A DNA stretch of 64,000 nucleotides, taken from Candidatus Neomarinimicrobiota bacterium (GTDB lineage: Bacteria; Fidelibacterota; Marinisomatia; Marinisomatales; TCS55). Where the stretch lies: positions 32,616 through 96,615 of the forward strand of contig JABIDL010000011.1 of the NCBI GenBank assembly GCA_018651745.1. Direction: 5' to 3'. The notes below the pieces were generated by a model, which worked only from the letters and a program-made list of their open reading frames with translations, ran no database searches and was not told the DNA's origin. Position 1 is the stretch's first letter. Every line of letters begins with the position of its first letter. Of this stretch, positions 1-64,000 are shown one piece after another. The position numbers and the translations under genes are program-made.

Positions 1-1
1 C

Positions 2-913
2 CGCGTTTGGCCTTGGATTGCCGTTGCGCTGGTTAGTATGGTTGTTTTTCCGATTATCCCGGAATCTTATTCTGAATTGGGAACGAAGGCAGGTTATCCT
101 CTCATTATGAATGAATTTTTGGGCGCCGGACTCAAAGGTCTTTTGGTTGTTTCATTTCTTGCGGCATTTATGTCAACAATTGATACTCACCTGAATTGGG
201 GAGCTTCTTATTTGGTACATGATATTTATAAACGATTTATCAAAAAAGATGCCAATCAGCAGCATTATGTTTTGGTGAGCAGAATTATTACTGTAATACT
301 TATGATTTGCTCAGCATTTGTTGCTATCAACATGCAAAGTATTAGCAAGGCTTGGGAGTTCATTTTTTCTATGGGTGCTGGAATTGGTCTTGTACTCATT
401 TTAAGATGGTTTTGGTGGCGCATTAATGCCTGGACGGAAATTTCTGCTCTTCTTACCTCCATAATTATAACCATTGTCCTAGAAATTATTGCCTGGAACC
501 AAACCATTTCTGCGGGATTGGAGTACACACTTTTTGATAAATCACCCATTCTGTTCGGCGTAACTATTCAAGTTCATCATAAATTAATGATTATTGTTCC
601 GGTGGCTGTCATAGTCTGGATTATTGTCACATTCATAACCAAACCTGAATCCGAAAAAACATTAACGACTTTTTACCAAAAAGTTCAGCCGGGTGGATGG
701 TGGGGGTCTTATGCCAAAGGGGCCACACTGCAACCAGTAACTCAAGGGTTTTTCTTTAATTGGATCGCCGGCATTGGGTTAATCTATGGATTGAATTTTG
801 CTATCGGAAATTGGATGTTTGGGAATACAGGATATGCTATAAGTTTATTCTTCATCTCAGGAATTGGTTTCTGGTGGCTCTGGAATAATTTATTAGGAAA
901 AATAGACTCTTGA
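2..913 (+). CDS. Sodium:solute symporter (SSS family), 5'-truncated by window edge
   Basis: The reading frame is open back to base 2, so the gene begins before the window; the first ATG at 38 is internal. About 303 residues are visible, strongly hydrophobic, with some eight membrane segments. The stretch FMSTIDTHLNWGASYLVHDI near residue 60 is a conserved helix of the solute:sodium symporter family, which couples Na+ entry to uptake of sugars, amino acids or other solutes across the inner membrane. The substrate cannot be read from the sequence. The stop overlaps the TTG start of the next gene (TTGA), so the two are probably translationally coupled. An SSS transporter beside an amino-sugar acetyltransferase-like gene hints at sugar uptake; that is inference. 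Confidence 0.88.
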   Translation, partial: RVWPWIAVALVSMVVFPIIPESYSELGTKAGYPLIMNEFLGAGLKGLLVVSFLAAFMSTIDTHLNWGASYLVHDIYKRFIKKDANQQHYVLVSRIITVILMICSAFVAINMQSISKAWEFIFSMGAGIGLVLILRWFWWRINAWTEISALLTSIIITIVLEIIAWNQTISAGLEYTLFDKSPILFGVTIQVHHKLMIIVPVAVIVWIIVTFITKPESEKTLTTFYQKVQPGGWWGSYAKGATLQPVTQGFFFNWIAGIGLIYGLNFAIGNWMFGNTGYAISLFFISGIGFWWLWNNLLGKIDS

Positions 914-2022
914 ATTCATCTCAAAGAATTCTCGCCTTAGATGTCTTCCGCGGCATGACCATTTCGCTCATGATCCTCGTAAATAATCCTGGAACATGGG
1001 CTCACGTTTATGCGCCGTTTCGTCATGCAAAATGGCACGGTTGTACACTTACTGATCTCGTTTTTCCATTCTTCCTATTTATCGCGGGGACCGCAATGCG
1101 TTTTTCTTTGGGAAAGGTAAAATTTTGCCGGTGTAAAGATGTATACGTCAAGATTTTTTGGAGAGCCGTTACCATTTTTGCATTTGGAATTTTATTGAAT
1201 GCGTTTCCTTTCATACGACAGGATTGGGATTGGTCTCATTTTCGGATAATGGGAGTGTTGCAACGTATCGGAATTGCCTATGGAATTGGTGCTTTCCTTG
1301 TCCTTCGATTCTCGTTTAAGCAGCTGTGGGGAGTCATTTTTTCTACCTTGGTTGGATATTGGATTATTCTATGGGGATTCGGAGGTCCTGCGCCATTTTC
1401 ACTTGAAAATAATATGGTTAGAATGATTGACTTAACAATTTTGGGTGAATCTCATTTATGGACTGGAACCAGAATTCCATTCGATCCGGAAGGATTGTTT
1501 AGTACGCTTCCGGCAATCGCAACCCTGTTGATGGGATATATGGCAGGTGTCATGATTCATACCGCTGTTGACATGAATGAAAATGTAAAAAAAATGTTCA
1601 TTTCTGGTGGAATTCAGATTGTTGCCGGACTTGTTTGGAGTCTGGCGTTTCCGTTAAATAAATCACTTTGGACCAGTTCCTATGTTTTATTCACAGCCGG
1701 CCTTGCATCCATTATTCTTGCCGGTCTTATTTGGTGCATTGATCTAAAAGGAATAAAAAAAATCTTTTGGCCATTTGTAGTGTATGGAACCAATTCAATT
1801 TTTCTGTTCGTTGGTTCAGGTCTTTGGACTAAAACCATTCTTAAAGTCAAGTTTAGTCTTGATGAACAATCTATTTCAGGATATTCCTATTTATACAAAA
1901 CCATTTTCCAGCCATTGGCAGGTGATTTGAACGGCTCTATCCTGTTTGCCCTTTTCCATGTGATAATGTGGTGGCTGATTTTGCTGTGGCTTTATAGACA
2001 AAAGATATTCATTAAAATTTGA
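910..2022 (+). CDS. DUF5009/NagX-like membrane acyltransferase
   Basis: A 370-residue polytopic membrane protein whose N-terminus (LALDVFRGMTISLMILVNNP, residues 8-27) is typical of the COG4299/NagX family, related to eukaryotic heparan-alpha-glucosaminide N-acetyltransferase. Members are thought to move acetyl groups across the membrane onto amino sugars. Conserved His/Trp residues sit around residue 40 (AKWHGCTLTDLVFPFFLFIAG). About ten to eleven membrane helices are evident. The start is a TTG overlapping the upstream stop; the conserved N-terminus begins only a few residues later, which supports it. The stop overlaps the next gene in the same TTGA fashion. The enzyme class is well supported; the substrate is not known. 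Confidence 0.85.
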   Translation: MNSSQRILALDVFRGMTISLMILVNNPGTWAHVYAPFRHAKWHGCTLTDLVFPFFLFIAGTAMRFSLGKVKFCRCKDVYVKIFWRAVTIFAFGILLNAFPFIRQDWDWSHFRIMGVLQRIGIAYGIGAFLVLRFSFKQLWGVIFSTLVGYWIILWGFGGPAPFSLENNMVRMIDLTILGESHLWTGTRIPFDPEGLFSTLPAIATLLMGYMAGVMIHTAVDMNENVKKMFISGGIQIVAGLVWSLAFPLNKSLWTSSYVLFTAGLASIILAGLIWCIDLKGIKKIFWPFVVYGTNSIFLFVGSGLWTKTILKVKFSLDEQSISGYSYLYKTIFQPLAGDLNGSILFALFHVIMWWLILLWLYRQKIFIKI

Positions 2023-2771
2023 ATTCATCTTCACAAAAAGTTTTCATTACCGGCGCCAGCAGTGGAATTGGTGAATCGCTTGCTTATTATTATGCAAAAC
2101 TGGGCGCCACGGTTGGCATTGCTGCCCGCAGAAAAGATCGGCTAATTGCAGTAGGAACAAAAATCAAGGATCTTGGCGGAACGCCAATCGTCTTACAATT
2201 GGATGTTTCCGAACAAGATTCCTGCAAACAAGTGATCGATCGATTTCTAAATGAAGCCGGTAGCGTTGATATTGTAATCGCAAATGCCGGCGTGGGCGGA
2301 TCCGATAAACTTTCATCCGGTGATGCATCTGCAATAAACAAAATTTTATCCGTGAATATCTTGGGCGTTACCAATACAATCATTCCCTTCATCCCAACGC
2401 TAAAAGAACAGAAATCAGGGCGGATATGCATTATCAGTTCAATAGCCGGCACTCGCGGAATGGTTGGCCACGGTGGATATTCCGGGTCAAAAGCAGCTGT
2501 GCGGGTTTTGGGCGATAGTTGGGATTACAGTCTTCGCCTCCACAATATATCAACTACAGTTGTTTTCCCTGGCTGGATTGCCACCGAAATGACGGAAGAT
2601 CACTCATTCAAAATGTTTTTCCTGATGGATTCCAATACAGCCGCCTGTAAAATTTCCAACGCGATAGCCAAAGGTAAACGTAGATATACTCTTCCTTGGC
2701 AATGGAACATTATTGTCCCACTTTTTCGGATGTTGCCGAGATGGGTATTGGAGTTACTTTCTACTAAATGA
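2019..2771 (+). CDS. Short-chain dehydrogenase/reductase
   Basis: A 250-residue NAD(P)-dependent oxidoreductase of the classical SDR family. The Rossmann glycine motif TGASSGIG is at residues 11-18, the structural NAG motif at 89-91, the catalytic serine around 140-141 and the YxxxK pair at Y154/K158. AARRKDR after beta-2 (residues 35-41) carries basic residues that usually mean NADPH preference. The C-terminus is hydrophobic (WNIIVPLFRMLPRWVLELL), as in membrane-associated SDRs that act on lipids or ketosphinganine-like substrates, but the substrate is unknown. The TTG start overlaps the preceding stop and has no obvious Shine-Dalgarno, so coupling is likely; the stop overlaps the next ATG (ATGA). 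Confidence 0.9.
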   Translation: MNSSSQKVFITGASSGIGESLAYYYAKLGATVGIAARRKDRLIAVGTKIKDLGGTPIVLQLDVSEQDSCKQVIDRFLNEAGSVDIVIANAGVGGSDKLSSGDASAINKILSVNILGVTNTIIPFIPTLKEQKSGRICIISSIAGTRGMVGHGGYSGSKAAVRVLGDSWDYSLRLHNISTTVVFPGWIATEMTEDHSFKMFFLMDSNTAACKISNAIAKGKRRYTLPWQWNIIVPLFRMLPRWVLELLSTK

Positions 2772-3307
2772 TTAATTTTCTACCCCAAGTAATGCTTTCT
2801 GCGGCATTCATATTGCTACTGCCGCTGTTGGCAATGCAGATTACAGACGAAGTAAACTGGGACGTTGCTGATTTCGCAATCGCCTGGATTCTATTAGTCA
2901 GCACGGGTTTCACGTATAAGTTGGCAACGATTAAAGTAGGCAATACCGTGTACAGATTAGCTGTAGGTCTTGCGCTCACCGGCGCATTCATTCTCTTCTG
3001 GGTTAACGGTGCCGTTGGCAACATCGGGAGTGAAAATAACGACACCAATCTGATGTATGGCGGCGTGCTCGCCGTTGGAATCATCGGGACCATTATCGTG
3101 CGATTGAATCCACGGGGAATGTCACGGACGATGTTCGCAATGGCCGTCGCACAAACGTTGGTCACCATAATTGCTTTGATCGCTGGGATGCATCAGGGTC
3201 CTGAAATCTCCATGGTCGAGATCTTGATCTTGAATGGATTCTTTGTCGCGCTATTTGCGGGATCGGCTTGGCTGTTTCGCCATGCCGCACACAAATCGAA
3301 CCCATAA
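2768..3307 (+). CDS. Conserved membrane protein of unknown function
   Basis: A 179-residue protein with five predicted membrane helices (about residues 5-24, 35-52, 67-85, 97-112, 124-141 and a last segment at 155-172). The motif WVNGAVGNIGSENNDTNLMY at 78-97, followed by a GI.GTI..R helix, matches in my memory a widespread uncharacterised integral membrane family; no function is known. It begins by ATGA overlap with the dehydrogenase gene. Its base composition looks richer in G+C than that of its neighbours and its reverse complement is also open over most of its length, a codon-bias effect, so recent acquisition is possible. Confidence 0.8.
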   Translation: MINFLPQVMLSAAFILLLPLLAMQITDEVNWDVADFAIAWILLVSTGFTYKLATIKVGNTVYRLAVGLALTGAFILFWVNGAVGNIGSENNDTNLMYGGVLAVGIIGTIIVRLNPRGMSRTMFAMAVAQTLVTIIALIAGMHQGPEISMVEILILNGFFVALFAGSAWLFRHAAHKSNP

Positions 3308-3316
3308 GAAGCAGCA

Positions 3317-4489
3317 ATGAAATTTAATTATTTATTTGTTATCCTAATCGCTATTACAACGTCAATGTCTCAAAGTTTAAGCGATCTGTCATTTGGAACG
3401 GATGATACTTTTGAAGTGATGACCTGGAATATAGAATGGTTCCCAAAAAATGGACAAACTACTGTTGATTCCGTGTCTGCAATAATACAGTCCTTAGATA
3501 TTGATTTGTATGCATTTCAGGAAATAACAGACACAACTTTGTTTAAACAAATGATTTACGATATTGATGATTATGAATACTATTTTCAGTCAAGTTGGTT
3601 TGGCGGCTTGGCATTTGTTTATAAAACGAGTGTGATTGAAATTGACAGCATGTATGAAATTTATACAGAAGAGCCCTATTGGCGTCCATTTCCCCGCTCG
3701 CCTATGGTGATGGATATGAATTATCAGGATCAGAAATATTATATTATTAATAATCATTTCAAATGTTGCGGTAATGGTACTATGGATCTCTCTGATTCCT
3801 GGGATGAAGAAACACGGCGGTTTGACGCTAGTAATCTTCTAAAGGATTATATTGATGTGAATTTGCCTGATGAAAATGTTATTGTATTAGGTGATCTCAA
3901 CGATATTTTAACGGATGCATCGGCACAAAATGTGTTTCAAACCATTCTTGATGATGACGGGAATTATCTTTTTGCCGATATTGATATTGCAAATGGTCCA
4001 AGTTCGGGATGGTCTTATCCAAGTTGGCCTTCTCATATTGATCATATCTTTATCACAAATGAACTATTTGATGGTTTTGGAAATACCAGTTCCCTTATAC
4101 AAACGATAGCAATCGATGAAAACATGGCAGGCGGATTCGATGCATACGATGAAAATTTTTCGGATCATCGTCCGGTTGCGCTAAAACTAGGACATGATTT
4201 GGCCATAAATGACGCTGTAGTAATTTCACAAAAATATTATGTAATGAATTATCCCAATCCTTTTAATCCTACTACGACGATTTCTTATGAAGTATTTGAA
4301 CCCGGATTCATAAACATTTCGATTTACAATTTGAATGGCCAGTTAGTTAAGATTTTAGTAAATGATAGAAAAACCAAAGGATTACAGTCATCTATTTGGA
4401 ATGCAAGAAATGTTAGTTCGGGTTTGTATTTTTACACCTTAACTTATGGGAATAAAACAGTTACAAAGAAAATGTTGTTGCTTAAATAA
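3317..4489 (+). CDS. Secreted endonuclease/exonuclease/phosphatase-like protein with C-terminal sorting domain
   Basis: A 390-residue exported protein. Residues 1-19 form a signal peptide. The EEP (DNase I-like) fold follows: MTWNIEWF (Asn38), FQEITD (Glu69), GDLNDIL near residue 192, HIDHIF near 241 and SDHRPV near 283, which are the metal-binding and catalytic motifs of Mg2+-dependent nucleases and phosphodiesterases. Residues about 305-390 are a FlgD-like/type IX sorting domain starting YPNPFNPTTTI and ending in KKMLLLK, as on the surface proteins starting at 49138 and 64000. It probably degrades extracellular DNA or phosphoesters for nutrient scavenging. Start ATG 3317 is preceded by AAGAAGCAGC, a weak ribosome-binding site. 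Confidence 0.88.
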   Translation: MKFNYLFVILIAITTSMSQSLSDLSFGTDDTFEVMTWNIEWFPKNGQTTVDSVSAIIQSLDIDLYAFQEITDTTLFKQMIYDIDDYEYYFQSSWFGGLAFVYKTSVIEIDSMYEIYTEEPYWRPFPRSPMVMDMNYQDQKYYIINNHFKCCGNGTMDLSDSWDEETRRFDASNLLKDYIDVNLPDENVIVLGDLNDILTDASAQNVFQTILDDDGNYLFADIDIANGPSSGWSYPSWPSHIDHIFITNELFDGFGNTSSLIQTIAIDENMAGGFDAYDENFSDHRPVALKLGHDLAINDAVVISQKYYVMNYPNPFNPTTTISYEVFEPGFINISIYNLNGQLVKILVNDRKTKGLQSSIWNARNVSSGLYFYTLTYGNKTVTKKMLLLK

Positions 4490-4573
4490 TGACCATTTAA
4501 GAGAGGTTGGTTACCGGGTGATCTCTGAGTTTATTTGTAAGCCAATCACAAAATAATTCAATAAATTAAGATT

Positions 4574-5143
4574 ATGAAAATAACTACAATACCAATGAAA
4601 CAAACGGGGATCATTTCGTTCGACACGCCAATAGCGCGTATTATTGCTGTGTTGTTGGGATCCCTTATCATTGCCGCACTTGCGCAGATTTCCATTCCGG
4701 TTCCGTTTGGTCCCGTTCCCATAACAGGGCAGACAATTGGCGTTATTTTGGTTGGAGGTTTGCTTGGATCTAAGCGCGGTGCATTCGCGGTGATGGCGTA
4801 TTTGGCTGAGGGTGCATCCGGACTTCCGGTCTTCGCTGAATTTAAAGCCGGCGCTCACGTTTTAGTAGGACCGACTGCTGGATATTTATGGGCGTTTATT
4901 CCCGCTGCATTTTTAACAGGTTACTTTGCAGAAAAGGGATTTACGCTAAAACCGATCCCTAGTTTTCTAACCTGTTTTAGTTCTACAACCTTCATTCTTT
5001 TTTCAGGGACAGCTTTCCTTACCTTATTCAATTTCGGATTTAACGAAGCCTTGGTGATAGGCTTCTATCCTTTTCTAGTCGGCGATATTGTAAAGTCAAT
5101 TGTTTGTGCAGCAATGCTGACGGGCGTTAGAAAAGTCAGTTAA
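4574..5143 (+). CDS. bioY: Biotin transporter BioY
   Basis: A 189-residue membrane protein of the BioY family, the substrate-binding S component of energy-coupling-factor biotin uptake. The core PVPFGPVPITGQTIGVILVG (about residues 41-60) and the GRRG-like SKRGA, then PVFA and GPTAGYLWAF, are family hallmarks. Six membrane helices are expected. The ECF A and T components (BioM/BioN) are not adjacent; BioY can work alone or share a module encoded elsewhere. The second Met (residue 8) is an alternative start. Monocistronic: a terminator follows at 5168-5192. No convincing BirA operator or riboswitch is visible upstream. Confidence 0.92.
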   Translation: MKITTIPMKQTGIISFDTPIARIIAVLLGSLIIAALAQISIPVPFGPVPITGQTIGVILVGGLLGSKRGAFAVMAYLAEGASGLPVFAEFKAGAHVLVGPTAGYLWAFIPAAFLTGYFAEKGFTLKPIPSFLTCFSSTTFILFSGTAFLTLFNFGFNEALVIGFYPFLVGDIVKSIVCAAMLTGVRKVS

Positions 5144-5167
5144 CGAAACTTAAATATCAAAATGTAG

Positions 5168-5192
5168 AGGGTTCACCGGAAACCCTTTTTTT
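5168..5192 (+). terminator. Rho-independent terminator after bioY
   Basis: AGGGTT (5168-5173) pairs with AACCCT (5181-5186) around a 7-nt loop, followed by a run of seven T. It lies 25 nt after the bioY stop and just before the convergent pterin dehydratase gene. Confidence 0.85.
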
Positions 5193-5201
5193 GTCGTTCA
5201 T

Positions 5202-5486
5202 CTATTCCTTCTTAAGTAATTCGGCAATCTCTGCCATGCCAAAACACGCCGAAGTTACTCCACCTTGATCATGCGATGTAAATGCGAGGTCAATCCTGCA
5301 CCAGCCTACAACCATATCCGGATGATGATTGGTTTCTTCTGCCTTTTCTGCTAACCGATTAATGAAGTCTATGCTTTCCATGTAGAACTTAAATGTGAAT
5401 GTTTTCTTGATGGCATTATCTTTGAATTCCCAGCCATATAAACTAGATAGTTTTTCCTGAATTTCGATATCAGTTAACCGACTCAT
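5202..5486 (-). CDS. phhB: Pterin-4a-carbinolamine dehydratase
   Basis: A 94-residue protein of the PCD/DCoH family. It dehydrates 4a-hydroxytetrahydropterin so that the pterin cofactor of aromatic amino acid hydroxylases can be recycled. The signature ETNHHPDM (residues 51-58, His54/His55) and a third active-site His72 (TSHDQGGVT) are all present, and length is normal. It overlaps the start of the downstream end of the MATE gene by 4 nt (ATGA). A partner pterin-dependent hydroxylase is encoded in this same window at 37348-38058, although 32 kb away. Confidence 0.93.
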   Translation of the reverse strand: MSRLTDIEIQEKLSSLYGWEFKDNAIKKTFTFKFYMESIDFINRLAEKAEETNHHPDMVVGWCRIDLAFTSHDQGGVTSACFGMAEIAELLKKE

Positions 5487-6880
5487 CGAATATCCTTATA
5501 AATACGATTTAATGCATTCAATTCTACTCTAACCCAACTCACAGCAATTGTAAATGCAACAGCTGTAGAAATCATCATTGCATACCAGATCCAAACGACA
5601 GGTTTATCTAATACAAACTTGAAATAGGTTGCCAATGCCGCACTCACAACCAGTACACGAATAGTGGTAATGACCAAAACTGGAATTCCTTTCCCCAGCC
5701 CTTGCATGATTCGTCCGGAAGAAATGGCAATAGCTACAAACGGATACATGAGACACATTAATCTCAAATAGCCAACAGCAACATCAATAATTTCTTGATC
5801 TTTAGTAAACATGGAAGAAAATATTTCTGCAAAATAATAAACAAATATGGATGAAACGATGGTAATAATAAAAACCCGTGAAATTCCATATTTTACAATT
5901 TGATTTAAAGCGTCAATTCTACTCGCACCATAAAACATTCCAACGAGTGTAGTTAATCCGCCTGCGATAGCAAATATGGGCAATAAAATAAGCATGTCCA
6001 ACCGCCCAGCGACCTGATATGCTGCAACTGTTTGAGGTGAATAATGGATGAGGATTTTATTAAAGACTCCCTGTCCAACTGCCATTATTATCATGGACAT
6101 GGATGCAGGCAATCCCACCTTTACAATATCCCATAGAATCACTTTTGAAGGTGAAAAATCTTTTAACCGAAATGTGATATAAGCATGTTTTTTAACAAAA
6201 AGCATAAAAATAAAAATAACAAAAACAACGCATTGTGAAATGATCGTTGCCATGGCAGCGCCTTTCACGCCTAAACCTAAACCAAATCCACCGTAATTAT
6301 TTAAATCAAAAATGAAAATTGGATCTAAAATGATATTCAATATTGTTCCCAGTCCTGCAACCAGCATAGGAAATTTCATATCACCTTCCCCGGCTAAAAT
6401 AGATCTAAAAAATCCGGAAAAAATCATGAAAGGTAATCCAAGAATTATGATATGAAGATAATCCCACGCTAAAGATAAAATTTCATTTTCCGCACCGAGG
6501 ATGATTAAAACTTTATGTCCAAAAAGTAAACCTGAAATAGTAAAAATTGTAGCAATCACAGCCGCCATTGCCAAAGCATGTTCTGCGCTATTGTCTGCAT
6601 TCCTTTTATTATTTTTCCCAATAAATCTTGCAATAGAAGCGGTTACACCGGAGCCCAATCCCATGGTGAGTCCGAGAACTAGAAAAAATACCGGCATATT
6701 AAAGGCAACGCCTGCAATAGCATTTCCACCTAATCTCCCAATAAACATCATATCAACAATGTTATAGAGCGTATGGATTCCCATACCAAGCATAATGGGA
6801 ATGGCCAATGTCCAAAGTGCTTTTTGTGGATTATCTAGAAAAAGTGTGAGGCGTGAATTGCGGTCATTTAGTTCGGACAT
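5483..6880 (-). CDS. MATE family efflux transporter
   Basis: A 465-residue protein with twelve predicted membrane helices arranged as two six-helix bundles, typical of MATE (NorM/MepA-like) Na+- or H+-coupled multidrug and toxin exporters. LWTLAIPIMLGMGIHTLYNI at the N-terminus and the MGLGSGVTASIARFIGKNN loop are diagnostic. The cargo is unknown. It is followed by the pterin dehydratase with a 4-nt overlap; the ATG start lies 59 nt downstream of the DASS transporter gene, so these may be one operon. Confidence 0.92.
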   Translation of the reverse strand: MSELNDRNSRLTLFLDNPQKALWTLAIPIMLGMGIHTLYNIVDMMFIGRLGGNAIAGVAFNMPVFFLVLGLTMGLGSGVTASIARFIGKNNKRNADNSAEHALAMAAVIATIFTISGLLFGHKVLIILGAENEILSLAWDYLHIIILGLPFMIFSGFFRSILAGEGDMKFPMLVAGLGTILNIILDPIFIFDLNNYGGFGLGLGVKGAAMATIISQCVVFVIFIFMLFVKKHAYITFRLKDFSPSKVILWDIVKVGLPASMSMIIMAVGQGVFNKILIHYSPQTVAAYQVAGRLDMLILLPIFAIAGGLTTLVGMFYGASRIDALNQIVKYGISRVFIITIVSSIFVYYFAEIFSSMFTKDQEIIDVAVGYLRLMCLMYPFVAIAISSGRIMQGLGKGIPVLVITTIRVLVVSAALATYFKFVLDKPVVWIWYAMMISTAVAFTIAVSWVRVELNALNRIYKDIR

Positions 6881-6939
6881 AAGCTGTTAATTTACGATCA
6901 CCAATCACCTGTAATAAAGTAATGATTAGGTTCAGGTAT

Positions 6940-8742
6940 TTATCCAATTACTGTAAACGGCCATAAGATGGGAATCAGGAAAGATGCCAAAAGCCAAAGT
7001 GCAATGGCAAGCGGAAGTCCGACAGTTAGATAATCTTTATACTTGTAACCTCCGGGGCCATAAACCATCAAATTTGTTTGGTATCCAATGGGTGTAATAA
7101 AAGAAGCAGATGCAGCAAAACACACTGCAAAAATGAATGGACGAGGATCATATCCAAGCTTTGCCGCCAATGCCAATGCAATTGGGCTCATGATAATTGC
7201 TGTTGCAGCATTGGATGACACTTCTGTTAAAATGACAGTAATTAGATATATGAGAGATAAAAGAATGTACGGCTGCCAAGCTTCCTCAAAAGACATCGAG
7301 AAGTTAAATAGAGAATTGCTGATCCAATCTGCAGTCCCACTGGTTTGAATTACAATACCAAGTGGAATGAGAGCTGCTATTAAAATAATCACATTCCACT
7401 GAACGGATTGGTAAGATTCATTTGGTGTAATAACTTTTAAAAGTAACAGAACAACCCATCCGATTAATGCCGCTATCATTATAGGCATAATTCCGAGAGC
7501 AGCAACCGTTACAACACCGATAACGGTAACAATACTCGCCCACCAGAACCGGCTTTTTTTCATAGTTGCTTCTATTTCCTCCAGAACAATAAAATTGTTC
7601 GAGTCCGCCAATTCCTGAATTTTATCACGAGGACCATAAACTAGGAGGGTGTCAAAAGCATGTAAAATCACCTTTGCGATTTTTTCCCGGAGAATGGACC
7701 CTTCGCGCCTAATCGCCAAAACAAAACTACCATACCTGCGTCTAAAATTTGATCCAAGTAAATTGAGTCCGATCAAGTCAGATTTCTCTGTTAGCAAAGC
7801 TTCCACCAAAATATTGTTTTCTTGTTGAAGTTCGAACTGTGTCAATTTTTCGTCGGTTAGCAAATTAACTTTTTCCACCTCTTTCATTCTTAAAAAGTTG
7901 TCAACTGAACCGCGTACAAATAAAATATCGTTATCCAATAAAATTGTATTTCTGATATTGGATGTTATCATAGATCCTTCGCGTAAAATATCAATCACAG
8001 TCACATCATAATTTTGGTTAATGGCGCGAGCGAGAATTGTTTTTCCAACTAAAGGTGAATCTTTACCAATTTTCATTTCCGTTAAAAATCCGCCCATATG
8101 ATAACTTTTAGTCAAACTAGATGTTACAGTACGAGATGGTAAAATTTTATATCCAATTGCAATCATATACCCTAAACCGACTAATAAAAGAATTGAACCA
8201 TATTTGGTGAATTCAAACATCCCTAACGGTTCGTTCCCCGATGCAGTGAGAATAGAATTCACAAGAAGATTTGTAGAAGTGCCAACTAAGGTCAATGTGC
8301 CACCCATAATCGCAGCGTAGCTTAGCGGAATTAACACTTTTGAAGGGCTGATTTTGTATTGATGAGCCATTCTGATTGTAATTGGCATGAAAATTGCCAC
8401 GATGGCAGTATTGTTTACAAAAGCAGATAAGATAGCAATACTAAAGAGGTATGCGGAAAGTCCCAACGAAAATGACCGGCTGGCGATGGTATTTATTCTT
8501 GCAACCAAGTATTCGAGTACCCCGGTTTTTTGAATAGCATGGCTTAAAATGAAAAGACAAGCAATCGTAATAACTGCCGGGTTGGCCAACCCGGACACCG
8601 CTTCTGAAGGGCTCAGGAAATCAAAAAGAATTAATATGCATAGGATTGCCAATGCCGATACTTCTAAGGCAAACACCTCGGTTACAAACAGGATAAACAT
8701 GAGGATTATTATCCCTATGACAATTGGTATTTCGAAACTCAT
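6940..8742 (-). CDS. SLC13/DASS-family transporter with two RCK_C (TrkA-C) domains
   Basis: A 600-residue divalent anion:Na+ symporter-like permease. Membrane helices occupy residues 1-200 and 395-600 and carry SNAATAIIMSPIALALA and, in the first half, VNNTAIVAIFMP, the paired helix-turn motifs of the DASS/ArsB fold. Between them (about 205-375) are two TrkA-C/RCK_C ligand-binding domains (for example GKTILARAINQNYDVTVIDI and GLNLLGSNFRRRYGSFVLAI). This architecture is common in sulfate, dicarboxylate or citrate-type carriers; the substrate cannot be assigned. It lies between the HD-GYP gene and the MATE gene on the same strand. Confidence 0.9.
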   Translation of the reverse strand: MSFEIPIVIGIIILMFILFVTEVFALEVSALAILCILILFDFLSPSEAVSGLANPAVITIACLFILSHAIQKTGVLEYLVARINTIASRSFSLGLSAYLFSIAILSAFVNNTAIVAIFMPITIRMAHQYKISPSKVLIPLSYAAIMGGTLTLVGTSTNLLVNSILTASGNEPLGMFEFTKYGSILLLVGLGYMIAIGYKILPSRTVTSSLTKSYHMGGFLTEMKIGKDSPLVGKTILARAINQNYDVTVIDILREGSMITSNIRNTILLDNDILFVRGSVDNFLRMKEVEKVNLLTDEKLTQFELQQENNILVEALLTEKSDLIGLNLLGSNFRRRYGSFVLAIRREGSILREKIAKVILHAFDTLLVYGPRDKIQELADSNNFIVLEEIEATMKKSRFWWASIVTVIGVVTVAALGIMPIMIAALIGWVVLLLLKVITPNESYQSVQWNVIILIAALIPLGIVIQTSGTADWISNSLFNFSMSFEEAWQPYILLSLIYLITVILTEVSSNAATAIIMSPIALALAAKLGYDPRPFIFAVCFAASASFITPIGYQTNLMVYGPGGYKYKDYLTVGLPLAIALWLLASFLIPILWPFTVIG

Positions 8743-8779
8743 TTTACCTTAAGTTATTGAATAACCTCTTTGGATGTTT

Positions 8780-10462
8780 TCAATCAACATCAAGTTGGTG
8801 TTCAGCAAGATACTCTTTTGCATACGATTCCCAAATTCGTTCTTTGGTAAAGAGATCGTAAAGAAAAGGGTCTAGATGAGAATCATTTCGCATAAAACCC
8901 ATAATCCGAAGACTTTCAGAAACAGTTTTGCCCTTTTTATAGGGACGATCACTGGCAGTCAACGCTTCAAACACATCTGCAATAGCAACAATTCTTGGCT
9001 GAATTGGTAAATCCTCAGCAGTCAATCCCTGTGGATATCCTGTGCCGTCGAGTTTTTCGTGATGTGCAGCGGCCCAGCCAGGAACATTGGATAGTTTTTT
9101 AGGCCATGGTAGTTTTTCCAGCATATTGATTGTATGGATCGTATGGTCGTTTATTATTTGCCTGTCTTCTGCCGTTAGAGTTCCGCGGGATATGGAAAGA
9201 TTGTACACTTCGTCATCAGAAATAATTGGTTTTCTCTCTTTTCCATCTTTCCATTTTCGCTTGGCGATTGATTTGATTCTTTTCGCTTTCTCCGGCGAAA
9301 GATATTCACCGCCGATGTTTACAGAATTGATGAAATCCTGATCATCGGCAATCTGTTTAAGATTTGAACGATACAATTTTCTCAATTCTTTCATTTCATC
9401 TGTTTTTCCTGCTTGTTCTAATTTTAACTGTTTCTTAAGGAATTTAATTTCCTCATCTCTCCTGATAATCTCAAATCGTGTATTCACCAAATGGATTCTA
9501 TCTAAGATGGTTTCTAGTTTGGTGGATTTATCCACAATATGAGGCGGTGTGGCCACTTTTCCCGTATCATGAAGCCATGCAGCCACCAATAATTCCCGCA
9601 TGCCATCTTCATCAAAATACACATCTGCCAGTGCGCCGGTTTTACATTCATTAATTGCATTAGCAATCGTTTCAGTCAAGACGGGAATCCGCTGACAATG
9701 CCCGCCTGTATATTTTGATTTAGCATCAATGGCAGCGGCCAACACCTGAATGAAAGAATCAAATAGTTCTTCCAAATCTTTAATTAAGTTTTTATTCGTA
9801 ATAGCAACCGCAGCTTGGCTAGATAATGCTTCTACCAAATCCTGTACCTTTTCAGTGAATGCAATGACATCGCCGGTTTTCCGATCTTGCGCGTTTAAAA
9901 GTTGGAGCACGCCGATAATTTCATTTTCATGATCACGTAATGGAACCGTTAAAAAAGATTGGGATCTGTAACCGGTTTTTTCATCAAAAGCACGTGTGCC
10001 GGAAAAATCAAAACCTTCCGCTTTATACGCATCCGGGATATTTACGGTTTCACCCGAAAGACCAACATAGGCTGCAATCATATTATTATTTGGTTTTCCA
10101 TCATCCAAATATAGTTTAATTGGATAAAAGGGAATATCCACACCAGATGTGCCACCCATATGAAAATCAAGCGAATCCGTCTTCATTATTTTGAATGCTA
10201 ACCGATTATCATTTGTCCTCATATACAGAGTGCCACCGTCAGAATTTGCGATACGCTTCGCTTCCAACAAGATCATTTCCAAAAGAATATCCATATTCTT
10301 TTCCTTCGAAAGAGCAAAGCCAATTTGGCTCATCCGGGAAATTTGTTCTTCCAAATCGTTCACATACGATTGAATTTTCTTCGGAGTATCTTTCATTAAT
10401 ATGTTTACCTCACTCATCGAGTAAACATTGGGCTTGGCTTTAGCAGAATTTTTCTGTGTCAT
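8780..10462 (-). CDS. GAF-HD-GYP cyclic-di-GMP phosphodiesterase-like protein
   Basis: A 560-residue cytosolic signalling protein. A short coiled coil (about 28-45) leads into a GAF sensor (about 45-220), then an HD-GYP domain with HDTGK at about residue 297 and the HHEKLDGTGYPQGL motif at about 466. These are the metal ligands and GYP signature of phosphodiesterases that open cyclic-di-GMP. Between the HD and GYP halves is an unusually long, charged insertion of roughly 100 residues (about 320-420). No membrane segment is seen. AAGGAAAAATT precedes the ATG as a good ribosome-binding site, and a promoter-like element lies at 10490-10521. Confidence 0.92.
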   Translation of the reverse strand: MTQKNSAKAKPNVYSMSEVNILMKDTPKKIQSYVNDLEEQISRMSQIGFALSKEKNMDILLEMILLEAKRIANSDGGTLYMRTNDNRLAFKIMKTDSLDFHMGGTSGVDIPFYPIKLYLDDGKPNNNMIAAYVGLSGETVNIPDAYKAEGFDFSGTRAFDEKTGYRSQSFLTVPLRDHENEIIGVLQLLNAQDRKTGDVIAFTEKVQDLVEALSSQAAVAITNKNLIKDLEELFDSFIQVLAAAIDAKSKYTGGHCQRIPVLTETIANAINECKTGALADVYFDEDGMRELLVAAWLHDTGKVATPPHIVDKSTKLETILDRIHLVNTRFEIIRRDEEIKFLKKQLKLEQAGKTDEMKELRKLYRSNLKQIADDQDFINSVNIGGEYLSPEKAKRIKSIAKRKWKDGKERKPIISDDEVYNLSISRGTLTAEDRQIINDHTIHTINMLEKLPWPKKLSNVPGWAAAHHEKLDGTGYPQGLTAEDLPIQPRIVAIADVFEALTASDRPYKKGKTVSESLRIMGFMRNDSHLDPFLYDLFTKERIWESYAKEYLAEHQLDVD

Positions 10463-10489
10463 AATTTTTCCTTAAAGATTATTTCACCA

Positions 10490-10521
10490 GAAACTTACAG
10501 CACCCTGTTCCAAAGGACAAA
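10490..10521 (-). promoter_or_regulatory. Possible Bacteroidetes-type promoter of the GAF-HD-GYP gene
   Basis: On the minus strand TTTG (10518-10521) is followed after 20 nt by TAAGTTTC (10490-10497), one mismatch from the TTTG/TAnnTTTG promoter consensus known from Bacteroidetes. It is about 28 nt upstream of the start codon. Short-motif evidence only. Confidence 0.35.
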
Positions 10522-10677
10522 TGGTAACTCCAATTTTTATAAACTGTTGACAGAATTTGTTTCCATTACAAATAACGAACTATGGCAAAAAATGACAATA
10601 TGTCTCTATTCAGAAATTTTATTCGTTTGCACTTGAAAAATTTCATACTGTGGAATTAATTATTCTAAATTCCGCTC

Positions 10678-13600
10678 GTGAAGTTAACCCCCGAATCCAC
10701 TCCTAGATTCCTTGAAAAGGTTGAATTAGGTGAAATATCTGCGTCTGAACTTTTGGAAATAGCCCAATCCATAAACGAAGATGTAGCCAACCATCAATCT
10801 ATTCATGCATTTTTAGATGTAGCTGCCCATCCTTATTTCCAACATTGCATTTCTGAGAATGATTGTATTGACCCATGGCTAAAGGAACTCGTTCGGCTGA
10901 TGGAACTCTCAGGATACCACATAGGTCATGTGATTGAAGACAGAGCAAAACGCTACGGCGATAAAACCGTATTTCAAATCATTCAACCCGATGAAATAGT
11001 AAAAATTTCGTTTAAACAACTTTTGAAATACATACGTCGAACAGGGCAGGGAATTTTTGCATTAACAAAAGGCAAAGAGCCCACTATTGGAATTTTAACA
11101 CCCAACACTTTCAAAGGAACTCTTGTGGATCTCGCCTGTCTTTCATTTGGATTTAACGTTGTTCCTCTTCCGCTGAATTCCACTTCAGAAGATTTAAAAT
11201 ATATCATTGAACATAGCGGTATAACGCACATTTTTTCTGGGGGACAGCGGGCAGCCGGACTCCTTGCTGCTGCCGTGAATCCTACTTCAGATATTCGAAC
11301 TATTCAGCTTCGTACAAAAGATCTAACAACAGCTTCCCAAATTGGCTGGGACGCCTTCCTTGCGAATGGGGCAGACATTCAACAGTCAGATTTGTTAGAC
11401 CGTCGGGATCAATTAGATATCAACGGCATCGCTACCATCATGTACACGTCAGGAACTACCGCTCATCCCAAAGGAATTGTTTTTACCCCATTAAATATAA
11501 TTTCAAAACGATTCGCAAGAGCTTTGGCCTTACCGGGGATCGGACCGGATGATATTTTCCTTTCATTCCTACCACTTTATCACACATTTGGGCGATATCT
11601 TGAAATGCTCGGAAGTATTTTCTTAGGAGCAACCTACACTTTTGCCAGATCTCCCCAATTTCAAAGTCTTCTTTCAGATTTTAAAATTATCCGGCCAACC
11701 GTGTTTATCAGCGTACCAAAACGATGGAATCAGATTTATGAATTATGCGACGGAGGATCTCCGGATACAATCACAGGTGGACGCTTAAAATGGGGATTGT
11801 CAGCCGCCGGATATCTTGAACCGGCAGTATTCAAGTTTTTCCAAAAAAACAATGTCAGCCTTATGAGCGGATACGGGATGACTGAGGCAACAGGCGGAAT
11901 TACAATGACACCACCAGCAGATTACAAACCGGATTCTGTTGGTAAATCCCTACCCGGCATTGAACTATTGATTGCAGAAGATGGGGAACTGCTAATTCGA
12001 GGTGCCTATGTATCACCGGGATATTTGGGTGAACAACAAAAAGTAATTCAACGAGATTCATCCTGGTTTCATACAGGAGATATTTTTAAAGAAACGAACA
12101 AACATTTTACGATAGTTGACAGGAAAAAAGAAATTTATAAAAATAGTCGGGGGCAAACAATCGCGCCACAAAAAATAGAAAATCTGTTTAAGGATTTTGA
12201 TTCTATCCATTCTGTTTTCCTAATTGGTGACGGAATGGAATACAATTGTATATTGATTTATCCGGATCAGACATTTACCGAATTAAAATCGACTGCCGAT
12301 ACTAAAGAAATACAGAACCATTTTTCCACCATCGTCAATTCTGTAAACAGTTTTCTACCACCTCATGAGCGACTTGTCAACTTTGCTTTAATACCACGGG
12401 CGTTCAGTTCTGAACATGGAGAACTCACCAAAAAAGGGACGGTTAAACGGAAAGCTATTATTAAGAATTTTTCCTCAGTTATAGAACCAATGTATAAACG
12501 TTCGAGCGTCAGTTTCATTAAAGATGAAATTGAATTGAGAATCCCAAATTGGATTATAAGAGAAAAAGGAATTTTGTCCTCAAATGTTGAATGGAACGGT
12601 AAAAAACTAACTATAAAGGGAAAACCCGTACTTACTTTACTATCTTGCGAAAAAGGGTTTCAGGTAGGCGATTTTGTTTACATTCTACCCAAGCCAACGT
12701 TTGATCTAGAAATGTATTTGAGGTCGCCCGAACTTTGGCTCGGCAATATTGAATTTGTAAATTTTTTAAGAGACATCCCCTTTCGCCTTAGTGAATTTAA
12801 TCCATCATCTGAAATTGACCTTTACGCTTCGCATGTTCCTCTTTTGAAAAATACTCGCCATGAAGCAGTTCCTTTCCCTGATGAGGATGGAAAAACTGAA
12901 GATTTTCTTAAATTCCTCCACAACCAAGCTATTGTACTTCGGAGCAATTCGTCTACGAAAATTATTTCGGCCGTTGCAAAATTTGAGTCTATGACCCAGC
13001 AACCCGGAAGTATATGGAATCACATTATTCCATCCATCCTATTGCGACTAAATACGCATCCAAAAATAAAATGCCGATCTGCCATGTTGAATCTTGCGGT
13101 TTCCTTATTGAAAGCGGATGTATTTGCCAAAATAATACGCGACAGTCTAGAACACGCATATAACTTAGAAGATTTAAACGCTGTCTCTTTTGATTCGGGC
13201 AAACTGGTTAATGACCATATTAAATCTTTCTTAAATCAATTAAATGAATACAAAATTCAACCGGATTCCTGCACAGGATTTTCTACAGAACTTATCAAAA
13301 AAGTATTCATTTGGATGGTGGACTTTGCCAAGGACAAACCTAAATATTTTCTACCCTTAAGAACTGAATTTTCCAGTTGGAACCAACCTTTTTTTCCGGT
13401 GGGGATTCAGAAAAATGCTGATAAAGCATTTCAAAAATTAGAAAGTAACTTTAGGACAAACCTTATACATGATTCAACTAAACCCTATCGGGAAAAAATA
13501 ATTGATTTGCCTGATTGGAAAGATGTTATTTCCTTTGACCCGAGTATTGATGAGGCCCTTCAAATTCACATAATAAATGCAATTGAAAATACTCCATTGC

Positions 13601-15237
13601 TAAATGAAGCTCTCGTTTTAGCTGGTAGAGAAATTATCACGTTAAATAATATTCCGATTGATGGTATTTGGATTAGTGCTTACCATTCAGAATCATTGGG
13701 TCGTGCATTCAGACTACTAGTTAGACCAAAAAACGATGCATCATTTAACCTCATTCTAAATAGTTATAATTCAACTGAGGAGCAAAATGTCAATAATCAG
13801 GTGAAAATATTGACATTAGCAGGACCAACATTTAACACTGATGCATGTAGCAATTTACTATTTGGGCATTATCCTAAATTTAATCTTTATACTGAAGCTT
13901 TTTCAATACATTCATCTGTAGAAGATTTACTTAACCGACACCGCGAGGATATTGAATCAGGATTGGCGATTGATCGATGGCAAATGCGTTGGTTTCATTA
14001 CATTTGGACTAGCGCTCAGTTATCTTTGGAATTATGGAAAAGAACCGGTTGCCAAAAAGGATTATCAGATCCTGATCCATCTCAATTTTGTATTCCGGAA
14101 CATGATTTCTCAGATGGTGGATATATCACTTCTATATTTTTTCTAAGAGAAACACAATCGCTTCTTATACTTATTCAGCGATTTGCCAATAGTTTCATTT
14201 CTAGGACCGAAGCTAGGTATAAAGAATTAAGCATGATGTCAGGATGGGAAGTTATCCTTACCGTTGTCTTGGAAGTCTTTGGGATTAGACAAGGTCTTGT
14301 TATGCTTCGATCTGCACGTGATGAGATGAAAGACGATGTAGATTATGGACTTTCTCAAGAAACTATTTCCAGTTTCATTTCGGAAGTTGAATCAGATGGA
14401 ATCCTCCCGAAAAAACTGGTATTTGCCACCATAAGATATGAGCGATGGAGTCAGTTGAATCCGAACGCAACTGTAGATGCAAAAAGTGAAATCATTTTCG
14501 ATCTTTATCAAGATTATCGTCTAGCTCATTTATTGCAAATTGATCCAAGTATCCGACTACAATTCTTTTTGATGACTTGCTTTAAAGATAGCCACGAACA
14601 ACTTCGTATTCAGCTTGAGCAAATGGTTCTCGAGACAAGGAAAGGGATCATTTCTGAAACTGAATTAACCGACAAACTTCAGATTATTCATAAAACAAGT
14701 TTGGCAAATAATGATGACAAATTTTTTCTTACACGTTTGATTTACGAGCATGTTGGTTCTGCAGATTTTGCCGAACTAGTGGCGCACGAAGGAGAGTCAT
14801 CTGGGCATCTTGATCTTATTTATTTAATTCATGATAAGGATGGGTTGCAATACACAGTTCGGCCACCTTCACGCCCAAAGGATATTGCACAATTTAATTC
14901 TCTATTGGAAAAGGCTGATTTTTTTATTTCAATTAAACAAGAACATGAATTTATGCTCTTATTTACAGAAGATGATGATTTAGTAGGTGGTATAATTTGG
15001 CGAGAAACCAGAAAAAATATTGCTCATTTAGAAAAAGTTGTAATAGCATCTGCATTTCGAAATAAAGGTCTCAGTATTCCTCTAATCAACGAACTCGTTT
15101 TTCGACTCCATAGCAGATCTTATTCCCATTTGACAGTTAACTTTATTCATTCTGATCTCTTTTACAAAATCGGCTTTAAAATTGATAATCGTTTTGGCGG
15201 TCTTGTTCTTCCAATAAAAGAAAAAATGTCGCCTTAA
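10678..15237 (+). CDS. Giant AMP-dependent synthetase/GNAT acetyltransferase-like fusion
   Basis: A 1519-residue protein. Residues about 90-610 are an ANL-superfamily (acyl-CoA synthetase-like) adenylation domain: P-loop YTSGTTAHPKG at about 255-265, GYGMTEATGG near 399, TGDIF near 467, DRKKEIYK near 481 and the candidate catalytic Lys in LTKKGTVKRK near 584-593. Residues about 620-1400 match nothing I recognise; they are mostly helical, without membrane segments. Residues about 1415-1515 look like a GNAT fold (LEKVVIASAFRNKGLSIPLI as the acetyl-CoA loop). It should activate a carboxylic acid as acyl-AMP/CoA and perhaps transfer an acyl group, but neither substrate is known. GTG is the only plausible start and lacks a clear Shine-Dalgarno. 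It stands alone, convergent with the O-methyltransferase. Confidence 0.8.
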   Translation: MKLTPESTPRFLEKVELGEISASELLEIAQSINEDVANHQSIHAFLDVAAHPYFQHCISENDCIDPWLKELVRLMELSGYHIGHVIEDRAKRYGDKTVFQIIQPDEIVKISFKQLLKYIRRTGQGIFALTKGKEPTIGILTPNTFKGTLVDLACLSFGFNVVPLPLNSTSEDLKYIIEHSGITHIFSGGQRAAGLLAAAVNPTSDIRTIQLRTKDLTTASQIGWDAFLANGADIQQSDLLDRRDQLDINGIATIMYTSGTTAHPKGIVFTPLNIISKRFARALALPGIGPDDIFLSFLPLYHTFGRYLEMLGSIFLGATYTFARSPQFQSLLSDFKIIRPTVFISVPKRWNQIYELCDGGSPDTITGGRLKWGLSAAGYLEPAVFKFFQKNNVSLMSGYGMTEATGGITMTPPADYKPDSVGKSLPGIELLIAEDGELLIRGAYVSPGYLGEQQKVIQRDSSWFHTGDIFKETNKHFTIVDRKKEIYKNSRGQTIAPQKIENLFKDFDSIHSVFLIGDGMEYNCILIYPDQTFTELKSTADTKEIQNHFSTIVNSVNSFLPPHERLVNFALIPRAFSSEHGELTKKGTVKRKAIIKNFSSVIEPMYKRSSVSFIKDEIELRIPNWIIREKGILSSNVEWNGKKLTIKGKPVLTLLSCEKGFQVGDFVYILPKPTFDLEMYLRSPELWLGNIEFVNFLRDIPFRLSEFNPSSEIDLYASHVPLLKNTRHEAVPFPDEDGKTEDFLKFLHNQAIVLRSNSSTKIISAVAKFESMTQQPGSIWNHIIPSILLRLNTHPKIKCRSAMLNLAVSLLKADVFAKIIRDSLEHAYNLEDLNAVSFDSGKLVNDHIKSFLNQLNEYKIQPDSCTGFSTELIKKVFIWMVDFAKDKPKYFLPLRTEFSSWNQPFFPVGIQKNADKAFQKLESNFRTNLIHDSTKPYREKIIDLPDWKDVISFDPSIDEALQIHIINAIENTPLLNEALVLAGREIITLNNIPIDGIWISAYHSESLGRAFRLLVRPKNDASFNLILNSYNSTEEQNVNNQVKILTLAGPTFNTDACSNLLFGHYPKFNLYTEAFSIHSSVEDLLNRHREDIESGLAIDRWQMRWFHYIWTSAQLSLELWKRTGCQKGLSDPDPSQFCIPEHDFSDGGYITSIFFLRETQSLLILIQRFANSFISRTEARYKELSMMSGWEVILTVVLEVFGIRQGLVMLRSARDEMKDDVDYGLSQETISSFISEVESDGILPKKLVFATIRYERWSQLNPNATVDAKSEIIFDLYQDYRLAHLLQIDPSIRLQFFLMTCFKDSHEQLRIQLEQMVLETRKGIISETELTDKLQIIHKTSLANNDDKFFLTRLIYEHVGSADFAELVAHEGESSGHLDLIYLIHDKDGLQYTVRPPSRPKDIAQFNSLLEKADFFISIKQEHEFMLLFTEDDDLVGGIIWRETRKNIAHLEKVVIASAFRNKGLSIPLINELVFRLHSRSYSHLTVNFIHSDLFYKIGFKIDNRFGGLVLPIKEKMSP

Positions 15238-15243
15238 CGTATA

Positions 15244-15870
15244 CTATAATTTTTGCGCAATCATAAGACCATCACGTATGGGTAGCAGTTGATTCGTCAC
15301 TCTTTCATCTGCCCGAATAAATAAATTCATGGCATTTAACGCCCTTGAATCTTTGTCCATTGGATTAAGCACATCTCCATTCCAGAGCATATTGTCCAAT
15401 ACAATCACTCCGCCTTGCCTAAGCAATTCCATAGAACAATTATAATAATTTCCGTAGTTGATTTTATCCGCATCAATAAAGACCAAATCTACTGAATCCG
15501 ATAATTCGGCTAGAGATTCCAAAGCAGCACCAATCTTTAATTCTACTCGATTCCCAAATGGTGCCTCTGCGATATATTTTTTCGCCAATTCTCTTTCATT
15601 AGTATCATAGGTTTTGACAATTCCGTCATCCTGGATTACCTCAGCCATTTTGAGTGCGGAATATCCGGTAAAAGTCCCGATATCAAGTGCCAGCTTTGGA
15701 TTTAGCAACCGTACCAATAATTGCAATAGGTTTCCAACCATCGGACCTGACAGCATTCTTGGGACATCTTCTTTATCGTAAGTATCTTTTGTAAGTCTTT
15801 TGAAAAAGTCCGATTCATTTTCTGAATGCTCAAGGCAATATTGCTCGATTTCTTTAGGAAGAAAATCCAT
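15244..15870 (-). CDS. SAM-dependent O-methyltransferase (family 3)
   Basis: A 208-residue class I methyltransferase resembling catechol/caffeoyl-CoA O-methyltransferases. The SAM-binding motif LDIGTFTGYSALKMAE is around residues 60-76, the acidic ribose-binding position in TYDTNE near 93, and the metal-binding FIDADK near 132 with DNMLWNG near 158. Such enzymes methylate small hydroxylated aromatics or related compounds using Mg2+. It is the last gene of the cytochrome oxidase operon, 1 nt after the DUF420 gene, a position that could be transcriptional convenience rather than function. Confidence 0.9.
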   Translation of the reverse strand: MDFLPKEIEQYCLEHSENESDFFKRLTKDTYDKEDVPRMLSGPMVGNLLQLLVRLLNPKLALDIGTFTGYSALKMAEVIQDDGIVKTYDTNERELAKKYIAEAPFGNRVELKIGAALESLAELSDSVDLVFIDADKINYGNYYNCSMELLRQGGVIVLDNMLWNGDVLNPMDKDSRALNAMNLFIRADERVTNQLLPIRDGLMIAQKL

Positions 15871-15871
15871 T

Positions 15872-16399
15872 TTACAAATAAAGCATTCCGTAAATCAGCA
15901 CGCCCGTCACAGAAACATACAACCATATCGGAAGGGTTATTTTTGCAATTTTTTTATGTTTCGGAAGCTGAGATGTCCAACCGCGATATAAGGTAAAAAG
16001 TGCCAAAGGAACAATGACCGTAGCCATAATAATGTGTGTAATCAGGATAAAATAATATACTTCACTCCAACCGCCGTCGTACATCTTTGGTCCGATTTTA
16101 AACCAATGGTAAATCACATATGTCACAAGAAAAGCGAAGGAAAAGGCAAATGCGGTTAGCATTATTTTTTTATGTATTTCCCGTTTCCCTTTTTTTATCA
16201 TTATCCAACCGTTCGCTAATAATACGGATGTTGCAAAATTTAATGTCGCATTCACTAAAGGGAGCCCGGAAACATCCAGCATTCCTTTCATTCCATCCGG
16301 CCTAGGTCCGAGGAATAGAAACGCTATAGCAAAAACAATAATAGTTGAAACAATATATATAATGCGATTCCAAAATGAATCAGTTTTTACTTTATTCAT
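15872..16399 (-). CDS. DUF420/CtaM-like cytochrome oxidase assembly membrane protein
   Basis: A 175-residue membrane protein with five predicted helices matching the DUF420 family, which includes CtaM (YozB), needed for maturation of aa3-type oxidase in Firmicutes. Characteristic pieces are LPLVNATLNFATSVLLANGW (about 45-64) and YFILITHIIMATVIVPLALF (about 120-139), with conserved His residues (KREIHKKIM, YHWFKIGP, THIIMA). It lies directly downstream of sco in the oxidase operon, in line with an assembly role. The family match is strong; function here is by analogy. Confidence 0.87.
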   Translation of the reverse strand: MNKVKTDSFWNRIIYIVSTIIVFAIAFLFLGPRPDGMKGMLDVSGLPLVNATLNFATSVLLANGWIMIKKGKREIHKKIMLTAFAFSFAFLVTYVIYHWFKIGPKMYDGGWSEVYYFILITHIIMATVIVPLALFTLYRGWTSQLPKHKKIAKITLPIWLYVSVTGVLIYGMLYL

Positions 16400-16407
16400 T
16401 CTGAAAA

Positions 16408-16983
16408 TTATTGGACTAAGCGAACAATATCTTTTATCAATTTTTCCATTTCATCCGTTTCTGTTCCTGTATAATAACCACGAATCCGAGACTCCTGATC
16501 CACCAAGGCAAAGCGAGTACTGTGGAAAACAATATCCTCTGTATCTCCCATTTTAAACCCGTTTGCGACGAGAGATTGAATCGCTTCATAGGATCCGGTT
16601 AAAAAATACCATAGATCTGTCCGAGCTTTATACTGTTTCGCATAATTTGTCAATACTTCCGGAGTATCATAATCCGGATTAACCGTAATTGATACCATCC
16701 GAATTCTTTCATCGTCTTTGAATTCGTCATGAAGTCTTGACATGTGCATACTCATCACCGGGCAGGGACCTGCACACGTGGTAAAAATAAAATCAGCGAC
16801 CCAAACTTTTCCTCTTAATTCATCTAATCCGATTTGCACTCCATTTGAATTCGTTAATGAAAAGTTGGGGATTGTACCTAAAATTGGGAGAGGCTTTGAT
16901 TTAGAAATGAAATCGCATCCGCCTGCAAGGAAAATAATTATCCCAAAAATGATAAATGTATAATTTTTGAATCCGTGTGTCAT
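16408..16983 (-). CDS. SCO1/SenC-type copper chaperone lipoprotein
   Basis: A 191-residue thioredoxin-fold protein of the SCO family, which delivers copper to the CuA centre of oxidase subunit II or keeps its cysteines reduced. The copper-binding CxxxC is C70-AGP-C74 in FIFTTCAGPCPVMS and the distant His is in DIVFHSTRF near residue 160. The N-terminus has a hydrophobic stretch ending FLAGGC, a lipobox with Cys23 as the lipid anchor, so it sits on the periplasmic face of the inner membrane. It overlaps ctaB by 4 nt. Confidence 0.92.
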   Translation of the reverse strand: MTHGFKNYTFIIFGIIIFLAGGCDFISKSKPLPILGTIPNFSLTNSNGVQIGLDELRGKVWVADFIFTTCAGPCPVMSMHMSRLHDEFKDDERIRMVSITVNPDYDTPEVLTNYAKQYKARTDLWYFLTGSYEAIQSLVANGFKMGDTEDIVFHSTRFALVDQESRIRGYYTGTETDEMEKLIKDIVRLVQ

Positions 16984-17867
16984 AATAACAGAGCCCTATC
17001 AATTATCATCAGCAAAAGAAGTGCCGGCAAATAATACACGGATGCTTTCAATAGCAACAGCGCCGCTTCATCCGATAAAGACCTTCCAAGGGGAATGGCA
17101 GATGCTAAAAATCCGAATGCAAGGCATAGAACTCCGATTGCATAAACACCTCCCATCATCCCGATGATGTATGGAAGGAAAGAAATTGGAATTAATAATA
17201 ATAAATGCCAAAAAACTTGACGAATGGTTCTACTTCCGTTTGGTTCAATCACTGGAAGCATTTTAAAACCTGCTTTTTTATAATCATCACGACACATCCA
17301 GGCAATTGCATAAAAATGTGGATGCTGCCATAAGTATAAAATCCCGAATAAAATCCAAGCGCCTAAATCCAATGATCCGGTTGTTGCTGCCCAACCTCCT
17401 AACGGAGGGATTGCGCCGGGAATGGAGCCGATCGATGTATTAAGCCACGTTATCCTCTTCATAGGAGTATAAACCAGAATGTACAAAAAAGCTGTTAGAA
17501 GAGAAATAAATCCGGTAAGTACATTAATTTTAATTACCAAACCCGCACTTCCAACAAGAACCAAAATAATGCCAAACATTAATGCCTCACCCGGAGTAAG
17601 AATTCCAGAAGGAATTGGACGGTTTTTCGTTCGATCCATTAACATATCATAATTGCGTTCAAGATAATGATTTAACGCTCCGGCACCTGCGGCGGTTAAT
17701 CCGGTACCAATTAAAGTCCATAACAATCGTATCCAATCCAAATCAGTCGTCGAACCCATCACAAATCCAATTATCGTCGAAACCAGAACCATTGTCAGAA
17801 TACGCAGTTTGGACAGTTCAAGATACGCTCCTATTTTATTTTTTGCCGGTTGAGGGTGTTTCTTCAT
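16980..17867 (-). CDS. ctaB: Protoheme IX farnesyltransferase (heme O synthase)
   Basis: A 295-residue UbiA-superfamily prenyltransferase with about nine membrane helices. It adds a farnesyl group to heme B to give heme O, the precursor of heme A for the oxidases encoded next to it. NHYLERNYDMLMDRTKNRPI (about residues 66-85) carries the first Asp-rich motif for prenyl-diphosphate/Mg2+ binding, and WMCRDDYKKAGFKMLP the second. The start overlaps the end of ctaA by 4 nt and the stop overlaps sco, so the three are co-translated. Confidence 0.95.
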   Translation of the reverse strand: MKKHPQPAKNKIGAYLELSKLRILTMVLVSTIIGFVMGSTTDLDWIRLLWTLIGTGLTAAGAGALNHYLERNYDMLMDRTKNRPIPSGILTPGEALMFGIILVLVGSAGLVIKINVLTGFISLLTAFLYILVYTPMKRITWLNTSIGSIPGAIPPLGGWAATTGSLDLGAWILFGILYLWQHPHFYAIAWMCRDDYKKAGFKMLPVIEPNGSRTIRQVFWHLLLLIPISFLPYIIGMMGGVYAIGVLCLAFGFLASAIPLGRSLSDEAALLLLKASVYYLPALLLLMIIDRALLL

Positions 17868-18835
17868 GATAATTTAATCGGAATAACTCTGAGAATGGTT
17901 AGGGAAACCATTGCTAAAAATCCAGCACCGGTAACAACGTGCAAACTTGTGATGATTGGATCCCTGAAGGTCCAAATGGAAGTTGCACCTAACGTAATTT
18001 GGATAATCAATAATATCAAAAGTCTAATTCCACTGGGTTTAACATTAGATATATTACCTTTAAAAACCTTAGTTACAAAATACACCGTTATTAAGGTAAC
18101 TGCCAACGCACCTAATCGGTGAATATAATGAATCCAAATCTGAATTATGGAAACTGATTCCATATCGTTTTCGTACATAATATCGTTGATATGACCTAAA
18201 AAATAATCATTAAATATTGGGAGCCACCCTCCTCCGATGGTTGGGAAATCTGGAATCGCCAAACCTGAGCCGGTGTGTCGCATGAGCGCTCCGAGAAATA
18301 ATTGTACCACTACTGCAATCAAAAGAATAAATGCTGGACGAATCAATTGCTTATTTTCTTCACCGTTGTTTGATTCTCTATTTTCTCCTTCTTTGGAAAG
18401 TGAATATCCAATGATGATGGTCATTATTAAAAATCCCTGCGCGAGCATTCCGTGGAATATCGAAATTATCGGCGGTAAAAAATAGAGAACCGTAATTCCA
18501 CCGAGCATTCCTTGAAGAATAACTACACCTAAAGCAGAGTAACCCATTTTTTTTATCCAAGACGGGCGATTCGACAAACCGAGCCCAACAACCAACACGA
18601 TTGTCAATATTCCAATGGTGGTCGCAATTAACCGATGCAAATGTTCATAAAAAATGCCACCAACCATTTCAGAAAATGGGAAAGTGAACATATGTTTTCC
18701 GTAGGTTGTAGGCCAATCGGGGACAGAAAGGCCAACTTCATGACTTTTGACAAGAGCGCCGGCAAAAATTAGACCGAGCGTTGAAATTATGACCAGTTTA
18801 GAAAACCAGCGTAGCCAAGGTTGGCTAAGATTCAT
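17864..18835 (-). CDS. ctaA: Heme A synthase
   Basis: A 323-residue membrane protein of the COX15/CtaA family, with eight helices in two related four-helix bundles. It oxidises the C8 methyl of heme O to the formyl group of heme A. Conserved features are the GALVKSHEVGLSVPDWPTTY loop (about 26-45) and its partner GALMRHTGSGLAIPDFPTIG (about 197-216), with His in YEHLHRLIA, FHGMLAQG, HYIHRLGA and TSLHVVTGAG as heme ligands. It is followed directly by ctaB. The pathway implies that at least one oxidase here uses heme A. Confidence 0.95.
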   Translation of the reverse strand: MNLSQPWLRWFSKLVIISTLGLIFAGALVKSHEVGLSVPDWPTTYGKHMFTFPFSEMVGGIFYEHLHRLIATTIGILTIVLVVGLGLSNRPSWIKKMGYSALGVVILQGMLGGITVLYFLPPIISIFHGMLAQGFLIMTIIIGYSLSKEGENRESNNGEENKQLIRPAFILLIAVVVQLFLGALMRHTGSGLAIPDFPTIGGGWLPIFNDYFLGHINDIMYENDMESVSIIQIWIHYIHRLGALAVTLITVYFVTKVFKGNISNVKPSGIRLLILLIIQITLGATSIWTFRDPIITSLHVVTGAGFLAMVSLTILRVIPIKLS

Positions 18836-18862
18836 CAGAGTTTAGAAAAAAAAGATAAAATT

Positions 18863-19702
18863 CTACCAATCCTCATCGTCACTTTCTTCTTCAAAATATT
18901 CTGCTTGTTCATCTAGCCAAGCTTGATATCCGGCTTTATCGTGAACCGTTAAATATCCTTTCATGCGGTAATGACCAAGTCCGCAGAGTTGAGCGCAGGC
19001 GATTTGGAAACCTTTTTCAACTTCAGGTAGTGTGTCCCGAGTGGTTCCATTGAGAGATTCAATAAATTCTTTAGAGGTCATCGATGCTTCAAACCACACA
19101 GGAATACTCATTCCCGGTACCGCATCTTGTTTTACTCTGAATTCAGGAAGAAAAAAGCTATGAATCACGTCCTTAGATGAAAGATCAATACGAATAGGTT
19201 TATTAACGGGGATATGAAGTTGATTCACCATCACAAAATCATCAGCAGCGTTGGGATCTTCTCTATCAATCCCAATTGGGTTTTCTGCTTCGTCAACTAA
19301 TGTGATATCCCGATTCCCAAATTTTCCATCTTCTCCAGGATAATGGATATTCCAAGCAAACTGCTGAGCGATTACTCTTATTTCTTCTGCGCCTGATGCG
19401 CTATTAGGAACATCATTTACACGAGTTGCCCAAATTGGGATTGCGAATCCAATTAAAATAACAAATTCAATAACTGCTACAGCCACTTCCAACCCAGAAG
19501 AAAGATGGCTTTGCACACCTGTATAATCAGCTTTGGGATTTCTTGATTTTCTAAATCGAATTAAGGTATAGATAAAGAAGAGCCCCCACCCTACAAACAG
19601 AAATAGCATAAGCCAGTGAAATAAAACCATAACTTCATCTATTGATCCCCCATGAGATGATGCATTTATGGGTAATCCATATTTTCTTAAAAGATCTAAC
19701 AC
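18863..19702 (-). CDS. coxB: Cytochrome c oxidase subunit II (operon 1)
   Basis: A 279-residue subunit carrying the CuA electron-entry site. Two N-terminal membrane helices (about 25-47 and 72-92) are followed by a periplasmic cupredoxin domain. The CuA ligands are VIHSFFLPEF near 166 and CAQLCGLGHYRMKG near 235-248 (C-x3-C-x3-H-x2-M). No cytochrome c domain is fused, so an external donor is required. The C-terminus is an acidic tail that ends in DEDW; the same last 15 nt (from GATGAGG to the stop) end the octaheme cytochrome gene at 39142. The subunit II gene comes late in this operon, after I, III and IV. Confidence 0.95.
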   Translation of the reverse strand: MLDLLRKYGLPINASSHGGSIDEVMVLFHWLMLFLFVGWGLFFIYTLIRFRKSRNPKADYTGVQSHLSSGLEVAVAVIEFVILIGFAIPIWATRVNDVPNSASGAEEIRVIAQQFAWNIHYPGEDGKFGNRDITLVDEAENPIGIDREDPNAADDFVMVNQLHIPVNKPIRIDLSSKDVIHSFFLPEFRVKQDAVPGMSIPVWFEASMTSKEFIESLNGTTRDTLPEVEKGFQIACAQLCGLGHYRMKGYLTVHDKAGYQAWLDEQAEYFEEESDDEDW

Positions 19703-19714
19703 AAGTTTTCCCTC

Positions 19715-19948
19715 CTAAATATCTTTCTTTTGTGCTTTGAATTTCTTTGCCCTGTTTTTCAATCGAATCATAACAGTAGCAACACTTCCAAGCATTGTTC
19801 CAGTAACGCCCAGCAATGTCATAATTGCCCAGTTCATTCCAATAGTCGCGGGGTCATCAGACGCGCCATAACAGGTTGCACATGCAAATGTAATATGTGG
19901 GAATAAAAAAAGGCCGGTTATTATCATTAATCGAAGCATATCAACCAA
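19715..19948 (-). CDS. Small oxidase-associated membrane protein with Cys-x-x-Cys
   Basis: A 77-residue protein: signal-like hydrophobic segment (5-20), then FACATCYGASDDP with Cys23 and Cys26, then a membrane helix (about 38-60) and a basic cytoplasmic tail. From memory it resembles small conserved proteins with a C-x-x-C-x-G motif found near cytochrome oxidase genes in several phyla; no function has been assigned. The Cys pair would lie on the periplasmic side, where it could bind copper or heme or undergo thiol exchange. A shorter analogue is in the second oxidase operon at 23397-23576. Confidence 0.7.
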   Translation of the reverse strand: MVDMLRLMIITGLFLFPHITFACATCYGASDDPATIGMNWAIMTLLGVTGTMLGSVATVMIRLKNRAKKFKAQKKDI

Positions 19949-19949
19949 A

Positions 19950-20147
19950 TTAAATGGTTTTGAATTTCTTAATCATTTTTTGAAGATAAATGATAAGCCC
20001 AGAGCCACTTATTAATCCAAGAACTCCAAAAACTGTAGAAAAACTCACATAATTTGACAGATTCTGAAGTTGCCAAAATCCATATCCTAGGGTAACTACA
20101 ATTGAAATAGAAATAAAAAATATGTGAAACGATTTTAAACTTAGCAT
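19950..20147 (-). CDS. Small two-helix membrane protein in oxidase operon
   Basis: A 65-residue hydrophobic protein with two predicted helices (about 8-26 and 36-56) and a basic C-terminus (QKMIKKFKT). It sits 1 nt before the Cys-x-x-Cys protein and 2 nt after the subunit IV gene, so it is firmly embedded in the oxidase operon. I do not recognise the family. A structural or assembly subunit is plausible by position only. Confidence 0.55.
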   Translation of the reverse strand: MLSLKSFHIFFISISIVVTLGYGFWQLQNLSNYVSFSTVFGVLGLISGSGLIIYLQKMIKKFKTI

Positions 20148-20149
20148 CT

Positions 20150-20455
20150 TTAAATCACCGCTTGATCTGTAAAAGCTATATAAGGCAAAAACATAATTGT
20201 AATTAAAAAGAAGAATGTCAATCCTAAAACTGCTAAGACCGTTGTTCTTTCAGAAAACAAATGCATAAAATACCCTGCTACAAGCGTTCCTTTAACGGTA
20301 GCAATGATAATGGCGAGAAAAAAGGATTCTCCCGAACTTAAATCAAGATAAGATGCCGCAACGGTTACAACTGTTAAAACAGCTAAAGCTGCAAAAACAC
20401 CTATATAAATTTTGACACTTTTTTTTATGTCTTCTGTACTATGTCCACTCATCAT
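20150..20455 (-). CDS. Cytochrome c oxidase subunit IV (prokaryotic type)
   Basis: A 101-residue protein with three membrane helices, matching the bacterial COX4 (CoxD/CtaF) family of small accessory subunits. The second helix contains FFLAIIIATVKGTLVAGYFMHL, where the VKxxLVxxYFMH pattern is typical. An additional Met-Ser start lies one residue downstream. It follows subunit III by 6 nt. The role is stabilisation or assembly of the oxidase core. Confidence 0.88.
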   Translation of the reverse strand: MMSGHSTEDIKKSVKIYIGVFAALAVLTVVTVAASYLDLSSGESFFLAIIIATVKGTLVAGYFMHLFSERTTVLAVLGLTFFFLITIMFLPYIAFTDQAVI

Positions 20456-20461
20456 TATCTC

Positions 20462-21058
20462 CTAAAGTAAGTAAAGTACCGGGAAAAGAAAAATCCAGAC
20501 TAAATCAACAAAATGCCAATATAGTCCGACAATTTCAATTCTATTAGTAAATCGTTCTGACTCAGTTCTTATCATTTTAGACCCGGGAAATAAAAAATAG
20601 AAAATGACAATCATCCCTCCAATTATATGAAGCATATGAAGTCCAGTTAAGGTGAAATAAATAGCAAAAAAGGTGGATGTTTCAGGGAAAATTCCATGAT
20701 GAAATTTCGCAGTATATTCAAAATACTTTACAACTAAAAACACTCCTGCTAATAACAGTGTGGTTCCTAGGTAGATTTTGAATTTCTTCTGTTCATCCAA
20801 TTTTAGTGAAACCCACGACATGATCATGGTTACACTGGATGAAATCAAAACTAAGGTGTTAAACGTAGCTAATGGGATATTTAATTCGCTAGATCCACTA
20901 ATAAATGCGCCAGTCACATCTCCCATTCTCAGAAAAACATAGGCAGAAAACAAGCCACCAAATAACATGACTTCCGAGGCCAAAAAAAGCCAAATACCCA
21001 GTTTGGCATTAAACATGCCAGTATCTTGTCTTTCTTCTACATTATATGGAATCTCCAT
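20462..21058 (-). CDS. coxC: Cytochrome c oxidase subunit III (operon 1)
   Basis: A 198-residue membrane protein of the COX3 family with five helices, the short form lacking the first two helices of mitochondrial subunit III. LGIWLFLASEVMLFGGLFSA (about 21-40) and YWHFVDLVWIFLFPVLYL at the C-terminus are hallmark sequences, with the conserved Glu of the second motif (ASEVM). It follows coxA by 12 nt. Confidence 0.93.
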   Translation of the reverse strand: MEIPYNVEERQDTGMFNAKLGIWLFLASEVMLFGGLFSAYVFLRMGDVTGAFISGSSELNIPLATFNTLVLISSSVTMIMSWVSLKLDEQKKFKIYLGTTLLLAGVFLVVKYFEYTAKFHHGIFPETSTFFAIYFTLTGLHMLHIIGGMIVIFYFLFPGSKMIRTESERFTNRIEIVGLYWHFVDLVWIFLFPVLYLL

Positions 21059-21070
21059 TAAAATCCTTTC

Positions 21071-22792
21071 TTACGCTTCAGATTGTGGGGTAAAATCTTT
21101 ATCAGCCCCCGGGACACTATACTCATAAGGTCCACGATGAACTTCTGGAATAACTTCAAAATTTCGATGAGGCAACGGAGGTGAAGGTGCATCTGTCCAT
21201 TCCAAAGTTGTGGCTTCCCAGTGATTACTTTCTGCTTTCTCGCCCGACTTCATACTTTTGATTAAATTATAGATAAACGGGATTTGTGCTAAGCCCAATA
21301 ACCATGCGGATGCTGACATTACTTCATTTAGCCAAAGAGTGTCGGTTGCGTGTGCGTAGGTAACGCCGCCATCCCACAATCTCCGTGAAATTCCAGCCAA
21401 TCCTTGAACAAACATTGGCATAAATATACCATTAATAAATAGCATTGAAAGCCAAAAGTGAATTTTCCCCAACGTTTCATTCAATAGTTTACCAGTCATT
21501 TTTGGAAACCAGTAATATACGCCTGCAAATAGCGCAAAGATGGTTCCAGGTGCAACAACATAATGAAAATGACCAATTACATAATAAGTATCATGAAGAT
21601 GAATGTCCGAAGCTGCAATTCCTAAAGGTAACCCCGTTAGCCCACCAATACCAAACATTGGAAGGAAACCCAATGCGAAAAGCATGGCCGAATTATATCG
21701 AATGGATGCCCCCCAAAGAGAAATAAACATCGCGGTTAAAATAACTACCGAAGGAACAGAAATGATCATTGTTGTGGTTTGAAAAAAAGCACTAATGGTA
21801 GCACCCATTCCTGTCATGAACATATGATGCGCCCAAACAATAAAGGACATGAATCCTAAAAAGACTGAAGCATAAACAATTGATCTATATCCCCAAAGTG
21901 GTTTCCTTGTGTTATTTGCTAATACCTCTGCGACAATTCCCATTGCGGGCAGAATAAGTACATATACTTCTGGGTGGGCAAGAAACCAAAACATATGCTG
22001 CCATAATAATGGACTACCGCCACCACGATCAACCAATACTTCGCCGGAAACAACCAAACCCGATGGTAGAAAAAAGCTTGTATCCAAAAGGCGATCCATT
22101 AATTGAAGTACGCCGGCTGCTTCTAAAGGTGGGAAAGCCAAAAGCAAAAGAAATCCTGTTACAAACTGGGCCCATACAAAGAATGGCAATCTCATCCATG
22201 TAAGGCCTTTGGCCCGCAGTTGAACAATAGTTGTTATTGTATTTACAGAACCCAACAGAGATGATGTAATCAGTAGAACCATTCCAAAAAGCCAAACTGT
22301 TTGGCCTGTGGTGGCAATAACAGCCAATGGCGGGTAGGACGTCCAACCAGAATTTGCTGCACCACCGGGGACAAAGAAACCAACCATCATCACAACCCCA
22401 CCTGCGAAATAACACCAAAAACTTGTCATATTTAATTTGGGAAAAGCCATATCCGGTGCCCCAATTTGAAGGGGAACAAAATAGTTGCCAAATGCGCCTA
22501 CTGCGAGTGGGACAACACCTAAAAATATCATGATAGTACCATGCATGGCACCTAATGAATTATACATTTCAGGCAGGATAATTCCGTTATCACCAAAAAG
22601 CCACCCGAACCAAGGTATGGGTTGTTCTGGATATGCCAACTGCCATCTCATCATCATCATGAGACAAAATCCAAAAAACAAAAAAATCAATGCTGTAATG
22701 CCGTATTGCAGACCGATAACTTTATGGTCTATAGAGAAAATATATTTTCTCCAAAATGACTCTTCGTGAGTCGTATCTGAATGTCCGCTCAT
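21071..22792 (-). CDS. coxA: Cytochrome c oxidase subunit I (operon 1)
   Basis: A 573-residue heme-copper oxidase catalytic subunit with twelve core helices. Low-spin heme ligand His is in MHGTIMIF, CuB ligands in AHPEVYVLILP and WAHHMFMTGMG, and the high-spin/low-spin pair in VIGHFHYVVAPG. The Glu in HPEV marks the A1 type with a D-channel proton path. It reduces O2 to water and pumps protons. AAAAGGAATTTT before ATG 22792 is a strong ribosome-binding site. It is the first gene of a ten-gene operon running to 15244. Confidence 0.96.
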   Translation of the reverse strand: MSGHSDTTHEESFWRKYIFSIDHKVIGLQYGITALIFLFFGFCLMMMMRWQLAYPEQPIPWFGWLFGDNGIILPEMYNSLGAMHGTIMIFLGVVPLAVGAFGNYFVPLQIGAPDMAFPKLNMTSFWCYFAGGVVMMVGFFVPGGAANSGWTSYPPLAVIATTGQTVWLFGMVLLITSSLLGSVNTITTIVQLRAKGLTWMRLPFFVWAQFVTGFLLLLAFPPLEAAGVLQLMDRLLDTSFFLPSGLVVSGEVLVDRGGGSPLLWQHMFWFLAHPEVYVLILPAMGIVAEVLANNTRKPLWGYRSIVYASVFLGFMSFIVWAHHMFMTGMGATISAFFQTTTMIISVPSVVILTAMFISLWGASIRYNSAMLFALGFLPMFGIGGLTGLPLGIAASDIHLHDTYYVIGHFHYVVAPGTIFALFAGVYYWFPKMTGKLLNETLGKIHFWLSMLFINGIFMPMFVQGLAGISRRLWDGGVTYAHATDTLWLNEVMSASAWLLGLAQIPFIYNLIKSMKSGEKAESNHWEATTLEWTDAPSPPLPHRNFEVIPEVHRGPYEYSVPGADKDFTPQSEA

Positions 22793-22855
22793 AAAATTCC
22801 TTTTAGCTTAGTCTTTTTTCGGATATGTTGAATAAAATCGTTAAAAACGAGATAA

Positions 22856-22888
22856 CAAATATAAATCAGTAAAATTGGTTCCTACAAA
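22856..22888 (-). promoter_or_regulatory. Probable promoter of the first oxidase operon (TTTG/TAnnTTTG type)
   Basis: On the minus strand TTTG (22885-22888) is followed after 21 nt by TATATTTG (22856-22863), an exact match to the TAnnTTTG element of Bacteroidetes promoters. The start codon of coxA is about 64 nt downstream, with an AT-rich leader. The gap 22793-22919 otherwise holds no gene. Confidence 0.5.
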
Positions 22889-22919
22889 CGGTTATTATAT
22901 ATTCGTGGCTTCCCCTAAA

Positions 22920-23372
22920 TCATCCATTCATTAATTTACGTTTTTTAATTACATTTTTCGCTAAAACATCGAGTGGCTCAGATGACATTAATTCTCGAAG
23001 TTTACTACGAATTGGTTTCCACTGATCATGGAGAGGGCACGGAGCATCATCTGTGCAAAGATCCAAACCAACAATACACTGTTCTTTTTCAGGAGGAAGT
23101 CCATCAATTGCATAAACGATATCATTCAAGAAAATCTTTTTGGGATCTTTTGCCAGTAATACACCTCCAGTTCTACCACGAACTGCTTTTATTAATCTCT
23201 GCTTCACCAATGTTTGCATGATTTTCGCTAAAAAATGGTATGGGATATTATACTCTGCAGCAATTTTTCGAATCATAACCGGTTTCTCGGGTTTTGTTTC
23301 CGCAAGATAAATCATTGCTTGAATCGCGTACTCTGCTGATTTAGAATAAAGCATAGTGTTGTATTTTACCAT
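22920..23372 (-). CDS. Rrf2-family transcription regulator with three cysteines
   Basis: A 150-residue winged-helix regulator. Residues 7-75 hold the Rrf2 DNA-binding region (YSKSAEYAIQAMIYLA, then RGRTGGVLLAKDP). C99, C106 and C112 (spacing C-x6-C-x5-C) are placed like the iron-sulfur ligands of IscR and NsrR, so it may sense Fe-S status, O2 or NO. ATG 23372 has AAGGATTG upstream; a second ATG six codons later is possible. It lies at the end of the second oxidase gene set and just upstream of the promoter of the first, so control of either is an attractive inference. Confidence 0.9.
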   Translation of the reverse strand: MVKYNTMLYSKSAEYAIQAMIYLAETKPEKPVMIRKIAAEYNIPYHFLAKIMQTLVKQRLIKAVRGRTGGVLLAKDPKKIFLNDIVYAIDGLPPEKEQCIVGLDLCTDDAPCPLHDQWKPIRSKLRELMSSEPLDVLAKNVIKKRKLMNG

Positions 23373-23396
23373 AATTATTTCAATCCTTCAATAAAC

Positions 23397-23576
23397 TTAT
23401 TTTTGCCTTTTCACATACATAATGAAAAACCCTGATATAATAAACGGGCTAATAATAATACCTAACAAGGGAATATATGCTGAAATTGAACTTCCTATCG
23501 TATCACCAGCTGCGCAATAAGGGCAGGACAATACCTTCTCAAAAAATAATAGAAATCCGAATGATTTTACATTCAT
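23397..23576 (-). CDS. Small membrane protein with CPYC motif (59 aa)
   Basis: A short gene found by direct translation: ATG at 23574-23576, TAA at 23397-23399, 59 codons. The product begins MNVKSFGFLLFFEKVLSCPY, has the pair Cys18-Pro-Tyr-Cys21, then one long hydrophobic stretch (about 32-55) and a basic end (VKRQK). It lies 3 nt after the subunit IV gene and 24 nt before the Rrf2 gene, on the same strand. The layout (hydrophobic start, C-x-x-C, membrane helix, Lys/Arg tail) parallels the 77-residue protein at 19715 in the other oxidase operon. Function unknown. Confidence 0.62.
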   Translation of the reverse strand: MNVKSFGFLLFFEKVLSCPYCAAGDTIGSSISAYIPLLGIIISPFIISGFFIMYVKRQK

Positions 23577-23579
23577 GAT

Positions 23580-23864
23580 TTACATTGTCCAGGAATAAGC
23601 CAAATCATACATCACTCCCCAAAGGAAATACAACGCAAGTGGAATTGGAAGCGCTATGAGACGACGCAATGTTTTGGTTTCATATCTCAAATGCATATAT
23701 ACTAATGCAACCAGCATAATTTTTGTAACAGTGATTGAGAGTAATAACGCAATAAGCCCCATTCTCGGCAATCCTAACCCAATTACCCAAACTTCAATCA
23801 CTGTCAAAATAGCCAGTCCGATGGCATTCCATAAATAGGTTTTTTTATGATCTTCCATTGTCAC
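23580..23864 (-). CDS. Cytochrome c oxidase subunit IV (operon 2)
   Basis: A 94-residue three-helix protein of the prokaryotic COX4 family. The middle helix ITVTKIMLVALVYMHLRYET (about 44-63) carries the typical K-x2-L-x3-Y-M-H pattern. It follows the subunit III gene by 4 nt. The ATG two codons further in (MEDHKK) is an equally possible start. Confidence 0.85.
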   Translation of the reverse strand: MTMEDHKKTYLWNAIGLAILTVIEVWVIGLGLPRMGLIALLLSITVTKIMLVALVYMHLRYETKTLRRLIALPIPLALYFLWGVMYDLAYSWTM

Positions 23865-23868
23865 TCCT

Positions 23869-24501
23869 TTAAATGAGGTAAATTATTGTGAATACAAGAA
23901 TCCAAACGAGATCTATAAAATGCCAAAACAATCCGGCAATCTCAACACGGTCATAATTATCAGCAGAAAACTTTTGTTTTAATGCCATTGATAGAATAAC
24001 AGATAAATAAATTACTCCAGATAAAACATGAAGACCATGAAACATGGTTGTTACATAAAATACAGATCCATAAATGCCTGTAGTTGGCAAAAATTGATCT
24101 CCAGGAATCCCGACTGCCGCTAAGAGATTTCCTAAATGTTCACCACCCATAATAAAATGGGAATATTCCCAAACTTGAATACCAAGAAACATGACACCAC
24201 CTGCAATAGTAAAAGCTAAATATTTGATTAACCCATTTTGGTCATCTTTAAGAATAGAGTTCAATGCCATTACCATGGTAAAACTGCTGCAAATTAAAAG
24301 GAAAGTATTAAAAGCGGTCAGTGGTACGTTTAAAACAGACCCAGCGATAGGCCAAGTTTCTGTTGATATTCTTAAGCCGAGTCCGCCGATTATAATCGCT
24401 CCAAAGGTTAATCCATCCATTACGATAAATAACCACATCCCCAATTTTCCGGTGGTGGCTTTTCCAAAAAAAGATTTATTCATTGGTATTGCTTGATCCA
24501 T
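23869..24501 (-). CDS. Cytochrome c oxidase subunit III, second copy (operon 2)
   Basis: A 210-residue COX3-family protein with five helices. LGMWLFIVMDGLTFGAIIIG near the N-terminus and LFWHFIDLVWILVFTIIYLI at the C-terminus are family hallmarks. The frame is open further upstream to 24582, but ATG 24501 (MDQAIPMNKS) is preceded by AAAGGAATACA, a good ribosome-binding site, and the conserved region begins only after it. Relative to the usual motif, the Glu of helix 1 (ASEVM in the operon 1 copy) is replaced by Asp (VMDGL). Confidence 0.88.
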   Translation of the reverse strand: MDQAIPMNKSFFGKATTGKLGMWLFIVMDGLTFGAIIIGGLGLRISTETWPIAGSVLNVPLTAFNTFLLICSSFTMVMALNSILKDDQNGLIKYLAFTIAGGVMFLGIQVWEYSHFIMGGEHLGNLLAAVGIPGDQFLPTTGIYGSVFYVTTMFHGLHVLSGVIYLSVILSMALKQKFSADNYDRVEIAGLFWHFIDLVWILVFTIIYLI

Positions 24502-24511
24502 TGTATTCCTT

Positions 24512-25096
24512 TCATAATATGATGATAAAAAACACGAAGATAATACACCACAAAACAGTGAGGAAATGCCAAAACCATCCAATCATTTGATATCGAACGG
24601 ATTTCACTTGGCGGTTATTTTTAAGTTGATACCCTAACCAGCATAAAATTGATAAACCTACAATTAGATGAACCGCGTGGACAGCGCCAATCAAATAAAC
24701 CATTCCTGCAAGAACATTACCATTGCTTGTAAATCCTATGCCAACTAACATTAGCCATAATTTAATTTGGCCGAATAAGAATACAATTCCAAAGAAGGCG
24801 CTGGCGTACAAATAGTTGAAATTTGTCGTCCCATTTCTCACATTCCATCGGTTATAAGATGAATGAAACATTAAACTACTCAAAATCAAAAGAAGGGTGG
24901 TTACGCCGGCCACTATAATTGTGTCCCCATTTAGGTTAATGGTTGCCAATTCCTTAGCCACCATTGCAGAAAATGTTGCTAGAAAAGTAACAAAGAGCAT
25001 TATAATTCCACCCAAAGAAACAAGAACCCCCATTTTAGATGTGTCCATATCACATTCTATTCGAAGCGAATCAGCAGACTGTACTTGTGGACTCAT
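24512..25096 (-). CDS. Cytochrome c oxidase subunit III-like, first copy (operon 2)
   Basis: A 194-residue five-helix protein of the subunit III family. The C-terminal part (AVHAVHLIVGLSILCWLGYQ, then MIGWFWHFLTVLWCIIFVFF) is clear; the N-terminus is divergent and lacks the Glu motif. It overlaps coxA2 by 4 nt (ATGA) and lies 10 nt before the second subunit III gene. Two adjacent subunit III genes are known from oxidase operons of Bacteroidetes and relatives, and probably form two different positions in the complex. Confidence 0.82.
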   Translation of the reverse strand: MSPQVQSADSLRIECDMDTSKMGVLVSLGGIIMLFVTFLATFSAMVAKELATINLNGDTIIVAGVTTLLLILSSLMFHSSYNRWNVRNGTTNFNYLYASAFFGIVFLFGQIKLWLMLVGIGFTSNGNVLAGMVYLIGAVHAVHLIVGLSILCWLGYQLKNNRQVKSVRYQMIGWFWHFLTVLWCIIFVFFIIIL

Positions 25097-26805
25097 GATT
25101 CATTTCCAATTTTGACAGTTTGACAAACCCAATCTGCGTCTTTCACATTGGGATTACTGTACTCATGCGGACCGTTAACCACCTGAGGGGCTGTGCTAAA
25201 ATTTCCATGAGCAATGGGATAGTCCATTGTCCATTCTAATGTATTCGATTTCCATGGATTATTTTCTGCCACTTTTCCTTTTACCATTGAATGAATAAAA
25301 TTATATAAAAACAAGATTTGGAAAGCACCAAGTATAAATGCCGAAATTGTTATAAAAATATTGATATCTGCCAATGGCTTTAGGAATTCAAATTCACCCG
25401 GATTATATAATCTACGGTGCTGACCCGCATACCCAGTAGCCATCATGTTAAAGAAGACTAGATTAATCGATATAAATGTTCCCCAGAAATGAATTTTACT
25501 TAGAAGAGGGTTCAGCATTCGACCAAACATCCTTGGATACCAGTAAGCAATTGCAGCATATCCACCAAATAATACAGATGCAGCCATGGTGTAATGGAAG
25601 TGACCCACAACAAACATGGTATCGTGAAGATAAATATCAGCTGTAACTGTCGCATTATAAAGTCCTGTAAGCCCACCTATAGCAAATACCCAAATCACGG
25701 CCATAGTATGCAACATCGGGGGGTCAAAATGAAGGGACCCACGCCAAAGTGTTGCTAACCAGTTGAAAAAGAAAATAGAGGATGGAATGCTAATTAGAAG
25801 CGTTAGAAACATAAAAGTTTTCCCCAACAAAGGACTCATCCCCGTGGTGTACATATGATGCCCCCAAACGACTGAACTTAGGACCACGATCGTACTCATA
25901 CATATAACTGTAATTTTAGCACCAAATGCCGGTTTCCTTGAAAAAACCGAGAGTAATTCAGATACAATCCCCCATACGGGCAAAATCAAGATATACACTT
26001 CTGGATGTCCAAAAATCCAGAATACATGCTGGAATAATAAAGGATCACCGCCGCCGCCTGCGGCTAAACGCCCTGCCAAAAAGAATTGAGTTCCCAGTAA
26101 TTGGTCAGTCAATAACATAATCAATCCAGCAGCAATGACCGGGACAAAAATGACATTTAAAATGGATGCAAGCCACAATCCCCACACAGACAGGGGCATG
26201 CGAAAATAGGTCATTCCCGGTGCTCGGAGCCTGATGACTGTAATGACATAATTAATGGCACCCATCATTGTGGCCACACCCATGAGTGTAATGGACAACG
26301 TCCAGAAAGCCTGACCCAAACCAGGTATCCCCCCTGCCGGTAAACTCAGGGGTGGATAGGAAGTCCAACCACCCGAAGCTACACCCAACGGTAAAAAATA
26401 TGAAACCAATAACACCACTCCCGAAAGAAAGAATGTCCAAAATGAGAGCATATTCAATGTTGGGAAAGCCATATCCTTGGCACCAATCTGAAGCGGAATC
26501 ACAAAATTCCCGAAAGCACCGATTAATAATGGCGTTATTGCCCAGAATATCATAATGGTACCATGCATAGTAAATAATTGATTATAAACATCAGGAGTGA
26601 TCATTCCCGCTTCTCCATTCACTATAGATCCAAATAGCCACCATGGAACCGGCTGCTCCGGGTATGCCAACTGCCACCGGATAAGCATGGCCTGGAATCC
26701 ACCGAAAAGTAGAAAAAATATTCCGAGAAATAAAAATTGTTTACCAATCGTTTTATGATCGGTCGAAAAAATATGGGTACTCATAATCGATTTTGAACTG
26801 CTCAT
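25093..26805 (-). CDS. Cytochrome c oxidase subunit I (operon 2)
   Basis: A 570-residue heme-copper oxidase catalytic subunit. Key ligands: MHGTIMIFWA (low-spin heme), FGHPEVYILILP and WGHHMYTTGMSP (CuB, with the A1-type Glu) and VVGHFHYTMAAS (heme pair). The frame extends to 26832, but ATG 26805 is preceded by GGAAGGAATTAAA and overlaps the coxB2 stop as ATGA, so I take it as the start. It is a paralogue of the subunit at 21071 with clear divergence, suggesting different oxygen affinity or donor specificity. Confidence 0.95.
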   Translation of the reverse strand: MSSSKSIMSTHIFSTDHKTIGKQFLFLGIFFLLFGGFQAMLIRWQLAYPEQPVPWWLFGSIVNGEAGMITPDVYNQLFTMHGTIMIFWAITPLLIGAFGNFVIPLQIGAKDMAFPTLNMLSFWTFFLSGVVLLVSYFLPLGVASGGWTSYPPLSLPAGGIPGLGQAFWTLSITLMGVATMMGAINYVITVIRLRAPGMTYFRMPLSVWGLWLASILNVIFVPVIAAGLIMLLTDQLLGTQFFLAGRLAAGGGGDPLLFQHVFWIFGHPEVYILILPVWGIVSELLSVFSRKPAFGAKITVICMSTIVVLSSVVWGHHMYTTGMSPLLGKTFMFLTLLISIPSSIFFFNWLATLWRGSLHFDPPMLHTMAVIWVFAIGGLTGLYNATVTADIYLHDTMFVVGHFHYTMAASVLFGGYAAIAYWYPRMFGRMLNPLLSKIHFWGTFISINLVFFNMMATGYAGQHRRLYNPGEFEFLKPLADINIFITISAFILGAFQILFLYNFIHSMVKGKVAENNPWKSNTLEWTMDYPIAHGNFSTAPQVVNGPHEYSNPNVKDADWVCQTVKIGNES

Positions 26806-27608
26806 TTTAATTCCTTCCATTGCCATCCCCATTTTGTTGGAACACCTTCATCCTCTTCCTCAAATCCCCAATCGTCGTCGTCGTCAGTCACTTCCGGTTC
26901 CTGAGCGACAATCCAATTATCAAATTCATCTTTTGACTCTACAGTAAGAAAACCCTTCATTTTAAAATGGCTATTCCCACATAATTCAGCACAGGCAAAT
27001 TCATAATCTCCTGTCTCTTTTGCCTGAAACCACATGGCCGTAACCATCCCCGGTGTTGCATCTTGCTTATACCTGAAATTGGGTAGATAAAACGAATGAA
27101 TGACATCGTAGGTAGTCAGTTGGACCACAATGGGCGTATTCACAGGAATATGTAAAATGTTTTGTGGAGGCACAATATCATCGTTTGTACCAAAAATATC
27201 ATCATCCCCAGGATAACGAATATTCCAAGCATACTGTTGTGGCATAATTTCTATCCTGACAACATCTTCTCCTTTGGGAAATTTCCAGAATGCTTCTTTT
27301 AAATCTTTAAATGCCATGGATTCAATCACCACATCGATTGAGAAAAATACTAAAAGACCCATAGCGACTGTCAAATAACGGTGTTTTTTAGTATTACCTA
27401 AATCATAAACTGCATGAGGGTGTTTACGTGCATTATAACGCCAAATAAAAAATATGAGTGACACAACCACAATACCAAAATAAAGCGTAATAACAAAATC
27501 TGTGTATTGGATGACATTATCGATTCTATACCCATTCAAAGAAATATCTTTAGGTGGATCCACTAACCATATTCCCCCTGTCATTGTTTTTATTATTTTT
27601 TTCATCAT
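26802..27608 (-). CDS. Cytochrome c oxidase subunit II (operon 2)
   Basis: A 268-residue CuA-bearing subunit. Two N-terminal membrane helices (about 32-52 and 76-94) precede the cupredoxin domain with VIHSFYLPNF near 167 and CAELCGNSHFKMKG near 207-220 as CuA ligands. The periplasmic C-terminus is strongly acidic (TDDDDDWGFEEEDEG) before a short basic/aromatic end, reminiscent of the acidic DEDW tail of the other coxB. No fused cytochrome c. First core subunit gene of the second oxidase set. Confidence 0.94.
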   Translation of the reverse strand: MMKKIIKTMTGGIWLVDPPKDISLNGYRIDNVIQYTDFVITLYFGIVVVSLIFFIWRYNARKHPHAVYDLGNTKKHRYLTVAMGLLVFFSIDVVIESMAFKDLKEAFWKFPKGEDVVRIEIMPQQYAWNIRYPGDDDIFGTNDDIVPPQNILHIPVNTPIVVQLTTYDVIHSFYLPNFRYKQDATPGMVTAMWFQAKETGDYEFACAELCGNSHFKMKGFLTVESKDEFDNWIVAQEPEVTDDDDDWGFEEEDEGVPTKWGWQWKELK

Positions 27609-27643
27609 TCTGTACTCCTTACAAACTTTAAATCAAATTAATT

Positions 27644-28096
27644 TTAAAATGATTCCCCCAATTGTTCTCTAATATTGCTTCCCTTCGATCGTACTCTATC
27701 CCATAATTGTAAAAAGATGAAACCGAGCGAAACCATTTGTAGAACTGATGCCCAAAAAGCCATAACTAACAGCGTACCGTCAACTTGATATCCGGCAAGG
27801 ACCTCTGTGAAAAATCGCCCGATGGTCGCCGTGGCCAATACCCAATACAAAGCCCAGATGAACTTTGGGTTGTAATACTTATATCCTTTTTTTGAACGTG
27901 GAAAAAACCACGTAGCTACACCAATAATCATATTCATCACACCTCCGATTAGAATAATATGTGTATGAGCCATAATGAGTGTTGATGGTGCCAACCAACC
28001 AAATACAAAGTGGCCATATTGCCAAAACCCCGTTGCCAACCCCAGCCCAAAGCAAAGGAAGGATGTTTTAATGAAGTATCTCGAAGTTTTAGTCAT
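27644..28096 (-). CDS. Four-helix membrane protein related to heme-copper oxidase subunit I
   Basis: A 150-residue membrane protein with four helices. The region IMAHTHIILIGGVMNMIIGV (about 41-60), followed by WFFPRS, resembles segments around heme-ligand histidines in cbb3/NorB-like oxidase subunits, and homologues of this kind are often labelled as short subunit I-like proteins. The protein is far too short to be an oxidase. His44 and His46 could bind heme or copper. It sits between the hemerythrin and coxB2 on the same strand, so an accessory role for oxidase 2 is likely. Confidence 0.6.
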   Translation of the reverse strand: MTKTSRYFIKTSFLCFGLGLATGFWQYGHFVFGWLAPSTLIMAHTHIILIGGVMNMIIGVATWFFPRSKKGYKYYNPKFIWALYWVLATATIGRFFTEVLAGYQVDGTLLVMAFWASVLQMVSLGFIFLQLWDRVRSKGSNIREQLGESF

Positions 28097-28126
28097 TAAT
28101 ATTTTTTATCTAAAATATGCTGTTGG

Positions 28127-28672
28127 TTAATTATTTACTAATTCCTGCAATTCATTTGGACAAAAACAACAATAACCGATTTCATCACATTTAATTTTCA
28201 TTTTGTCCCATTGGGAATCTTCTGTGATTGCCTGTAATGCCATGGGATATAAAATGTGATTTTCTTTATGAATATGCTGTCGAAGTGTGTCGCACAATTC
28301 AATAATTAAATAAGAGAGTGAATTGACCTGTTCTTTCCAGTTATTTCCAAATTCAACTGTTTCCTTTTTTAATTGATGTTTCATATTTCGAATTAGCCCA
28401 TGTTCTTGCCTCATGACTTGTGGCGGACCAATTATTCCCAATAATTCAAGTGCCGGAAAAAGAACATCTTCTTCCCGTTGGTGATGGGGTTCAGCGGAAA
28501 TTAATTGAAGTGAAAATTGATTTATTTGGGGTAACAGTTTTTCATTATTTGAATGATCCTGTGATGATAATTGCTCTCTTAAAATTTGCAGTTCATCCAA
28601 AATAGTTAAAATATGTTCATGTTCTGTAAACATGGTTTTTATTACATGACCGTCGTTTAATTCTTTAAACAT
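28127..28672 (-). CDS. Hemerythrin-domain protein with Cys-rich tail
   Basis: A 181-residue cytosolic HHE protein. Diiron-type ligands appear as TEHEHILTIL, PHHQREEDVLFPAL, RQEHGLIRNM and LRQHIHKENHILYPM, so an oxygen- or NO-binding diiron site of the hemerythrin/RIC type is likely. The tail ends in EIGYCCFCPNELQELV, an unusual three-Cys cluster. ATG 28672 (MFKELNDG) is preferred over ATG 28690 because AAAGGATTAGAT precedes it. The gene heads the second oxidase set and may protect or signal oxygen or nitric oxide. Confidence 0.85.
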   Translation of the reverse strand: MFKELNDGHVIKTMFTEHEHILTILDELQILREQLSSQDHSNNEKLLPQINQFSLQLISAEPHHQREEDVLFPALELLGIIGPPQVMRQEHGLIRNMKHQLKKETVEFGNNWKEQVNSLSYLIIELCDTLRQHIHKENHILYPMALQAITEDSQWDKMKIKCDEIGYCCFCPNELQELVNN

Positions 28673-28761
28673 ATCTAATCCTTTAAGCATTGTTTAATTT
28701 GATGGTAATTTTTATTATTTTCATAATCTTGTCACATAAATATCATTGGGTAAAAAACTTT

Positions 28762-30024
28762 TTATCCATAAGCTAAACTCATACCAAGATTATCTTTATT
28801 ACATTGAGCAACATCAAGTAAAAATTTATCTATCAATTGCCAGTTTACGTGTTCCATGACAACAATCTTCCACCACTTGGGCTGGCCTTTATGCGTATCA
28901 GGTACCAAAGTATATTTTTCACAGATTCTCATTGGAATATCTTCCGAAGGAATTGTCACAATATTCATGAATTCATTCCTGAAAAACTGAACATCTAATT
29001 CAGATAAAGATTTACAAATAAAGTCCGATTTTATTATTAATTGTTCCATATGATCCATGAGACCTTTTGATCCATGCATATTTAAAATCATCCAAGTGGC
29101 AATTGCATTGGCTCCGGAACGGGAACCGCAAAGCGTATGGTCCAGTCCTTCTATATAACTGGCCTCTTCAGTCAAAACATTATCAATCAACCCTTTTCTT
29201 ATAAGGAATATCCCTGTACCATAAGGCGCCTGCAGCATTTTATGCCCATCAACTGATATTGAATCCACATTTGGGTTCTCAAAATTGAAGACATTATTGG
29301 GATTGGTAAATGGGTAAATAAAACCTCCGAATGCAGCATCAACATGTATTTTAAATTGAATGTTATGAGATTTATATAAATGAGTAATCGAATCAATATC
29401 GTCAATAGATCCAAACATGGTTGTGCCCATATTCAATACTGTGATAAAATATTTAACACCATCCGCTTTCAGTTCGCTCAATAAATTATCAAGTTTTTCA
29501 AAATCAATTTCTCTGCTATTGAAATCAACGTTCAGTAATTTGAAATTCAATTGTAAAATATTACAAACTTTAAAAAGAGAATAATGAGTATCCTCCGAGA
29601 ATAATACAATTATTTCATCATTTTTCGCATCTAAAACATTTTTATAATATTCACGGTAAATCCAAACAGCTTGCATATTGCATTCGGTGCCGCCAGAAGC
29701 AACATACCCGTCATAGTTGTTGGGTACTGCTTTAAATATCTCTTCTGCACATATCCGGAGTAAATCTAATTCAAGTTTTTGTGTACCCTGAAATGATGAA
29801 ATTGATTTTTCATAGGTATGGAGTCCAATATGATTTGGGTTTTCTATAAAGGATTTAATGAATGGTGCATTTTCAAGAAAATCCGCATCCGCAGGAAACA
29901 TTTTTGGATCAAGATATGTTGCTGGTAATCCCATTATATTATGGTCATAATAACTGGCATTATGCTCCAATGCATTAAATACAAAGGTTTTTAATTCATC
30001 AAAAGAATATACGGGCCAAAACAT
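28762..30024 (-). CDS. Group II PLP-dependent decarboxylase
   Basis: A 420-residue fold-type I PLP enzyme of the aromatic-amino-acid/glutamate/histidine decarboxylase group. GGTECNMQA (about 111-119) binds the phosphate, DTHYSL (His148) stacks on PLP, HVDAAFGG (Asp229) contacts the pyridine nitrogen, and DGHKMLQAP holds the Schiff-base Lys262. It should decarboxylate an amino acid to an amine; the exact one cannot be read. It lies 21 nt after the TorD-like chaperone gene, apparently in the same operon as an aromatic amino acid hydroxylase, which favours an aromatic substrate by inference only. Confidence 0.85.
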   Translation of the reverse strand: MFWPVYSFDELKTFVFNALEHNASYYDHNIMGLPATYLDPKMFPADADFLENAPFIKSFIENPNHIGLHTYEKSISSFQGTQKLELDLLRICAEEIFKAVPNNYDGYVASGGTECNMQAVWIYREYYKNVLDAKNDEIIVLFSEDTHYSLFKVCNILQLNFKLLNVDFNSREIDFEKLDNLLSELKADGVKYFITVLNMGTTMFGSIDDIDSITHLYKSHNIQFKIHVDAAFGGFIYPFTNPNNVFNFENPNVDSISVDGHKMLQAPYGTGIFLIRKGLIDNVLTEEASYIEGLDHTLCGSRSGANAIATWMILNMHGSKGLMDHMEQLIIKSDFICKSLSELDVQFFRNEFMNIVTIPSEDIPMRICEKYTLVPDTHKGQPKWWKIVVMEHVNWQLIDKFLLDVAQCNKDNLGMSLAYG

Positions 30025-30045
30025 CTTTTAATCTTTCACATATTT

Positions 30046-30720
30046 TTAATTAATCGTGGCTTTTGATATTTTTTCACAATCAATAAAAGTGTGTAAAAAC
30101 TTTCCACTCAAATTGTAAAAGTCACCATTAATTTTATCAGCCAGATTTCCAGCAAACATTTTGGCCCAATCTGAAAAATGATTTTGATTGAAATCAATAA
30201 ATGCTGTTTCGCAAATCTCTTTTTCTTCATCTAATTCATTTGTTAGAGCTAACAACTCTTTTAGCAATAGGAAAGAAAGAAACTCGGTTTGAGTAGAAAT
30301 ATGATCGGCTCTTTCGATGGACTCCACTTCCATCCCGAATGCTTTATAAAATCCATTCAAGTCAGCCAGTTTCTGGGTGCGAAAAAACACATCGGAATTT
30401 TTTAAATGCTCCAATGCATAAGGAGCAATCTGCTTGGACAGGGTATGGCCAAATACATTCACAAATTCATTCCTGATATTTTCTTTTTTCTTTTCATCCA
30501 ATTTTGACATCAACATTTGGAAAGATTTTGACAAGGTGGTTTCTTCACTATGCTCCAACTCTTCTATTTGGAAACAGGCATCCAGAACACAGCCTTGGAT
30601 TTTGGGTGTGAACAACATGGCAAATTTTTCACTTTCGGGATCTGAAAACAGTGCAGACACAGTACCATAAAGAGTTGAACGTATTTCTAACAGATGGCTT
30701 TGTTTTGTTAATGTATCCAT
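30046..30720 (-). CDS. TorD/NarJ-like molybdoenzyme chaperone
   Basis: A 224-residue all-helical cytosolic protein of the TorD/DmsD/NarJ redox-enzyme maturation family. It typically binds the Tat signal of the catalytic subunit and assists molybdenum cofactor insertion. Visible features are EIRSTLYGTVSALFSDPE at the N-terminus, LRNEFVNVFGHT-like (IRNEFVNVFGHTLS) near 105-118 and TEFLSFLLLKELLAL in the C-terminal half. The frame runs open to 30804 but ATG 30720 lies 1 nt after the beta subunit stop and fits the family start. Its partner is the alpha subunit encoded at 32260-35778. Confidence 0.85.
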   Translation of the reverse strand: MDTLTKQSHLLEIRSTLYGTVSALFSDPESEKFAMLFTPKIQGCVLDACFQIEELEHSEETTLSKSFQMLMSKLDEKKKENIRNEFVNVFGHTLSKQIAPYALEHLKNSDVFFRTQKLADLNGFYKAFGMEVESIERADHISTQTEFLSFLLLKELLALTNELDEEKEICETAFIDFNQNHFSDWAKMFAGNLADKINGDFYNLSGKFLHTFIDCEKISKATIN

Positions 30721-30721
30721 A

Positions 30722-32002
30722 TCAAATTGAATTAAAATGAATGCCCGGCCGTTCATACATGGGTTCTTCCACTGTGGTGCGAACGCATTCTTTACCCTGT
30801 TCATTGTAACCGATCACCGTATCGTTGTATATATTTAATATCTTTTGTGAACCGTCTGAAAGTGTGACTTCTTTTTCATAAATCTTGGGACCTTTTTTAA
30901 TTTGGTATTTATAGATCACTTCTCGTTGGGCACGGAAAAGTTGCAAAATCGCCATGAGTTCACGGGATGGCGCCGTGTAACGATCGATAGCTTGTTCCAC
31001 TCCCGGGCCAAACATTTGGGTCAAATAAGCTCTGGGCGCCCATCTTGGCGGGATGTAAAAAATATTCGGTTCAGTCCCAAATTGTGGATAGAGCGGCAGG
31101 GCGACTTTTTCCTTTTGGATCATCCAGTATAATGGATTTTCTTCATCTTTTGTCCACAATCCATCTTGATTCATTTTCACTAAACCCTGCATTCGGATTT
31201 TCCCCACACAAGATGCCATACATCGTGTTTCTACCGAAACACCATCGGGTGTAATATGGTCATCCTGACCTTCCAATCTGGGATAACAAGCAATGCATTT
31301 TTCCGAAATTTTTGTCTGACCATTATACATGGCTTTCTTGTACGGACATGCTTCCACACATTTTCGATAACCGCGACACCGTTCCTGATCGATAAGAACC
31401 ACACCGTCTTCATCTCGTTTATAAATGGCTTTTCTTGGACAAGCCGCCAAACAGGCTGGATAAGTGCAATGGTTGCAAATTCGCTGTAAATAGAAAAAGA
31501 AACTCTTATGTTCCGGCAGTTTGATAGGATCGGTAATATATCCCATTTTATCTTTCTTCGTCGATTTGGGCGGCGAAACATCTTCACCAATATTGGGTTT
31601 GGTCCATTCATGATCTTCAGGTAAATAGCCCAAAACACGGGATTGCCCATTTTGCGTTTTTTCTTTTTCAGCTGCTTCAAAAATGGTCATACCATCATAT
31701 TCACCTTCATCGTTCCAAGTCATAGTTTTGTCTTGACGGTCATGAGCCTTTTGCATCAGGTTGAGCAATTTCACATCCCAATATTGGGGATAACCGCCAT
31801 AGGGCTTTGTTTCAACATTATTCCACCACATCAATTCCTGTCCCTTGGAAAATGTCCAGGTGCTTTTGCAAGCCATGGTGCAGGTTTGGCAGGCAATACA
31901 GCGATTAATATTAAAAACGGCGGCAAATTGTCTTTCTGGATATTTCCCTTCATAAGGATAACTCATATCACGGTTTATTTGCCAATTATAGACTTTATTC
32001 AT
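30722..32002 (-). CDS. nxrB: NxrB/NarH-like iron-sulfur beta subunit of a molybdoenzyme
   Basis: A 426-residue electron-transfer subunit with four iron-sulfur centres. Cys sets: CIACQTCTMACKSTW (Cys35, 38, 41, 45), CNHCTYPACLAACPRKAIY, CRGYRKCVEACPYKKAMY and CIACYPRLEG with CMASCVGKIRMQG. No signal peptide is present, so it should ride out of the cell with the Tat-bearing alpha subunit. From memory the whole protein (FSKGQELMWWNNVETKPYGG, ALPLYPQFGTEPNIFYIPPR, MFGPGVEQAIDRY) is very close to the NxrB of Nitrospira/Nitrospina/anammox-type nitrite oxidoreductases; nitrate, selenate or chlorate reductase beta subunits are the alternatives. Confidence 0.88.
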   Translation of the reverse strand: MNKVYNWQINRDMSYPYEGKYPERQFAAVFNINRCIACQTCTMACKSTWTFSKGQELMWWNNVETKPYGGYPQYWDVKLLNLMQKAHDRQDKTMTWNDEGEYDGMTIFEAAEKEKTQNGQSRVLGYLPEDHEWTKPNIGEDVSPPKSTKKDKMGYITDPIKLPEHKSFFFYLQRICNHCTYPACLAACPRKAIYKRDEDGVVLIDQERCRGYRKCVEACPYKKAMYNGQTKISEKCIACYPRLEGQDDHITPDGVSVETRCMASCVGKIRMQGLVKMNQDGLWTKDEENPLYWMIQKEKVALPLYPQFGTEPNIFYIPPRWAPRAYLTQMFGPGVEQAIDRYTAPSRELMAILQLFRAQREVIYKYQIKKGPKIYEKEVTLSDGSQKILNIYNDTVIGYNEQGKECVRTTVEEPMYERPGIHFNSI

Positions 32003-32266
32003 TTAGTTCTCCTGCCCATTTATCACATGAATATTTTCATAAATCTGACCAACAATTTTTTCAATGGATTCCTTTCCAAGTTGACTATAAGCCATAAACA
32101 AACCACCATAAAAAGGATTGGAAAACATAGTCAATAATTCATCTTTTGTTGTTCCCATATCTCGAAATTCTTCCGACATCACCTTCGCTTGATGAATTAT
32201 ATTTCCACCGGGGATTTCCATCGCTTTCATTTCGAAAGGATCTTCTTTATCGTAGTCTTTTACCAT
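32003..32266 (-). CDS. Small conserved protein between molybdoenzyme alpha and beta subunits
   Basis: An 87-residue soluble protein encoded between the alpha subunit (7-nt overlap) and the beta subunit (directly adjoining). It opens MVKDYDKEDPFEMKAMEIPG and has the helical block TTKDELLTMFSNPFYGGLFM. The pattern DP[FY]EM...P, then E..MG...E.LL.LF.NPFY, recalls small uncharacterised proteins I associate with Mo- or Fe-S-oxidoreductase loci. No Cys or His-rich site and no signal peptide. A cytosolic assembly factor or small subunit is the likeliest role, from position alone. Confidence 0.7.
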   Translation of the reverse strand: MVKDYDKEDPFEMKAMEIPGGNIIHQAKVMSEEFRDMGTTKDELLTMFSNPFYGGLFMAYSQLGKESIEKIVGQIYENIHVINGQEN

Positions 32267-35200
32267 TCATCATCTCCGATGGTTGTGATATTTCCGGCAA
32301 TATAATTTTCCATGAATTCATTTTCATTCGCTGGCGTGAAACCAGATTTAACTATGTCCAATTTCCCTTTTCCTTTCAAGCCACCTTTTTCAGCAAATGT
32401 GATTTTTACCAATGTTTCTTTTGGCGCGGTATTGATGGCGTGATTATCCGCTTCGTAACCGAATAAAAATCCCATTTTTGCTTTTGCTTTGTGGAAGAGA
32501 CTATCCAATTGCTGCATGGGCATCTGCCAGCCATAGGTTAAGGATTGGTGAGAACCATAGCGATAACTGGCCTGATATCCCGTATCTATGGATTGAGCAC
32601 GCCCATCCGCCCGGGTTTCATGAGCCAAAACAGATTTTTCAGTGGCCATCCATGCGCCGTGTTTTATCATGATCACATGGTAAGGATAAGATGGATTATA
32701 ACGGCAACGGACTTTTAACCGTGCCACTTTATAAAATGGATCCTTCACATCAAAATTGCGATAAGGGCGATTTTGGGGATCCGAATCCACATAAACATAA
32801 TCGCCATCTTCGATACCCAAATCCTTCGCCGCATCGGAATTCATATACATTGTATGCTCACCCACGCCGGGCTGCCGCTTATCCTTTCGATATGGATCGC
32901 CAAAGGGATTGCTCCAGATAAAGTGCCAATCCGTCACTGCCCAACTTGAATGGGTTGTATGGCGAGATTTTGGCGTTAAGCAATAAAATGAAAAACCGTC
33001 TTCCCATAAAAAGTTTTTGGTCTTTTTTACTTTCTGCCAAGGCAGTTTCAGATTCCGCGCCTGTCGTTCTCCCGCCGAAGTTGCATCAGCTGGAATACCA
33101 TAATCTTCTGGACGAATTAGGGGATTGTTGGAAACAATTACATTGGGCAGATAAGGCGTTGCTTCAGGACCTTCCCGATGGACGATGAAATTTTCACCAT
33201 ATTCGATAATTTCCGGTTCATCGTTGTAGGCTTGCAGTCTTCCAGTGGGGGTATAAAAAGGTGTACTTTCCTTGATCTGCTCATAAAAAGGAATCCGGGG
33301 ATAAGTCCGAAATAACATGAGCGCAGAACCGGGCTCGCCGTATTTCCCATCCATGATATCATTGGTTGTGTAACCTTTTGTCGTGTTGCTGCCGTCCAAC
33401 AGACGATCAATATAGATTTCCGTCTTTCCTTCCAGCACGAATTTCCAGTATTCTTCGAATCGTTTATCTTTCAGGATTTTACCCAACTTTTCGGCAACAC
33501 TTGCCCAAATGAGCACATCATCTTTGGAATCGAAAACTGGTTTCAAACCGCCATTCCAGATTTGCAAAAATGGATTGGAACAGGATGCAGTTAATTCATA
33601 ACTCTGTTGTTCTGCCCAACTGTTGGCCGGCAGCACAATATCCGCATACTCGCAGGTGGCAGTCATTTCAATATCCTGACTGATGATCATTTCAATCCCG
33701 GGATTGGTATTTTTTATCATTTCATAATGATACTTGGCGTTGTTCAGCAGGTTTACATTGTTATGCCAAATCGCTTTGGTGGGGGTGGGCATGTGGGTTT
33801 CGCCGGTGAATGATTTTTTACCAAATTTGGGCGTATCCACCAATAAAGGGAAATCCCCTACATTCCAATACGATGGCTCTTCTCCCCGGGCATACCCCTT
33901 GATATTTAATTCCTTTGCGGTGGCTTTTGGATCCAAGTTGGGTGCAAATGGATCTTCCGCTACCCAGCCTTTAAATCCGGGTCCAACTTCTTTTGACCCT
34001 TGGAAAATCCCTGCTTTATAATTTCCGGCCCAGGTATGGCACCCGGCACCCCGCTTGCCAATATTTCCGGTGAGAATCACCGGCAAATAACAGGCGCGAT
34101 TATTTTCCACAGCATGGAACCAGTGATTTAATCCTTCACCAATATGGATCGCCGCCGGCTTGATTGTGGCCAGATCTTTGGCCAATTGTTGAATCAATTC
34201 CCTATTTGAATGGGTGATTTCAACCACCGAATCGAGATCATAATCTTTTAAATGAATATGCTTATACGCCCAGAAAACGGTGCATATTTCAATTTCATTT
34301 CCGTCCTTATCTTTGATGGTTCCATCCCAATCAAGCGCCGGATCAATTTTTTTCTTTTTCAGGAATTCGCCAATATCTTCCCGGGTGAGCGGCTGGACAG
34401 ATTTGGTCGTCCTGTCAAAAATGGTAAAATCACCAATTTTTTCATACTGCTCTTTTTTCATGCCGTGGATTTTGAAACTGGGACCATTTTCGGATAGTTG
34501 GTTTTTATAGTCTGGAATAAAATCTTCCGGCTTCAGGCGTTTCAGCGTATCTTTTCTAATTAATAAGGGGAAGTCCGAAAATTCTTTCAGGAATTTCTTA
34601 TCGTGCCAGTTTTTATCAATAATAATCTTGGAAATACCGAGCAATAAAGCAGTATCTGTATTGGGTCGAACGGTGAGCCAATAATCAGCCTTGGAAGACG
34701 AAGCGCCGTATTCCGGTGAAATATTCACCAATTTTCCGCCCCGTTCCATGATCTCTGCCGCAAAGTGGTTATCAGCCCGTTTATTCTCCACCAAGTTTTT
34801 CCCAATCGAAACCAACAGTTTGCTGTAACGCATTTCATTCATATCCACATCGGAAGCCTGTAATCCATGAACAAATGGAAAACCGGGTGCCTGATCACCA
34901 TGCCAAGTATAGTTAGACCAATTGCGGCCGGCTTTTGCATCTTTTTTGCTAACGCCGCGAACATGATGATCCACCAACGCCAACGTATTGCTGAAGCGGT
35001 AAGCGCCATATTTCCCTATCACACCTAATAAACCCATACCACCCCGCAACTTTATAGTGCGCGTCCCGGCGCCTTCCCAATGGGTGAGCATTTCTTCAGG
35101 ATAGCCTTGTTCCAGCAATCGCTTTTTCCCAATATCGCCGCTGTAAGTTGTGGATATATTGATGAGTCCATTGGCAATGTAGTTTTCAATTTTATCCCAG

Positions 35201-35778
35201 GATATTTTCACCAAAGTATCCGTCCCGCGGGAATTGAATTTGTATTTGTCTCGGTTCGACTGCGTAAGGTATGGAAAGCCATCATCCGCCCATCGCTTCC
35301 AGCCTTTTCTCACCATGGGATATTTTAATCGGTAACTGCCGTAAATGCGCCGGTGAAAAGTGAATCCGTTGGAACAACCCCGTGGATTCCATGCATGGGT
35401 GCATTGGTTGCCGTAAAGGTCTTTAATTTTATGGGAATCGTAATTTTGTTCAGTCCGAATCATAACGCCATTGCGTTTGAAGCCCCGCATTCGGCATTCG
35501 TGGGTACAATTGGGAGAACAGATAAAAGTGAAAGAATCGTCAAATTTGTATTGGTTGCGGTAGATCTTTTCCCAATCCCTGTTTGGATAATGGGTCAGAG
35601 GATTCTCAATCCCGGGAATACCTTTCAGAAAAAACATACTTCCGGGCATGGACCATAAAAGTCCGGCGCTACCTAACCCAGCTGTACCGGCCTTTAAAAA
35701 ATCCCGACGGCTAATCCCGTTTTGTGGTTTTTGATTTTCAGGATTGACTTTACCATTATTAATAGAGTCTTTATTCAT
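32260..35778 (-). CDS. nxrA: NxrA/NarG-like molybdopterin oxidoreductase alpha subunit, Tat-exported
   Basis: A 1172-residue type II DMSO-reductase-family catalytic subunit. The N-terminus has a Tat signal (SRRDFLKAG, Arg24-Arg25) with a hydrophobic stretch at 29-50. An Fe-S cluster site follows: Cys87, Cys91, Cys95 and Cys135 (ICSPNCTHEC and NPRGCSNG). YTWHGDQAPGFPFVHG contains Asp295, the candidate Mo ligand. DIEMTATCEYADIVLPA near 730 is a typical molybdopterin-binding segment. It should oxidise nitrite or reduce nitrate (or a similar oxyanion) in the periplasm. AAGGATTAGTA precedes the ATG. The C-terminus ends GDDEW. Substrate direction is inferred. Confidence 0.87.
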   Translation of the reverse strand: MNKDSINNGKVNPENQKPQNGISRRDFLKAGTAGLGSAGLLWSMPGSMFFLKGIPGIENPLTHYPNRDWEKIYRNQYKFDDSFTFICSPNCTHECRMRGFKRNGVMIRTEQNYDSHKIKDLYGNQCTHAWNPRGCSNGFTFHRRIYGSYRLKYPMVRKGWKRWADDGFPYLTQSNRDKYKFNSRGTDTLVKISWDKIENYIANGLINISTTYSGDIGKKRLLEQGYPEEMLTHWEGAGTRTIKLRGGMGLLGVIGKYGAYRFSNTLALVDHHVRGVSKKDAKAGRNWSNYTWHGDQAPGFPFVHGLQASDVDMNEMRYSKLLVSIGKNLVENKRADNHFAAEIMERGGKLVNISPEYGASSSKADYWLTVRPNTDTALLLGISKIIIDKNWHDKKFLKEFSDFPLLIRKDTLKRLKPEDFIPDYKNQLSENGPSFKIHGMKKEQYEKIGDFTIFDRTTKSVQPLTREDIGEFLKKKKIDPALDWDGTIKDKDGNEIEICTVFWAYKHIHLKDYDLDSVVEITHSNRELIQQLAKDLATIKPAAIHIGEGLNHWFHAVENNRACYLPVILTGNIGKRGAGCHTWAGNYKAGIFQGSKEVGPGFKGWVAEDPFAPNLDPKATAKELNIKGYARGEEPSYWNVGDFPLLVDTPKFGKKSFTGETHMPTPTKAIWHNNVNLLNNAKYHYEMIKNTNPGIEMIISQDIEMTATCEYADIVLPANSWAEQQSYELTASCSNPFLQIWNGGLKPVFDSKDDVLIWASVAEKLGKILKDKRFEEYWKFVLEGKTEIYIDRLLDGSNTTKGYTTNDIMDGKYGEPGSALMLFRTYPRIPFYEQIKESTPFYTPTGRLQAYNDEPEIIEYGENFIVHREGPEATPYLPNVIVSNNPLIRPEDYGIPADATSAGERQARNLKLPWQKVKKTKNFLWEDGFSFYCLTPKSRHTTHSSWAVTDWHFIWSNPFGDPYRKDKRQPGVGEHTMYMNSDAAKDLGIEDGDYVYVDSDPQNRPYRNFDVKDPFYKVARLKVRCRYNPSYPYHVIMIKHGAWMATEKSVLAHETRADGRAQSIDTGYQASYRYGSHQSLTYGWQMPMQQLDSLFHKAKAKMGFLFGYEADNHAINTAPKETLVKITFAEKGGLKGKGKLDIVKSGFTPANENEFMENYIAGNITTIGDDEW

Positions 35779-35780
35779 TA

Positions 35781-37343
35781 CTAATCCTTCAGTTCTAATT
35801 CATACCAAGTTGAAACCATTTTTTGTCCATTCCGATCTTTTTCACTGCCATTCCAAATCGCAAATGCAATGGGAGAGGATTTGTCTTTCTTAAAATTCAC
35901 TTTTTGTTCTGAATCGGATTGGAGTTTGCGGACAAATACAACCTGCCATTTTTGTCCGTCCCATGTGCCATTACCCATTACCTTTTGTTCATTTTCAGAA
36001 AAGGGTGTTACCGTTTGGGGACCTACTGCTGTTACATTTTCGACAGGCGATGTTTTCCCTAATTCAGAATTGATATTTCCTGCATCTCTTCCGGAGAGAT
36101 AAGCCATATCATTCATGAGTGTGGGGTAAGTGTTCACATTTGAATCACTGATCCGATTGGCGTAAGCCAATACAATATCGGATTCCGTTTTTTCATTGGT
36201 CCGCATTTGCCATTCTGCTTTCCAAAACCAAATGTCTGTAGGATGATCTTCAGACCCCATTCCATGAAATCCTTTGGTTCCATCAAGTGAGAATTGAATA
36301 GCCGCCCCATCCTGAAAATCCTGTACCCGATATAATTCTTGATCTTGGGACTGATCTTCCCATTCCATTTTGATGGCAATATATTTTGAATTATAAAGAG
36401 CCTGCACATTCACCATTTGGTAATTCACATTGTCACTTTGCCATAGGCGGGAGATCGGAATGGAATAGGTTTTAGCACGATTCCATAAAGAAAAAGAAGC
36501 GTCCATAAATTGATCGGGTTTGACAAATCGACTTGTCTTTACGGCCGCCAGCTTTCTATCTTTTGCTTGATTCTGTAATATATTATCTGGTTTTGTTTCC
36601 AGACTTTTTACATAATGAACCAAAGCCCAAGCCAGTTTATTCTCTTCGGATTTTGGCTTTCCTAACACTTCAGCCAGATTTCCGTAGGATGGCATTGGCG
36701 TTCCATCCATTCCTCCTACAAATCGTAAATATAAATCCCGATTTGTTCCCCCGCCCAGGTATACACCGCTGGTAAAATCTTTTGGAATAATTGGATATCC
36801 TTGGGAATCCACCAGTTTTTGGGATGACAATCCATCACCTTTACCGGTATTCCCATGGCACATATTGCAACCAACTTCTGTATAAATTGATCTCCCTAAT
36901 TCAATGAGTTCATTCGTTACGGGTAATTCATCCGGTACAGATATTTTTTGAACACCTTTATTATTCATTGAACTGAATTTTTTCACAATATCAACCAGAG
37001 ATTTTATTTCATGTTTTTGTAAAAAATTGAAGGGCGGCATGGCCGTTCCCGGCATTCCATCGTGAATTGTAGTAAACAGATCCTGATCGGTGGGAGGGTT
37101 GCCGGCAGAAGTGGATTTTATTTTGAATACGCCATTGGTCAAGTCTCGTGGTTTTGGATAAAGTAGGTATGAATAATCTCCGTTCCCATTTCCATCTATT
37201 CCATGACATCCGGAGCAATATTCCTTATATAAAATTTCACTTTCTTTATTTTGAGCCAACAGAAAAGAGAGCGTGAATAAGATTGGAAGCGATCGTAAAA
37301 TAATTCTCTGAGTATTAATTTTATTTTTATTAAACAATTTCAA
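35781..37343 (-). CDS. nxrC: Gamma subunit fusion: diheme cytochrome c plus heme-b-binding domain
   Basis: A 520-residue exported protein. A signal peptide (about 1-30, ending LLAQ) is followed by two cytochrome c domains: CSGCHGIDGNG with axial Met in GMPGTAMPPF, then CNMCHGNTGKGD with GMDGTPMPSYG. Residues about 275-520 match the ethylbenzene-dehydrogenase-like heme-b-binding domain of type II molybdoenzyme gamma subunits (NxrC, DdhC, SerC). Electrons from the alpha/beta pair would pass through heme b to the c hemes. The start appears to be TTG, 4 nt after the hydroxylase stop, without a strong ribosome-binding site, so translation is probably coupled. Confidence 0.85.
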   Translation of the reverse strand: MKLFNKNKINTQRIILRSLPILFTLSFLLAQNKESEILYKEYCSGCHGIDGNGNGDYSYLLYPKPRDLTNGVFKIKSTSAGNPPTDQDLFTTIHDGMPGTAMPPFNFLQKHEIKSLVDIVKKFSSMNNKGVQKISVPDELPVTNELIELGRSIYTEVGCNMCHGNTGKGDGLSSQKLVDSQGYPIIPKDFTSGVYLGGGTNRDLYLRFVGGMDGTPMPSYGNLAEVLGKPKSEENKLAWALVHYVKSLETKPDNILQNQAKDRKLAAVKTSRFVKPDQFMDASFSLWNRAKTYSIPISRLWQSDNVNYQMVNVQALYNSKYIAIKMEWEDQSQDQELYRVQDFQDGAAIQFSLDGTKGFHGMGSEDHPTDIWFWKAEWQMRTNEKTESDIVLAYANRISDSNVNTYPTLMNDMAYLSGRDAGNINSELGKTSPVENVTAVGPQTVTPFSENEQKVMGNGTWDGQKWQVVFVRKLQSDSEQKVNFKKDKSSPIAFAIWNGSEKDRNGQKMVSTWYELELKD

Positions 37344-37347
37344 CCTA

Positions 37348-38058
37348 TCAAGTATTTACTTTCTGAACCAGTTCTTCAACACATCCATAAAGCTGTTCTT
37401 TATTATCTAATATGAATAGCTTGTTCTGCATTTCATCGATTCGAAATTCTTGATTAATCATAAGTTCAATATCAAAGTCAATTACTTCAGGTCCACCACT
37501 GAGTGCAAAGTCACATTCACCAATAGACGATGCAATTCCGGCGCCAAATGCACGGGGGCCGTCATCTGTTTTGATGAGGCCAAATTCAATGGTAAACCAG
37601 AAAAACCGTTCAAACTGATGGAATTTTTTTTCATTATCAATAAACATGCAGGCAACTTCACCAATTTTTTGACAAAAGTCAGCGTATTCTCTATCAATCA
37701 AAAAAGGAATATGTCCATACAGATCATGAATCATATCCGGTTCGGGTGTATAACTCAAATCTCCTTTATCTCTAATAAAATTCCCAATAGGGAATAATCG
37801 TTTTGCCAAAAGAGAATAAAAACTTTCTCCATTTTCCAGACCAGAAACATACACTCCATTAAATCCACTACTTTTCTCTAATTGTCTATTGATATCAAAT
37901 AGTTGTGGAATTTTTTCTGCTGAAATATTCAAAGTTGCCAGCCCGCTATGGAACACATCTACAACTTGTTGACTTCGGGTTTTTTCATGCATAGATAAAA
38001 CAGTATTCCATGTATCCATTTCATCCTTAGTAAATATTCTGCCCCTTGACAAGGGCAT
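37348..38058 (-). CDS. Aromatic amino acid hydroxylase (phenylalanine hydroxylase type)
   Basis: A 236-residue pterin-dependent monooxygenase, near the size of bacterial phenylalanine hydroxylases though somewhat short. Iron ligands are His111 and His116 (DMIHDLYGHIPFL) and Glu158 (FTIEFGL). It adds O2-derived hydroxyl to Phe (or possibly Trp/Tyr) using a tetrahydropterin. It is the first gene of the molybdoenzyme operon, 4 nt before the gamma subunit, which is unexpected. A pterin carbinolamine dehydratase occurs at 5202-5486. No clear Shine-Dalgarno is seen before ATG 38058. Phe versus Trp specificity cannot be decided. Confidence 0.9.
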   Translation of the reverse strand: MPLSRGRIFTKDEMDTWNTVLSMHEKTRSQQVVDVFHSGLATLNISAEKIPQLFDINRQLEKSSGFNGVYVSGLENGESFYSLLAKRLFPIGNFIRDKGDLSYTPEPDMIHDLYGHIPFLIDREYADFCQKIGEVACMFIDNEKKFHQFERFFWFTIEFGLIKTDDGPRAFGAGIASSIGECDFALSGGPEVIDFDIELMINQEFRIDEMQNKLFILDNKEQLYGCVEELVQKVNT

Positions 38059-38356
38059 TATATAAACAATAACATCAATTTGATAACTCTCGGAGAAGCG
38101 CTAGAACAACAAAAATTTGCATTCATAAATACCTTTTTCACTCATTTCCTTTATATTATTAATGACAAAAATGTCAAATATTTTTTGTGGAATATATTAT
38201 CTCAATATAATATTATTGTGTTATTAAATACAAGCATCAAAGGTTGCATTATCTTTTTGATGATTATTAGTTTTAACAACACCCTTTGATTAGGTTAATT
38301 TGAGCAATTAAATTCGCAGGTTTAATTTAGAACAATCCAAAGGAGTTGTATCAGAT
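38059..38356. promoter_or_regulatory. AT-rich divergent control region between molybdoenzyme operon and cupredoxin gene
   Basis: 298 bases without a convincing gene, very rich in A+T. It must contain promoters for both the minus-strand hydroxylase/molybdoenzyme operon and the plus-strand cupredoxin-like gene. An 11-bp palindrome, ATCAATTTGAT, lies at 38074-38084, 16 nt upstream of the hydroxylase start codon. I could not pick a confident promoter element for either side. Confidence 0.4.
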
Positions 38357-39061
38357 ATGAAATACAAAACTAGTTTTTTAATTCTTTTTTCATTTTCAGT
38401 TTCGTTGATTGCAGGCGATTTGTTAGGAACAGTAAAATATGAGGGAAAAGCTCCCAAAAGAAAAGCTGTCCGAATGGATTCTGACCCTGTTTGCGGTGCG
38501 TCTCATCAAGCAAAAGTTTATAACGAAAGTTTTATTGTTGATGAAAAAGGCAATATGGCAAACGTTCTTGTATATTTAAAAGATGTTAAATTTGACGGCG
38601 ACACGCCAACAGACCCAGTCATATTAGATCAAAGTGGGTGCATGTACTCTCCACATGTTTCTGGAGTTATAGCCGGTCAGAATGTAAAAATCTTAAATAG
38701 CGATGCTACAATGCACAATATCCATGGATTACCTAAAGTCAACAAAGAATTCAATTTTGGTATGCCTAAAACTGTGAAGGAAAAAGTTATTTCATTTGAA
38801 AAAGCTGAAGATGTGTTTAAAGTTAAATGCGATGTACACCCGTGGATGAGATCTTATATTCAAGTTTTTAATCATCCCTATTTTGCAGTAACTTCGAGTG
38901 ACGGTTCTTTTAAAATTAGTGATATTCCTCCCGGTCAGTATGAAGTTATTGCCTGGCAGGAAAAATTTAGCCCACGATACGGAATTTTAGAAAAAAGTGT
39001 TACCATTGGAAAAGAATCAACAGAATTAATTTTGACGTTTAAGAGACCCGATAAAAAATAA
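38357..39061 (+). CDS. Exported cupredoxin-like copper protein
   Basis: A 234-residue protein with signal peptide (1-19). Residues about 85-170 look like a type I copper site: SDATMHNIHGLPK supplies His and KCDVHPWMRSYIQVF supplies the C-x2-H-x2-M set, in the order His...Cys-His-Met of plastocyanin-like proteins. Residues about 175-230 form a carboxypeptidase-regulatory-like beta-sandwich (SDGSFKISDIPPGQYEVIAW). It would serve as a periplasmic electron carrier. AAAGGAGTTGTATCAGAT precedes the ATG. Divergent from the Mo-enzyme operon and ending at a terminator shared with the bc-complex operon, it is well placed to carry electrons between them. Confidence 0.82.
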   Translation: MKYKTSFLILFSFSVSLIAGDLLGTVKYEGKAPKRKAVRMDSDPVCGASHQAKVYNESFIVDEKGNMANVLVYLKDVKFDGDTPTDPVILDQSGCMYSPHVSGVIAGQNVKILNSDATMHNIHGLPKVNKEFNFGMPKTVKEKVISFEKAEDVFKVKCDVHPWMRSYIQVFNHPYFAVTSSDGSFKISDIPPGQYEVIAWQEKFSPRYGILEKSVTIGKESTELILTFKRPDKK

Positions 39062-39080
39062 TCGGGTCAACCCTCCTACA

Positions 39081-39111
39081 AAAAAGGGGCGAGTTTACTC
39101 GCCCCTTTTTT
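39081..39111. terminator. Bidirectional rho-independent terminator
   Basis: GGGGCGAG (39086-39093) pairs with CTCGCCCC (39098-39105) around TTTA; a run of A precedes and a run of T follows, so it can end transcription of the cupredoxin gene on plus and the octaheme cytochrome gene on minus. Confidence 0.9.
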
Positions 39112-39141
39112 ATTTAATAATTATTGGATTTGAGATTCTAG

Positions 39142-42100
39142 CTACCAATCCTCATCCTCTTCGTCCTCTACAATAAATCCGTACCCTTCTACTTTCAAAT
39201 GTTTCTTTACAATGGATGAAACATCCTTACGTCCTTCTAAGCCCCAAAGATAATCTCTAAGTGCATTGAGTAATATCTCGCTATCCGGATGCAATTTGGC
39301 AACATCTTTCCCCCAATTAGACCGCACATCTTCAGTGGGTTCATCAACCGGAAGATACGGTGCCGGCATTTTGGTTCCGGGCATGATAGCCTGTGGATCT
39401 CGTAACCAATCTACAACCCATCCGGGACGTAATCTCTCTTTGGTCAACGCCAGATTTGGAGCCCATGTTAGCGCCGCCTGTTTTGGTTTTTTAGATCCAT
39501 AAAAATGACAATTATTACAGGCGCCTAATTCCTGAATTACTTTTCCTGCTTTATACTTTGTTGAATTTCTATTAACCTTATGAGGATTTTCATACGCCAA
39601 CATTTGGTCATCTTTATACTGAAAATACTTTATCATTTTATTCCAATCATTATTGGATATCATATTAAAACTGGGCATTCGAACCTGTAAATTCGGTCGA
39701 ATCATGATTGGATTCTTGAAAAAATTATATAACCAAGTAGGTTGAACTTTTTTCCCTTCAGAATTTAAAATTGGTGGACCAAAAGATTGGACTAGGTTTG
39801 CGTCTTCCGCAGATTCTGTGCCTCCAACTTCTTCCAACCATTCAGCGACAGTCGATAATATAGCGCCACCATCTCCATCAATATTATGACACCCTTTGCA
39901 ATTATACGTTTGGAGAAGACGTTCACCCTCCTCAACCACCATATTACGCGTTGTTCTGGGAGGTAGTTTATCAGCGGGAAGTTCGTCATCAACCCACCCC
40001 ATAATAACCGTAACAATTGCATCAAGTTCGTCTTCATTTAATCCAAAATGAGGCATACGCATTTTTTCCAACGGACGCTTCACTTTCATTTCATAATTCT
40101 GTTCTCCTTGCGGAATCATATCATAAATACGGGGATTATCTAATTTCAAACGAAACCAATCCCATTTTGTGTGATCAATTTCATCATGCAAATAACCAAA
40201 ATCTAGTTTGGTAATTAATTTACTTCCCTCGATAGAAAGTGGAGTGCCAATTGGTTTCGCATTTTCAAACCCGCTAATATCATGACATCCAAAACAACCA
40301 TAATGACTTACCAACTTTTCTCCCGCAAAATTTAGTTTATGATTGATATCCATTGTATCAAGAACAGAATCCACCTCTTTTTTACGCCTAGTTTGTTCTA
40401 GGAACGATTTTACAATTTTATTTAGTTCGCCTTCATTTAAATCTGGAATAATTTGACTATCAAATTCTTCATTCCGATTGGACACTAAAAAGGCAGATAT
40501 ATCAGCTGCTTCTTGTTTATTTAAACGAAGATTCGGCATTTTGGATTCAGGATGATATCCTTGGGGATTTCTAATCCAATTGTAAACCCAACGCTGGGAA
40601 GTCTTGGATCCTAAATGAATTAGATTGGGACCTTGTTGGCGGCGCATTGAATTAAAGGAAGTTTCCCACTCGCTTTCAGAATCTTCTTCCATGCGATGGC
40701 ATCCTTTACAACCGAGAGAATTCACCAACATTCTGCCGTTTTCTATATTCCCCGTCGATACTCGATCCATTTTGTATGATTCGCTCTGATTAAACAGAAA
40801 TGTCACAATAGCATGGATTTCCTGATTTGTACGTTTGATCGATTCTTCATTATTGGAATTAATTTGTTTGAAAAAATGCGGCATCCATGTGTCGTGGCGG
40901 AATTCCCGTGGAGCATAAATCCACTTATATGCAAAATCTTTGGTTGTCTTAGACGCAATCTTTTTTAGTCCGGGACCAGATTTTGGAGTTTCTTCCCAAC
41001 GATCTATCTGATGGCAACCAAAACAGCCACCTTTTTCTACGATGGCGAGTCCAAGACTTAATTTCGGCGCCCCCTTTACAGGCATGGTTCCACTATGACA
41101 TTTATAACACGATGCTTCCACTAGGCTCATTGGCAGCATTGGCTCACTCCAATGGTGAAGTTTGTGCCAATGATATTTTTCTTCCCATTCTTTCTTCTGT
41201 TCTTCAGAATCGGGATAATGTACACTTGAAATAAAATCGGTACCACGTCCACGCCCCATATGGCAGGTTGTGCAACCAAATTCCTTCATCGGATGTGCAG
41301 AATTTGGTGCTATATATTTTTCTAAATCCGGATGAGTTGTATAGGGTTGTTGTGCATCCTCAAATCCGGGTTTATCAATTCCAAGATGACACGTCACACA
41401 TCGATCAACCTTCGGGACATCCAAGAAAATAAGGTCATCTTTTAAATCCTTTACCACAACTTGTTTCACTTCGTAATACGGGTTAATGAAATCAAGGATT
41501 GGTAAATCGCGCACCACATTCCCAATTTTATTGGCAAATGACATCGCTTCCGGATCAGTTTTTTTCAATCTACGTTCTAGGAGAACTTTAGACCGTTTAA
41601 CTCGCCCAACTCGATCTTTGGCCTTTTTAACATTTGACTGAATTTTCTTTACGGATTCTTCTTCTGTTTCGAGATACGATTCTATGGATTCCAAATCCAT
41701 TTTAAAGGTTAGAGTTTCCTCTTTTAACCGATTCAACTTCGCAGCCTCGACTTGTTTCTCTCCATGACCAAACATTGCCTGCTCAACAGTATATTTCTGA
41801 GCATCGTAGAGTGCTTTTGAAAATTGATAAAGCTGATTCATGCGATACTGTTCAGCTTTTAACGTGTCAATAGTGATTTGAAATGAATTAAGTTTATCCT
41901 CATTGGAAGACAATTCATTCTCAGCATCTTGAAGCTCTGAAGAAACAAGATCATATTTCTCGTTAGAAGCCAATTCTTTTTCAGCAGCACTAAGATCCAA
42001 TCGAATTTTTTCTATTTCTAATTTTCGGAAAGTTTTTTGGTATGGTTTCCATTGGCGATTAAAGTCATTCGCAAACACCAATAACCAAACAAAGGTGAAC

Positions 42101-42171
42101 AGTAAGCTTGAAATAGCGAACCATTTGTTCAACTTTAGAATATTGTAATGACGTTCTTGAGATTGATGCAT
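39142..42171 (-). CDS. Membrane-anchored octaheme cytochrome c of the bc complex
   Basis: A 1009-residue protein. One N-terminal membrane helix (about 17-34) is followed by a long coiled coil (about 45-205), then eight CxxCH heme sites: CVTCH near 256, CTTCH, CYKCH, CFGCH, CKGCH, CFGCH, CKGCH and CNNCH near 882. Later hemes sit in repeated cytochrome c modules with distal Met (for example DTWMPHF, ESKMPNLRLN, LEKMRMPHFG, GTKMPAPYLP). It is the last gene of the Rieske/cytochrome b operon and should replace cytochrome c1 as the electron exit. The C-terminus is an acidic tail ending in EDEDW, like coxB of operon 1. Confidence 0.9.
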   Translation of the reverse strand: MHQSQERHYNILKLNKWFAISSLLFTFVWLLVFANDFNRQWKPYQKTFRKLEIEKIRLDLSAAEKELASNEKYDLVSSELQDAENELSSNEDKLNSFQITIDTLKAEQYRMNQLYQFSKALYDAQKYTVEQAMFGHGEKQVEAAKLNRLKEETLTFKMDLESIESYLETEEESVKKIQSNVKKAKDRVGRVKRSKVLLERRLKKTDPEAMSFANKIGNVVRDLPILDFINPYYEVKQVVVKDLKDDLIFLDVPKVDRCVTCHLGIDKPGFEDAQQPYTTHPDLEKYIAPNSAHPMKEFGCTTCHMGRGRGTDFISSVHYPDSEEQKKEWEEKYHWHKLHHWSEPMLPMSLVEASCYKCHSGTMPVKGAPKLSLGLAIVEKGGCFGCHQIDRWEETPKSGPGLKKIASKTTKDFAYKWIYAPREFRHDTWMPHFFKQINSNNEESIKRTNQEIHAIVTFLFNQSESYKMDRVSTGNIENGRMLVNSLGCKGCHRMEEDSESEWETSFNSMRRQQGPNLIHLGSKTSQRWVYNWIRNPQGYHPESKMPNLRLNKQEAADISAFLVSNRNEEFDSQIIPDLNEGELNKIVKSFLEQTRRKKEVDSVLDTMDINHKLNFAGEKLVSHYGCFGCHDISGFENAKPIGTPLSIEGSKLITKLDFGYLHDEIDHTKWDWFRLKLDNPRIYDMIPQGEQNYEMKVKRPLEKMRMPHFGLNEDELDAIVTVIMGWVDDELPADKLPPRTTRNMVVEEGERLLQTYNCKGCHNIDGDGGAILSTVAEWLEEVGGTESAEDANLVQSFGPPILNSEGKKVQPTWLYNFFKNPIMIRPNLQVRMPSFNMISNNDWNKMIKYFQYKDDQMLAYENPHKVNRNSTKYKAGKVIQELGACNNCHFYGSKKPKQAALTWAPNLALTKERLRPGWVVDWLRDPQAIMPGTKMPAPYLPVDEPTEDVRSNWGKDVAKLHPDSEILLNALRDYLWGLEGRKDVSSIVKKHLKVEGYGFIVEDEEDEDW

Positions 42172-42176
42172 AAAGG

Positions 42177-43295
42177 TCAGATATTGAAAAAATACTCAGG
42201 AATTGCAATAATGTATTTGAGATTGAAAATCCATCTTAAATACATCTTAACGGGTAGCATAATTGTGGTAAGGAGGAGAATTACGAAAATTGAATATCGA
42301 AAAGATCCCAAATCATTGTAAAATCGTTTTAAGAGTGTCTTTGCTAACAGCGGAGGTAAAATTAGGAAATAGATTCCCAAAACAGCAAATCCCCATATTT
42401 CACGAAGTAGTATATTTTCCGGCAATGCGGAATGAAGCCATTTCACATATACAAATTCGGATAAATTAATATTGGTTAGGGGTGCCAGTTTATGAATATC
42501 CCAATATTCAAACGGACCAAAGAAATTCCAATTGGGACCGCGTAAAAAAGTGCCGACAATAATTAGCATATTCCACAAAATCAACCAACCAAACATGAAC
42601 ATTGCAATCGAAAATTTTCTATTTTTATAACTATAATATCCCGATCCTTCAGGATTTCTATCCAAAAATGGAATCGCCATTAAACCGACTATAATTAATG
42701 ACGGGAACAATACACCTGCAAGCCACGGATCAAAATATACGAGCAATTCCTGTAGACCCAAAAAATACCAGGGTGCTTTAGCGGGATTGGGTGATTCCGT
42801 TGGATTCGCAGGTTCTTCGATAGGTGCCGGTAATCCGATAGACCAAACCATCAAAAATGCTGAAAACAGAATCAGAGCAATAAATTCTACATAAACCAAA
42901 TCCGGCCATACCAATACTTTATCATTAGGCGGATCATAATATTCATCCGGTTTCTCACCGGCTAACATTCTTTCGTCATTTCGATACGCTTGTCGCATAG
43001 AAAGCCAGGTAAAGAAAAATAAAAGAAAAATGAGACCTGATATCGGTACATTATCAGGTTTTAAAACAATCGCTCGAAAATTAGGATCATTTAATCCAAT
43101 GATAAAAAATCCAATCATTGCAGTAGTAATTATGATGAAACCTTTTTTCGTCCAAATAAGATGAAGCCCTAAGCGTCTATGCCATTTATCAAACCATTCC
43201 GATGGAGGGAAAATAAAAAAGAACGATGTCACCGTGATCGTAAAAAGAATGGTCGGGTTTGACAGGGTATTTACAAGGTCTTTAAATGCTTCCAT
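42177..43295 (-). CDS. Cytochrome b C-terminal subunit (subunit IV type)
   Basis: A 372-residue membrane protein corresponding to the C-terminal half of cytochrome b/PetD with extra helices; about eight membrane segments. NPAKAPWYFLGLQELLVYFD (about 169-188) contains the PxW-type quinol-site loop (usually PEWY; here PWYFLGLQE) and marks the family. It pairs with the adjacent cytochrome b N-terminal subunit, 3 nt upstream, to form the quinol-oxidising Qo site in the inner membrane. Confidence 0.9.
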   Translation of the reverse strand: MEAFKDLVNTLSNPTILFTITVTSFFFIFPPSEWFDKWHRRLGLHLIWTKKGFIIITTAMIGFFIIGLNDPNFRAIVLKPDNVPISGLIFLLFFFTWLSMRQAYRNDERMLAGEKPDEYYDPPNDKVLVWPDLVYVEFIALILFSAFLMVWSIGLPAPIEEPANPTESPNPAKAPWYFLGLQELLVYFDPWLAGVLFPSLIIVGLMAIPFLDRNPEGSGYYSYKNRKFSIAMFMFGWLILWNMLIIVGTFLRGPNWNFFGPFEYWDIHKLAPLTNINLSEFVYVKWLHSALPENILLREIWGFAVLGIYFLILPPLLAKTLLKRFYNDLGSFRYSIFVILLLTTIMLPVKMYLRWIFNLKYIIAIPEYFFNI

Positions 43296-43298
43296 AAT

Positions 43299-44093
43299 CT
43301 ACACAGGAGTGGAAATTCCCCCATCCTTTCTAACGCGCCAAAAATGTACTGCCATAAATATCATGATAATAAATGGAAGGCCGATACAGTGGAGAACATA
43401 AAATCTTAACAATGCCGCTTCGCCCATAAATCGTCCACCGATAAGAGCAAATCTGACATCACTAGCCATGGTAACAAAATTAATATCACCGATTGCCAGC
43501 ATGGCTGCGCCCGGACCTTCGTGCCCAAGAAAAGGTGTTGCCCGCGCCATATTAGATCCAACCGTAATCGCCCAAATTGCCAGCTGATCCCATGGCAATA
43601 GATAACCGGTAAAACTAAGCAACAATGTTAATAGCAATAAAATTACCCCAACCGCCCAATTAAATTCTCTCGGCGGTTTGTATGAACCTGTCATAAACAC
43701 ACGGAACATATGCAGCCAAACCGTTATCACCATAGCATGTGCGCCCCAACGATGTACTTCGCGCATAATTCCGAAAGGAACTTGTTCGCCAAGATCAATA
43801 ATATCCGTATATGCATATTCAATTGTCGGTCTATAATAAAACATGAGTAAAATTCCAGAAATTGTCAAAATTAGGAATATGAAAAAAGATAGACCACCCA
43901 TGCACCAAGTAAACTTTAGCTTTACTGCATGTTTGGGAAGACGAACCGGATGAAGATGAAGAAATACTGAATTCAGCACTGCCATCATTCGCTGACGGCG
44001 ACTTTTTGGAACACCACCTCCGCGGAAAATTGATTTCCATACCGGAGTTTCTTTTGCCCTTTCTAAAAAAGGTTTCTTTTTGTTTTCAGCCAT
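43299..44093 (-). CDS. Cytochrome b N-terminal subunit (cytochrome b6 type)
   Basis: A 264-residue di-heme cytochrome b. His ligands for the two b hemes lie in REVHRWGAHAMVITVWLHMF (about 112-131) and in RFYVLHCIGLPFIIMIFMAVHFWRV (about 229-253). SFTGYLLPWDQLAIWAITVG is the conserved helix C/D loop. With the C-terminal subunit and the Rieske protein it transfers electrons from menaquinol to the cytochrome c partner. It follows the Rieske gene by 6 nt. Confidence 0.94.
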   Translation of the reverse strand: MAENKKKPFLERAKETPVWKSIFRGGGVPKSRRQRMMAVLNSVFLHLHPVRLPKHAVKLKFTWCMGGLSFFIFLILTISGILLMFYYRPTIEYAYTDIIDLGEQVPFGIMREVHRWGAHAMVITVWLHMFRVFMTGSYKPPREFNWAVGVILLLLTLLLSFTGYLLPWDQLAIWAITVGSNMARATPFLGHEGPGAAMLAIGDINFVTMASDVRFALIGGRFMGEAALLRFYVLHCIGLPFIIMIFMAVHFWRVRKDGGISTPV

Positions 44094-44099
44094 AGAGTA

Positions 44100-44669
44100 T
44101 TATACCTTTAATAATGCCTCAGGATCAGACCATTGTCCTTTTTCCTGTTGAAACTTTCGTGTTTTATCTACAATAATTTGCCCGTCATCTGCCAATACAA
44201 TTCTATATCGTTCAAGTGGACGGGGAGCGGGTCCTTCAAAATTAATTCCAGAAGCCTGAAATCCGCTACCATGGCAGGGACACTTAAATTTGCGTTCATT
44301 GGGGAGCCAATTTGGCGTGCAACCTAAATGTGTGCACACAGTTGAAAGAGCATAAATCCCTTCGTCATTCCGTACCATCCACACGCCATATTTATCTTTC
44401 CACCGTAAATCAACATCGCCCTTGACATAATCATCCGGGAACCCAGCTCGAAAGGTTTGCTCCGGCTCAAACAGAACATTAGGAAAAAAGAATCGAAGCA
44501 TCATGGTAAAAAAGCCACCCGTTGCTGCAACAAATGCCAACCAGCCGAAAGAAAGCCAGGAAAAAAAGGATCTCCTAGTTACGTCTTTGGATTCTTTTGA
44601 ATGTTCTAGTGCAGCCGGTGGTCTTCGACCGGGATCTTTTGTGACGGTTTTCTTTTCAATATCTACCAT
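44100..44669 (-). CDS. Rieske iron-sulfur protein
   Basis: A 189-residue [2Fe-2S] subunit of the bc-type complex. An N-terminal membrane anchor (about 35-58, preceded by RRSFFSW, a Tat-like twin-arginine) leads to the Rieske head with cluster ligands CTHLGC near 113-118 and CPCHGSGF near 130-137. The Tat-type start (TRRSFFSWLSFG) agrees with export of a folded Fe-S protein. It lies 8 nt after the HEAT protein gene and 6 nt before cytochrome b. Confidence 0.95.
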   Translation of the reverse strand: MVDIEKKTVTKDPGRRPPAALEHSKESKDVTRRSFFSWLSFGWLAFVAATGGFFTMMLRFFFPNVLFEPEQTFRAGFPDDYVKGDVDLRWKDKYGVWMVRNDEGIYALSTVCTHLGCTPNWLPNERKFKCPCHGSGFQASGINFEGPAPRPLERYRIVLADDGQIIVDKTRKFQQEKGQWSDPEALLKV

Positions 44670-44677
44670 TTGAAAAT

Positions 44678-45547
44678 CTAACTTTCTTTTTCCTTCAATA
44701 TCTTTCTAGCCGCATTTCGTATATGCAGATTTCTATCGAAATCTCTTAGCTTTATTAATGATTGTTTTAATTCAGGATCCAAAATCCACCGCGAAGCTTT
44801 CACAGTAATCAAAATAGCCTGATCTTGCTCTCCAGCATCAATATTTGGAAAAGAATCTAAATAACTTCTATCCAAGAGGTCTAATAAAATTTTCTTTCCG
44901 GCATTATTTTGCATCTTTGCTAAAGCAATCGCTGAATCCCAACGAATATTTGGTTCTAAATCTTCAAGTGTTCGTATTAAATGCGGAATTGCAGATCTTT
45001 CACCAATAATCCCTAAACCAATAACTGCCTGCAGTTTAACTTGTGGTAAGGAATGTTCCAGTAATTCTATTAGTGGTTGAACGCCGTCCGAACTACCGAT
45101 AAGGCCAATTGCTCTCGTAGCTGATGCAATGATAACCTCATCATCATTTAATGCATTGATTAGAGGTTGTAAATAAGCTGTTTTCCCTGGTTGCCCCATT
45201 GCCAAAGCTAAATATTGTCTTACTCGAGGGTCACGATCGTGTTTAGCATACTCAAATGCTGATATCATTTCTTCCTCAAACCGTGGATCATTTGGAACTA
45301 ATTTGGGATTGGATAATATTTTAGATAATTCAAAGGCGCCTTGCCACCGTTTGGTGTTACCGCCTACTTTTACATCTACCAAGTAATCTTCTGCCGTCCG
45401 AGGTTCATCCGTAAGTATCCGCACCATGAGAAACACCAACAATGCAAACCCCGCAATAATTAGAGGAACCACAAAAAAGCTGTGGACTACAACTTTCAAT
45501 ATGGATTGTTTATCCTTTGGAGGATTTATCGGATCAAATGGTGTCAT
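44678..45547 (-). CDS. Membrane-anchored HEAT-repeat protein of the bc operon
   Basis: A 289-residue protein with one N-terminal membrane helix (about 20-45) and six or so HEAT/armadillo-like repeats (for example DPRVRQYLALAMGQPGKTAY, DDEVIIASATRAIGLIGSSD, LPQVKLQAVIGLGIIGERSA, EPNIRWDSAIALAKMQNNAG). Repeats of this kind act as protein-binding scaffolds. As first gene of the Rieske/cytochrome b/octaheme cluster it is probably a subunit or assembly factor of that complex. The ATG is only 18 nt from the 3' end of the tRNA-Leu upstream and has no Shine-Dalgarno. Confidence 0.85.
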   Translation of the reverse strand: MTPFDPINPPKDKQSILKVVVHSFFVVPLIIAGFALLVFLMVRILTDEPRTAEDYLVDVKVGGNTKRWQGAFELSKILSNPKLVPNDPRFEEEMISAFEYAKHDRDPRVRQYLALAMGQPGKTAYLQPLINALNDDEVIIASATRAIGLIGSSDGVQPLIELLEHSLPQVKLQAVIGLGIIGERSAIPHLIRTLEDLEPNIRWDSAIALAKMQNNAGKKILLDLLDRSYLDSFPNIDAGEQDQAILITVKASRWILDPELKQSLIKLRDFDRNLHIRNAARKILKEKES

Positions 45548-45565
45548 GTATCATACATATATTTG

Positions 45566-45648
45566 TGCCGCGGAAAGGACTCGAACCTTCACGCTTTGAG
45601 AGCACTAGATCCTAAATCTAGCGTGTCTACCAATTCCACCACCGCGGC
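45566..45648 (-). tRNA. tRNA-Leu (anticodon TAG)
   Basis: An 83-nt class II tRNA on the minus strand. The acceptor stem GCCGCGG (45642-45648) pairs with CCGCGGC (45567-45573) and the discriminator is A. The anticodon stem CTAGA/TCTAG encloses the loop TTTAGGA, giving anticodon TAG, which reads CUA/CUG-type leucine codons. A long variable arm (TGCTCTCAAAGCGT) and the T-arm GGTTCGAGTCC are present. The 3' CCA is not encoded. The bc-complex operon starts 18 nt downstream. Confidence 0.95.
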
Positions 45649-45693
45649 ATTACTCAGACGCGGAAATTACATCCATTCATAGCGCACAGAAAC

Positions 45694-45722
45694 AAAAAAG
45701 GGCTGAGAAAGTCAGCCCTTTT
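45694..45722 (-). terminator. Rho-independent terminator of the surface protein gene
   Basis: On the minus strand GGGCTGA (45712-45718) pairs with TCAGCCC (45700-45706) around a 5-nt loop, followed by six T. It lies between the large surface protein gene and tRNA-Leu. Confidence 0.85.
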
Positions 45723-45748
45723 AAATAATACTAATAAACAGTTACGGA

Positions 45749-48700
45749 TTATTTCATGAGAAGCATTTTTCGAGTAGCGGAGTGATATCCTGTGTTAATC
45801 CTGTAAAGATAAACACCTGCACTAACTGCTCGACCTTTTTCATCCGTTCCATTCCATGCGACTTGTTTTCTACCAGCAGACTCATGCCCCTGAATTAAAA
45901 CTTTAACTTGTCTTCCCATCATATCATACACGGTAAGACGGACATCAGATGCCTTTGGTAAATCGTAAGATACAATGGTTGCCGGGTTAAAGGGATTTGG
46001 ATAATTCTGATGTAGGCTAAATGTTTTTGGGATAACATTTGTTTCAGTATCCGTGGCTAATGCCACACTACTTTGTCCCATTCCCATAGAATACAGAACT
46101 TGTTGGCTTTCATTCGTGGCAGCTGTATGAGTTATCATTAACATTGCGCTACCAAAATATCCGGACGTTTCATCAACATAGACTGTTACATCTGCAATCG
46201 CCCCCGTGCCCGGTGCAATGCCTCCTGAATTGAAATAACCCCAAATGTATGCATCGCCTGTTTCAATTTCACCTGAACCAGGACCGATAGATCCGGAACC
46301 TGTTGTTCCTCCTGATAATCTAGTAGTAGGCTGAACATCAATAGCAAGTAACGCATTTGGTAAATCAATGACTTTTACTTCAAAATATCCCACAGTCGCT
46401 GTGTTTGCGAGCCCAATAGAATAACCACTCACCTTACCCGATGCAGTCGTCACAATATCCGTAATGGTAAAAATAGCTTCCGGAACTCCAACCCCGATTG
46501 ACGCAGGATATGATTCCACATACATTTCCACCGAGCTAGCATCTGTCATGCTCACATCTGAAATGTTAACAATGACAGCCGATCCGGTTGGGGCAAAGCT
46601 TGAAATTGCAAACTCGATATCCGCTAAATGCGTTGTGCCGGGACCAATTCCATTATTGCCTGAGAGATCAAAAAGTAAAATTTGATAAGTTCCACCAACA
46701 ATCGCACCACTAATCTGCCAACCATTCGTCGCATTCGTCACATTCACGGATGAGCCAACAACATATCCGGCACCACCATCATCAATATTAAACTGGACAG
46801 CATGTACATTTTGAGTATTATTGAGCAGTAGCGACAAAGATACTGATTGACCCGGATCACCATAATTATTTAATAACATTAATGATTGCGTCTCAACATC
46901 AATCTCAAAAATACCTGCATTTGAAGACCACGGCATTTCATTCCCATTGGCATCAACAATTTCTGCGCCGGTGATCGTTAGATTCAGCGTCAAAGCCTCA
47001 AGGCTAAACGGTGTAACTACAACTTTACAAACCGCACCGTTTCCAGATCCCAAAAGACTTCCTGTGGCCGAAAATCCTGTTACTTCAAATTCACCATCAG
47101 AGTTCTCCGCCACATCTACAATCCACCCATTGGTTCTGTCAGAAGTCAATACATCAACAGCAATTAGTTTGTCCGGGACATCTGCTACTATAAATCCAAA
47201 GGATGAAATTCCGCCGTCATTATTAATTGTGAGATCCAAAGTATCCGGATGACCTGAAAGTGCTTCACCGCTACCAATTCCAATTTCAACCCACTCGACA
47301 GGGGTACCGGTTGCTTCATTAGATGGACCGGATTCACCCATATCGCCATAATCAGCAGTCACAACATAATGGTAATCAACACCATTACTGACATCGGTAT
47401 CCTCATAAGTCTCGGCAGATGCGCCGACTGATGAAATGAAATTCAAAGAAGAAACATCTACAGGTGATGTTGTGGACCGATAAATATTGTAACCTGATAA
47501 ATCGCGATTTGTTTCTCTTGTATTGGGAAATGTCGGGTTTCCGTTAGATAATGCTAAAGTTTTTAATTCTGAAGATAATGGTTCTGAATTCCTTGCGGAA
47601 AAAATTGTACCGAAACCAGCTATTAAATCATCTGATCCAGTAATTGTTACATCATCCATATAAATGGCACCATTATCATCCGCAACCACATGAAAGCCGA
47701 CTATAACATTACTTTCTCCGGCATAAGCGGAAAGATCTAAATTTGTTTCATACCAAGTAAAATCTTCCCATTCGCCTATGTCTCCGAAAGTCCAAAGATA
47801 ATTACCCCAAGTGGTTCCACCATCGGTGCTGACTTTAACAAATAAATCACCATTGTCGTTGGTCACGTGCCATGTATAACTCGAATTCCAAAAAAATCCA
47901 AGTGAAACAGAAGTTTCACTACTTAAATCAAGCGAAGGTGTCATAAGCCATGTGTCAATATTAAATCCCCAATCTACCTGAGCGTTGTATGTCCCGGTAT
48001 TTGGATTTCCATCTGAAATATGCCAATAGGAATTCGGCCCTGTTGTCGCATCTCCCGGTGTTCCGCCACCTTGAATAGTTGCCCAGTTCCCAAATTCGCC
48101 ATCTTCAAACCCTTGGTCAATTGGAAGTTCGTCGGTTCCGCCTCCGCCACCTCCACCACCGCCGGATCCTGGTATACTCCAAGTCAGAGTTACTTGGGCA
48201 TCTTCTCCAGATGAAGCAGTTAACGAATGTGGTCTGTCTAAATATCCCGGCCAAACATTTACGGACCCGCTTGTAGCTTCAGAAATCCAATAAGAACCGC
48301 CAATACTATCAGAAGCGACCGGGTTTTCAATTTGTACCTCAACCTCTCCTACATAAGCTAATGAGTCGATCCGAAAACGAACATTCAATACTTCGCCACT
48401 TCCAGCAGCAACGTTATTATTACCGGAATTGTAAATTATAAATCGCGTTCCATTGGATTGGTTTGAAGTAGATAAAGTAAAATTTTCCGTACGGGTGGCA
48501 AGCCAAACAGAATCCAAAGTTAAATATTCCGGTTCATCCACCAAGTCAAACTGAAAGCCGCCAACAGCACCATCATTTACCATTGAAATGTGAAGCGTAA
48601 CTAAATCTGTAATATCACCTGAATCTGAATCCATACTAAAAGATACAACATTCCCAATTTCAATTTTTCCGTCCACGCCAACTGATGGGAGAGCCACTCC

Positions 48701-49138
48701 GGCCGAATCCGTAACGACAAGGTTGGAAATGGGCAATTCTATTACGGATGATGCAATGCTAGAAGCATCATAAATAAGTAATAACACAGTGTCGGAATTC
48801 GCCGGAATCGGGCTTATTCCTGTTCCATTGTAAAACAATATTCTATTCGTCCCATTTGAATATGTGGTGAATGATGCGGTAAATCCGGATGCATTTCCCG
48901 TACCGGAAACAGTAGTAAGGTCAACAATATCCGGGGAACCTGTAATATCAAATTGGATTCCACCCACAGTATTGGATGGATTGTTCACCATAACCGGCAC
49001 CGTCACAGAAGTTGGATACCCATCAAATTCAACCTCACCAATTGAAACCGTAACGGTATCAGCATAGAGAGGCGCTTGGCTAATTATAGCCAGAGCAATT
49101 GTAATTAATAACTGCATTAGTCGTGTTGTTTGTTTCAT
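45749..49138 (-). CDS. Large modular surface protein with cohesin-like repeats and C-terminal sorting domain
   Basis: An 1129-residue secreted protein. Signal peptide 1-26. Cohesin-like beta-sandwich modules at about 28-155 and 160-295; a linker containing nine glycines near 325-335; a MAM/jelly-roll-like domain at about 345-500 (QGFEDGEFGNWATIQ to IYMDDVTITG); a fibronectin III-like domain at about 545-620; three more cohesin-like modules at about 620-1020; and a FlgD-like/type IX sorting domain (NYPNPFNPATI to RKMLLMK) at the end. No catalytic motif is seen. It probably binds polysaccharide or other surface partners outside the cell. AGGAAATTTGG lies upstream of the ATG. Confidence 0.85.
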   Translation of the reverse strand: MKQTTRLMQLLITIALAIISQAPLYADTVTVSIGEVEFDGYPTSVTVPVMVNNPSNTVGGIQFDITGSPDIVDLTTVSGTGNASGFTASFTTYSNGTNRILFYNGTGISPIPANSDTVLLLIYDASSIASSVIELPISNLVVTDSAGVALPSVGVDGKIEIGNVVSFSMDSDSGDITDLVTLHISMVNDGAVGGFQFDLVDEPEYLTLDSVWLATRTENFTLSTSNQSNGTRFIIYNSGNNNVAAGSGEVLNVRFRIDSLAYVGEVEVQIENPVASDSIGGSYWISEATSGSVNVWPGYLDRPHSLTASSGEDAQVTLTWSIPGSGGGGGGGGGTDELPIDQGFEDGEFGNWATIQGGGTPGDATTGPNSYWHISDGNPNTGTYNAQVDWGFNIDTWLMTPSLDLSSETSVSLGFFWNSSYTWHVTNDNGDLFVKVSTDGGTTWGNYLWTFGDIGEWEDFTWYETNLDLSAYAGESNVIVGFHVVADDNGAIYMDDVTITGSDDLIAGFGTIFSARNSEPLSSELKTLALSNGNPTFPNTRETNRDLSGYNIYRSTTSPVDVSSLNFISSVGASAETYEDTDVSNGVDYHYVVTADYGDMGESGPSNEATGTPVEWVEIGIGSGEALSGHPDTLDLTINNDGGISSFGFIVADVPDKLIAVDVLTSDRTNGWIVDVAENSDGEFEVTGFSATGSLLGSGNGAVCKVVVTPFSLEALTLNLTITGAEIVDANGNEMPWSSNAGIFEIDVETQSLMLLNNYGDPGQSVSLSLLLNNTQNVHAVQFNIDDGGAGYVVGSSVNVTNATNGWQISGAIVGGTYQILLFDLSGNNGIGPGTTHLADIEFAISSFAPTGSAVIVNISDVSMTDASSVEMYVESYPASIGVGVPEAIFTITDIVTTASGKVSGYSIGLANTATVGYFEVKVIDLPNALLAIDVQPTTRLSGGTTGSGSIGPGSGEIETGDAYIWGYFNSGGIAPGTGAIADVTVYVDETSGYFGSAMLMITHTAATNESQQVLYSMGMGQSSVALATDTETNVIPKTFSLHQNYPNPFNPATIVSYDLPKASDVRLTVYDMMGRQVKVLIQGHESAGRKQVAWNGTDEKGRAVSAGVYLYRINTGYHSATRKMLLMK

Positions 49139-49250
49139 AGTATTTTACCAAATTTCCTTGTTTTCAGGGGAATAATCACCCACAACTGTTCTTGAGAAAG
49201 TGGCGAAAGTTATTTCATGACATCCTATTTACCAAAAACAATCCTGAGCA

Positions 49251-49266
49251 TGTGATTTAGATCAAA
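49251..49266. promoter_or_regulatory. CRP/FNR-like operator candidate
   Basis: TGTGATTTAGATCAAA matches the CRP half-sites TGTGA-N6-TCACA with one mismatch and also reads GTGAT-N4-ATCAA. It lies 113 nt upstream of the large surface protein gene and 21 nt beyond the end of the transsulfuration gene. Whether a CRP/FNR-type regulator exists in this genome is not shown in the window. Confidence 0.25.
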
Positions 49267-49286
49267 TCTTCAATAAACACCTTGTT

Positions 49287-50465
49287 TTAATTAAAAGCGG
49301 TCAAAAGGTCAGACTTTAAATCAACCGTATCTTCAACACCTACGGATAATCTTATTAAGGATTCGGTAATACCCATTTTTAATTTTGAATCCTTTGGGAT
49401 TGCTGCATGTGTCATATGATAGGGACAACATACAAGGCTTTCCACACCGCCCAAACTCTCAGCCAAAGTAAACAACTGTAGTTTTTCCAAAAAGGAATCC
49501 CGCATTTTGATTGAACCTAAATCGAACGAAATCATGTTTCCAAAAATCGGAGTACCATCCGGTGTCGTTTGTTGTTTTAATGCCAATGCATATTGAGGAT
49601 GACTTTTTAGTCCCGGGTATATCAGCCCAGATATTTTTTTTTGTTTGGAAAGCCACCCAGCAAGTTCGTTGGCTGAGTCCGATGCTTTTTGGTACCTCAA
49701 TGCAAGTGTCTTTGTTGACCGTAAAATAATCCAGCAATCAAAAGGACTTGGAACCGCACCGGTTGCTTTTTGCATAAAATGAAGTTTTTCGGCCAAGTTT
49801 GAACTGTTTGTTATTAGCGCACCTCCTAATACGTCGGAATGTCCTGCTAAAGATTTCGTGGTGCTATGCATAACAATATCCACGCCAAATTCTAATGGAC
49901 GCTGACCATAGGGACTCATAAACGTATTATCCACACTAAGTAAAATCCCGTTGCTTTTACATAGGTTCGACATGGCTTCCAAATCACACAATTCTAAGAG
50001 TGGGTTCGTAGGAGTTTCAACGAATACCAACTTTGTGTTTTCTTTTATTTGGGTGGCAACATGTTCGGGGTCCCTCGTATCTACCCAACTAAATTCAATA
50101 CCCTGCCTCTGAAGAACTTCCATGCTCATTCTATAAGTCCCGCCGTATGTATTTCGGGAAATGAGAATATGGTCACCCTTATTAAAAAGTTGAAACAAAG
50201 CAGTTGATGCTGCCATTCCCGTGGCAAATGTAATTCCATGTTTACCACTTTCAAGCGCTGCCAAATTTTCTTCCAAACGCTGCCGACTTGGATTGCCAAC
50301 TCTGGAATAATCAAAACCGCGAGTTTTTCCAACTGCATCCTGTTTATAAGTGGATGTCAAATAAATTGGTGGCGAAATGGACCCCGTTTGTTCGTCACTT
50401 TTATTTCCGGTGTGGATCGCACGCGTCGAAAATCCCCATCTATTTTTTTTATCTTTAATGCTCAT
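49287..50465 (-). CDS. Cys/Met-metabolism PLP enzyme (cystathionine gamma-synthase/lyase type)
   Basis: A 392-residue fold-type I PLP enzyme of the transsulfuration family. SRVGNPSRQRLEENLAALES near residue 54, SVDNTFMSPYGQRPLEFGVD near 177 and MHSTTKSLAGHSDVLGG with Lys204 as the PLP lysine are diagnostic. It could be cystathionine gamma-synthase, cystathionine gamma/beta-lyase or O-acetylhomoserine sulfhydrylase; sequence inspection does not separate these. It overlaps the end of secA by 4 nt. Confidence 0.9.
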   Translation of the reverse strand: MSIKDKKNRWGFSTRAIHTGNKSDEQTGSISPPIYLTSTYKQDAVGKTRGFDYSRVGNPSRQRLEENLAALESGKHGITFATGMAASTALFQLFNKGDHILISRNTYGGTYRMSMEVLQRQGIEFSWVDTRDPEHVATQIKENTKLVFVETPTNPLLELCDLEAMSNLCKSNGILLSVDNTFMSPYGQRPLEFGVDIVMHSTTKSLAGHSDVLGGALITNSSNLAEKLHFMQKATGAVPSPFDCWIILRSTKTLALRYQKASDSANELAGWLSKQKKISGLIYPGLKSHPQYALALKQQTTPDGTPIFGNMISFDLGSIKMRDSFLEKLQLFTLAESLGGVESLVCCPYHMTHAAIPKDSKLKMGITESLIRLSVGVEDTVDLKSDLLTAFN

Positions 50466-53400
50466 ACGCTTCTAGAGTATCCTTTATTTAAATATTGCTG
50501 AAGTTTTTTATGTTTAATCCATTCTTCTTTTCCACTTGGACTGACAACTTTAATTTTTTCATTCCTGCCTACTTTTTTATCGTTATGAACAGGTTGCTTG
50601 GGTTGTCCCTGCCGGGGTTGTTCGGTTTGGCGTGGAGCTGAAAACCCCATTCCGGTTGATTCATCGTGCTGCAAACTAACATTTCGAGATTGAGGTTCCT
50701 GAACAGCCGGAGCGCCCTCCATTCCTCTAATTTGTGTTCGAAACAAGCGTTGAACAGTTTCAGCTGTTGTAGTATTCATCATGTTAGAAAATAACGCGAA
50801 ACCTTCCGATTTATATTCCAACAACGGGTTTTTTTGTCCGTACGCACGCAAATTGATACCTTCTCGAATTTGATCCATGGCATAAAGATGGTCTTTCCAT
50901 TTATCGTCCATCGTTCTTAAAACCACAAACCGTTCAAAGCCCCGCATAGCATCTTCCGGGATAAGGGATTCTCTTGCAGTGTAAACGTCCTTTGCTCTGT
51001 CAAGAACAAAAGCATGAACATCATTTGCTGATATGGTAGTTCCTTTGTTGGTTTCAATTTTCTGTAAACCAACGTCAACAAGTAAATGAGACGCCAAATT
51101 TTGTTTTAATCCTTCCCAATCCCAACCATAAGGATCTTCAGATTCCTGGCGGTCTATCTCATTATCAATAAAATCTTCCATTAAATCTTGAATAAATTCT
51201 TTAACATTTTCACCGTTCAGTGCTTGATTACGGATATTATAGACAATTTGACGTTGTTGGTTCATAACATCGTCATATTCGAGTAGATGTTTTCGGATAC
51301 CGAAATTTCGCTCTTCCACTTTTTTCTGTGCATTTTCAATTGCGCGTGTTACCATGCCATGCGTAATAACTTCTCCTTCTTCCACGCCCATTTTGTCCAT
51401 GATGCTGGCAATCCGTTCACTATTAAATAAGCGCATAAGGTCATCTTCTAAGCTCAGATAAAACCGTGATGAACCGGGATCACCCTGTCGACCGGATCTT
51501 CCTTTGAGCTGAAGATCAATCCGTCTGGATTCATGTCGTTCCGTACCAATGATATGAAGACCGCCAAGTTCAATTACTCCTTTGTCCAATTTAATATCTG
51601 TCCCTCGCCCGGCCATGTTAGTCGCAATTGTCACAGCGCTTTTTTGTCCGGCCAATGTTACAATTTCCGCTTCGCTGCGATGCTGCTTGGCATTCAAAAC
51701 ATTATGAACGACACCTTTTCTTTTTAGCATTCGAGATAACAATTCCGAAACTTCCACCGAAATGGTTCCAACAAGCACAGGCTGTCCCCGTTTATTACAC
51801 TCTTCAATTTCATCAATCACCGCATTGAATTTTTCCCGTTTTGTTTTATACACGTAATCATTCCGGTCATCGCGTATAATTTCTTTGTTGGGTGGAATTT
51901 CCATGACTTCCAATTTATAAATGCTGCCAAATTCATCCGCTTCAGTTACAGCAGTGCCCGTCATGCCCGAGAGTTTTCCATATTGTCTAAAATAATTCTG
52001 AATCGTAATAGTTGCCAGCGTTTGGGTTTCACGCTCCACCGTTACACTTTCTTTGGCTTCCAGTGCTTGGTGAAGTCCATCGCTATAGCGTCTGCCGGGA
52101 AGTACTCTTCCGGTAAATTCATCTACAATTAACACTTTACCGCTATCCACAACATACTCCACATCTTTTTCATACATTGTGAATGCTCTCAACAATTGTG
52201 TGATATTATGAATCTTTCCACTGCGTTCGGCATGAAGTTGGTGTACTTTTTCCTTTTCTTGGTCTTTTTCTAAACTAGACAAATCTTCTTGCTCGTCAAT
52301 TTCATGAAGTAATTCACCAAGGTCCGGGATTACGAACGCTTCGGGATTGTCAGGTGCAATCGTTTCTCTACCCTTATCCGTAATATCAATAACATGCGTT
52401 TTTTCATCAATGCTGAAATAAAGATCTTCATCTGCTTCGTGGAGTTTTTTATCGCGAAGCAGTTCAGATTCTGCGTTGTGTGCAAGCTTTTTCGTCCCCT
52501 GTTCCTGAAACACTTTTAACAATTGACGATGCTTTGGCATTCCACGAGTTGCTTGAAGCAATTTATATCCTGCATCATCATCCTTTTCCACTTTCATAAA
52601 AGCTTCTGCTTCTGAAAGTAAAGACGATACAAGCGATTGCTGTCTTTTCACTAGACTTTGCACCAGCGGCCGAAGTTCAGTAAACGTTTTATCCACGGGG
52701 GCATCTACTGCGCCAGAAATAATTAAAGGTGTTCGTGCTTCATCAATCAGAACACTATCTACTTCATCTACAACTGCAAAATTATGTCCTCGTTGTACTT
52801 GGTCTTCCGGACGAAGGGCCATGTTATCTCGTAAATAATCAAACCCAAATTCATTATTCGTGCCGTAGGTTACATCACATCCATACATTTCTCTACGTTT
52901 TGAATTGTCCATGGAATTCAGAATAAAACCAACACTAAGTCCTAGCCGTTTATATATTTCGCCCATCCACTCTGCATCACGCTGTGCCAAATAGTCGTTC
53001 ACCGTAATCACATGCACACCTTTTCCGCTAAGCGCATTCAAGTAAATAGGCATGGTAGCAACCAAAGTTTTTCCTTCGCCTGTTTTCATTTCCGCTACAG
53101 AACCTTTGTTAAGAATCAACGCGCCAGCCAGCTGAACATCATAAGGAATCATTTGCCAATCGGTTTCGAGCCCAACCACATTCCATGATTGACCACATAA
53201 TCTTCGGCAAGTATCTTTCACCATCGCAAAGGCTTCTGGGAGAATTTCTTCTAATTTAATGTTTTGCGCTTCCCGGACTGCTTCCAGAACATCATCTGCT
53301 GCTTTCTCTTCCATAGATGAGCGAATGGATGATTCAATCTCGGAAAATTCAGATTGAAATTCGCGTGTTCGCGCAACCAACTCTTCATCACTTTTCGAAA

Positions 53401-53506
53401 GGAGCGACTCCGCAACGCGATTAATATCCTCAACTAGAGGGTTTAATTTCGTGATGGCACGATCAGAGTGAGTGCCGAACATTTTCTTTAAGGTATTCTG
53501 AAACAT
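50462..53506 (-). CDS. secA: Protein translocase ATPase SecA
   Basis: A 1014-residue motor of the Sec pathway. Walker A EMKTGEGKTL (Gly143-Thr147), DEVDSVLIDEARTPLIISG for Walker B, GTEGHESRRID-like (GTERHESRRIDLQLKGRSGR) for the nucleotide-binding fold 2, and the scaffold and wing domains are all present. An insertion within nucleotide-binding fold 1 around residues 275-400 is longer than in E. coli SecA. The C-terminus ends in a basic segment without the Cys-rich zinc motif that binds SecB. Its usual location: cytosol and inner membrane with SecYEG. Gene order secA then transsulfuration enzyme is incidental. Confidence 0.96.
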   Translation of the reverse strand: MFQNTLKKMFGTHSDRAITKLNPLVEDINRVAESLLSKSDEELVARTREFQSEFSEIESSIRSSMEEKAADDVLEAVREAQNIKLEEILPEAFAMVKDTCRRLCGQSWNVVGLETDWQMIPYDVQLAGALILNKGSVAEMKTGEGKTLVATMPIYLNALSGKGVHVITVNDYLAQRDAEWMGEIYKRLGLSVGFILNSMDNSKRREMYGCDVTYGTNNEFGFDYLRDNMALRPEDQVQRGHNFAVVDEVDSVLIDEARTPLIISGAVDAPVDKTFTELRPLVQSLVKRQQSLVSSLLSEAEAFMKVEKDDDAGYKLLQATRGMPKHRQLLKVFQEQGTKKLAHNAESELLRDKKLHEADEDLYFSIDEKTHVIDITDKGRETIAPDNPEAFVIPDLGELLHEIDEQEDLSSLEKDQEKEKVHQLHAERSGKIHNITQLLRAFTMYEKDVEYVVDSGKVLIVDEFTGRVLPGRRYSDGLHQALEAKESVTVERETQTLATITIQNYFRQYGKLSGMTGTAVTEADEFGSIYKLEVMEIPPNKEIIRDDRNDYVYKTKREKFNAVIDEIEECNKRGQPVLVGTISVEVSELLSRMLKRKGVVHNVLNAKQHRSEAEIVTLAGQKSAVTIATNMAGRGTDIKLDKGVIELGGLHIIGTERHESRRIDLQLKGRSGRQGDPGSSRFYLSLEDDLMRLFNSERIASIMDKMGVEEGEVITHGMVTRAIENAQKKVEERNFGIRKHLLEYDDVMNQQRQIVYNIRNQALNGENVKEFIQDLMEDFIDNEIDRQESEDPYGWDWEGLKQNLASHLLVDVGLQKIETNKGTTISANDVHAFVLDRAKDVYTARESLIPEDAMRGFERFVVLRTMDDKWKDHLYAMDQIREGINLRAYGQKNPLLEYKSEGFALFSNMMNTTTAETVQRLFRTQIRGMEGAPAVQEPQSRNVSLQHDESTGMGFSAPRQTEQPRQGQPKQPVHNDKKVGRNEKIKVVSPSGKEEWIKHKKLQQYLNKGYSRSV

Positions 53507-53645
53507 CTAATTAATTTAATGGGTTCTGAGTGTCAATATACTTTGCAAATAGAATTATTTATCCGCGATGTTTGCGATATTATAATTTGAAATCATGACC
53601 TCAAAGTTAGTTTGAAATTTAATGGTGTAAAAAGAAGTTAAGCTG

Positions 53646-54248
53646 TTATTCTTTTTTGAAAATAATCAATTTTTCTCGGCCTTTTCTTCGTTCAATTGAT
53701 AGTTCCGGAAATTCTTCCTTTTTTATTTTCCAACCAGAATTAAAGAGTGTTTTTACTTCTTCCACACTTGTTCCCCAAGGAGGCCCACCTTCATTAATGG
53801 TTTTGTCTAATGGAAACCAAAGCCCAATCAAGTGCCCTCCGGGTTTTAAAATTGATTTCACTAATGTTTCATAATTGATCCGGTAATTAGGATGCATAGC
53901 ACAAAAACATGTTTGCTCAATAATGTAGTCAAACGTTTCGGAGTATTTAGGTGTTAAAGAAAATATATCGGCCTGAACTGCATGAACTATAACATTTGAT
54001 TTTTTTGCTAAGTTATTTACAGCTTGAATCGCTGATGGTGCAAAATCAACGGCTGTAACGTCGAACCCTTTTTGAGCAAAACGTATTGCATCATGACCTC
54101 GCCCGCATCCTACAAAACAAATTTTTCCCGGGTTAAATTCTGAAGAAATTTGAATAAATATTGGTGTAGGACCTCCTAAATCCCAACCAAGACTATTATC
54201 CAAATATTTTTCTTCCCAAAATGAGGAGTTATTCTCTTTCTGATTCAT
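53646..54248 (-). CDS. TPMT-family SAM methyltransferase
   Basis: A 200-residue class I methyltransferase of the thiopurine S-methyltransferase-like family, which includes halide and thiol methyltransferases. FWEEKYLDNSLGWDLGGPTP (about 10-29) and the SAM-binding loop FVGCGRGHDAIRFAQKG (about 45-61) followed by VTAVDFAPSA are characteristic; EQTCFCAMHP near 114 is also conserved in the family. It overlaps nusB by 20 nt, so the two are translated from one message. The substrate is unknown; volatile methyl halides or sulfides are possible in marine bacteria. Confidence 0.88.
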   Translation of the reverse strand: MNQKENNSSFWEEKYLDNSLGWDLGGPTPIFIQISSEFNPGKICFVGCGRGHDAIRFAQKGFDVTAVDFAPSAIQAVNNLAKKSNVIVHAVQADIFSLTPKYSETFDYIIEQTCFCAMHPNYRINYETLVKSILKPGGHLIGLWFPLDKTINEGGPPWGTSVEEVKTLFNSGWKIKKEEFPELSIERRKGREKLIIFKKE

Positions 54249-54669
54249 TCAATACCGTTTTTTCTGCTTTGGTATTCTTATACACTGCATCTAAAATTCC
54301 ATTCACAAAAGATGCGCTTTCATCCGTGCTAAATATTTTAGCAATCTCAATCGCTTCTGAAATTGCTACTTTTGGAGGAACTTCATCAATGAAATGAATC
54401 TCACAAATTCCCATAATAAGAACCAGTTTATCTAAGAGCGCAACTCGATCCATATCCCAATTTTGAAGGTGCGACTTGATCTGTTCTTCGCACCATTCTT
54501 GTTTATCCACGCAGGTGGTAAACAAATTTTCTACAAAAGATCGAATTTTTTTTTGAGGATTTCCTCGAGCAAGGATATCTGCCAAAACCTTGTCTTTATC
54601 TTCTTTAGAAATCGCCATAGAATACAGTCCTTGCAAAACCCACTCTCTAGCTTTACGACGGGGATGCAT
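54229..54669 (-). CDS. nusB: Transcription antitermination factor NusB
   Basis: A 146-residue all-helical protein matching NusB, which with NusE binds boxA RNA to prevent early termination in rRNA operons. RRKAREWVLQGLYSMAIS at the N-terminus and DKLVLIMGICEIHFIDEVPP with KVAISEAIEIAKIFSTDESA and SFVNGILDAVYKN in the C-terminal half are family signatures. It lies 6 nt after ilvE and overlaps the methyltransferase. Confidence 0.93.
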   Translation of the reverse strand: MHPRRKAREWVLQGLYSMAISKEDKDKVLADILARGNPQKKIRSFVENLFTTCVDKQEWCEEQIKSHLQNWDMDRVALLDKLVLIMGICEIHFIDEVPPKVAISEAIEIAKIFSTDESASFVNGILDAVYKNTKAEKTVLNESERE

Positions 54670-54675
54670 CAGTTA

Positions 54676-55731
54676 TCACTTTTCGTCATTGGATTCTTTA
54701 TCTACTGGGTGAACCCAGCAAAACGGATCATCACGTTCTTCACGCTGAATTCCTACTATTTCTTTTCTTAATTGCGCTGTGATTTTTCCTTCTCCACCAC
54801 CGGAAATAGAATGCGCATCTTCTTCAACGGTAATGTTGCCAATTGGAGTGACCACTACGGCAGTTCCGGTACAAAAAGCCTCATCTGCCGCTAATAAGTC
54901 CTTAATCGTTATTTCTGTTTCTTCTACTTCCAATTTCAAAATATCTCTCGCAATTCGGATGACGGAATTTCTGGTAATACCGGGCAAAATTGATCCTGAT
55001 AATCTGGGTGTTTTAATCACATTGTCTTTCACAATAAAAACATTTGCAGATCCAACTTCTTCCAGTTGTGTTTCATCGGCAGCATGCAGATACAATACCT
55101 CGTCAAAACCTGTTTCCTTTGCAAGCTTTAACGGGAACAGAGATGCTGCATAGTTTCCGATAGCTTTGGCATTTCCGGTTCCATGCGGAGCGGCTCGGTG
55201 AAAATTTCTTGTCATTTTTAACTTGAGAGGTTTTACGCCATTTTTGAAATAAGATCCAACCGGTGTTACAAATACTATAAATGTATAGGTTGGAGCAGGA
55301 CGAACTCCAAGCACAGGTCCCGTTCCCCACAATAATGGTCTGATATAAAGAGATCCCTTTCCCAACGGTGGAATGAAATCCGCATTATCTCGAACAACCA
55401 TTTCTACCGCACTAAGGAAATCAATTTTTTCCACTTTGGGCATCACCAACCTTTTTGCAGATTGACCCAGTCTTTCCGCATTCATATCCGGGCGAAAAAG
55501 TACTATTCTATCTTTCACTGAACGAAATGCCTTGGTGCCTTCGAAAGCACCTTGACCATAATTCAATACACCCGATGCCGGAGAAAAAGAAAGTTCGCCA
55601 AACGGGATAAGTCCTCCATTATTCCATTGTCCGGATTCATTTGAATCCATCCGAAACATACTTCGAGTTGGAAAAAATTCAAATCCGAGACTATCCCAGT
55701 TAATATCGGAAGATGGGTTCATATTATTCAT
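54676..55731 (-). CDS. ilvE: Branched-chain amino acid aminotransferase
   Basis: A 351-residue fold-type IV PLP enzyme that interconverts Leu, Ile and Val with their 2-oxo acids. YGQGAFEGTKAFRS near residue 56, RPLLWGTGPVLGVRP near 130, NAKAIGNYAASLFPLKLAKE around 188-207 with the PLP lysine, and the CTGTAVVVTPIG motif are present. The frame is open to a TTG at 55749, but ATG 55731 with GAGG upstream is preferred; it overlaps the acyl-CoA dehydrogenase stop by 8 nt. Clustered with acyl-CoA dehydrogenase and thiolase, it suggests branched-chain amino acid breakdown or synthesis. Confidence 0.93.
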   Translation of the reverse strand: MNNMNPSSDINWDSLGFEFFPTRSMFRMDSNESGQWNNGGLIPFGELSFSPASGVLNYGQGAFEGTKAFRSVKDRIVLFRPDMNAERLGQSAKRLVMPKVEKIDFLSAVEMVVRDNADFIPPLGKGSLYIRPLLWGTGPVLGVRPAPTYTFIVFVTPVGSYFKNGVKPLKLKMTRNFHRAAPHGTGNAKAIGNYAASLFPLKLAKETGFDEVLYLHAADETQLEEVGSANVFIVKDNVIKTPRLSGSILPGITRNSVIRIARDILKLEVEETEITIKDLLAADEAFCTGTAVVVTPIGNITVEEDAHSISGGGEGKITAQLRKEIVGIQREERDDPFCWVHPVDKESNDEK

Positions 55732-56866
55732 GTAGTAAAGACCTCGCAATCACCATTTCTTGGATTTCTGATGTACCCTCGTAAATTTGGGTTATTTTCG
55801 CATCCCGCATTAATCGTTCTACTCCATACTCACGCATGTAACCATAGCCTCCAAAAATTTGAACACAATCGGTAGAAGCCTCCATAGAAACTCGGGATGC
55901 AAATACTTTTGCCATAGCCGCTTCCTTTGAAAATGGTTTATGCTCATCTTTTAAATGAGCAGCATTCATAATGAGCAATCTAGCAGCATTGATATTCGTT
56001 GCCATTCTAGCCAGTTTACTCTGGATTGCTCCAAATTCTGCAATTGGTTTCTTGAATTGTTTTCGTTCCTTTGCATAGGCAACAGATTTTTCCATTGCGG
56101 CCCTGGCAATACCCAAAGCTTGGGTTGCAATTCCAACCCGCCCGCCATCCAATGTGCCAAGTGCAATTTTGAAACCGTCTCCTTCATTGCCAATGATGGA
56201 ATCTGCAGGCACTTCACAATTTTCAAAATATAGTTCACATGTGTCTGAACCCCGAATACCCATTTTATCTTCCTTTTTTCCGGTGGAAAACCCATTAATT
56301 CCCTTTTCAACAATAAAGGCAGAAATACCTTTGTTGCCCACATTTTTTTCGGTTACCGCCATAACAATTACCAACCCGGAACTTAATCCATTTGTAACCC
56401 AATTTTTGGTTCCGTTTAAAATATAATTGCCATTTTTACGCTCGGCGAACGTCCTCATATTTCCGGCATCCGATCCTGATTGTGGTTCGCTCAAGCTAAA
56501 AGCACCTAAGGTTGTTGCATTGGCAATATCCGGTAGATATTTGGTCTTTTGATCATCCGAACCAAAATGGATTATTAACTGAGAGACTAAAGAATTATTC
56601 ACAGACATGATGACGGAAGCCGATGCATCAATTGCAGCAATTTCTTCTAATGCAACTACATAGCTGACGGCATCCAAACCGGCGCCACCATATTCTTCCG
56701 GAACCATCATGCCCATAAACCCAAGATCGGCCATTAAAGCGATTTGTTCTTTCGGAAACGTACAAGTTTCATCTCGATCAATGACACCCGGTTCGAGATG
56801 TTCTTTCGCAAATTCCTTTGCGGTTTTTTGAATCAATAATTGTTCTTCTGTTAAATCAAAATTCAT
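55724..56866 (-). CDS. Acyl-CoA dehydrogenase
   Basis: A 380-residue flavoenzyme introducing a trans-2 double bond into acyl-CoA. MNFDLTEEQLLIQKTAKEFA at the start, SLSEPQSGSDAGNMRT near 130, MGIRGSDTCELYFENCEVPA near 203, FGGYGYMREYGVERLMRDAK near 342 and the C-terminal IYEGTSEIQ are all typical; Glu in YEGTSE is the usual catalytic base region for short-chain enzymes. The frame is open upstream to 56914, but ATG 56866 overlaps the thiolase stop (ATGA) and matches the family N-terminus. A short-chain or branched-chain acyl-CoA substrate is likely. Confidence 0.93.
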   Translation of the reverse strand: MNFDLTEEQLLIQKTAKEFAKEHLEPGVIDRDETCTFPKEQIALMADLGFMGMMVPEEYGGAGLDAVSYVVALEEIAAIDASASVIMSVNNSLVSQLIIHFGSDDQKTKYLPDIANATTLGAFSLSEPQSGSDAGNMRTFAERKNGNYILNGTKNWVTNGLSSGLVIVMAVTEKNVGNKGISAFIVEKGINGFSTGKKEDKMGIRGSDTCELYFENCEVPADSIIGNEGDGFKIALGTLDGGRVGIATQALGIARAAMEKSVAYAKERKQFKKPIAEFGAIQSKLARMATNINAARLLIMNAAHLKDEHKPFSKEAAMAKVFASRVSMEASTDCVQIFGGYGYMREYGVERLMRDAKITQIYEGTSEIQEMVIARSLLHE

Positions 56867-58056
56867 AATACTTTTTCCACGATGAGGGCAACAGCCTCGC
56901 CGCCGCCGATGCACAACGTTGCAAGTCCTCTGTTAGCATTTCGGTTTTCCATGGCATGTAGTAAAGTGGTCAAAACTCTCGCGCCACTTGCGCCAATTGG
57001 GTGACCCAAAGCAATCGCGCCGCCATGCACATTTACCTTTTCACGGTCTAAATTAAAATCTTCTATCGCTGCCAGAGCAACAGGAGCAAATGCTTCGTTT
57101 ATCTCCCATAAATCAATATCATCTGCTTGGATATTTGCTTTAGAAAGTGCCTTAGCAATTGCCTTACTCGGAGCAGTCGTAAACCATTCTGGATCATGAG
57201 CCGCGGAAGCTTGAGAGATTATTTTAGCCATTGGCTTTAATTGGTATTCCTGCACCTTTTTTTCCGAAGCAACTAAAACAGCTGCAGCGCCATCATTAAT
57301 TTTGGAAGCATTGGCAGCGGTAATAGTTCCATCCCGATCAAAAGCAGGGCGGAGTGATTTCATTTTATCAAAATTTGCACGGTTAGGTTCGTCATCTACT
57401 TCCACAATAATATCGTCTCCTTTTCGGCGGGGGACAGAAACAGGAATCATTTCTTCGTCAAATAATCCGTCAGCCTGAGCTTTTTGCGCTCGTGTGTATG
57501 ATTCAATCGCAAACGCATCCTGATCTTCTCGATCGTAATTTCTATCTGTAGCACAAGTTTCTGCACAATTACCCATGTGCTTATCGTTATATACATCCCA
57601 CAGGCCATCTCCAATCATGCTATCAATAATTTTCCCGTGACCTAAACGAAGCCCATCTCTTCCCTTTGGAATCAAATACGGAGACCGCGTCATATTTTCC
57701 ATTCCGCCGGCAATGATCAAGTCTGCATCTTCGGTTTTGATTGCCTGACTCGCAAGCATAACTGCTTTTAATCCGGATCCACACATTTTATTTATGGTAA
57801 GGCATTCAACAGAATTCGAGAGACCCGATCGTAAAGCAACCTGACGGGCCGGTGCCTGTCCAAGGCCGGCAGAAAGGACACAACCCATAATCACCTCATC
57901 AACAGAGTCGAGTGAGATTTTTGTTTCTTCTAAAATTGCTTTAACCACCTCCGAACCCAAAGTAGTTGCAGATACAGAAGACAAACTACCCTGAAATGCG
58001 CCTACAGGCGTTCGTTTAGCTGCTACTAAAAAGACATCTCTAAAGGTATTTTTCAT
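56863..58056 (-). CDS. Acetyl-CoA acetyltransferase (thiolase)
   Basis: A 397-residue thiolase. Nucleophile Cys92 is in NKMCGSGLKAV, catalytic His near 351 in GHPIGASGARVL and the second Cys near 384 in LCIGGGEAVAL. It condenses or cleaves acetyl-CoA/acetoacetyl-CoA and related 3-oxoacyl-CoA. Immediately followed by the acyl-CoA dehydrogenase (4-nt overlap) and preceded by the DAO-family oxidase (9-nt gap), in one transcription unit with the aminotransferase. Confidence 0.94.
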   Translation of the reverse strand: MKNTFRDVFLVAAKRTPVGAFQGSLSSVSATTLGSEVVKAILEETKISLDSVDEVIMGCVLSAGLGQAPARQVALRSGLSNSVECLTINKMCGSGLKAVMLASQAIKTEDADLIIAGGMENMTRSPYLIPKGRDGLRLGHGKIIDSMIGDGLWDVYNDKHMGNCAETCATDRNYDREDQDAFAIESYTRAQKAQADGLFDEEMIPVSVPRRKGDDIIVEVDDEPNRANFDKMKSLRPAFDRDGTITAANASKINDGAAAVLVASEKKVQEYQLKPMAKIISQASAAHDPEWFTTAPSKAIAKALSKANIQADDIDLWEINEAFAPVALAAIEDFNLDREKVNVHGGAIALGHPIGASGARVLTTLLHAMENRNANRGLATLCIGGGEAVALIVEKVL

Positions 58057-58065
58057 ATTTTTTTC

Positions 58066-59298
58066 CTATGCTGCAAATCGTTGTGTGTAAAATAAATCAC
58101 TATTTGGTGTTTTGCCTTCAATCATCATTTCCGCTGCCATTTTTCCGAGCGATCCGGCAAATCCTAAGCCGTGCCCTGTATAGCCACCACAAACAAATAC
58201 ATTTGAGCTTCCCGGAACTGCGCCCAAAAGCGGAAGTCCATCCTGACTAAAACCCATTGTTCCTGCCCAAGCGTGGGAAATGTTAACCGACTTTGCCTGT
58301 GGGAATAAGGATGTGAAGTAATCATATAATCCCTGCAACAATTCAAGATCAACATTTTCGGAATCATTTTCCTCAGAATTTTGAGCATTTTCTCTAAATC
58401 CGCCAACCATAAATCTGCCATCTTGAAGTTGTCGCCAATATTCATATCCAAAATTTGCGTAAATCACTTCTTCAAATAATTTTTCAGAAAAAGGATCCGT
58501 CACAAACCCCTGACCCTTCACCGGAACAATTTTATCTTTTAGGCGAGATTGAAGTTTCGCGGAATAAGCATTGGTTGCAAGAATCGCCATTGCACAAGAC
58601 ACAGTTCCTTTATCTGTTTCAATCTGAACAGAATCAGATGTTTCATCAGTTGAAATATGGTTTACCATCGTTTTTTCAAAAACGGGCATACCATTATTTT
58701 TCAAAATATTCGCCAAATCCCGAACAAATTTCACCGGCTGAATTTCGCCATCATTTCGCATTCTAATTGCACCGTTAAATTGATTAGAATTCAAATGTTC
58801 TCTGCAAGCAACTTCATCCAAATAATCTACGTGAAACCCATCAGAAACTAATTCTGTATAAGTTGCTTTTAATTCTTTCCCTTCCTGTTCGCTTACTCCA
58901 AGAATTAAACTTCCGTTTTTTCTGTATTCACATGCAATTTTTTCGTTTGAAATAATGTCAAACAAAACTTCATGATTTTCTTGTGTCAGGTTCCACAATC
59001 TTTTTGCTTTTTCTTTTCCAAGTAGTTCTTTAACACGACTATAATGTTCAACGGTACCGGTTAATATAAATCCTGTATTCCGTCCGGTTGCTGCTTTCCC
59101 AATAATTTGCCCTTCAAGCAAAACAGTTTTTATTCCGGCTTCTGCCAAAAAGTATGAAATTAAAACACCGGTGATACCGCCACCCACTACAGCAATATCC
59201 GCCGTGATGTTTTTTTCTAAGGTGCCAAATGTTTGATCCAAATCTACCCCTAGAGATTCCTTTGAAAGAAAAAACGGAGTGGAATTATTGCTCGTCAT
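58066..59298 (-). CDS. DAO-family FAD-dependent amine/amino acid oxidoreductase
   Basis: A 410-residue flavoprotein. The FAD-binding Rossmann motif AVVGGGITGVLISYFLAEAG occupies about residues 35-54, with the acidic end of beta-2 in VLLEG. The C-terminal half has AWAGTMGFSQDGLPLLGAVP and GGYTGHGLGFAGSLGK, as in gamma-glutamylputrescine oxidase and glycine/sarcosine oxidase relatives. It would oxidise an amine or imino acid to an imine. The start overlaps the phoH stop by 4 nt. Confidence 0.88.
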   Translation of the reverse strand: MTSNNSTPFFLSKESLGVDLDQTFGTLEKNITADIAVVGGGITGVLISYFLAEAGIKTVLLEGQIIGKAATGRNTGFILTGTVEHYSRVKELLGKEKAKRLWNLTQENHEVLFDIISNEKIACEYRKNGSLILGVSEQEGKELKATYTELVSDGFHVDYLDEVACREHLNSNQFNGAIRMRNDGEIQPVKFVRDLANILKNNGMPVFEKTMVNHISTDETSDSVQIETDKGTVSCAMAILATNAYSAKLQSRLKDKIVPVKGQGFVTDPFSEKLFEEVIYANFGYEYWRQLQDGRFMVGGFRENAQNSEENDSENVDLELLQGLYDYFTSLFPQAKSVNISHAWAGTMGFSQDGLPLLGAVPGSSNVFVCGGYTGHGLGFAGSLGKMAAEMMIEGKTPNSDLFYTQRFAA

Positions 59299-60236
59299 TT
59301 TCCACCATTCGAATCGTATGCTTTAATAATATCGCGCACAAGTTTATGCCTTACCACATCCATTTCAGTGAGTTTCGCAAATCCAATTCCATCTATATTT
59401 TGCATAATATCCATAATTTGCAAAAGCCCGGATTCGGTTCGTTTTGGTAAATCAATCTGTGTTGCGTCACCTGTAATAATCGCTTTTGAATTCACGCCCA
59501 ATCGTGTTAAAAACATTTTCATTTGCATGGTTGTGGCATTTTGCGCTTCATCCAAAATCATGAACGCATCACTCAAGGTGCGACCTCGCATATAGGCTAA
59601 AGGGATGACTTCAATCGTGTTGTTATTTAACATTGGGTTCAATCGGGATTTGGGTAGCATATCATCCAGCGAATCGTAAAGCGGTGTTAAATACGGATCT
59701 ACTTTTTCTTTTAGATCGCCGGGAAGAAATCCCAAATTTTCACCTGCTTCAACTGCCGGCCTGCATAATACAATCCTGCTGACTTCATGGTTGTCTAAAG
59801 CGGCGACGGCCGCGGCAACGGCAAGATATGTTTTTCCTGTTCCGGCTGGACCAACAGCCACCACGATATCATTTTCTCGGAACGATTTCATATATGCGAT
59901 TTGTCCATCTGTGCGCGGTGAAATGGACCCTTTTATTCCATAATGAATGACATCATCCGGGGTAGTTTTTTCATGACCATTGTGCGCCCGCACCAAATCC
60001 ACCAATCCTTTTACATCCTTTTGTGTGAGTGATCCTTTTCGATTTAGTGTTTGAATCATTTCATGAAATATTTCATGGATTTGGTTGATCGCTTCAATTT
60101 CACCGCTTAATTTAATCTCCTCACCACGAACAATAATTTGAGCAGAAAATGTATCTTCAATTAAACGCAAATGTGCATCTGCAGCACCAAAGAGTGACGC
60201 AAGGTCTATTCCTTTTATTTTAATGGCTTTATCCAA
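59295..60236 (-). CDS. PhoH-like ATPase
   Basis: A 313-residue cytosolic P-loop protein with Walker A GPAGTGKT (129-136), Walker B FMILDEAQNA near 226 and IITGDATQIDLP near 257. An N-terminal KH-like segment (about 10-65) is typical of the short PhoH/YbeZ family linked to RNA metabolism and ribosome maturation together with YbeY. No ybeY is adjacent; DAO oxidase follows with a 4-nt overlap. First gene of the 60.2-53.6 kb operon. Confidence 0.93.
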   Translation of the reverse strand: MDKAIKIKGIDLASLFGAADAHLRLIEDTFSAQIIVRGEEIKLSGEIEAINQIHEIFHEMIQTLNRKGSLTQKDVKGLVDLVRAHNGHEKTTPDDVIHYGIKGSISPRTDGQIAYMKSFRENDIVVAVGPAGTGKTYLAVAAAVAALDNHEVSRIVLCRPAVEAGENLGFLPGDLKEKVDPYLTPLYDSLDDMLPKSRLNPMLNNNTIEVIPLAYMRGRTLSDAFMILDEAQNATTMQMKMFLTRLGVNSKAIITGDATQIDLPKRTESGLLQIMDIMQNIDGIGFAKLTEMDVVRHKLVRDIIKAYDSNGGK

Positions 60237-60299
60237 TTCCTTGAACCCATAAGGTATTGCGTGCGAAATTCCCGATTGTTAAACAATGAATTCCGGTCA

Positions 60300-61217
60300 A
60301 TGAACAATAAATTACACCTATCAAGTGTAAGCGATAAAATAACTGTTTCTTCACTTGCGAAAGTTACATCATTTTTCCTTATCATTTTGATATTCGTTTC
60401 CAGCTGTGCTTCATTTGGAGTAAGTGAAATACCTGATAATATTTCTGACAATGTCCAACAGTTGGTTGAGCGCGGAGAAAAACATTGGGGAAAGCGGGTT
60501 CGTTTTAAGGATGCCCGCTTGGCGCATGTCATGCTGAAACAAGCCGTTTCTCTAGCGCCGCACGATCAAAATGCAGTTGCTCTTTTTGCTCGCATTTGTC
60601 ATTTCCTTGGTTATTATGTAGAAGAAGATCCCGCTATGAAAGATGCTCTTTTTCAGGAAGGCGCTGATGCGACTTGGACTTGGATAACTTCATCAAAAAA
60701 TTATATGACTGTATTTGATTCAACCCAAGGTGATTCCATAGTCAAATCGTTTGCGGGATTGTCTGCCTTACCGGAAAATTCAGTGCCGGTAATGTACTGG
60801 TATTGCGCAAACAAGGGACGATTTCTTGCAAACAAAAAAGTGATTGAGCGATTGCAGTACAGAGAAACGCTTGAAGTGCTAATGCATAAAATTATAGCTT
60901 CTAATTCGGATTATTTCTTTGGAGGCCCCAATCGATTTTTCGGAGCATTTTATGCACGGTTGCCGGGAGTGGATCTTTCTTTCGCAACTGATTATTTTAA
61001 CAAATCTATCGCAACCGAGCCAAATTATTTCGAGACATATCTTTTGCGAGCGCGGTACTTACATACCAAGTCGGGTGACCGGGAATCTTTTGAAAAAGAC
61101 CTACAATTTGTGATTGATGCAGATCCTGCCCTTCTGCCGGATGCTATGCCGGAAAACTTGCTTTCACAAGAACGTGCAGAAGAACTTCTAACGCATACCA
61201 ATATGCTTTTTGAATGA
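60300..61217 (+). CDS. TatT-family (TRAP-associated) lipoprotein
   Basis: A 305-residue protein. A hydrophobic start and the lipobox-like VSSCAS (Cys about 36 of this start) indicate a lipoprotein. The rest resembles the TAtT component family, helical TPR-like proteins that form rings around TRAP-type ligand-binding proteins (described for Treponema TP0956). ARLAHVMLKQAVSLAPHDQN and NSDYFFGGPNRFFGAFYARL fit this family. I prefer ATG 60300; the frame is open from a GTG at 60261. No TRAP permease or substrate-binding gene is adjacent here. The stop overlaps the next start by 4 nt. Confidence 0.78.
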   Translation: MNNKLHLSSVSDKITVSSLAKVTSFFLIILIFVSSCASFGVSEIPDNISDNVQQLVERGEKHWGKRVRFKDARLAHVMLKQAVSLAPHDQNAVALFARICHFLGYYVEEDPAMKDALFQEGADATWTWITSSKNYMTVFDSTQGDSIVKSFAGLSALPENSVPVMYWYCANKGRFLANKKVIERLQYRETLEVLMHKIIASNSDYFFGGPNRFFGAFYARLPGVDLSFATDYFNKSIATEPNYFETYLLRARYLHTKSGDRESFEKDLQFVIDADPALLPDAMPENLLSQERAEELLTHTNMLFE

Positions 61218-61795
61218 GTATTGTCTTTTTACTACTTCAAATTTTTTGCGGACTTCTGTTCGTATTATTCTTTATTTCTATTCTCCCATGGAAAATATCT
61301 TTGGATGGAAATTTGGTTTTGAAAGAAACTATTATTTCTACAAAAGGCGTCGTAAAATTTGGCACAAATCAATTCGGTCTATCTGTTTTGCCTTCAAAAA
61401 TTATTTCTTTGGGCCCCTATCAAAATCCGTGGTTTCAGTTTTCAATAAAAAAAAGTAGGCGGACTCAAACTAAACTCGATGATACAACGAAAAGAAAGAA
61501 ATTTCTTTCAATAAAATATATGAAACCGGCGATAAAGTCACTACAATGGAACCAATTTGATTTAACCGGAAAACTGGGGTTTAAAAATTCTGCGCATACC
61601 GGAATCGTATTTGGCGGACTTCAGGCATTGAATGGATCCATTGTCTCTTCTCGATTCAATTTTAATATTCGACCGATTTTTACCCATCAACTTGATACAG
61701 ATTTGACCGGTTCCATTTGCTTCAAGCTTATACCTGTACTATTAGTGTGGAATCTCACTAAGACTTATTTTAATTTTAGCTTTCAGAAAGGATAA
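61214..61795 (+). CDS. DUF2953/YtfI-like membrane-associated protein
   Basis: A 193-residue protein with one N-terminal membrane helix (about 3-24) and a beta-rich soluble region; NSAHTGIVFGGLQALNG (about 128-144) and FNFNIRPIFTHQLDTDLTGS near 154 fit the DUF2953 (YtfI) pattern, where a glycine-rich amphipathic stretch is followed by such strands. The immediate downstream gene is GerW/YtfJ-like, as in Bacillus ytfI-ytfJ, which supports the family call more than sequence alone does. Function unknown. Confidence 0.68.
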   Translation: MSIVFLLLQIFCGLLFVLFFISILPWKISLDGNLVLKETIISTKGVVKFGTNQFGLSVLPSKIISLGPYQNPWFQFSIKKSRRTQTKLDDTTKRKKFLSIKYMKPAIKSLQWNQFDLTGKLGFKNSAHTGIVFGGLQALNGSIVSSRFNFNIRPIFTHQLDTDLTGSICFKLIPVLLVWNLTKTYFNFSFQKG

Positions 61796-61798
61796 ATC

Positions 61799-62179
61799 AT
61801 GGACATTACAAACCTCATAAAAAATACATTGAATGAAATTCAAGATTTAATGCTTACGCGCACTGTAGTCGGTGACCCAATTGAAGCCGGAGATCATACA
61901 GTTATTCCGGTTTCCAAGGTGACATTCGGATTCGGCGGAGGAGGCGGTGAAAGTAAAGAAACTGATGCCGGACAAGGTGTTGGTGGAGGATGGTCTATCG
62001 AGCCGGTTGGGTTTGTGATCATCGGCCCGGATGGCGCTCGGTTATTGACCATTGGCGAAAAAGACAGCGTTACATCAAAACTGTTGGACCTTGCACCCAA
62101 AGTCGTAGAAACAGTAAAGGATTTTGTGAATCAGGAATCGAAAGAATCAGAAGAATCGCCCGATGAGTCAGGCAGTTAA
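61799..62179 (+). CDS. GerW/YtfJ-family protein
   Basis: A 126-residue protein of the GerW (YtfJ, formerly sporulation-associated) family. It has the usual glycine-rich block FGFGGGGGESKETDAGQGVG (about 41-60), then IEPVGFVIIGPDGARLLTIG, and the N-terminal VVGDPIEAGDHTVIPVSKV. The protein is cytosolic and the role outside spore formers is not established. It follows the DUF2953-like gene by 3 nt with AAAGGATAAATC as ribosome-binding site, and is convergent with the nucleosidase-like gene. Confidence 0.85.
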   Translation: MDITNLIKNTLNEIQDLMLTRTVVGDPIEAGDHTVIPVSKVTFGFGGGGGESKETDAGQGVGGGWSIEPVGFVIIGPDGARLLTIGEKDSVTSKLLDLAPKVVETVKDFVNQESKESEESPDESGS

Positions 62180-62181
62180 AC

Positions 62182-62784
62182 TCAAATATTAGATTTTAAA
62201 CACAATTGAATAACCCGGGCTATTTCCGATATATTTTTTCGAACTAGTAAATCCACATTTATTGCGCTGAATTCAGACGCTTCCATCGCGTCCGATACTA
62301 TTTTCAGGAACACCATTCTATGCGCCGGGATGCATTTTATTCCAGCTTCAAACAGCGCGGATGCTTCCATGTCCACCAGATTTTCATATTCACCGTAACC
62401 GTCCGTGACCGCATTTTCCACAGTAGTTAATTCTGAAGTCTTCAAACCGTGCTTCAGCAGGATGTCCGGAAACCACTCACGTTTGGAATTTTTGTCTGTA
62501 ATTTTATGAATCACATACATTTCACCAATCTTGCTTGTTTTGGGATTTCCGCCTGCAATGCCTACATTGACCAGCAAATAATCTTCCGGATAAATTCTCA
62601 GAAATTCCGTTACCGATTCGGATGCTTTTTGTTTCCCGAGCCCGCAAATGAGAAGTGTGATGTAATCTTTATGGTAAACCCGAAATTGTGTTTCCGTCTC
62701 AAATTTCAGACCGTAATACTCAATCAACGGTTTTGCCTCTGATTTAAGTGCTGTAACTATGAGAGCTTTCTTGTCAGAATTCAT
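62182..62784 (-). CDS. Nucleoside phosphorylase/nucleosidase-superfamily protein
   Basis: A 200-residue protein with the PNP/UDP fold: ALIVTALKSEAKPLIEYYGL at the start, LLVNVGIAGGNPKTSKIGEM (about 69-88) and the substrate-binding VDMEASALFEAG near 137. Family members include MTA/SAH nucleosidase and futalosine hydrolase (menaquinone synthesis). Compared with these it lacks the very long C-terminal part and the exact ligand residues are uncertain, so I leave the substrate open. Confidence 0.78.
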   Translation of the reverse strand: MNSDKKALIVTALKSEAKPLIEYYGLKFETETQFRVYHKDYITLLICGLGKQKASESVTEFLRIYPEDYLLVNVGIAGGNPKTSKIGEMYVIHKITDKNSKREWFPDILLKHGLKTSELTTVENAVTDGYGEYENLVDMEASALFEAGIKCIPAHRMVFLKIVSDAMEASEFSAINVDLLVRKNISEIARVIQLCLKSNI

Positions 62785-62852
62785 GATCCATAATAATTAT
62801 AATAGTAATAAAAAAGCTTTAGAAATTGCGAATTTGAGGGACGAGTGTCCTT

Positions 62853-64000
62853 CTATTTCACCAACACAATTTTCTGCACTTGTTGTTCCTTTCCGGATGT
62901 GAGGACGATAAAATAAACACCGGTGGATGATGATTCTGCATTCCATATGATTTCATGTGTTCCGGGTGCAATCGGTTCGTTTAGAAGGGTTTCCACCAGC
63001 CGGCCGGTGATATCGTAAATCCGCAATTGTAGTGGCGAGACATGTCTCGCCCCTACGCCAATATCAAACCGGATGGTGGTGGTTGGATTAAAGGGGTTCG
63101 GGTAGGCGGGATACAGGGTAAATGATGTTGGAACGGCTGCGGTGGTTTTTGTCTTTTTACTGCTTGCTGACTCTAAACCAGCCAGAAAGGTAAACGGCGA
63201 GTCTGGATGGTTTCTCTCAAGTTTACGGTAAACTTCTTTGGCACTAAGAGATACATCACTTCCTGCAACGGTTCTGCCTAAAGGACCATCGCCGCGTTTA
63301 TTTGCAATCAAAAATTCTTCATACAAGAGTTTGGGCTCCATCTCATGATTCGGGTATTCCGTGCGAATGGTATGAATGTGACCTTCTGCTTCTAAAAGCA
63401 TTGGTAGTTCACCGTCTTTGATCTTATGAGATGATAAGAGTGAGTGAGCGTGTTTATGGACACCGGTTCCTTCAAATTGTTCTGAAATAGAAACAAGTGA
63501 TTGTATCATGGCTTCTTCCTGACCAAGTGCCTTGTAACAGCGTGCCAATCCATACAGGGAAAGTTCTCCGGGCTTTTCATTCGGGACTGCCGTTACAACC
63601 TGGGAATATAGTTCCAGTGCCGTTTCAAACTCGCCTATGGCCTCAAGTTTGGAAGCTTTGTGATACAGCTCTTCAATATTGGCAATCTCTGGTGAAGGAA
63701 CCAGTTCTGCCAAGACCGGGGACCAAATTACATTTGGGGCTGATTCTTCATCAAAACCAAACGGACCGGTAAAAGAACAGGATTGTAAAGACCAGTTGTT
63801 TCCAATGGCGTAAATGGTACTTCCCTGATTATGGAATTGAACCTCATTACTGTAAATAGAGTTGTAACCCAATAAATCGTATGAAACATCAAGCCAGGGT
63901 CTGAGTCTGTAGGGACCATGACCAAGATTGGGGGAAGACATATGCCAGGTATGTACTGCAACTTGACAGCCTTTTATCACATTATTGGTGGTATTACAGG
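62853..64000 (-). CDS. Secreted protein with beta-helix-like start and C-terminal sorting domain, 5'-truncated
   Basis: The frame is open to the window edge, so the N-terminus is missing; 382 residues are visible. The first part (NTTNNVIKGCQVAVHTWHMS, then GNNWSLQSCSFTGPFG) looks like the end of a right-handed parallel beta-helix, as in pectate-lyase-like surface proteins. A TPR-like region (about 110-290) follows, and then a FlgD-like/type IX sorting domain (AYPNPFNPTTTI to VQKIVLVK). A 28-bp palindrome inserts GVGARHVSPLQ into that domain (see 63029-63056). Exported or surface-located; enzymatic activity not evident. Confidence 0.8.
   Translation of the reverse strand, partial: CNTTNNVIKGCQVAVHTWHMSSPNLGHGPYRLRPWLDVSYDLLGYNSIYSNEVQFHNQGSTIYAIGNNWSLQSCSFTGPFGFDEESAPNVIWSPVLAELVPSPEIANIEELYHKASKLEAIGEFETALELYSQVVTAVPNEKPGELSLYGLARCYKALGQEEAMIQSLVSISEQFEGTGVHKHAHSLLSSHKIKDGELPMLLEAEGHIHTIRTEYPNHEMEPKLLYEEFLIANKRGDGPLGRTVAGSDVSLSAKEVYRKLERNHPDSPFTFLAGLESASSKKTKTTAAVPTSFTLYPAYPNPFNPTTTIRFDIGVGARHVSPLQLRIYDITGRLVETLLNEPIAPGTHEIIWNAESSSTGVYFIVLTSGKEQQVQKIVLVK
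63029..63056. repeat. 28-bp near-perfect palindrome inside a coding region
   Basis: The plus strand starts GTAGTGGCGAGACA at 63029 and continues as the near reverse complement to 63056, with one mismatched pair (T/C at 63033/63052). On the coding strand it reads as Val-Gly-Ala-Arg-His-Val-Ser-Pro-Leu plus one base. The GTAGGGGCGAGACATG motif is of the REP-like kind often dispersed in bacterial genomes; no second copy was seen in this window. Confidence 0.7.

Follow-up and report, generated by a model that had tools for sequence, protein, structure and literature searches.

The genes around the nitrite oxidoreductase (NXR) operon described here are probably the contents of a recombining O2/NOx respiratory island at which a phenylalanine 4-hydroxylase (PAH) gene and a PLP-dependent decarboxylase gene arrived separately; they are not best read as an amine-synthesis operon. 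The window, the whole stretch of 64,000 nucleotides that was analyzed, belongs to a metagenome-assembled genome (MAG) of Candidatus Neomarinimicrobiota (G000; 1.86 Mb, 95.8% completeness, 0.15% contamination), in which the locus lies on a 96.6-kb contig. Seven open reading frames (ORFs), all on the minus strand from 28762 to 38058, were rechecked. They are given below with their neighbors; G and L numbers denote genomes and loci compared.

39142 to 45547, minus strand: complex III-like cluster of a multihaem cytochrome c (1009 aa), split cytochrome b, Rieske protein, and HEAT protein
37348 to 38058, minus strand: short PAH, 236 aa, apparently an orphan cassette member (Biopterin_H, 157 bits, E 8e-46)
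35781 to 37343, minus strand: NXR gamma subunit with two CxxCH c-haem motifs and an EB_dh haem-b domain (Cytochrom_C and EB_dh; C-terminal part matches Kuenenia NxrC, 7b04_C)
32260 to 35778, minus strand: NxrA, molybdopterin catalytic subunit, 1172 aa, predicted to be Tat exported (full-length match to Kuenenia NxrA, 7b04_B)
32003 to 32266, minus strand: conserved 87-aa protein between nxrA and nxrB (recurs in NXR loci)
30722 to 32002, minus strand: NxrB iron-sulfur subunit (Fer4; matches Kuenenia NxrB, 7b04_A)
30046 to 30804, minus strand: TorD/NarJ-like chaperone (PF02613, Nitrate_red_del; TIGR03482)
28762 to 30024, minus strand: PLP group II amino acid decarboxylase, 420 aa (Pyridoxal_deC, 85 bits)
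28127 to 28690, minus strand: hemerythrin-domain protein (PF01814; homologues near NXR in L006, L166, and L093)
27644 to 28096, minus strand: 150-aa membrane protein (homologues in L003, L093, and L097)
23580 to 27608, minus strand: aa3-type cytochrome c oxidase operon coxB-coxA-cox3-cox3-cox4, an extension of the same-strand run
22920 to 23372, minus strand: Rrf2-family regulator (homologues in islands L003, L098, L161, and L166)

Pfam and NCBIfam domain calls agreed with the seven gene identities given in a preliminary description of the locus, and its ORFs, coordinates, and gap values on the one strand were all reproduced. From PAH to the decarboxylase, the intergenic gaps were 4, 2, -7, 0, 1, and 21 nt, the 1-nt gap being counted from the internal Met29 of TorD as the start. 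TorD probably starts at this codon, at 30720; the TorD homologue of L006 aligned from residue 29 of the window protein. Gaps as short as 4 and 21 nt imply that the genes are co-transcribed, and we infer that the seven genes lie on one joint transcript. An operon from 38058 to 28762 had been proposed; the operon-like packing held, but the same-strand run did not end at 28762. It continued through the hemerythrin gene, the 150-aa gene, and coxB/A/3/3/4 with gaps of at most 71 nt and ended at 23580, 207 nt before the Rrf2 gene. Upstream of PAH is a divergent gene at 38357 and, beyond it, the bc-type complex. Promoter and terminator scans gave counts scarcely above those for shuffled sequence (47 versus 38.6 and 11 versus 10.1).

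Just past the Rrf2 gene is a second, divergent oxidase set (16980 to 22792) with COX1 (21071 to 22792), COX2 (18863 to 19702), CtaA, and a UbiA-family gene; this places two aa3-type oxidases next to each other. The 150-aa membrane protein, which belongs to no family, was encoded beside hemerythrin or PAH in L003, L093, and L097. The 1129-aa protein encoded at 45749 to 49138 has a type IX secretion sorting tail and contains three cohesin-type domains.

Among solved structures, residues 23 to 1165 of NxrA matched Kuenenia NxrA with 1713 bits, compared with 191 for the runner-up and 131 for EbdA of ethylbenzene dehydrogenase. NxrB matched its Kuenenia counterpart with 583 bits; the next match scored 212, and the ethylbenzene dehydrogenase comparison gave 201. 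Kuenenia NxrC likewise scored above EbdC in the EB_dh part of the gamma subunit. NxrA carries a Tat signal (SRRDFLK motif; TIGR01409, 19.6 bits versus a cut-off of 16.7), and its NxrB and haem-b gamma partners are present in the operon. Since the alpha, beta, and gamma subunits all matched those of Kuenenia, the enzyme is NXR in the strict sequence sense, in keeping with the earlier label of NXR-like. By homology, it is a genuine Kuenenia-type NXR of the periplasmic type, and it may serve either nitrite oxidation or nitrate reduction. The EB_dh domain on the gamma subunit had raised the idea that the Mo enzyme acts on something aromatic, as an aromatic or hydrocarbon dehydrogenase akin to ethylbenzene dehydrogenase, with the hydroxylase and the decarboxylase as its partners. 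This reading is scarcely credible, because the alpha score for Kuenenia NxrA so far exceeds that for EbdA, and the beta and gamma comparisons point the same way. Against the EbdA model itself, the alpha subunit reached 140 bits where the cut-off is 2000, and an ethylbenzene dehydrogenase-like substrate was ruled out by the alpha and beta scores.

Almost all NXR loci seen encode the 87-aa protein in this place, between nxrA and nxrB, with identity down to 26 to 43%. Searches of Pfam and NCBIfam found no match for it, and a PDB search none of significance; it is possibly an NXR-specific assembly factor. The NXR of two MAGs labeled Bacteroidetes (L004) and Gammaproteobacteria (L012) shared 93% and 82% identity with that of Marinimicrobia, for which misbinned or mislabeled contigs are a likelier explanation than transfer.

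The window hydroxylase scored best with PAH models (224 bits, below the cut-off of 247), ahead of tyrosine and tryptophan hydroxylases. Its top solved-structure matches were all PAHs, and the nearest of them is presumably the Legionella enzyme. The Fe ligands H111, H116, and E158 were invariant among the PAH orthologues and the housekeeping paralogue. The enzyme is predicted with confidence to be a phenylalanine 4-hydroxylase, and identity as a tyrosine or tryptophan hydroxylase was dropped because the PAH models and structures scored higher.

Close orthologues of the short PAH (at least 59% identity) occurred in only 6 of 245 phylum genomes, and in 5 of these 6 PAH was the third and last gene of a VOC-HPPD-PAH cassette (loci L003, L096, L093, L097, and L098). 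The cassette HPPD, whose nearest structure is 1cjx of the Pseudomonas type, was confined to exactly those five genomes. It was about 31 to 42% identical to the housekeeping HPPD, the form found in the rest of the 105 genomes matched; all five cassette genomes also hold the housekeeping form. Upstream of the window PAH, no trace of HPPD or VOC was found at an E value of 1. By its orthologues, the window PAH is predicted to be the surviving third gene of a cassette that has lost VOC and HPPD. The window genome has a separate long PAH and a housekeeping operon of tyrosine catabolism for an aminotransferase, HPPD, FAH, and a homogentisate dioxygenase-like protein. HgmA_C was dropped as a marker of homogentisate catabolism because it missed this divergent 384-aa protein, which was revealed by its neighborhood and by HgmA_N.

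The decarboxylase scored below every NCBIfam equivalog cut-off. The highest score was with the histidine decarboxylase model (227 bits versus a cut-off of 305), and the score with MfnA (188 versus 299.4) likewise fell short of placing it among aromatic (tyrosine or tryptophan) decarboxylases. Its nearest solved structures were histidine and serine decarboxylases, and residues H261-K262 were invariant. Orthologues occurred in 5 of 245 phylum genomes. In one of these (G125; L161, 2180 to 4316), genes for a class V aminotransferase-like protein and a YceI-domain protein lie upstream of the decarboxylase gene and an Rrf2 regulator lies downstream; these neighbors possibly hint at its substrate.

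NXR was found in 17 genomes. A survey of NXR neighborhoods, as the preliminary description had proposed, revealed the gamma-alpha-small-beta-TorD core with both PAH and the decarboxylase missing in at least six loci with readable flanks (L006, L008, L011, L013, L015, and L166); L004, L005, L007, L010, L012, and L014 were not counted, as a contig end was close on at least one side. The six loci contradict the reading of that description by its own standard, since it had named homologous loci without the two genes as grounds for rejection. The full window gene order was seen in one other genome only (G025, L003), through recent recombination. Three genomes had both the short PAH and the decarboxylase (G000, G025, and G167), 3 of the 6 with short PAH lacked the decarboxylase (G004, G126, and G135), and 2 of the 5 with the decarboxylase lacked short PAH (G023 and G125).

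The linkage of PAH and the decarboxylase to NXR or NarG is nevertheless not due to chance. PAH was on an NXR or NarG contig in 5 of 6 genomes. The cassette or its PAH shared a contig with NXR in G000, G025, and G135, where it was adjacent, and in G004, at 10.9 kb from TorD; in G167, the cassette was 4 kb from a canonical NarG (1265 bits). In G126, the PAH contig is 3.4 kb long, and no NXR or NarG was found. Similarly, the decarboxylase was on such a contig in 4 of 5 genomes (NXR in G000 and G025; NarG in G167 and also in G023, where it is 18 kb away); G125 had neither NXR nor NarG. Housekeeping PAH and HPPD were never on an NXR or NarG contig in the genomes compared. The co-occurrence P values, which ignore phylogeny and are indicative only, were 2.2e-4 for short PAH with NXR (2.2e-3 with the recombined pair counted once) and 8e-5 for PAH and the decarboxylase on one contig in three genomes, including G167 outside the recombined pair (2e-3 collapsed). 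A nonrandom association of the hydroxylase with nitrate/nitrite molybdoenzymes is therefore upheld. The cassette or its PAH also neighbored genes for aa3 oxidase or for cytochrome c assembly, and the G167 island, without NXR, reads DC-coxBACCD-VOC-HPPD-PAH-cyt c-NarG (DC, decarboxylase). In G135, which represents a second family, PAH is directly upstream of the NXR gamma gene, with 99 nt between them.

The preliminary description had linked the two outer enzymes in a pathway from Phe through Tyr to tyramine, or from Trp to serotonin, yielding a signal or cofactor-related product and co-expressed with NXR. The tight packing with NXR, the sharing of a contig by PAH and the decarboxylase in three genomes, and the rank of the archaeal tyrosine decarboxylase MfnA as second-best decarboxylase family are all consistent with this proposal. 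However, the tyramine/serotonin pathway is unsupported because PAH belongs with the HPPD cassette, in which it normally follows HPPD and the product is homogentisate, and because the decarboxylase is distributed differently among genomes and has histidine decarboxylase as its top-scoring model. The existence of the NXR core without both genes also argues against it, and we regard it as improbable. Insertion of NXR between an already adjacent PAH and decarboxylase was likewise rejected, since the two are adjacent in no genome, and in G167 a distance of 6.4 kb, containing the cox operon, separates them.

Positions 28200 to 37600 of the window were 99.1% identical over 9401 bases to positions 2700 to 12200 of L003, although G000 and G025 belong to different GTDB genera. 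At the block edges, identity dropped to 64 to 84% inside PAH and 60 to 71% inside the 150-aa gene, where the breakpoint is at about 27.8 to 27.9 kb, and the outer flanks differed. Patches of 82 to 96% identity occurred inside nxrA at about 32.8 to 33.1 and 33.8 to 34.0 kb. This pattern suggests exchange of the whole NXR operon between genera, plus local gene conversion. Because the breakpoints fall inside PAH and the 150-aa gene, it is probable that each recipient carried an upstream PAH and a downstream 150-aa gene before the exchange. Shared sequence between unrelated outer flanks in two metagenome assemblies could also result from an assembly or binning artefact that fused an NXR block with flanks of other origin in at least one of the MAGs. 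Such an artefact is very improbable given the completeness and low contamination of G000, the length of its contig, the position of both breakpoints within homologous genes in the same order, and the independent recurrence of PAH upstream of gamma in G135. G023 has the decarboxylase together with homologues of 38357 to 39061 and 39142 to 42171 in conserved order and orientation with other genes between them, and both NXR and short PAH are absent from it. The site next to the bc complex thus resembles a hot spot at which respiratory modules collect.

In the respiratory island that we favor, NXR would exchange electrons between nitrite or nitrate and cytochrome c, as its family suggests, and electrons could flow from nitrite through NXR and cytochrome c to the aa3 oxidase, with the bc complex adjoining. 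A complete cassette would convert phenylalanine to tyrosine, 4-hydroxyphenylpyruvate, and homogentisate, to judge from enzyme homology, and may be a mobile, O2-dependent duplicate of the housekeeping pathway. In the window genome, any tyrosine made by PAH would enter the housekeeping pathway, and the decarboxylase would be another gene of this hot spot with a distribution of its own. On this view, the genes have a locus in common, and also an O2/NOx niche and probably a promoter; they move together by homologous recombination and need not belong to one metabolic pathway. A shared niche and shared mobility are the simplest account. Some shared function is possible, because PAH next to gamma recurs in G135 and PAH with the decarboxylase recurs in G167. 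Retention of a second HPPD set in five genomes despite a housekeeping HPPD counts against our explanation, which leaves its benefit unexplained.

That benefit might lie in redox chemistry. Cassette homogentisate could serve the island as pyomelanin, in ferric reduction and oxidant or NO scavenging, or as a benzoquinone like the methyl-plastoquinones of Nitrospira, with the window PAH as a remnant. The cassette or PAH lies on NXR/NarG contigs and near oxidase or cytochrome c assembly genes as set out above, the cassette HPPD is of the Pseudomonas type, and the solved structure nearest to the window PAH is presumably that of Legionella PAH. Legionella PAH contributes to pyomelanin synthesis (PMC3458870), and plastoquinone-like quinones are present in nitrite-oxidizing Nitrospira (PMC12324825). 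The same Nitrospira study, however, found quinones uninvolved in nitrite respiration. Genomes with the cassette and those without it had similar numbers of UbiA-family prenyltransferases, and gain of a dedicated homogentisate prenyltransferase along with the cassette was rejected for lack of a clear difference in counts. In addition, cassette HPPD and VOC are missing from the window, and the homogentisate dioxygenase-like and FAH genes of G000 would degrade the product. We consider this redox role unlikely. It is rather unlikely, too, that selection keeps PAH-HPPD as an accessory of NXR/NarG islands and that its homogentisate product serves respiration in some Marinimicrobia as a quinone, an electron shuttle, or an iron- or NO-handling pigment.

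A second PAH-HPPD set accompanies nitrite/nitrate respiratory islands in this uncultured but abundant marine phylum, and the housekeeping copies lie elsewhere. Should the homogentisate formed in these islands act in respiration, iron handling, or nitrosative stress, aromatic amino acid chemistry in oxygen-deficient zones would be tied to nitrite oxidation. An NXR operon that passes whole between genera, through recombination in the genes that flank it, would affect how nxrA is read as a taxonomic marker. No report of a PAH/HPPD cassette linked to NXR was found in the papers searched.

Marinimicrobia (Marinisomatota) nxrA was already known from oxygen-deficient zones (PMC10359470); the passages available from that source report presence of the gene, in the same phylum as the window. 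The decarboxylase belongs to the same PLP group II family as bacterial histidine decarboxylase (7eru/7erv), serine decarboxylase (8jik), and archaeal MfnA and, unlike these, falls under all NCBIfam equivalog cut-offs. Complete cassettes resemble the homogentisate/pyomelanin pathway of Legionella PhhA with HPPD (PMC3458870) in enzyme families and expected product. Unlike those of Legionella, the Marinimicrobia genes sit in NXR/NarG islands, and the window copy is without cassette HPPD. The window NXR is like that of Kuenenia stuttgartiensis (7b04) and the periplasmic NXR of Nitrospira and Nitrospina in its full-length NxrA and NxrB homologues, the Tat signal on NxrA, and the EB_dh haem-b gamma subunit. 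It differs from the Kuenenia enzyme in an extra N-terminal dihaem cytochrome c part of gamma, outside the stretch aligned to NxrC, and from all three in that the 87-aa gene lies between nxrA and nxrB and the operon is flanked by PAH and a PLP decarboxylase.
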